A DNA stretch of 24,241 nucleotides from a virus, in the IMG/VR virus record IMGVR_UViG_3300028653_000055, positions 1-24,241 of that record. One strand, given 5' to 3'. The translations under genes were made by a program, and so were the position numbers. This document shows, piece after piece, positions 1 to 24,241 of this stretch; positions within the stretch are counted from its first letter, which is position 1, and every line of letters starts with the position of its first letter. Under the pieces are notes generated by a model. The model saw only the letters and a list, made by a program, of their open reading frames with translations. It made no database searches and was not told the origin of the DNA.

Positions 1-1842
1 GACATACGAAGAGCCGTTGCTTACGGGAATATAAGTGTTGCTAACCACATTCCCCGGTCCTACGAGTCCCGTGGAGCCTTGGGCTCCTGCCCCGCCCGTT
101 CCTCCAGTAGGCCCCGTCAAACCTGTCTGACCTTGAAGACCCATCTGGCCCTGCAGACCAGTTAGACCTTGAAGCCCGGTGGCTCCTTGGGCTCCTGCTC
201 CGCCCGTTCCTCCTGTAGGTCCTGTCAAACCAGTATTGCCTTGGACTCCTGTCTTTCCCGTTACTCCAGTTAATCCCTGAAGTCCCGTTAATCCTTGCAA
301 TCCTGTTAATCCTTGTAGTCCCGTTAGACCTTGCAGACCAGTGCCTCCTTGGGCTCCTGCCCCGCCCGTGCCTCCAGTAGGCCCCGTCAAACCTGTCTGA
401 CCTTGAAGACCTGTATTGCCTTGGACCCCAGTGAGCCCCTGTAATCCAGTAAAACCTTGAACTCCCGTTCGACCCTGGACTCCCGTTAGGCCCTGAAGTC
501 CTGTTTGACCTTGGACACCGGTTAGGCCCTGAAGTCCTGTTTGACCTTGGACCCCAGTGAGTCCCTGAAGCCCTGTCTGGCCCTGGACTCCGGTTAGGCC
601 TTGAAGCCCTGTCTGGCCCTGGACTCCGGTTAGGCCTTGAACCCCTGTTTGACCTTGGACACCAGTTAGGCCTTGAAGACCTGTTTGCCCCTGGACTCCT
701 GTATTTCCTTGAACTCCAGTATTTCCTTGAACTCCGGTTAGTCCCTGTAGACCTGTAAGACCTTGCAATCCTGTGAATCCTTGAACTCCAGTATTGCCTT
801 GAACTCCTGTAGGTCCTTGTAACCCTGTAGGACCCTGTAATCCTGTAGTACCTTGGACTCCGACGCCTGTAAACCCTTGAGGCAATATAATAGCACTTAT
901 GTTTCCCGTGGCATCGGTCACAACCATTCTCTGGCCAGTTCCAGATAGGTTTTGGAGTTGAACAGAACTCACCACATTTAAAGACCCAGTAACATCCGCG
1001 GTTCCAGAAAATACGACACTTGACCCGGACACGGTCATTGGCGAGTTTACGTAAGTAGAGCCATTGCTTACCGGTATATAGGTATTAGAAACCAAAGCTC
1101 CTGGGCCAGTTATACCCTGGAGACCTGTTATACCTTGCACTCCGGTGGATCCTGTAAAGCCTTGCGTGGACCCTGCACTAATCTGGACCCATACTCCCGT
1201 TCCCGTGGTCCCTGCAAATAGGGCACCATCCGTTTCCTGGAAAAGTAAAACAGGCTCGGGAGGACCTAACGGAGGGTAGTAGGTTTGGTCAAGAAAATTT
1301 GCAAGTCCCGTGATACCTTGGACGCCTTGTATTCCTTGGACACCAGTTCCACCAGAAACAGAGCCGGCAGATATTTGCACCCAATGGTCGGATCCTGCTA
1401 CGCCGGCAAATAAAGCTTGGTCTTGCTCGTTGTAAAGTAATTCCGGTGTCACTCCAAGTGACGGGTACGGTGTTTCGTCAAGAAAATTTATGGCTTGGGT
1501 TAAACCAGTGATGCCTTGCAACCCTGTCTGACCTTGAGCCCCGTCAGCCCCGTCAGCTCCAGCAGCTCCAGCTGGCCCTTTAGATCCTGCTGGTCCAGCG
1601 GGACCCGGAACCCCCAGACCGGTATGGCCTTGAACGCCGGTAGGATTTAAAGCTACCGAAGTATTCAAAGTGTTAACATTATCGTAAATGTCCGCAAAGA
1701 AAGCCTGCCATGGGCGTTTTACGGAGCCTGTGGTATTCCCTCCAGCATCACTTTCGACAATATCCGTCCTATTCGGTGGCGGTCCCAATTTTGGGACCGT
1801 GACCGGGGCGGGATTAGAAGGTTTTTTCTTTGGTGAGGCCAT
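1..1842 (-). CDS. Collagen-like phage fibre protein (C-terminus beyond window)
   Basis: The reading frame is open for 614 codons from ATG at 1842 to the window edge, so the C-terminus is missing. The first 40 residues are Lys/Pro-rich. Residues 43-60 (RPWQAFFADIYDNVNTL) precede a first Gly-X-Y stretch at about 69-113. Two copies of a roughly 45-residue module ending in WVQISAGS follow (118-161 and 181-225). Next comes a non-collagen domain (about 247-322, with SNTYIPVSNGS and GTGQRMVVTDATG), then about 90 Gly-X-Y triplets (about 323-593), mostly as G-x-Q-G-x-T hexapeptides. At the edge SNTYIPVSNGS starts again. I infer a trimeric, rod-like fibre or host-adhesion protein on the virion. The tailspike stop lies 2 nt upstream (TAAATATG). 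I see no good Shine-Dalgarno, so translation is probably coupled. Proline is scarce in the repeats, and Thr or Gln fills the Y position. The exact attachment site on the virion is unknown. Confidence 0.88.
   Translation of the reverse strand, partial: MASPKKKPSNPAPVTVPKLGPPPNRTDIVESDAGGNTTGSVKRPWQAFFADIYDNVNTLNTSVALNPTGVQGHTGLGVPGPAGPAGSKGPAGAAGADGADGAQGQTGLQGITGLTQAINFLDETPYPSLGVTPELLYNEQDQALFAGVAGSDHWVQISAGSVSGGTGVQGIQGVQGITGLANFLDQTYYPPLGPPEPVLLFQETDGALFAGTTGTGVWVQISAGSTQGFTGSTGVQGITGLQGITGPGALVSNTYIPVSNGSTYVNSPMTVSGSSVVFSGTADVTGSLNVVSSVQLQNLSGTGQRMVVTDATGNISAIILPQGFTGVGVQGTTGLQGPTGLQGPTGVQGNTGVQGFTGLQGLTGLQGLTGVQGNTGVQGNTGVQGQTGLQGLTGVQGQTGVQGLTGVQGQTGLQGLTGVQGQTGLQGLTGVQGQTGLQGLTGVQGQTGLQGLTGVQGRTGVQGFTGLQGLTGVQGNTGLQGQTGLTGPTGGTGGAGAQGGTGLQGLTGLQGLTGLQGLTGLQGLTGVTGKTGVQGNTGLTGPTGGTGGAGAQGATGLQGLTGLQGQMGLQGQTGLTGPTGGTGGAGAQGSTGLVGPGNVVSNTYIPVSNGSSYV
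79..141 (-). repeat. 63-bp direct repeat, copy A (copy B at 349-411)
   Basis: This segment matches 349-411 at 62 of 63 positions by eye, at an offset of exactly 270 nt. A third, more diverged copy begins at 187. All encode the GLTGPTGGTGGAGAQG motif. The near identity at silent sites suggests a recent duplication or gene conversion, not only protein-level constraint. Confidence 0.8.
484..699 (-). repeat. Six tandem 36-bp units inside the collagen tract
   Basis: Six consecutive 36-nt units encode GVQGQTGLQGLT; the second unit has Val for the second Leu. The units differ mostly at third codon positions. This is an obvious substrate for slippage or unequal recombination, which would change fibre length by 12 residues per event. 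Confidence 0.85.
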
Positions 1843-1844
1843 AT

Positions 1845-4781
1845 TTATACAGGTATCATATCACAGGCTAAAGCGACAATGTCTGCAATAGGTGCAGGTC
1901 CTCCATCAAAAATTACTCCTATTTCCGGAACTCTCCAAGCAAGTCCGTCACCTTCCAGATATCCAATATTTGCATCGTACTTAACATTATAGGCACTGCC
2001 GCTAAAATCATAGGTTGATTGCCGCAGTAAAAAGGGGAGAGCGGAAAAAATATTATACTCATGACCTGCTGCAACTAAATTGGTCTGTCCGCAGGATTTA
2101 TAATAGTTAACATCTACTGTTAGAGTAGGGGTTGTAGCATCATACGCGGTTACTTGCCCCCACATCATGGGTTGTTTATTTCCAGCACCAGATGCATGTA
2201 TATCGGATGTATAATTAGCCCAAGATGTGCCAGCGACATTACTTGTCAAAAGCACAGATTGACCAATTTGATATACAGGTCCTGCAGAAAAGCCAGACAG
2301 CTCCACAGATCCAGTCTGAAAAGGAATAGTTTCAGGAGCAGTAGCTAAATTTGTCTGGGTAGTCGGATTTACATCCGAATAACACGGATAAAGTGCTCCT
2401 GACAAGAATCCCGTCTGCGGATAAGTCGGAGGAGATGGGTAGAAAAAATTATCAAGATGAACTATAGTCTGATTAAAAAAAGTGGACCAGTAAATATTTG
2501 TGAAACGACTAGTATCCAAATCTTTCAGAACACATGACCCAGATGAAAAAGAAAAAGAGCCAAGCCCTGAATTGCCGAAAAACAGGCCTCCCTGAGTTAT
2601 ATTTAAGCCACTTGAATCCATATGCGCATATTCAGTCCCGAGGTTTCCCCAATAAAATCTACCCTGGGCTGGGTCTCGCTCTTGCCAAGTATAGGTATCC
2701 GTCCGAGGTAATAAATTTGTGTTGTCAAACCCCACACTATCGTGTATTCGGGGGTTTGCATTTACACCCGTTGCATCAACCGTCGCAAAGGTTCTATTCC
2801 ATAAGTTTCCCCCATCACATAAGGAGCCTATCGAGGTTATCAGAGTGCTCGACCCATCCGCACGGTCTAAAGGGTTATGCACAATAAACTGGGCCTTCCC
2901 TTGATCCGAACTGTCAACGGCGGAGTAATCTCCAACAATTTCCTTGAAAGTCTTATAAGCGGTCGAGTCCAGGAACGCTTGCCCGGTCTGATATCCATCC
3001 GCTAAATGATATGCTTGCCCCGAATACCCCACAACCTGGTTATTTTCAATGTTCCCAGGTAATACGGAGCCTGAATTCTGACTGTAAATGCCCCAGCCCT
3101 GGGTCACGACTGAAGGACCTTGATAAATCGAGTTGTTCGAGACCAGCACATAATTATTGACGGAGGAAGAAATATGGATTCCATATATTGAATTCGTCCC
3201 CGTCGTCACGGAAATATTATTGCCCGTAACAATTGAATTCCCTATCGCTGTATTGTTAATTTCAATACCGGTTTCTTGGGGGTCAACGCACTGGTTATTT
3301 GTTATTGAGTAATTTGAGCCATATACGGAAATGTCCTTCATCGAATCGTAAATTATGTTGCTATCAATCATCCAGTTATTGGCATTCTGAATAGAGATTG
3401 CAACACCCGTACAGTTATACAAAGAGCACCCCATCACTTTTCCAGAAGTCATGGCGCCCGTGGCGATTATTCCAAGAAAAGCATTGTATATAACGGAATT
3501 ACGTACGATGTTGCCTGACCCACTCTGGTCAAAGCAAACACAATACCCCGTAGGAGAGGCATTTCGAATCGTGCAATTTTCTATGATAGCATTAAAAGTC
3601 TCTAAATAAACTATGGTCTGGGCGGTAGCTGAACCATCAATTATCAAGTCCCGGAGCACAGGTCCGCGTAGTCCGCCAGCCCCATTCGCCATCTGAATAA
3701 AAGTCCCGGACGAGCCAATAAACTGTAAGTTCGCTAGGTACTCTTCATTGGCCGGGTTGTTTTCATTGTCTGTTTCAAAAGGCTGACTTCCTTTTAAATT
3801 TATTCCCCCGTGAGTAGTAGGAATACTTATAGCATTACAATAATATTTTTTTGACGAATTAAAAACAACCCACATCCCGGTCGAGCAAGAATTTATTGCC
3901 AATTGTATAGGAGCGGTATCATCCGTCGTTATAGTGTCATTGAGAAAGCTTCCATCCCCTTTGGCGCCAAACCACTCAGGCTTAACATCAATACAACCCG
4001 AAAGAAGAGGAGCCAATCCATTAGCCCCCACGTAAAAGTGCTGAAAATCATCTGAAGGCGCTGCATGTATCGTAGGCTGTATAGCTGTATTCCACTTTAA
4101 CCCACCATTGGCGCTGAATACAATGTCCGAGGCCAAGGCCGGCTGAGTTATGTAAAAAATTCCATTAATGTAAAGATAAAAATTGTTGTTACCATAAACA
4201 AATGCATCCGCGGCCTCGACCGCGGCCGTGTCATCGTTTACCCCGTCCCCCACTGCTCCGTACATAAATGGCGAAACATAACCATTCAACTCAAGGACCC
4301 ATCGTCCGGTCGAGCCCGAGCTAGGTGCTATGTACACTCCACCATCGTCTGCCTGAGTAGAGGCCGCGTTCCAGTAATAGGTTCCGCCGCCGCCATCCCC
4401 GACAGTGTTATACCCCAAGGTGGACACGGCTAAAGAAGACCCGGGAGCTAAAGATCTGAGGCCCGCCGGTCCTTCGAGGGTAGCAATCAGGTTATACCCA
4501 GCCACGGCCGAGCCAATGTTGTCAACGGTCCAAAGGACGTTCCCCATTTGGTCTTGCAAGACAAATTTATATAACCCTGGCGAAAGCCATACGTTAGCAG
4601 AACCCATTCCGTCCAGGATCACGGGATTTGTATTTGCTCCAATACCTGTCGAGTCAACATAAGTGCTTTTGGGAGTTGTAGTTCCCGCAATATAGGTGTA
4701 AAGTTTGCCTCCGACTAACGGTTGGCCGTTAGCATTCCAATAGAAAAATTTTGGTGTTGGAGAAAGAACTGTCGTAGTCAT
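1845..4781 (-). CDS. Tailspike with head-binding domain and pectate-lyase-like beta-helix
   Basis: This is a receptor-binding and probably polysaccharide-degrading tailspike. Residues 4-95 match the podovirus tailspike head-binding pattern (LSPTPKFFYWNANGQPL, AGTTTPKSTYVDSTG, ANTNPVILDGMGSANVWL, LWTVDNIG), which attaches the spike to the tail. Residues 120-170 (GYNTVGDGGGGTYYW) form the usual linker. FMYGAVGDGVNDDTAAV at 172-188 is the entry motif of the Pectate_lyase_3 right-handed beta-helix. A second, similar entry, WFGAKGDG...DDTAPIQLAI, lies at 270-296. Residues about 370-560 carry short Asn- and Ile-rich rungs (NNWMIDSNIIYD, NNISVTTG). The C-terminal 350 residues are unassigned and could be trimerisation or receptor-binding domains. 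The start overlaps the preceding stop by ATGA, with AAGGAAGAGG upstream. The glycan substrate cannot be read from the sequence. Confidence 0.9.
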   Translation of the reverse strand: MTTTVLSPTPKFFYWNANGQPLVGGKLYTYIAGTTTPKSTYVDSTGIGANTNPVILDGMGSANVWLSPGLYKFVLQDQMGNVLWTVDNIGSAVAGYNLIATLEGPAGLRSLAPGSSLAVSTLGYNTVGDGGGGTYYWNAASTQADDGGVYIAPSSGSTGRWVLELNGYVSPFMYGAVGDGVNDDTAAVEAADAFVYGNNNFYLYINGIFYITQPALASDIVFSANGGLKWNTAIQPTIHAAPSDDFQHFYVGANGLAPLLSGCIDVKPEWFGAKGDGSFLNDTITTDDTAPIQLAINSCSTGMWVVFNSSKKYYCNAISIPTTHGGINLKGSQPFETDNENNPANEEYLANLQFIGSSGTFIQMANGAGGLRGPVLRDLIIDGSATAQTIVYLETFNAIIENCTIRNASPTGYCVCFDQSGSGNIVRNSVIYNAFLGIIATGAMTSGKVMGCSLYNCTGVAISIQNANNWMIDSNIIYDSMKDISVYGSNYSITNNQCVDPQETGIEINNTAIGNSIVTGNNISVTTGTNSIYGIHISSSVNNYVLVSNNSIYQGPSVVTQGWGIYSQNSGSVLPGNIENNQVVGYSGQAYHLADGYQTGQAFLDSTAYKTFKEIVGDYSAVDSSDQGKAQFIVHNPLDRADGSSTLITSIGSLCDGGNLWNRTFATVDATGVNANPRIHDSVGFDNTNLLPRTDTYTWQERDPAQGRFYWGNLGTEYAHMDSSGLNITQGGLFFGNSGLGSFSFSSGSCVLKDLDTSRFTNIYWSTFFNQTIVHLDNFFYPSPPTYPQTGFLSGALYPCYSDVNPTTQTNLATAPETIPFQTGSVELSGFSAGPVYQIGQSVLLTSNVAGTSWANYTSDIHASGAGNKQPMMWGQVTAYDATTPTLTVDVNYYKSCGQTNLVAAGHEYNIFSALPFLLRQSTYDFSGSAYNVKYDANIGYLEGDGLAWRVPEIGVIFDGGPAPIADIVALACDMIPV

Positions 4782-6205
4782 TTTTGCCTCTTCCTTAACT
4801 GGGGTAAGTTACCCAATGTGAGCCGTTGCCCACTTACTTTAAGTTGGTTTATTAACTGGTTATTTGCCAGCCAGTCCTGATAAGTCTGTTTTGCATCCGC
4901 AATTGCGCGTTCCGTGCTTCCTTCGGGAGCCTGCGGGGCTTGTGACGTCCCACCGGGCCCAGCCAGGGTCTGCTGTCCGGAAACTGGATACGGCGTCTGC
5001 GGCTGTTGCGGAGACATCGCCCCCATTACCATTCGAGGATTTTCCGGTAATTTTTGTTGCTGTGCTTGGTATGCCTGGGCATACATGGTAGCCAAAACAT
5101 CATTGGGTTTATTACTGAGCTCTAACTGGTGTGCAGGTATATCTAAAGGTTGCTTAGTTATGATATTTTGAGAGTTAATCGGAACTGAAGACGCCAACAC
5201 CCGGTTAAAGTCCCGCAAAGTCTTCCACTGGTACCGGATCTCGGGATTGGCCGAGGACGACACCGCCGCATCTATTTGAGTTCTCACCAATTGCGCGACC
5301 GAGGCCTGGGCCTGGGCTTGTAAAGCTTGGTCCATGTTATTGGAATTTAAAGACTTAGCTGGTACGGCTAAAGCCTCGAGCCTCTGCTGAACCGCGGGGA
5401 AGGGCATTGTATTCCACTGTTGAACGGTAGGAATCAAGGCCTGGACCAAGGCCGCGGCCTTGGGCGGAGTATCGGGAGCCTTTGAGTAGTTGGTTAAGGT
5501 ATCAACAATAGGTTGAGCTTTAAATACTTTAGAAGGATTAGCCGTTGTAACTTGGGCTAAAGTAGTCTGTTGTGCGGTCTTGTTTGAGACCGCGGCCTGG
5601 GCCTCGGAAACAGGCGGTTTAGGAGCGGGTTGCTCAGGGGCTTGCCCGGGCTTAGGAGCAGGTTGCTCAGGAGCTGGTGGTTTATTTACTTTTGTTTCAA
5701 CCACGACGCTCTTTGAAGCCGCATCAGATTTTTTAGCATCTATCAAAGCCTGGGGAGTCTGGGTAGCTGGCTCGTATACTTTTTTACCGGTATCCGGCTG
5801 AACTGCTACTGTTTTTGAGGAAGGTTCCATAGACCCATTACGAAAAACAAGGCGTCCTGTTCCGCCTGATTCTGAAATGGCGTCTACTATTGCCTTTTTT
5901 TGCTCCGTATCATCTAATGGAGCAGCAGGACCCATGGCCGCGCCGGACGGCGCCGGAGCTGGGTTAATTTCTGATTGAGGCGGAGGAGGGGTTCGCATAA
6001 CGTGTGTGACCGGCTGTAACTGCCCCAATGTCGGTAGCGACGGGCTATTGTTCTGAACATTAAAAATATTCGCTGTATCAGCAGGGGCTGGTTGTTGGGG
6101 CGCCACCAGTTGCTGTTTAAGTGTGTCAACCGTATTAGACAAATGAGCAATAACCTCTTTCATAGAATATCCTGAGTCTAGTGCAGCTTTAATATCGTAT
6201 GGCAT
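4778..6205 (-). CDS. Pro/Gln/Ala-rich virion-associated protein, function unknown
   Basis: I do not recognise a full-length family. The N-terminus (DIKAALDSGYSMKEVIAHLS, residues 4-23) resembles the short helical module at the start of many phage internal or tail proteins. Residues 35-95 are Pro/Gln-rich. Residues 176-199 contain a tandem APEQPAPKP repeat. Residues about 205-380 are Ala/Gln-rich and probably helical. Residues 385-430 are again Pro/Gln/Gly-rich, and the last ten residues are basic (LPQLRKRQK). This composition suggests an extended, flexible virion protein, possibly a further ejection protein or a linker in the tail. It lies between the large ejection protein and the tailspike. 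Its start is 2 nt after the previous stop, and its GGAGAT ribosome binding site includes that gene's last codons. It ends in a 4-nt ATGA overlap with the tailspike start. Confidence 0.75.
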   Translation of the reverse strand: MPYDIKAALDSGYSMKEVIAHLSNTVDTLKQQLVAPQQPAPADTANIFNVQNNSPSLPTLGQLQPVTHVMRTPPPPQSEINPAPAPSGAAMGPAAPLDDTEQKKAIVDAISESGGTGRLVFRNGSMEPSSKTVAVQPDTGKKVYEPATQTPQALIDAKKSDAASKSVVVETKVNKPPAPEQPAPKPGQAPEQPAPKPPVSEAQAAVSNKTAQQTTLAQVTTANPSKVFKAQPIVDTLTNYSKAPDTPPKAAALVQALIPTVQQWNTMPFPAVQQRLEALAVPAKSLNSNNMDQALQAQAQASVAQLVRTQIDAAVSSSANPEIRYQWKTLRDFNRVLASSVPINSQNIITKQPLDIPAHQLELSNKPNDVLATMYAQAYQAQQQKLPENPRMVMGAMSPQQPQTPYPVSGQQTLAGPGGTSQAPQAPEGSTERAIADAKQTYQDWLANNQLINQLKVSGQRLTLGNLPQLRKRQK

Positions 6206-6207
6206 TG

Positions 6208-9200
6208 TTATCTCCAGAACGAGTCTAATGGAGGGCGTGTATCATTTTGTCTTTTATTGTTTATCATTTTGCCAAGTGTCGAGACCCCTTTACCAACTGC
6301 AAGTGCCGTTCCACCAGTGGCCGCGGCCATGGCTGGAGCGGATCTCAAGATGCTTTTTATACCTGGATTAAAAGAGCCATTATTCGCGATCGCGGACTTT
6401 ATTTGATTTTCAGAGAACGGTATATAAGTATGAGACTTAACCCCCATGGTATTATGCACTTCGTGGTCTTCAAAACCGAATCCATCATAATTCTTTTTAA
6501 TGTAGCGTTCCAGGCCTGGGGACTTTTCCATCAGGCCCATAAGTGGCCGCAAGTGCTCGGGTAGGGAAGAGCCCGCGAAATCCGGACCGCTCGCGAAGCC
6601 ATGAGTTTGCAGAACCTTATTTATAGTACCCCAATCATCTTTACTTTTAGGATACGTCTTCATATCGTACACGATATCCCTGATGTCTTTTTCCTGCTGT
6701 TTCAGCGTTTTTATTGCCAAGCCACGGAACCTCAAATCTTCTTCTTTTTGGCCCGTAGGTATTTTGTCCAATCGCTCTTGGTCATAAGTAGGGTGCTTTT
6801 TTTTATAAAAATAATCAATTGACTTTTGATAGTCTTTGGCTCTTTGAGCAAGTCCTTCTTTATCTGTAAGGGCGTTTGTTAGATTATTTATATCTCCTTT
6901 AAACATGTCGGACAGTGATGTTTTTTCTGTGATTGGATTCCTGATATTTAAGTAAGCAGGTGTCACATTTGATTGGAAACTTGGCTTATGGTATTGCAAA
7001 TCTCTCAAGGGGGCCCCATAAACAGCATATCCGTCCGAAACTTCTGGGTTGTCTGTCCAAAAAGAATGCCCGAGAATCCTTCCGCGCTCGGCCTTAGGAA
7101 ATTCTCCACTTTTTGGAACATCTGGCATTGTTCTGCCGTTTGTCACTATTTTAGGCTGACCGTTTTCATGAACAACTTTACTTGCGGTTTCGGGAGATTT
7201 TTCCCAGTCACCAAAAAAGGTCTTAAATTGCGGGGTCTTTTGTTGCGCTACTTGCGCCTCGGAGCCAATAGACTTGCCCCCGCCAATTGCACCACTAGGT
7301 TGGTTCTTTTGTGCTTTTAAGTTTTGTATATCTTTTAATTTTGCTTGATACCTACTGTTTAACTCTTGAGAGTTCCGGGCCTCTATAGTATAACCCGCCG
7401 CAGGACCCGATTTGATAGTTATAGAGTGATAGGGGTCAGTCTTCCCCAGGACACCTGGTGTCCCTCCTGTATATTCAGCTTTTGCCGCTGTGAAGTTTTT
7501 TACTATTTTTGCTCCCTCTACCGGATCCACAGGCAACATAGGTGGAATTCCGGGAGGAGGAGCTCCTTGGACTTTTTGTTTTAGTTCTGATATTTTCTTC
7601 TCGTCTTCCATTTTCTGTTTTAGAGAAGGATTAATTTTCTCAGGAGGAATTGCTTGACCGTCAGGAGCATATTTTGCTTGGCCTTTTGTGGCAAAGCCCG
7701 GACCTGCTGTACCTGGGCCTCCTGCATTGGGTTGAGGGCCTCCGCCCGCTCCACCTGTAGGCCCTGCGCCCGGATTAGTATTTGGACCAGTGCCTCCTTG
7801 AGTTCCTCCTGTAGGCCCGGCGCCCGCTCCGCCTTGAGCCCCGCCTGTAGGACCAGGTTCTGGTCCAATGCCCTCTTTTTCCGGAGAATATTTCCAGGCC
7901 TTATCAAACATTTTTTCAATGTAGCGATCGGGTCTGTTAAGTTCTTTTATTACAGTTTTTATCCCTAACCCGGAAGCTCCTTTTGCAAGGCTCAGGATAG
8001 CACCTGGATGGCCCATCAAGGCTCCCACAGCACCCATCGCTAATTCACTACCTGTATATACATCAGTTAAACCGGAGAACAATCCTGGCGAGGACTTTTG
8101 AAGGGATCTCACGGCTTGTTTGTTTATATCTTTTTCAATGTGCGAAAGAGCCCCATATTGATTCTTCAAGTCCTGGTATCCAGGACCTTGGACGGATTCA
8201 ATTGACTTATCTAACTGCTCTCGTAGTATAGATGCTATAGAGGCATCTACCCTGGCCTGGCCTAAATTTTTAATTCCTTTGCCGCTATAATATGCTGGTA
8301 AAGAATTATTTAAGTCGGCTATTCTTGCTTCTACAACTTCAGGAGGTTCTCCGTTAAGCTCAGCGATCGCTGCTTTTTGTTTTGTTGCGTACTCCCGGAC
8401 CTCGGGAGGATTCATTTTATAGTTTTTACCTTTTTCGTATTCTGCTAATTTATCAAGTGCCGGCTGGGTATTGACAGCCACACCTTCGTCTCCGGCCTGC
8501 GTGGCCATATCATGAAATTGCTTGTAGATTTCAGGCTTGGTTTGAGATATAGCCTGCGAAAACTCGACATTTGTTTTTATAGGCCGAGACACTTCTATAG
8601 GATTTCCTTGGGCATCCGTTGATTTAATTTTATCTATGGGATTTCCATTATAGTCAAGTAGATTAAGATTATTTTTATTCCCAGCAATAGTTTGCACAGC
8701 ATTTTCTGTTTTACCATAATAAGCTTCTCTTTGATTAGCCGTGGACCCAATATTTGAAGGCCTTATGCCTCGGTCAACTCCCTGCCGCACGGCCTGGGAA
8801 AAGTCCTGGGCGGTTACAGGTGGAGGTTGTACAGATTGTATCTTCCCGGTTTTATCAAAAATCCCTGAGGGCAAAGGACCTTTTATGTCATCAATGGTAT
8901 TTTTAATGCCATTTTTTATGCCTTTACCTAATACATCTAAAGTACTTGTACTACCTTTTAATTCTGCTGAGGCTAAAGGTAAGGCAGCTAATGCAACATT
9001 TCCCCCTGCAACAATATCTTTTTGGGCTCTTTCAGGTATCTTATTCCATATGTCAGAGATGGGTTGTGTTATGTTTCCTAAAGTTCTTCCAGGAAGATCG
9101 TTTGGGGGCTGTGTATCTTCTTCCAGATGCCCATACTTGGGAATTCCGAACTGTTTATTTTCTTCCTTAGGTCCATATGTGGGAATAGATGAGAGAACAT

Positions 9201-9654
9201 TTAATGGAAAATTATAGGCTCCCGATACAACCCCGCCTAATCCCCTTAATATTTTCTCGGGTACATTATTTACCTCATCTACGTCTTTAACAGTTTGACC
9301 ACCTTGGCGCCATAATTCTTTACTTGCATTTATAATTCCTGGCATGAAGCCGGGCCGGTCAGGGGGTGGGGGCGCTGAAGCTGGAGCAACAGGGGCTGCC
9401 GTTTGTTGAGCAGGACCATTATAAGGAGCATACCCATTATTTTGCGCGTCATAAAGTTGTCCTGAAGGCAAAGGAGCCCGCTCAGGTAAAGGAGCCTCCT
9501 CAGGACCTTTAGGCGCTGGATTTTGAGCCACCAAACTATTGTATTGCGGATATTTCTGCAACATCCGAGTGGCTAAATCCAGATTATCCATCCCGGAATA
9601 TACGGGATGTTTTTCTTTAATTTGAGCCGCAAATTCATTAATTGTTATAGACAT
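6208..9654 (-). CDS. Large putative ejection protein with C-terminal ADP-ribosyltransferase-like domain
   Basis: The first 42 residues (INEFAAQIKEKHPVYSGM, LATRMLQKYPQY) match a module common at the N-terminus of phage internal virion proteins. Small-residue hydrophobic segments at 213-232, 536-570 and 1105-1131 could interact with membranes. A Gly-rich linker spans 598-654. Residues about 807-1098 resemble the ART domain of polyvalent proteins: FKTFFGDWE, ASKVVHENGQPKIV, FWTDNPEVSDGYA, AYLNIRNP, YDGFGFEDHE and ENQIKSAIANNGSFNP follow the family order. The usual YHGT box is absent (TNGR instead), so activity is uncertain. I infer a protein packaged in the capsid and ejected with the DNA, in the way T4 Alt is. 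The start follows the previous stop by 2 nt (TAAATATG). The gene is AT-rich compared with most of the window. Confidence 0.8.
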   Translation of the reverse strand: MSITINEFAAQIKEKHPVYSGMDNLDLATRMLQKYPQYNSLVAQNPAPKGPEEAPLPERAPLPSGQLYDAQNNGYAPYNGPAQQTAAPVAPASAPPPPDRPGFMPGIINASKELWRQGGQTVKDVDEVNNVPEKILRGLGGVVSGAYNFPLNVLSSIPTYGPKEENKQFGIPKYGHLEEDTQPPNDLPGRTLGNITQPISDIWNKIPERAQKDIVAGGNVALAALPLASAELKGSTSTLDVLGKGIKNGIKNTIDDIKGPLPSGIFDKTGKIQSVQPPPVTAQDFSQAVRQGVDRGIRPSNIGSTANQREAYYGKTENAVQTIAGNKNNLNLLDYNGNPIDKIKSTDAQGNPIEVSRPIKTNVEFSQAISQTKPEIYKQFHDMATQAGDEGVAVNTQPALDKLAEYEKGKNYKMNPPEVREYATKQKAAIAELNGEPPEVVEARIADLNNSLPAYYSGKGIKNLGQARVDASIASILREQLDKSIESVQGPGYQDLKNQYGALSHIEKDINKQAVRSLQKSSPGLFSGLTDVYTGSELAMGAVGALMGHPGAILSLAKGASGLGIKTVIKELNRPDRYIEKMFDKAWKYSPEKEGIGPEPGPTGGAQGGAGAGPTGGTQGGTGPNTNPGAGPTGGAGGGPQPNAGGPGTAGPGFATKGQAKYAPDGQAIPPEKINPSLKQKMEDEKKISELKQKVQGAPPPGIPPMLPVDPVEGAKIVKNFTAAKAEYTGGTPGVLGKTDPYHSITIKSGPAAGYTIEARNSQELNSRYQAKLKDIQNLKAQKNQPSGAIGGGKSIGSEAQVAQQKTPQFKTFFGDWEKSPETASKVVHENGQPKIVTNGRTMPDVPKSGEFPKAERGRILGHSFWTDNPEVSDGYAVYGAPLRDLQYHKPSFQSNVTPAYLNIRNPITEKTSLSDMFKGDINNLTNALTDKEGLAQRAKDYQKSIDYFYKKKHPTYDQERLDKIPTGQKEEDLRFRGLAIKTLKQQEKDIRDIVYDMKTYPKSKDDWGTINKVLQTHGFASGPDFAGSSLPEHLRPLMGLMEKSPGLERYIKKNYDGFGFEDHEVHNTMGVKSHTYIPFSENQIKSAIANNGSFNPGIKSILRSAPAMAAATGGTALAVGKGVSTLGKMINNKRQNDTRPPLDSFWR

Positions 9655-10800
9655 ATTTACCTAAAAAGACCTAGAGGGTCGTTTGGATCTACGGTTGCGC
9701 CCGCAGCTGTTCCCGCAGGCTTTTTCTTGGCGGGACTTCCGGGAGTTGCCCCTTGCTGATTTTGATAAATTCCAGATAAGGTACGGTCATCTAAAGGCAA
9801 GCCAAGTTTTTCATACTCGTTTTTTAAGAAATCCGCATAACTATTTCCAGCAGCAGTTGCAATTATTTTAGCTTTATTGGGATCTACCCCCAAAGCCGTA
9901 AATTTTTTTGAGAAATTTGAAAAATACCCGTTTCTGTTTTGCTCGGATTGTAGTCCTACCGCATCAATTTGATTTGCAACTATTTTTAAAGCTGCCTGCG
10001 TAGTAGCATTTTGAGGAACTCCACTAAAATATGTTAAAATTTTATTAACATCTCCCTTTAGAGTTGCTTGCTGTAAATCTTTCCTTTGAGCTTCAGACCC
10101 CCCTTGCCCTCCTCCCGTTACTGAGAGAAGATTAGAAAGAGATGTTGCCAATTCTGCAGATCCAGTAGAAGGAACATTATACATACCTGTTTGAGGATCA
10201 AAATATCTATCTAAAGCCGCTCGAGTATCAATTGCAGCATCTACCTTTTTTGTAGCTATTCCTATGGTTCCACGCCCACCTAATTCTGTTTTAACGGCTT
10301 CGGAAAGTTGTTTTTCATAATCGTTCATTTTTCCGCCCAGTTGTGCAAGCATTCTACGCTCCCGAATCTGGGCCGTGGTCTGTCTATCTTTTTCTTGCTG
10401 AGCTTTTAATGCTTCGTTGGCTTTATCTGCCCGTTCTTTTTCTATTTCTGCTCTTTCCTTCGTTAATTCTTCCGGTTTTTTTATATCGTGCAACTCAAAA
10501 TCTTTCTGATCAATTCCTGCTTGAGAAAACTGATTTTTCATTTCTTGTTGATGGGATATCGCCGTGCTATGCAGATAATCCTGCAATGTGCTCAATTTTT
10601 GAGAGTCAATAGGGGCATTTGGATTGTTGGGATCAAATCCTCCGATTTGTTGCATTGCGGCCAAGGTTTCAGGAGGCATACCGTAAGATCCTGCTAAGGA
10701 TTTAAAGGCCTGAAACTTTACTCCGGCATTATTTACATCTGTAGTAGACGGATCAAAAAAGGTTGCTAAAGTATTATTTAAAGCCAATTTACGTTGGGCA
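6300..10800. other. AT-rich compositional island in the ejection module
   Basis: Hand counts on 60-nt lines give low G+C inside: 20 at 6841-6900, 18 at 8641-8700, 21 at 10201-10260 and 21 at 10741-10800. Just outside they are high: 34 at 6301-6360, 35 at 5221-5280, 36 at 10801-10860 and 40 at 10921-10980. The right boundary is sharp and lies inside the upstream gene near its codon 127. The left boundary lies near the end of the ART-like gene. This pattern fits mosaic recombination. Boundaries are approximate. Confidence 0.6.
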
Positions 10801-11180
10801 TCACCCACCAGTTGTTGCTTCTCAACCGCGGCTTGGCCGCGCAACAAAGAACCTGCACCCATGTTTTCACGATAAGCCCGCATTGCACCCGCATTCTCTA
10901 TAGTATTCATGGCATCAGGATTGACTCCCGCAAGCGACGTGCGGCCCTGCGGTGTCAAATCGCCCTGCTCGTCCATGGCCCCGGGCTGACTCAATATGCC
11001 CTTTGTAGCCACGGCCTGCCGGCGTTGGTCCATAAGGTTGGCAAGATTAAGCGTCGTTTGCATCTGCTCGCCATACGTTGGCGCGGCCGAGGCCTTGGCA
11101 GATATAGCCATCTGCCCTAACGTGGTACCGCCATTATTGGCCAAGTCCGACATCTGAGGAAAACCAATTACTTCTGCCAT
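9657..11180 (-). CDS. Helical internal virion / ejection protein (putative)
   Basis: This soluble protein has no recognised enzymatic motif. It is mostly helical: residues 35-60 and 100-140 are Gln/Ala/Leu-rich, and 235-300 is a highly charged probable coiled coil (KERAEIEKERADKANEAL). Residues 380-470 are helical, followed by a low-complexity tail (SPAKKKPAGTAAGATV) ending DPNDPLGLFR. Its position, between a glycine-zipper DNA-transfer protein and the large ART-domain protein, matches the ejection-protein cluster of P22-like phages (gp7, gp20, gp16). I therefore infer a capsid-internal protein ejected with the DNA. AAAGGAT lies upstream of the ATG. Roughly the first 127 codons are G+C-rich like the upstream genes and the rest is AT-rich, so the gene may be a recombinant. 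Confidence 0.72.
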   Translation of the reverse strand: MAEVIGFPQMSDLANNGGTTLGQMAISAKASAAPTYGEQMQTTLNLANLMDQRRQAVATKGILSQPGAMDEQGDLTPQGRTSLAGVNPDAMNTIENAGAMRAYRENMGAGSLLRGQAAVEKQQLVGDAQRKLALNNTLATFFDPSTTDVNNAGVKFQAFKSLAGSYGMPPETLAAMQQIGGFDPNNPNAPIDSQKLSTLQDYLHSTAISHQQEMKNQFSQAGIDQKDFELHDIKKPEELTKERAEIEKERADKANEALKAQQEKDRQTTAQIRERRMLAQLGGKMNDYEKQLSEAVKTELGGRGTIGIATKKVDAAIDTRAALDRYFDPQTGMYNVPSTGSAELATSLSNLLSVTGGGQGGSEAQRKDLQQATLKGDVNKILTYFSGVPQNATTQAALKIVANQIDAVGLQSEQNRNGYFSNFSKKFTALGVDPNKAKIIATAAGNSYADFLKNEYEKLGLPLDDRTLSGIYQNQQGATPGSPAKKKPAGTAAGATVDPNDPLGLFR

Positions 11181-11195
11181 AATTCTATCCTTTAA

Positions 11196-12509
11196 TTAAT
11201 ACCCAAAATTATTATTCCACGAAGACCCGTACGGATTTAGAGTTTGATAATTACTGTAATTCACACCCGCTGCAGGATTTAGATTCCCCAAGGTCTGCGG
11301 GGGTTGCACAGCGTTACCGTTTGCATCATATCCCGTTGGCTGATTACTTGATATCCAAGCAGGATTGTAGCTTGTATTAATAGGTCCTTGTAACCCTCCC
11401 TGACCCGCATTATTGTTGTAGTACGGGCTATAAGTGTTCGTCGGGCCATTCAATTGTCCTTCCGTGTTCTGAGGAACGTAGGGACCATATAACTGCGGGT
11501 TAGTGTATTGAGGAGGCCCTTGATTACCCATGTCAGGTTGATAATTATACTGATTCGCGGGCGCGTTCAAGTCTGGAATTTGAGGGTTGTTAGGTTTACT
11601 AGCCAAATCATAAAGCTGCCCGAGACTCGTTAGTCCACTCTGCACATTGGCACCAACCTGGTTAATGCCCTGGGCCTGGGCCTGGCCCGTGCCCATATAG
11701 GAATTTGCAAGACCCGCCCCCAGACTTGTATTAATGTTGCTGATCGCATTAGCCGACGGCTGGGCATAACTGGCTATCTGCTCCTGCATTCCATAGGCCT
11801 GTTTTTGCTGGTTGAGTTGGTCCTCAAAAGTCTGTTGCGCATTCTCCATGCCAATCTTCTGCTGGCCGGCATATTGGTTATACGCCTGGTTCTGAACTTC
11901 CTGACCCATGCCCTGCTGTTTCATGTAATTGCTGAACATGTTCTGATAGTCCTGGGCCGCGAGCCCAGTCCCATACTGCTGCATAGCCTTCATCGTGGCG
12001 CCGGAAAGAGCCCCGCCCCCGGCCGCGGCCGAGTTCTGAATACTATTCAGGCCTTGCTGAAGTTGAAATTGATATCCGGGAGACTGTTGCATATTAAAGT
12101 TCTGCAACTGATACTGGGACGGCAATCCGCCATTGGCGCCTTGATTAAAGCCCGCACCAAGGTTCGAGCCCGGCATGTTTAACCCGTTCTGGGCCCCTTG
12201 GGCACTATAGGCATAAGGATTAGTGTTATATTTTCCCGAGGCTACGTTGCTCGCCAGCGTGTTCATGCCCTGGGAGCCTATCCCGTAAATCTGCTGTTGC
12301 GGAGCAAGAGCCTGCGTGGCCTGGGTCTGTAGAGCATTTCGGGCATTGCTCTGGGCTTTCTGCATATCTTGCGAGGCCGCATTACCTGTTAGACCACCAA
12401 CAATGGCCCCACCCACAGCCCCGATCGCAGTTCCCCATCCTGGGAGGATAGATGTTCCTAAGGCAGCTCCACTCGCCGCCCCGCTTAACGCTCCACTTCC
12501 TGATGCCAT
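11196..12509 (-). CDS. Glycine-zipper DNA-transfer (ejection) protein
   Basis: Residues 4-42 form a Gly/Ala zipper with a hydrophobic core (ILPGWGTAIGAVGGAIVGGL), typical of phage proteins that enter or span host membranes during DNA delivery. Residues about 141-200 (SPGYQFQLQQGLNSIQNSAA, GGGALSGATMKAMQQYG, YQNMFSNYM) match a segment widely shared among short-tailed phage DNA-transfer proteins. The remainder is Gln/Asn/Tyr/Pro-rich and low in charge, so it is probably flexible. The gene follows the gp10-like hub and opens the ejection cluster, which suggests the role of P22 gp7 or gp20. A clear AAAGGAA lies upstream of the ATG. Homology to a particular P22 protein cannot be settled by eye. 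Confidence 0.8.
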   Translation of the reverse strand: MASGSGALSGAASGAALGTSILPGWGTAIGAVGGAIVGGLTGNAASQDMQKAQSNARNALQTQATQALAPQQQIYGIGSQGMNTLASNVASGKYNTNPYAYSAQGAQNGLNMPGSNLGAGFNQGANGGLPSQYQLQNFNMQQSPGYQFQLQQGLNSIQNSAAAGGGALSGATMKAMQQYGTGLAAQDYQNMFSNYMKQQGMGQEVQNQAYNQYAGQQKIGMENAQQTFEDQLNQQKQAYGMQEQIASYAQPSANAISNINTSLGAGLANSYMGTGQAQAQGINQVGANVQSGLTSLGQLYDLASKPNNPQIPDLNAPANQYNYQPDMGNQGPPQYTNPQLYGPYVPQNTEGQLNGPTNTYSPYYNNNAGQGGLQGPINTSYNPAWISSNQPTGYDANGNAVQPPQTLGNLNPAAGVNYSNYQTLNPYGSSWNNNFGY

Positions 12510-12523
12510 AATATATTCCTTTG

Positions 12524-14158
12524 TTATTTTTCAGCCGTGATATCGGCTACCGCCGATATAAGTACCACTTTATTAGGGTCTGAAACAGTTATTCGAAAGA
12601 CCCGGTCCCGGGAATTGCCCAGCCGGGTGAATTTTAAACGCTCCCTATAAGCTCCAGCTTTTCCCATCTTTTTCCATATCTCATTCTTAAAAGTAAACCC
12701 ACCATCATCACTGTAAGATAGCATGGCCTGCGGATCATAGGATTGGTCAGTGGGAGACACAGGATGGGGATTGCCAACACCTCGCTCGAAGTCCACTTCC
12801 ACCATATTAAAGAAAAGCCTTTTCCTGTCCTGATGGACGTGCGACCCCGTCCGGACTCTTCTTACTATTTCTCCATTGTCCAAGTAATAACTATCATCGA
12901 GAATATATACGTTACCGTTTCTATAGTCCCCACAGTAAACTTTATCAAGAAAGAAAACATAAGAATTCGCATAGTGCCTGTCCATGACCCCGGTGTTCTG
13001 GTTCCATGCACCTCGCTCGTGCCACATCCCTATTTGGTTCGATACGGCTAAGTTTGCATCGTATACCAATGTTCTATTTCCGTTGATAAATGATAAAATA
13101 TAAAACTGATGCCCGGACTGTGTGTATGTGTAACCTATAGCGTCTTTTATGTCCGGCAGCCCCTCGGTAATGAAATCTATAGAAGTTGTGGAACATTTTA
13201 TCGGTGAATAATTTTGAGTCATCCATACTTGCCCGTGGCCCTGGGTCGAGCTCCCCAGCCAAAAAAGATATTGACCATTTGATACTACACTGTTGGGAGC
13301 AATGGTCCCATTCGAGGTCACCCCTCCGTGTATCAAGGAGAAGGCCCCGGCCGTGGGTATTGCTGAACTGCTGTAACTGATAGAGCTACTCCCTGAATCT
13401 TTCCATACTTCGATGGACTGAGTCCCTATGATCCATAAATCACCGTTCAGCGAAGCTAAAGCGGAGATGTTGTCGGGGAGCGTTTCAGCGGAAGAATAGT
13501 TCAGAGGGTCCCAATGAAAACCATCATACAGGTTGCTCCAGTAAAACCTCTGGCTATTAAGCTCGTTAACTATAAACTTTCCCCCAAGAAAGCAGACATG
13601 CGTGCATTGGGGAAAGTACCCATACTGGGGCTCTGTATATCCGGTCATTATCGTGGGAAAATATCCACCCGTGATCTTGGCCAGTGTATTAGTTGTCAGA
13701 TTGAACATGTATCCGTTAAAGCCATCGACAAACATCATCCCAAGGCCCTGGTACTCCCCCGTGGGGTTGCCATTGGCATCTAAAATGGGCTGGTCGACGC
13801 CTATCCCATTGTCCGCAAAATTGACCCGGGTATTTCCGCTGTCTTCGATTGTTCCCCATTCCGTTACTTTCCCGTACTGGCTCACCTCGTAGAGTTTGTT
13901 CCCCGCCACGTAGAACATGCGGTTGTTGCTCGTGACAAAGGAACCCCGAACCGCCTTATTATTAGGCAAAGTGCAAAAAAGACGAAGACCGGGCGTGGAG
14001 TACAGGACCAATTCCGCCTTCTGCCGATCAGGGAACTGGTGGCTAGGCCAGTCCACAACTGTCCTGGCCAGTTCCGGATAGAAGTTTATGCACTCTTGGG
14101 CATTCACCGCACGAGAGCGACTTTCATACATTGGTCCGCAAAAGCCTATATCTGGCAC
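12524..14158 (-). CDS. P22 gp10-like tail hub / packaged DNA stabilisation protein
   Basis: This is the tail-hub protein that closes the portal-gp4 channel after packaging and carries the tailspikes. The N-terminus (IGFCGPMYESRSRAVNAQEC, INFYPE) and the segment DWPSHQFPDRQKAELVLYST with PGLRLF fit the Phage_stabilise family. The following beta-propeller-like repeats (GNKLYEVSQYGKVTEWGTI, VNFADNG, FYWSNLYDGFHWDPLNYSSA, LWIIGTQSIEVWKDSG) also fit. The length (544) is somewhat above P22 gp10 (about 470). The start codon is GTG. It is supported by AGGGG five bases upstream and by the family-like N-terminus. The ribosome binding site and start lie inside the last codons of the homing endonuclease gene. 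The neighbour order gp4-(endonuclease)-gp10-ejection proteins supports the call. Confidence 0.88.
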   Translation of the reverse strand: MPDIGFCGPMYESRSRAVNAQECINFYPELARTVVDWPSHQFPDRQKAELVLYSTPGLRLFCTLPNNKAVRGSFVTSNNRMFYVAGNKLYEVSQYGKVTEWGTIEDSGNTRVNFADNGIGVDQPILDANGNPTGEYQGLGMMFVDGFNGYMFNLTTNTLAKITGGYFPTIMTGYTEPQYGYFPQCTHVCFLGGKFIVNELNSQRFYWSNLYDGFHWDPLNYSSAETLPDNISALASLNGDLWIIGTQSIEVWKDSGSSSISYSSSAIPTAGAFSLIHGGVTSNGTIAPNSVVSNGQYLFWLGSSTQGHGQVWMTQNYSPIKCSTTSIDFITEGLPDIKDAIGYTYTQSGHQFYILSFINGNRTLVYDANLAVSNQIGMWHERGAWNQNTGVMDRHYANSYVFFLDKVYCGDYRNGNVYILDDSYYLDNGEIVRRVRTGSHVHQDRKRLFFNMVEVDFERGVGNPHPVSPTDQSYDPQAMLSYSDDGGFTFKNEIWKKMGKAGAYRERLKFTRLGNSRDRVFRITVSDPNKVVLISAVADITAEK

Positions 14159-14769
14159 AATAACCCCTGTTTTTTTAATAACCTGTACCGAGCCTGCGTA
14201 GCCACTATTTTTTGTGTGGTTTCTATTCTACGGGGCACTTTATTACGTATTCTTGATTCAATTTTTTTAGCTATATGCTCTGGGCTTTGTTTTTTTCCTA
14301 TCCAATGTGATTTTGTAGCACCAGAAGCAAATTTTTCTTTTTTTGTCTTACTAATTTTCTCCTTTACCCAGTCCGGTCTCTTTACACCTTTTAAAGGATT
14401 CCAACCTGTGGAATATCTTTTTCTTTTACCAGCACTAATTTTTTTGCAGGTTTCGATAGCCAACTTGTGTTCTGGCCATAAGGTTAATTCAAGATTATAA
14501 AGGGTTACTCCTGCATCTTTAAGTTCCGCTATCCAATATTGTTCTCTTTCAATAAGTTTTTCTACAGGTGTCTTCTCAATAATCATTTTTTCAAAACTTA
14601 TCTCACCGTGCTTTTTGAAAGAGCGTTGCAAATGAATATTTCGGTGAGTACCATTTCTCAACCCTTCAAAATGCTCTCGCATCCTTCTAAAATAATCATT
14701 AGTACTCCCAACATAAATTCCACCGGTTTTTTTATTTCGTATTTCGTATACGCACGGAATTTCGGTCAT
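14146..14769 (-). CDS. GIY-YIG homing endonuclease with NUMOD3-like DNA-binding repeats
   Basis: This free-standing 207-residue GIY-YIG endonuclease would cut DNA lacking its own gene and promote its spread. Residues 6-33 carry CVYEIRNKK, then IYVGSTNDYFRRMREH, matching the I-TevI YVGS-KRW-H region. Arg29 is the likely catalytic arginine and Glu76 (REQYWI) the likely metal-binding glutamate. GWNPLKGVKRPDWVKEKIS and WIGKKQSPEHIAKKIES look like NUMOD3 repeats. The frame opens further upstream, but the ATG at 14769 directly precedes the domain and follows the gp4 stop by one base (TGAAATG). The gene is AT-rich: 20 of 60 G+C at 14281-14340 versus 33 of 60 at 14881-14940 in gp4. Both flanking genes look complete, so I infer an intergenic insertion and not an intron. 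Confidence 0.88.
   Translation of the reverse strand: MTEIPCVYEIRNKKTGGIYVGSTNDYFRRMREHFEGLRNGTHRNIHLQRSFKKHGEISFEKMIIEKTPVEKLIEREQYWIAELKDAGVTLYNLELTLWPEHKLAIETCKKISAGKRKRYSTGWNPLKGVKRPDWVKEKISKTKKEKFASGATKSHWIGKKQSPEHIAKKIESRIRNKVPRRIETTQKIVATQARYRLLKKQGLLCQI
14159..14168 (-). promoter_or_regulatory. Ribosome binding site deciding the GTG start of the gp10-like gene
   Basis: On the minus strand AGGGG is followed by TTATT and then GTG. The site overlaps the final codons of the endonuclease gene, so translation of the hub gene is probably influenced by ribosomes finishing that gene. No ATG lies at a comparable position. Confidence 0.65.
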
Positions 14770-14770
14770 T

Positions 14771-15853
14771 TCACCATACCCTATCACTGTATATGTTATA
14801 CCACGGGTTGCCCCGTGTGAGCAAGGCCGAGTCCGTGGCCATGATATCCGGCTGATAATTCGAGTCCCGCAAAGCACTTAAGGCTTTTGTGGCCATGCCC
14901 TCGATACCTGGGACGTCTTTCCCAAATTCCGGAGCCATCTTAACGGCCAAGGAAAGACTTAAGGCATCCTTGTATCCCGGAGGCAGACAGACCACGTCCT
15001 GGAGGGACGTGAATTTGGTGAACTGGTGCCACTGAGAGATGTTGATTTTATAGGCTTTAGTGGGATTGGGCCATATGTTAAGGGTTCCGTTCGGCCACGA
15101 ATGTTCATAGTAAAAGAACCGCGGATAGGAACTCGTCACGGCCTTCTGAAAGATCTGATTCCACCGCGCCGATGTCACGGACTCCAGATCCCAGTCATTG
15201 TTATACCCCGGACTCGTATCCCGGATGAAGCAAGAGGTTATCTTGATAGGAGTTAGAGTCACAAAATCGCAGACCAAGGGGTCCGGGCCTATGATATAGG
15301 TCTGTTTATTGGCAACAGTTGGAAATAATTGATTTTCAATGTAGTAGCAAAAGGTCTTATTCACCGTCCACTCTTCAAGCATCCAGTTTAGGACCTGCAG
15401 GAAATCGGTTGCCTGCTGAGCTTCGGGAGTTTCCGTAGCTCCTATAACTTGTATTAGACGCATTGCTCTTTTTATGATATCTATCACATATGTTTTCGGT
15501 ACAAGCGTTCCATCATTACAGGTTTCAGGGATTACAATCTCAACGGTAGCTGTTCCAACCAAGCCCGTGGTCACTTCCGTGGCAGTTACGATGTAATTGC
15601 CCTGGACATCAACTTGGGCTGTGAATAGTCCTGTGGTGCTTATCGTTCCACCGCCATTTACTGACCAGGTGTATTGATACAAAGTTTGATCGGGCATAGG
15701 ATTCCCGAGCTGGTCCAGGACCGTGGCCGTGTATTGCTGAGTGGAGCCGTTGGCGACCTCCGCATTTTGCGGAGTAACCTCCACGGATGTAGCCACTAAA
15801 CTGACGTCTTTGTAAATACTTTTACCGTATGTACTATTTCGACCGTAAGGCAT
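14771..15853 (-). CDS. Ig-like domain fused to P22 gp4-like head-tail adaptor
   Basis: Residues about 22-108 form a bacterial Ig-like (BIG2-type) domain: SVEVTPQNAEVANGSTQQYT, a Gly-rich turn (SVNGGGTISTTGLF), and YIVTATEVTTGLVGTATVE. Residues about 118-355 match the gp4-like adaptor family of short-tailed phages: RAMRLIQVIGATETPEAQQA, LNWMLEEW, YPRFFYYEHSWPNGTLNIW, LPPGYKDALSLSLAVKMAPE. In P22, gp4 binds the portal after packaging and begins the tail; there it is 166 residues and has no Ig domain. An N-terminal Ig domain would probably project from the neck. AAAGGA lies upstream of the ATG. The glycosyltransferase gene precedes it and the endonuclease gene starts 1 nt after its stop. Confidence 0.85.
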   Translation of the reverse strand: MPYGRNSTYGKSIYKDVSLVATSVEVTPQNAEVANGSTQQYTATVLDQLGNPMPDQTLYQYTWSVNGGGTISTTGLFTAQVDVQGNYIVTATEVTTGLVGTATVEIVIPETCNDGTLVPKTYVIDIIKRAMRLIQVIGATETPEAQQATDFLQVLNWMLEEWTVNKTFCYYIENQLFPTVANKQTYIIGPDPLVCDFVTLTPIKITSCFIRDTSPGYNNDWDLESVTSARWNQIFQKAVTSSYPRFFYYEHSWPNGTLNIWPNPTKAYKINISQWHQFTKFTSLQDVVCLPPGYKDALSLSLAVKMAPEFGKDVPGIEGMATKALSALRDSNYQPDIMATDSALLTRGNPWYNIYSDRVW

Positions 15854-15868
15854 GATTTTTTTTTTCCT

Positions 15869-16474
15869 TTATCCGTGTTCCGCACGATTGCATAAGTCAA
15901 TAAACACCTTAAACCCGGCCTTTACGGCATCTTGACAAAAAGACACGTCTTCCGTACACACGTCGGCCTGGTCCCCTACACGGAGTATGTTATTTCTCCA
16001 CCAGGGGTATTCCATGGTCTCGAAAACTTTCTTCTTAATCAATAAGCATCCGGCGCCGACCCATAAAGCCTCTTTCAAGCCTTTGTCGGAAACTGTAAAC
16101 CAATCTTCACGACAATACCGGGCCCCGACCGGGGCTCCAACTATATAGTTATCCGATTCCCGGGTTGGATATGCACCTCCGATGATATCCTTGTCTGCCT
16201 CGATCAATCGTTCGACTAATTCAGGCGAGAAAGAATTATCATCATCCATTGATAAAAAGTAATCGTAAGGCAATGTCTGTTTGAGGGGGGCTATGGAATT
16301 GCGAGGCTCGGCCTGGGAGGCAATGTTTCTCCCACGGACACAATGAGTGCCCGATATGATAAAAATCTGAAAGTCTATCTTGCTTTTATCATATGTTTTT
16401 AAAGCATCGATAGTCTTTTGGGTCTTTATCGGTATAGGATTTCTAACCGAAGGTATTCCTACTCTGACAACCAT
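15869..16474 (-). CDS. GT2-like glycosyltransferase
   Basis: This looks like a small cytosolic GT-A fold glycosyltransferase. Residues 2-12 (VVRVGIPSVRN) are the usual first strand. CVRGRNIAS (45-53) matches the RN-containing helix of this group. DYFLSMDDDNSFSPE (71-85) contains the DxD-type metal and nucleotide-sugar site (Asp77-Asp79). WVGAGCLLIKKKVFE (138-152), TEDVSFCQDAVKAGFKVFID (174-193) and His200 form the typical acceptor side. At 201 residues it is compact but seems complete. It lies among structural genes, with AAGAGG upstream of its ATG. It could modify virion fibres, such as the Thr-rich collagen fibre or the neighbouring repeat fibre, or alter host surface glycans. Donor and acceptor are unknown. 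Confidence 0.78.
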   Translation of the reverse strand: MVVRVGIPSVRNPIPIKTQKTIDALKTYDKSKIDFQIFIISGTHCVRGRNIASQAEPRNSIAPLKQTLPYDYFLSMDDDNSFSPELVERLIEADKDIIGGAYPTRESDNYIVGAPVGARYCREDWFTVSDKGLKEALWVGAGCLLIKKKVFETMEYPWWRNNILRVGDQADVCTEDVSFCQDAVKAGFKVFIDLCNRAEHG

Positions 16475-16485
16475 CTATGCCTCTT

Positions 16486-17970
16486 TTAAATAGGATATCT
16501 TATATAGCCAAATGCTTGCCTTGTCGTGGCTTTGCTCACCCATGTACCGTTTCCACCGGTCGAGTATAGCGAACAAGTTGACCCCCCGGCTGCAATACCC
16601 GCATTACCAACCACGCTGGTGTTATCATCCTGGGCTTGGACTGTCGTATTATAAGATCCAGCGGGGGCAAGACTGTTCATTGGATAGGGCAGAGTAAAAT
16701 GGAACGCTGACCCAGACCCAGTCCCAGTCAAGTAATAGTAAACATCTACACTCGAGCCTATTTTTTTATAGAATAAGGCGCAGCCCGAAGTAGAAGTAAG
16801 ACCAGTGACCGAGGCGCTTGCTAACCAGTTGACAATGGTGCTGTCGGTCAAGACAGCATTCGAATTAAGAGTAAAAGTCGGGCCAGTAAATACAAACCCT
16901 GCGGAATTTGCAACAAGGTTGGTGTTTGTTGTTAGAGTTATGCCGCCTGGGCCCTGGATTCCTACCGAGCCTCCAGACGCAGAGCAATCCACCGAAAAGC
17001 CATTAAGCCATAAAGTGTCAGAACCGGAGATGGCGCTAATTTTTAATTGGCCGGCCGAATCTCCTGAGACCTGAAGCGCATGGTTTACCCCAGCTAAGTC
17101 GTTTGGAATCAAGTTTATAGAGTCATATTCAGCTGCTGTAAGCGAGACTGTGTTCGGAGCCCCCGACACGGTTAGGCTTTGGCTGTTTGCGGTTAAAGCT
17201 ATGGTAGACGGAGAGTTTATTGAGCAACTCCCAGAACTCGCGAGCATCGCAACGGAAGCCCCCTCGAGAGATAGCGTGTCAGACCCTGTATTTGAAACGA
17301 CATGAACTTTATTGTTGGAATCACCAGATATAACTATTTCATGCGTCCCGTCATTAGTATCTACTACATTTATAACTAATGAGTCTGTTATTATATTGAG
17401 AGGAGTACTTGCTTCTGTAGAGATATAAACATTATCCGTAGCACCTGATAAAACTAAGGGATTTCCGTCAAGGGACATATTGACGTAAGGTGCCGAAACT
17501 GACATTCCATTAGTCGCATTAAGCGACAAACTGTTTGCCGCATTGACTGTAAAAGCAGTAGAATCTATTTCAAGCCCATCTGCGGCTCCGCCACTTTGTG
17601 CGTTTACAATAACCTTATTATTCGAATCCCCGGATATGATCAAGGAGTGTGAAGCCTCGTTACTATCTATTGCTGTTACCGTAACGGAAGCATCAGAAGA
17701 ATAAGCTTTTACAAAAATGCTTCCTGAAGGATCGGCATAAACCGAGGGAATAACATTAACATCCCCATTACCATTGACTCCCGCGACGGATGCTCGATGC
17801 GCAATAAAGGGCATATAAGCCCCGGACGAATCGGACCTTTTTTTGCCGTCTATCGTTCCAATAACTATGGAGCGTTCAATTTCGTTAAAATGTGTTATCT
17901 CAGTCGAGTCCCAAGGCTCTTCCGAGCTAGCATCGTTGGTATAAAAACCCTGTGGGCTTATAAACGGCAT
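16486..17970 (-). CDS. Beta-rich repeat fibre protein with receptor-binding-like C-terminus
   Basis: Residues 1-60 (MPFISPQGFYTNDASSEEPW, then FNEIERSIVIG) are probably an attachment domain. From about 101 to 370 there are alternating copies of a beta motif. The long form, SGDSNNKV or SGDSAGQL, is at 113, 215 and 302. Shorter relatives (LVLSGATDNVYIS, LTVSGAPNTVSLT) are near 172 and 266. The C-terminal 115 residues (NWLASASVTGLTSTSG, YKKIGSSVDVYYYLTG, FHFTLPYPMN, AFGYIRYPI) resemble the terminal receptor-binding domains of phage tail fibres. The whole protein is Ser/Thr/Gly/Asn-rich and almost without charged residues in its middle. Its position, before the glycosyltransferase and gp4, suggests a neck, head or side fibre. 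AAGGAGCG gives a strong ribosome binding site. The family is not named with certainty. Confidence 0.72.
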   Translation of the reverse strand: MPFISPQGFYTNDASSEEPWDSTEITHFNEIERSIVIGTIDGKKRSDSSGAYMPFIAHRASVAGVNGNGDVNVIPSVYADPSGSIFVKAYSSDASVTVTAIDSNEASHSLIISGDSNNKVIVNAQSGGAADGLEIDSTAFTVNAANSLSLNATNGMSVSAPYVNMSLDGNPLVLSGATDNVYISTEASTPLNIITDSLVINVVDTNDGTHEIVISGDSNNKVHVVSNTGSDTLSLEGASVAMLASSGSCSINSPSTIALTANSQSLTVSGAPNTVSLTAAEYDSINLIPNDLAGVNHALQVSGDSAGQLKISAISGSDTLWLNGFSVDCSASGGSVGIQGPGGITLTTNTNLVANSAGFVFTGPTFTLNSNAVLTDSTIVNWLASASVTGLTSTSGCALFYKKIGSSVDVYYYLTGTGSGSAFHFTLPYPMNSLAPAGSYNTTVQAQDDNTSVVGNAGIAAGGSTCSLYSTGGNGTWVSKATTRQAFGYIRYPI

Positions 17971-17980
17971 AATTCGCTCC

Positions 17981-18307
17981 TTATACTGCGAAATCCGGTG
18001 AATTTAATTTATTCCCTATTGGCTTAATATCGGTAAACATCAGTTTTTCTTTTTCCTCGTATCGAGCTAAACAGCTCTCTACCCCGTTGTCAATTTGAGG
18101 TTTTAATTCAACAACATCCGCCAATTGCTTCGGGCCTATCCGTTTTCTTGGCCTCATATCCGATGCCCGGATCTTGACATTAGTAGGCGGATCAAACTCG
18201 ATAACGGGCTCGTCGACCTTGCGGATCTTGTCTTCTTCTTCCTGCGAATGAGCGGTTTTCCAGCCGCCTTCCCGCAGGTAAATACATTTCGGATATTCTG
18301 TTCCCAT
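17981..18307 (-). CDS. Hypothetical small protein in the head-neck region
   Basis: This 108-residue hydrophilic protein is not one I recognise. It begins MGTEYPKCIYLREGGWKTAH, followed by an acidic and basic stretch (SQEEEDKIRKVDEP), a short strand-like segment (VIEFDPPTNVKIRASD) and a basic patch (MRPRKRIGPKQ). No signal peptide or membrane segment is visible. AAGGAAAG upstream supports the start, and the spacing to the fibre gene is 10 nt. Position alone allows a neck, chaperone or small virion role. Confidence 0.62.
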   Translation of the reverse strand: MGTEYPKCIYLREGGWKTAHSQEEEDKIRKVDEPVIEFDPPTNVKIRASDMRPRKRIGPKQLADVVELKPQIDNGVESCLARYEEKEKLMFTDIKPIGNKLNSPDFAV

Positions 18308-18319
18308 AATTCTTTCCTT

Positions 18320-18370
18320 TTTGAGAGGGGTTAAAATCCAAGCCGGGCCAAGCCTTGTAACCCTCTCAAA
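18320..18370 (-). promoter_or_regulatory. Long intercistronic hairpin upstream of the 108-residue gene
   Basis: On the plus strand the arms TTTGAGAGGGGTT and AACCCTCTCAAA pair over 12 base pairs with one bulged G, enclosing a 26-nt loop. On the transcribed strand the stem is followed by AAGGAAAG, the ribosome binding site of the next gene, and not by a U-run. It therefore looks more like an mRNA processing, stability or spacing element than a terminator. It occupies much of a 97-nt gap, long for this operon. Confidence 0.5.
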
Positions 18371-18404
18371 GGATACAAGAGCAAGGCCCAGGCAAGGACT
18401 TTTT

Positions 18405-18626
18405 TTAGCCTAAAATGCCTTTATTGTGCAGGGCGGTTATAATACTATTGACAGCGGCGTAAGCCGTAGCTGTGCCGTCTGTACCGATATTAATAGCCGT
18501 AATAGCGTTTGCTTGTGCACAAGAAAGTCCATGAAAACCGACCAGAGAGGTCGACGTCTGCCCAAGAGTATTGCCTGAGGGGCAATCACCCATAACCAGT
18601 TGGGTTGAATCTCCACCGTAAGCCAT
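18405..18626 (-). CDS. Small putative head decoration / head-fibre-like protein
   Basis: The 73-residue product begins MAYGGDSTQLVMGDCPSG, then TLGQTSTSLVGFHG, and ends in a helix-like segment AVNSIITALHNKGILG. This layout (a loop with LGQ..T.LVGFHG, then a VN..I.AL...G.. tail) is common in small phage proteins encoded beside coat genes and annotated as head-fibre or decoration-like. It lies directly downstream of the coat gene, past a terminator. AAAGGAT precedes the ATG. The assignment rests on position and a remembered pattern, so the function is tentative. Confidence 0.62.
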   Translation of the reverse strand: MAYGGDSTQLVMGDCPSGNTLGQTSTSLVGFHGLSCAQANAITAINIGTDGTATAYAAVNSIITALHNKGILG

Positions 18627-18641
18627 GATTAAATCCTTTGA

Positions 18642-18673
18642 AAAAGTAAAAGGAGGGCGGATACCCGCCCTCC
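18642..18673 (-). terminator. Intrinsic terminator after the coat protein gene
   Basis: A perfect 9-bp G+C-rich stem (GGAGGGCGG with CCGCCCTCC, 4-nt loop) begins 8 nt after the coat stop codon and on the minus strand is followed by TTTTACTTTTT. It probably works as a partial terminator within the late operon, raising coat transcript relative to downstream genes. Confidence 0.85.
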
Positions 18674-18680
18674 GAGTCGT

Positions 18681-19934
18681 TTACGCACCCAACACGCGGC
18701 ATGCGAGTTGAGCATACAGCGGAACCCATCCGTAGAGCACATCAAGACGAGCCACGATATTATCGTTATTTATATCGTATTGACGGACTAAACGAACGCT
18801 AATACCATCCCACACTTCCCGAGCAGCCATATCCACACCCTTCGGAAGCACAAGATCGGCCGTGGCCAACGCAAATGCATCTTTGTGGTAGATAAGGTTG
18901 TTGCTATAGCTAGTTGAGGCAGCCCCAATGAAAGTCAGGGCGGCTCCGTTATCCGGAGAGGCCGTAACTGTCTGGGTTGCACCACTGGTGATGATGGAAG
19001 GAGAAATCGTCAGAGTTGCTGTTCCACCAGCTGCTGTAGTAGCTGATGTAACAACGAACTGCTGAGCAGTTCCCGTGTCCGCTTTTGTTTCCTGGTTGAC
19101 CGTGTTAACGGCTGTTCCAGAAGAGAAATAAAACACGTCGCCAGCAACAAAAGTATGACCCGATGTTGCATAGATCGTAAGAGAGCTTCCCGTCTGCGAA
19201 CCAGTAGAGCATGAAGCATCACCAGTCGCAAGACGTGACCCAACTGTGAGACGAGGAATGTTCTGGGAGACCTTAAAGTCCATACCAAGAGCGTTTCCGA
19301 TTGTTCCTCTTTCGTACTGTTCCGAAAGCACGGATTGAGGATTAAACAAACCGGAAAGTCCGGCAACACCAGCGGCCTGTGCAAACGGGCTGAGTATGCA
19401 ATACCGTTCCGATTCAGGAGCGGCATAGTTGCTCAAGTAAGCACTACCATTCAAGAAAACACCAGGGGCCTTCGCGGACGAATTGGTCGAATCCGTACCG
19501 GCACCAGGTTGTATTCCTGCAACACCAACCGTGTTGTAGACATTGGTGAAAAGCTGTAACCCATCGTAGTCCATTGTTGAAGCAAGGAGCAAGCCGGCGG
19601 GACGAATGTAACGATCGGAGAACTCGTCGATCGTCAGGGTCAGGTCCGCGGTCGAGAAACGCATGTCGACGTGCTTCTGGGTAGAAACGGTCAACGTTAC
19701 GTAGTCTTCCACAGTGTCCTGAACTGAAAGAGCGGGACCTGTCGAAACCGTATAGCGGTTAGGCTTACGGATCCTAAGGGACGGACCTATTTTACCGGAG
19801 ACCGTCGCTCCGGAATTCGCGAAGCTATCATCATAACTTCTGGTTACCGATGAAGCAAAATGGAGGCTGTTATGCAGCACCCGAAGGGCCTCGCGGGTAA
19901 TCATCGTGGGGGTCAGAAAATTGTTACCAGCCAT
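18681..19934 (-). CDS. P22-like major capsid (coat) protein
   Basis: The coat protein forms the icosahedral shell by assembling around the scaffold. The 417-residue length is close to P22 gp5 (430). The N-terminal arm (NNFLTPTMITREALRVLHNS) and the core segments VEDYVTLTVSTQKHVDMRFS, LTIDEFSDRYIRPAGLLLAS and CILSPFAQAAGVAGLSGLF fit the P22 coat family. A Thr/Ser/Gly-rich block at about 230-345 sits where P22 gp5 has its insertion (I) domain. Its end (LDVLYGWVPLYAQLACRVLG) is also family-like. The scaffold gene is immediately upstream and portal before that, as in P22. AAGGAAG precedes the ATG, and an intrinsic terminator follows the gene. Confidence 0.92.
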   Translation of the reverse strand: MAGNNFLTPTMITREALRVLHNSLHFASSVTRSYDDSFANSGATVSGKIGPSLRIRKPNRYTVSTGPALSVQDTVEDYVTLTVSTQKHVDMRFSTADLTLTIDEFSDRYIRPAGLLLASTMDYDGLQLFTNVYNTVGVAGIQPGAGTDSTNSSAKAPGVFLNGSAYLSNYAAPESERYCILSPFAQAAGVAGLSGLFNPQSVLSEQYERGTIGNALGMDFKVSQNIPRLTVGSRLATGDASCSTGSQTGSSLTIYATSGHTFVAGDVFYFSSGTAVNTVNQETKADTGTAQQFVVTSATTAAGGTATLTISPSIITSGATQTVTASPDNGAALTFIGAASTSYSNNLIYHKDAFALATADLVLPKGVDMAAREVWDGISVRLVRQYDINNDNIVARLDVLYGWVPLYAQLACRVLGA

Positions 19935-19997
19935 TGGAAACTTCCTTTGTTGAAATTATTTTTATACCCCCCACCAAAAAACTATAGTGGAGAGCGG

Positions 19998-20858
19998 TTA
20001 ATAAACTCTGCCTAAATCACGTCTGGCTTTATTACGGTACTTCACGTAATCTTCCATCGACATGGACTCCGGATTAACGGTAACCGTAACTCCATTGCTA
20101 ACCACCGATCGGATCGGGGCGGGAGCTCGGGGTCTAACCGGAGCAGGTGCACTTCTCGGATTACTTAATTGAGATTCAATTTTTCCGATTTCAGTGGCAG
20201 CTTTTGCAGGATGCATGCCATTAAGCTTTTCCATAATTTCAGGATTCTGAGCCAAGTGAAAACGGATATCCGGACCTATGTCACTCATCATTATCGCATC
20301 CGCAATAATCTGATTCTTAATAGGTATATGCGATGCTTCCGCAATAATGTCGTCATAATCCGGGTTCTGCTTTCTCAACTCATTTTCCCTTGTCTGAAAA
20401 GCCGTTACAGCCGTATTCTGCTGCGTCGCCTGCTGAACTCGTTGCTGAATCTCAGGTAGTTTCTTCGAGATCTGAAAATCCACCTGTGCCTGAATGTAAT
20501 CATCGTCACTGGCAAAATTGTCCCGGACCGGTTTCTGCGGTTCCGACGGAGCACCCTCCGTTTGCTTTCCAGACCTCAAAATCTGCGCTTGCAATGCGAG
20601 ATTTTGTGCTTCAAGCTCGGCCGCCTTATTCATGAACCTGTTTAAGCGCCTTGCATAGTGGTCCTCTTTAGGCTTCTTTTCCTCGGGCTTCGGCTGTTCT
20701 TCCGGCGACGGAGGTACGACACCACCATCTGTCGTTGTCGGTTGTTGTTCAGCGGAACCCTCAGGATTCCCTAAAGTCGGTTGCACTACCGGTTCATTCG
20801 TTCCCGGAATTTCGAGTGGCTGCTCGGGAATGGTCGGTTCTACATTTGCCTGTTCCAT
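19998..20858 (-). CDS. Scaffold protein (putative)
   Basis: This is an acidic, disordered-looking and helical protein between portal and coat, where scaffolds are encoded. Residues 1-65 are Pro/Glu/Gln-rich. LNRFMNKAAELEAQNLALQA (71-90) is a coiled-coil start. Residues 115-165 are Gln-rich and helical (VDFQISKKLPEIQQRVQQAT). Residues 225-250 are Pro/Arg-rich (APAPVRPRAPAPIR). The final segment (YVKYRNKARRDLGRVY) is a basic helix, comparable in position to the basic C-terminal coat-binding helix of P22 gp8. The length of 286 is near that of P22 gp8 (303). GTAGGAG lies upstream of the ATG. The call rests on context and composition more than on sequence identity. Confidence 0.82.
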   Translation of the reverse strand: MEQANVEPTIPEQPLEIPGTNEPVVQPTLGNPEGSAEQQPTTTDGGVVPPSPEEQPKPEEKKPKEDHYARRLNRFMNKAAELEAQNLALQAQILRSGKQTEGAPSEPQKPVRDNFASDDDYIQAQVDFQISKKLPEIQQRVQQATQQNTAVTAFQTRENELRKQNPDYDDIIAEASHIPIKNQIIADAIMMSDIGPDIRFHLAQNPEIMEKLNGMHPAKAATEIGKIESQLSNPRSAPAPVRPRAPAPIRSVVSNGVTVTVNPESMSMEDYVKYRNKARRDLGRVY

Positions 20859-20952
20859 AATAAAACTCCTACGTTATCAACCTCAGGATACCGTCCTGGT
20901 CGGCCTGGGCCTTATTGGCCCGAAATCTATATATCCTCCGCATAAGCGGGAA

Positions 20953-23136
20953 TTAAAATCCTTGTTGCTCTTGGACAAGCCCACCCTGCTGGACCGCGGA
21001 CACCGGCGTAGAGGGCACCTGGACCGGCGTCGAAGCTGACTGCTTGGAAAGCGGAGCCTGCCCTATTTGATGCAGCTTTACCGCCGAATCCACATTCGAC
21101 GAAATGATATTATGCGACTGCCGCACATGCTCTTGCGCCAAAGCATACTTCGCCTTCTCAATTTCAGTCTGGGCCTTGACCTCGGTATCGTGTACCTTGG
21201 CCTGTATTTCCATCTGCTTGTCCTTAAGCGCTTTCTGTAAATTACCAATAAGAGCCTGCATTTGAGAATTCTGCTGTTGTAAACCCTGTGCCTGCTGCAT
21301 GGTCTGCTGATGCGCCTGCATAAGCTTTTGCATGTCCCCGACCACGGCCCGCATCTGCTGCTCCTGCATCTCCTGCGTAGACCCCGCCTCGTCCTGACCT
21401 ATAACACCATTCATGTTGGGCTGGGCCTGAATAAACCGCTTCAACCGATCGGCAACCTCGCCACTTAAAGGATTATCGAGCATCCGCATGATAAGATCAG
21501 GTGCCACAGTACCAACAAGTGGTATTTGAGGTAAAACCTGGGCCAAGGTCGTAGCCGCTTCAACACGTTTAGTTTCATAGCTGGGTCCTATGTCAATAAC
21601 TACATCATAATTACCCACTGTCATGTCGTAAACACGCCCATCAGGGCCCGGGTGCTGGGTATTTATGGAAACTATCTTATCCGTCATGTCCTCGCCCAGG
21701 CACCTTACCATTCTCTCCCTGTTATAGAAAATAGGGATTAAATCTATCAAAATCTTGCCCAAAAGGTGATACCCCCGCGCCAGGTTGTCAATAAAGTGAA
21801 AATTGGAGATATCACCTTGGCGTTGTCGAGCAATGATGGCTTTTCCCGAAATTTCATTTGACTGTGCACCCAAAGAACTATCGTAAATGCCCGATATTTC
21901 CTTCATCTGTTGTGCGGATAGAGTGATTCCCTGAAGGAAAGCGCCCTCAACCTCAACAGAAGGGAGTCTTATGGGCGGAGGAACAGGGGCACCATCGTGA
22001 GACAACGGACTATAACGTAAAAAGGGCAAATTCTTTCTGTTAAGCTCTTTCCATTCAGGGAATCGCTCAATTTGACCCGCCGCGGCAAGGAACGGGGACT
22101 TGGGCGAGTTAGCCACCTTCTCAGTATAGGCGGTGAAGAAGTAATTGTAGGACCTTTGAGGGTCTTTTAAGAAACGGGTAATCGAAATCCAAGTCTTTTT
22201 GCCCGTGTCGTCCGCGGAAGGTATCTCCGGACCCATGACCGGTATAATCGGGATGTATTTACCAGGCCAGTCCTTCTGTTCAAGAATTTCATTCTCAGAC
22301 ATCAAGTACCACTTGATGGTTTTCTTTATCGAGTCACGTTCATCAACAATTTCGAGGCCCTTGGGCACTTTCTTCTTGTCATCAATAACCGTTCCGTCGC
22401 TCAATTCGTAAATCGTCTTCTTTTCCTGTTCAACATTCCAGTATTCAGCGACAAAGACATAGTCTTTGCCCTCCCAGTTCGCATCTCCTACCGAACTGGA
22501 AGCAAAATTTGCCATTTTTGCCTTGGGATACTTGAGCTTAAACTCATCTTTCGACATCCTGGACCGCACAAAAGCATATTCAGCATCGCTGAAATCAGCA
22601 TATTTGCACAAATGGACGGGAAAATACACGGAAAAGGGATTCTGTATCCGCTCCAGGTACAATTCCTGGTCAAAACTGTTATCATCGATATATTCGGAAA
22701 GAACACGGAAATAGCCAATCCCACAAACGACTTGGTAAAAGGTTGCATCGTCTATCGCGGCTTTGGAATTTCCGTTGTTCAAAATGTGTCTTATCATCCC
22801 GTCCACGACCTGGGCCGTGTCGGGGTCCGTGAGACTGTCAACAGGACGAATTTTAATCGTTGGGCGGTTCTGCCTCATATCATTTATGATCCGATAGCAG
22901 AATTCCGGGATTTTGTTGTTCGTGAGCACGGGCCGGCGGTCTTCCGTCCGATCGCGCATGATGGCTTCGGGCCATTGACGACCACCGAAAAAGTACAGGT
23001 CCTCCAAGGATTCTTGGCGGGCGGCACTCGTGTTTTCCTGGATCTGGTCAAAACGAGCCAAAGCTATTTTCAAGACCTTTTCATCAGGGCTTAGCCCGGT
23101 CGTGTTAACTAAAGAGTTTTCTTCGTTTATTGCCAT
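20953..23136 (-). CDS. P22-like portal protein
   Basis: The portal forms the ring at one capsid vertex through which DNA is packaged and ejected. At 727 residues it is almost exactly the length of P22 gp1 (725). Segments typical of P22-type portals include RRPVLTNNKIPEFCYRIIND with MRQNRPTIKIRPVD (67-100), FYQVVCGIGYFRV (133-145), DPQRSYNYFFTAYTEKVANS (325-344), QQMKEISGIYDSSLGAQSNE (409-428) and YDVVIDIGPSYETKRVEA (510-527). Residues about 585-690 are a long Gln-rich helix (MRAVVGDMQKLMQAHQQ), matching the C-terminal alpha-helical barrel that extends into the capsid. The ribosome binding site is weak: only GAG lies upstream of the ATG. Confidence 0.93.
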   Translation of the reverse strand: MAINEENSLVNTTGLSPDEKVLKIALARFDQIQENTSAARQESLEDLYFFGGRQWPEAIMRDRTEDRRPVLTNNKIPEFCYRIINDMRQNRPTIKIRPVDSLTDPDTAQVVDGMIRHILNNGNSKAAIDDATFYQVVCGIGYFRVLSEYIDDNSFDQELYLERIQNPFSVYFPVHLCKYADFSDAEYAFVRSRMSKDEFKLKYPKAKMANFASSSVGDANWEGKDYVFVAEYWNVEQEKKTIYELSDGTVIDDKKKVPKGLEIVDERDSIKKTIKWYLMSENEILEQKDWPGKYIPIIPVMGPEIPSADDTGKKTWISITRFLKDPQRSYNYFFTAYTEKVANSPKSPFLAAAGQIERFPEWKELNRKNLPFLRYSPLSHDGAPVPPPIRLPSVEVEGAFLQGITLSAQQMKEISGIYDSSLGAQSNEISGKAIIARQRQGDISNFHFIDNLARGYHLLGKILIDLIPIFYNRERMVRCLGEDMTDKIVSINTQHPGPDGRVYDMTVGNYDVVIDIGPSYETKRVEAATTLAQVLPQIPLVGTVAPDLIMRMLDNPLSGEVADRLKRFIQAQPNMNGVIGQDEAGSTQEMQEQQMRAVVGDMQKLMQAHQQTMQQAQGLQQQNSQMQALIGNLQKALKDKQMEIQAKVHDTEVKAQTEIEKAKYALAQEHVRQSHNIISSNVDSAVKLHQIGQAPLSKQSASTPVQVPSTPVSAVQQGGLVQEQQGF

Positions 23137-23154
23137 AAGTTATATTACTCTATA

Positions 23155-23775
23155 TTAAAAACTTCTCATTTGACCGGGCTCTAATTTGCCCTTGGTCAGG
23201 AAAACCTCGCGGTCAACAGACATATCAGGCTTGCTTCCAGCAGCTTCCCAGGCGCCCAGTAACCTGTCGCCCCGGTAATGCGAAACCACCGCTATCCGAC
23301 CCACAGGATAATCCCGCTTTAAATTTATTATGAAAGTCAAAAACCTCTTCCGGAAGGTATCAAAACTCTCACCCTTCGGGACTTCTACTTCGGGGTGTTC
23401 GACGTAATATCGAATCTTGTCTTGGATCTGGGCCGAGTGAGAACCAGTGAATATGCCCAAGTCCCAGGGTTTTAGATCTTCAGTTAAAACGAGCTTCGTA
23501 CCACCTTGATGTTTTGATATGGTTTCAGCAGTATCAGAAGCTCGTTGTAAACTTGAAGAGTATATACAGTCAACCGGGGGAATCTTCTTGGCTACGTTAT
23601 TAGCCTCCTCGATTCCTTCCTTATCTAATGGAATATCTTTCCAGCCCCTGATCCGATCCCCGTCGGAGTTCATGGACGTAGACCCATGACGAACGAAAAT
23701 CATCCTTCCTTTTGGGATAGGCGTGTTTTCTTCATTGTTCCGACGAAGTATAAAATCCGCGGCTGTATCAGACAT
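23155..23775 (-). CDS. Histidine phosphatase (phosphoglycerate-mutase-like) superfamily protein
   Basis: The histidine phosphatase fold transfers phosphate through a catalytic histidine. RMIFVRHGSTSMN places the RHG motif at Arg29-His30-Gly31. LQRASDTAET supplies the phosphate-binding Arg78, and VVSHYRGDR supplies the second histidine, His166. GWKDIPLDKEGIEEA is also typical. In LKPWDLGIFTG (101-111) the position that usually holds the acidic residue appears to be Pro103, with Asp105 nearby, so the proton donor may differ or be missing. The gene sits between a small basic protein and portal, starting 2 nt after the preceding stop. Similar genes next to packaging genes occur in other phages without a known role. 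The substrate is unknown; a virion, packaging or host metabolic role is possible. Confidence 0.85.
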   Translation of the reverse strand: MSDTAADFILRRNNEENTPIPKGRMIFVRHGSTSMNSDGDRIRGWKDIPLDKEGIEEANNVAKKIPPVDCIYSSSLQRASDTAETISKHQGGTKLVLTEDLKPWDLGIFTGSHSAQIQDKIRYYVEHPEVEVPKGESFDTFRKRFLTFIINLKRDYPVGRIAVVSHYRGDRLLGAWEAAGSKPDMSVDREVFLTKGKLEPGQMRSF

Positions 23776-23777
23776 TG

Positions 23778-24047
23778 TTAACCTTTCTTCGCTCGCATAG
23801 TCTCAAAGGCCTTGGCCAGTCCCGCCTGTTTCTTGGTATGGGCACTCGCCTTAGAACCTTCCGACGTAACCTTATTAGCGTAAGCCGCCGTACTCATTTT
23901 AGCTTTTTCGGCTTTGGCTGTAAAGGCTCCGGGATGCTTGATGACTTCGTCCTTGGGTTTGCCAAAGAGGGTGCCACCACTGGACTTTTTGGACTTGTCT
24001 TCGGCGTTACGCCGTGACGCGAATTTCTCATATGACTCCTTAGCCAT
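23778..24047 (-). CDS. Small basic phage protein with KHPGA motif
   Basis: This is an 89-residue, Lys/Ala-rich protein without membrane segments. It has DEVIKHPGAFTAKAEKAKM, then STAAYANKVTSEG, and a basic end (GLAKAFETMRAKKG). Small proteins with an I/V-KHPGA core and this kind of basic helical tail are common beside phage packaging and portal genes. They have no established function that I can name. The charge suggests DNA or RNA contact. AAGGAG lies at good spacing upstream of the ATG, and the next gene starts 2 nt after its stop. Confidence 0.75.
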   Translation of the reverse strand: MAKESYEKFASRRNAEDKSKKSSGGTLFGKPKDEVIKHPGAFTAKAEKAKMSTAAYANKVTSEGSKASAHTKKQAGLAKAFETMRAKKG

Positions 24048-24061
24048 TGTAACTCCTTGAA

Positions 24062-24241
24062 TTAATAGGGTTTCGGTTTCTTTTTTGGTTGAGCTGCCAG
24101 CATATTGAAAAACGGCATCGGTGCTTCCATTTCCTTGCGCTTCGCCGTCTCCTTCACGTTTCTGTCGTGTAACCCTCTTGATTTAACATACTTAGCCATA
24201 CCACTGTTCTTGTCATCGGTGTTGTAAAGAGGGGGTTTATT
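24062..24241 (-). CDS. C-terminal part of a small unknown protein (N-terminus beyond window)
   Basis: Fifty-nine codons are open from the window edge to a TAA at 24062. The translated part reads NKPPLYNTDDKNSGMAKYV, then KSRGLHDRNVKETAKRK, and ends in a Lys/Pro tail (QPKKKPKPY). It is hydrophilic and basic, like the next gene. Its stop lies 14 nt before the start of the KHPGA protein, consistent with the same operon. Codons before the internal methionine look coding, so the true start probably lies outside the window. Confidence 0.6.
   Translation of the reverse strand, partial: NKPPLYNTDDKNSGMAKYVKSRGLHDRNVKETAKRKEMEAPMPFFNMLAAQPKKKPKPY

What the first reader, a model, noticed from the sequence alone, without database searches (positions are those of the whole stretch)
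15869..16474. Glycosyltransferase in the structural operon: possible modifier of Thr-rich fibres
A GT2-like gene with a DDD motif lies between two structural genes, and the same operon encodes a collagen-like fibre with many G-x-T triplets. In Bacillus BclA, threonines of GPT collagen triplets are O-glycosylated. I infer that this enzyme may glycosylate the phage fibre or the Ser/Thr-rich fibre encoded just upstream.
Basis: inference. Interest (0 to 1): 0.5.

Follow-up and report, generated by a model that had tools for sequence, protein, structure and literature searches.

The report
Phage sugar-transferase beside variable fibre gene
A phage from environmental DNA carries, among its particle-building genes, an apparently intact enzyme for attaching sugars that seems to be inherited together with a variable fibre gene next to it, which suggests that the phage decorates its own particle with sugars, although no sugar has been shown.

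Summary
Window 15869-16474 (minus strand) encodes a 201-aa protein, 11 nt after a Ser/Thr-rich fibre gene and 15 nt before a gp4-like adaptor gene. It reaches no Pfam cut-off, but matches PHROG_1574 ("unknown function", E 8.7e-24) and is modelled as a GT-A glycosyltransferase (pLDDT 84; closest solved fold STIV A197, Z 17.4). D77, D79, D176 and H200 are invariant in 44 relatives.

The family is not collagen-specific. A member lies near the coat gene in 64 of 74 P22-like viral loci; of 16 such records searched that are not known to be cut at the critical place, 11 have it and none has collagen repeats. The window's enzyme is a separate lineage in a second slot, between fibre and gp4. The closest phage keeps the collagen-like gene (pS 0.06) but has fibre, enzyme and gp4 replaced together (pS 0.78-0.86). 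So the adjacent fibre is the preferred acceptor. Against this, the three records with a close relative of the enzyme and enough sequence all have the Thr-rich collagen, which stays a live rival.

Virion glycosylation is known in mycobacteriophages; this looks like a new member of that kind. Activity, donor and acceptor are untested.

The parts
15869..16474 (-). GT-A-type glycosyltransferase, PHROG_1574, 201 aa ('slot B' enzyme)
   Evidence: PHROG_1574 E 8.7e-24; AF2 model pLDDT 84, pTM 0.85; STIV A197 Z 17.4; D77/D79/D176/H200 invariant in 44
16486..17970 (-). variable Ser/Thr-rich fibre-like protein, 494 aa: N-terminal ~60 aa conserved in the clade, body variable; preferred acceptor. 'Fibre' is inferred from composition and place
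   Evidence: PF02368 Big_2 21.9 bits, just below its cut-off 22.8; N-terminal homology and body divergence; S+T 24.5%; co-replaced with the GT
14771..15853 (-). P22 gp4-like head-tail adaptor with an N-terminal Ig-like (Big_1) domain, residues ~1-108
   Evidence: PHROG_12985 (unknown function) E 8e-43, head-tail adaptor PHROG_637 E 7.5e-7, Big_1 E 5e-6 below cut-off; its match in Pseudomonas phage PAE2 is the gene annotated P22 tail accessory factor; co-replaced with the GT
17981..18307 (-). 108-aa protein of unknown function; by place and size the counterpart of the small gene after the slot-A GT in relatives
   Evidence: no Pfam match
18405..18626 (-). 73-aa small protein directly after the coat gene; in L007-L011 a small ORF (76-93 aa, alike by eye only) holds this place and is followed by a slot-A GT, which the window lacks
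18681..19934 (-). P22-type coat protein
   Evidence: PF11651 E 7.5e-33, PHROG_283 E 1e-69
1..1842 (-). collagen-like fibre, cut by the window end, G-x-Q G-x-T hexads; rival acceptor
   Evidence: triplet count; PF01391 six places, best E 2.6e-12
20953..23136 (-). P22-type portal (context: head genes of the same operon)
   Evidence: PF16510 E 7.5e-160

Best explanation
A small, soluble, metal-dependent GT-A glycosyltransferase, made with the virion proteins, transfers a sugar from a host nucleotide-sugar to hydroxyl side chains of a phage structural protein before or during assembly. The most likely acceptor is the variable Ser/Thr-rich fibre encoded immediately upstream, with which (and with gp4) the enzyme is inherited as a cassette. 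The likely use is to change the virion surface (shielding, stability or receptor contact). Shown here: gene, GT-A fold as a model, invariant catalytic-type residues, purifying selection, operon position, joint replacement with the fibre in one pair of phages. Inferred: catalytic activity, timing, donor, acceptor, purpose.
For: GT-A fold; closest solved fold A197 of STIV, a viral enzyme proposed to glycosylate the virus's own coat (PMC10551542 passages). D77, D79, D176, H200 invariant in 44. Place in the structural operon with 11 and 15 nt gaps. Window against L002: pS portal 0.07, scaffold 0.01, coat 0.09, gp10 0.09, collagen N-terminal 330 residues 0.06, but fibre 0.78, GT 0.86, gp4 0.82; the GT keeps pN 0.13. 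The three phages with the window-type GT have fibre bodies with 22.3-25.9% S+T; four measured relatives with another ORF in that place have 11.9-21.4% (L005 not measured). A PHROG_1574-type GT sits within 4 kb downstream of the coat gene in 64 of 74 viral loci, in at least one member of 32 of 40 coat clusters, and a relative sits between major capsid protein and tail tubular protein A genes in MW202711, so a place among head and tail genes is recurrent.
Against: No activity, donor or glycan was shown. Other genes also differ between window and L002 (gp507 pS 0.68, gp1148 0.57, g73 0.43, gp437 0.40, g108 0.39, spike 0.34), so joint replacement may be linkage, not function; one edge of the cassette coincides with a GIY-YIG endonuclease gene. 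Fibre bodies of the window and L011, which share the GT type, are not detectably homologous (blastp E 0.03-0.09), so the GT does not track one fibre type. L009's fibre body (21.4% S+T) nearly reaches the window-type range. The three closest GT holders all have the collagen as well. In the cyanophages opened, the GT gene is a few genes from baseplate genes, not beside a recognised fibre.
Confidence: 0.45

Rival explanations
1. The acceptor is the collagen-like fibre: the enzyme O-glycosylates y-position threonines of the G-x-Q G-x-T hexads and so stabilises or shields the triple helix, as the first reader recalls for BclA.
For: Window, L002's and L011's records, with GTs at least 45% identical, all have Thr-in-y collagen; L011 is more distant by coat (62%) than L005-L009, which lack this GT (71-74%). 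The cyanophage DSL-LC02, a relative by GT, also has collagen repeats. Human LH3, mimivirus R699 and COLGALT1, collagen glycosyltransferases, rank close behind A197 by fold (Z 14.0-16.5).
Against: The collagen N-terminal part is unchanged between window and L002 (pS 0.06) while the GT is replaced. Sf-FS3, Bellamy and MW202711 have related GTs and no collagen match. In LH3 and R699 the matched range appears to be the accessory, not the catalytic, domain (ranges; two tandem domains in PMC11838735), at 9-13% identity. Thr in y is usual in bacterial collagens, most of them without glycosylation.
Confidence: 0.2
2. The acceptor is the coat protein or the small protein after it, as in mycobacteriophage capsids; the window's enzyme took over the role of a slot-A GT that its lineage does not have.
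For: Slot-A GTs lie within 1.2 kb after the coat gene in 63 of 74 viral loci; window and L002 lack that GT and have only the slot-B one. Capsid and tail-tube glycans are reported for mycobacteriophages (PMC12619734 passage).
Against: The slot-B GT is a separate lineage (0.998 support) and L011 has both, so they are unlikely to be interchangeable; the coat is nearly unchanged (pS 0.09) where the GT is replaced.
Confidence: 0.2
3. The enzyme does not act on the virion but on host surface glycans (superinfection exclusion or serotype conversion) or on phage DNA.
For: Phage GTs with such roles are known (PMC12619734 passage). Among 21 P22-like records searched, 9 have an integrase, and 7 of those 9 carry the slot-A GT, so lysogeny is possible in the wider group.
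Against: The gene lies inside the structural operon with short gaps; the model has no helix longer than 11 residues; no integrase match in L011's or L008's records, which may be incomplete. Of bacterial-genome loci with a related coat only 1 of 37 has the GT near it, not what a lysogenic-conversion gene would suggest. Of the window's 18 listed genes 17 were scanned with Pfam and none is a base-modification gene; the window is a fragment.
Confidence: 0.15

Closest known systems
STIV A197 (archaeal virus GT-A enzyme, PDB 2c0n)
   Same: Small (191 residues in the chain), viral, GT-A fold without extra domains, DxD and catalytic Asp; closest solved fold (Z 17.4, rmsd 2.3, 159 aligned, 19% identity); the virus's coat is glycosylated (passages)
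   Different: Archaeal virus of another kind; acceptor not proven there either; low identity; its gene neighbourhood was not examined
Mycobacteriophage virion glycosylation (Freeman et al. 2023; paper itself not held, seen only as cited)
   Same: Phage-encoded glycosyltransferases thought to decorate the phage's own particle (PMC12619734 and PMC11256854 passages)
   Different: Capsid and tail-tube acceptors there; in Maravista GT genes lie near the 3' end of the genome, not among head genes; there glycans were reported, here none
PHROG_1574
   Same: Window protein E 8.7e-24; ten of ten further GTs scanned also hit it best
   Different: The family has no assigned function
Bacillus BclA glycosylation
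   Different: BclA is a spore protein; here enzyme and collagen are linked by co-occurrence only; hexads are GxQ-GxT, GPT is 5 of 116 triplets in the window
Collagen glycosyltransferases LH3/PLOD3, COLGALT1, mimivirus R699
   Same: GT-A (Rossmann) fold, among the best fold matches
   Different: 9-14% identity; they modify hydroxylysine; the match for LH3 and R699 appears to be the accessory domain

Membership tests
GT-A fold glycosyltransferases | GT-A fold | tested here: met
   AF2 model pLDDT 84, pTM 0.85; 171 PDB matches at E <= 0.001, most of the 50 shown are GTs, some are nucleotidyltransferases; Z 17.4 to A197
GT-A fold glycosyltransferases | DxD metal/nucleotide motif, catalytic Asp, C-terminal His ligand | tested here: met
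   D77, D79, D176, H200 are the only four invariant columns in 44 sequences; their roles are recalled, not measured
Pfam PF00535 (GT2) | score above the gathering cut-off | tested here: not met
   15.3 bits against 23.3
PHROG_1574 | profile match over most of the protein | tested here: met
   E 8.7e-24, residues 47-197 of 201
Virion-glycosylating viral GTs (A197-like, mycobacteriophage-like) | virion protein carries a glycan that depends on the enzyme | not testable with these tools
   needs virions and mass spectrometry
Virion-glycosylating viral GTs (A197-like, mycobacteriophage-like) | gene among or next to virion structure genes (not required in mycobacteriophages) | tested here: met
   between fibre and gp4, gaps 11 and 15 nt
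Collagen-specific glycosyltransferases | enzyme family occurs only with a collagen substrate | tested here: not met
   related GTs without collagen match in Sf-FS3, Bellamy and circular MW202711; slot-A GT and no collagen match in 11 of 16 records
Collagen-specific glycosyltransferases | close homologues (>= 45%) co-occur with Thr-rich collagen | tested here: inconclusive
   3 of 3 records with enough sequence; a fourth, G004, is cut inside the spike gene; the three are two lineages only
O-antigen converting phage GT (gtr type) | partner flippase and membrane-bound GT genes beside it | tested here: inconclusive
   neighbours are fibre and gp4; no dedicated membrane-segment prediction was made

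The most novel reading that the evidence does not exclude
P22-like viruses carry a two-slot virion glycosylation system: a PHROG_1574 glycosyltransferase (in some cases joined to a methyltransferase-like part) locked to the coat gene, and a second, exchangeable sugar enzyme locked to an exchangeable fibre, so that particle glycans are swapped together with the protein that carries them; in the window lineage the same enzyme also decorates a Thr-rich collagen fibre.
Probability: 0.15. Interest if true: 0.7.

Novelty: new member of a known kind. Interest (0 to 1): 0.42.

Why it matters
If true, glycosylated virions are not a speciality of mycobacteriophages but common in a large group of environmental podoviruses, and a family now listed as 'unknown function' gets a testable role. 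A fibre inherited with its own sugar enzyme would be a simple way to vary a phage surface in one recombination step.

Tried and rejected
Collagen-only reading: weakened, not excluded. 'GT marks strictly virulent phages' (from 64 of 74 viral loci against 1 of 37 bacterial-genome loci, L118's minus-strand hit not counted, and 0 of the 9 phage records opened out of 91 with a coat match): dropped, since 7 GT-bearing records have an integrase; on a coat tree of 116 leaves presence changes 14 times by parsimony against a mean of 38.6 (minimum 29) in 200 shuffles, so much is clade effect. 'Slot B always holds a GT': not established. L005's 246-aa ORF is nucleotidyltransferase-like (PF12804 E 9.3e-6, 26.4 bits, just under its cut-off of 27); L010's two ORFs give at best E 0.012; the ~170-aa ORF of L007-L009 matches nothing convincing (L007's and L009's, L009's), shows no profile similarity to the GT (nor do L010's), and its model failed (pLDDT 33, not searched further). 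phmmer against PDB sequences gave nothing. A first single-sequence search with the GT found one other contig. G002's lack of collagen was first counted as a negative (note) and withdrawn because the contig ends just after the spike gene. Papers: no paper in the held library had phage + collagen-like + tail fiber + glycosyltransferase + glycosylated, nor P22-like + podovirus + glycosyltransferase + coat protein + tail, nor 4 of the 5 terms; the library is limited, so this is no proof of absence from print.

Full report
What is there. The window is the whole of a 24,241-base virus record with genes of a P22-like phage: portal (PF16510, E 7.5e-160), coat (PF11651, E 7.5e-33), head closure (PHROG_578, E 4.3e-100). 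The 18 genes I list run on the minus strand.

Is it a glycosyltransferase? By sequence the case is modest: PF00535 at E 0.019, below its cut-off, no NCBIfam match, but PHROG_1574 at 8.7e-24, a family without a function. tblastn finds 101 phage records, 95 of them named Synechococcus, Prochlorococcus or cyanophage; the 60 rows listed are 27-37% identical and some are annotated 'glycosyltransferase'. An alignment of 44 relatives (the window and 43 of the 44 representatives; L118's, on the other strand, was left out) has exactly four invariant columns, D77, D79, D176 and H200, which I read, from recalled knowledge of GT-A enzymes, as the DxD pair, the catalytic base and a metal ligand. The model made from this alignment is good (pLDDT 84, pTM 0.85). 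Its neighbours in the PDB are mostly glycosyltransferases: STIV A197 first (Foldseek E 1.4e-9; Z 17.4), then human LH3 (Z 16.5), mimivirus R699 (15.6), yeast Mnn9 (15.0), COLGALT1 (14.0), with SpsA at 12.8. The presence of collagen-modifying enzymes in that list is striking but is fold similarity at 9-14% identity, and for LH3 and R699 the matched ranges (296-516 and 253-455) appear to be the accessory domain behind the catalytic one (PMC11838735, passages).

Where relatives of the gene sit. A coat search in IMG/VR gave 80 loci, the cap. An iterated profile of the GT domain finds a member within 4 kb downstream of the coat gene in 65 of 75 loci with at least 1.5 kb there; without L003, which is the same contig as L002, 64 of 74; in 32 of 40 coat clusters at 90% identity at least one member has it, in 30 all have it. 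In 63 of the 74 it lies within 1.2 kb ('slot A'); in five of the six such loci listed one ORF of 76-93 aa comes before it. Sixteen of these ORFs are longer than 340 aa; in L075 the extra part resembles a methyltransferase (PF13578 E 2.2e-4, below cut-off), in L043 and L081 Pfam shows nothing. Bacterial-genome loci with a related coat differ: 1 of 37, and none of nine phage records that I opened, of 91 with a coat match. I first thought of a difference between free and integrated phages, but seven GT-bearing records have an integrase, and the tree points to clade structure.

The window's gene is not in slot A. Window and L002 lack a slot-A GT; theirs is in a second place, between the fibre and gp4 ('slot B'). 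L011 and its near-copy L012 have both. A tree of the 44 GTs plus four phage relatives puts the three slot-B proteins together (0.988) and, with cyanophages, MW202711 and L107 (0.998), apart from the slot-A proteins; the order inside that group is unresolved (0.087). Other close relatives have different ORFs in slot B: a nucleotidyltransferase-like one in L005 (PF12804 just under cut-off), two ORFs of uncertain kind in L010, and an unassigned ~170-aa ORF in L007-L009.

Which protein might be the acceptor? The best internal evidence is the comparison with L002, a phage with 97% identical coat. Synonymous difference (pS) is 0.01-0.09 for scaffold, portal, coat and gp10 and 0.06 for the first 330 residues of the collagen-like protein, but 0.78 for the fibre, 0.86 for the GT and 0.82 for gp4; nucleotide identity falls from 94-100% upstream to 68-85%, with stretches that do not align, and is 94-100% again after it. 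The enzyme was thus exchanged together with fibre and gp4 and independently of the collagen gene, while it stayed under purifying selection (pN 0.13). Other parts of the genome are mosaic too (gp507 0.68, gp1148 0.57, g73 0.43, gp437 0.40), so this is linkage evidence from one pair, not proof of function. The fibre family shares an N-terminal stretch of about 60 residues; the bodies differ. Body S+T content is 25.1, 22.3 and 25.9% in window, L002 and L011 (window-type GT) and 11.9, 17.8, 21.4 and 13.4% in L007, L008, L009 and L010; L005 was not measured. The bodies of window and L011 are not detectably related.

The collagen idea. The hexads are real: Thr fills the y position in 56 of 116 triplets of the window, 46 of 104 in L002's partial gene and 80 of 181 in L011's. 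For comparison a published table gives 48.3% Thr in y for Gram-positive bacteria and 8.9% for viruses (PMC3368898, passages), and bacterial collagens are in most cases not glycosylated (PMC8968730, passages); Thr glycosylation was not observed in the recombinant prophage collagen EPclA. Among 20 P22-like records, collagen matches occur in two, both with a window-type GT; the third holder, G004, is cut inside the spike gene. Of the 18 without a match I set aside G004 and G002 (which ends 162 nt after its spike gene); of the remaining 16, 11 have a slot-A GT and none has collagen. Some of these 16 are fragments. Among eight records with more distant relatives of the window's GT, one (DSL-LC02) has collagen and seven do not; four of the seven are IMG/VR contigs that may be incomplete, one is the circular 39.7-kb MW202711, whose GT lies between capsid and tail tubular protein A genes and which has ORFs downstream, one annotated tail fiber, with 30-33% S+T. 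So collagen is not required for the family; for the closest relatives the question is open.

Comparison with the known. The nearest precedent in kind is viral self-glycosylation: STIV A197, called essential for the virus, with a glycosylated coat but an unproven acceptor (PMC10551542 and PMC4187194, passages), and mycobacteriophages with glycans on capsid and tail tube (seen only as cited in PMC12619734 and PMC11256854, passages; the original paper is not held). The window's enzyme would be a new member of that kind in P22-like phages. What is less usual is the cassette with a variable fibre and the recurrence of the family beside the coat gene.

Verdict. Observation confirmed; interpretation partly supported; the fibre upstream preferred over the collagen; activity and acceptor untested.

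Noticed in passing
window 14146-14877 (-): GIY-YIG endonuclease ORF (PF01541 E 4e-13), GC 0.38, overlapping the ends of gp4 and gp10; absent in L002, where gp4 and gp10 are adjacent. It marks one edge of the exchanged fibre-GT-gp4 stretch.
   Followed up: partly
loci L002-L082 against L112-L154: Coat-adjacent PHROG_1574 GT in 64 of 74 viral loci but 1 of 37 bacterial-genome loci with a related coat; integrases occur in GT-bearing records, so lifestyle alone does not explain it.
   Followed up: partly
L075 5867-7084 and 15 other ORFs >340 aa: Slot-A GTs with a long C-terminal extension, methyltransferase-like in L075: possible methylated glycan.
   Followed up: partly
window 15530-15853 (-): The gp4-like adaptor has an N-terminal Ig-like domain (below Pfam cut-off), by sequence present also in L002, L005 and L007-L009 but not in L010 and L011.
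   Followed up: no
G003 contig 26347-29703 (in L102), collagen-like gene: Its N-terminal part (FGSNYDFGFSPLYMDDG) repeats the N-terminal motif of the same phage's gp4 (FGSNYAFGASPLYMDDG), perhaps a shared docking peptide.
   Followed up: no
window 23155-23775 (-): Histidine phosphatase (PF00300 E 3.7e-30) just before the portal gene.
   Followed up: no
window 6208-9654 (-): The 1148-aa protein, by place an ejected or injected virion protein, matches ART-PolyVal (PF18760, ADP-ribosyltransferase of polyvalent proteins, E 2.5e-9, 38.5 bits over cut-off 31.2) at residues 830-983.
   Followed up: no
L165 2749-3414: Cyanophage Sf-FS3 has a gene annotated prolyl 4-hydroxylase about 400 nt before its PHROG_1574-like GT, a few genes from baseplate genes.
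   Followed up: no
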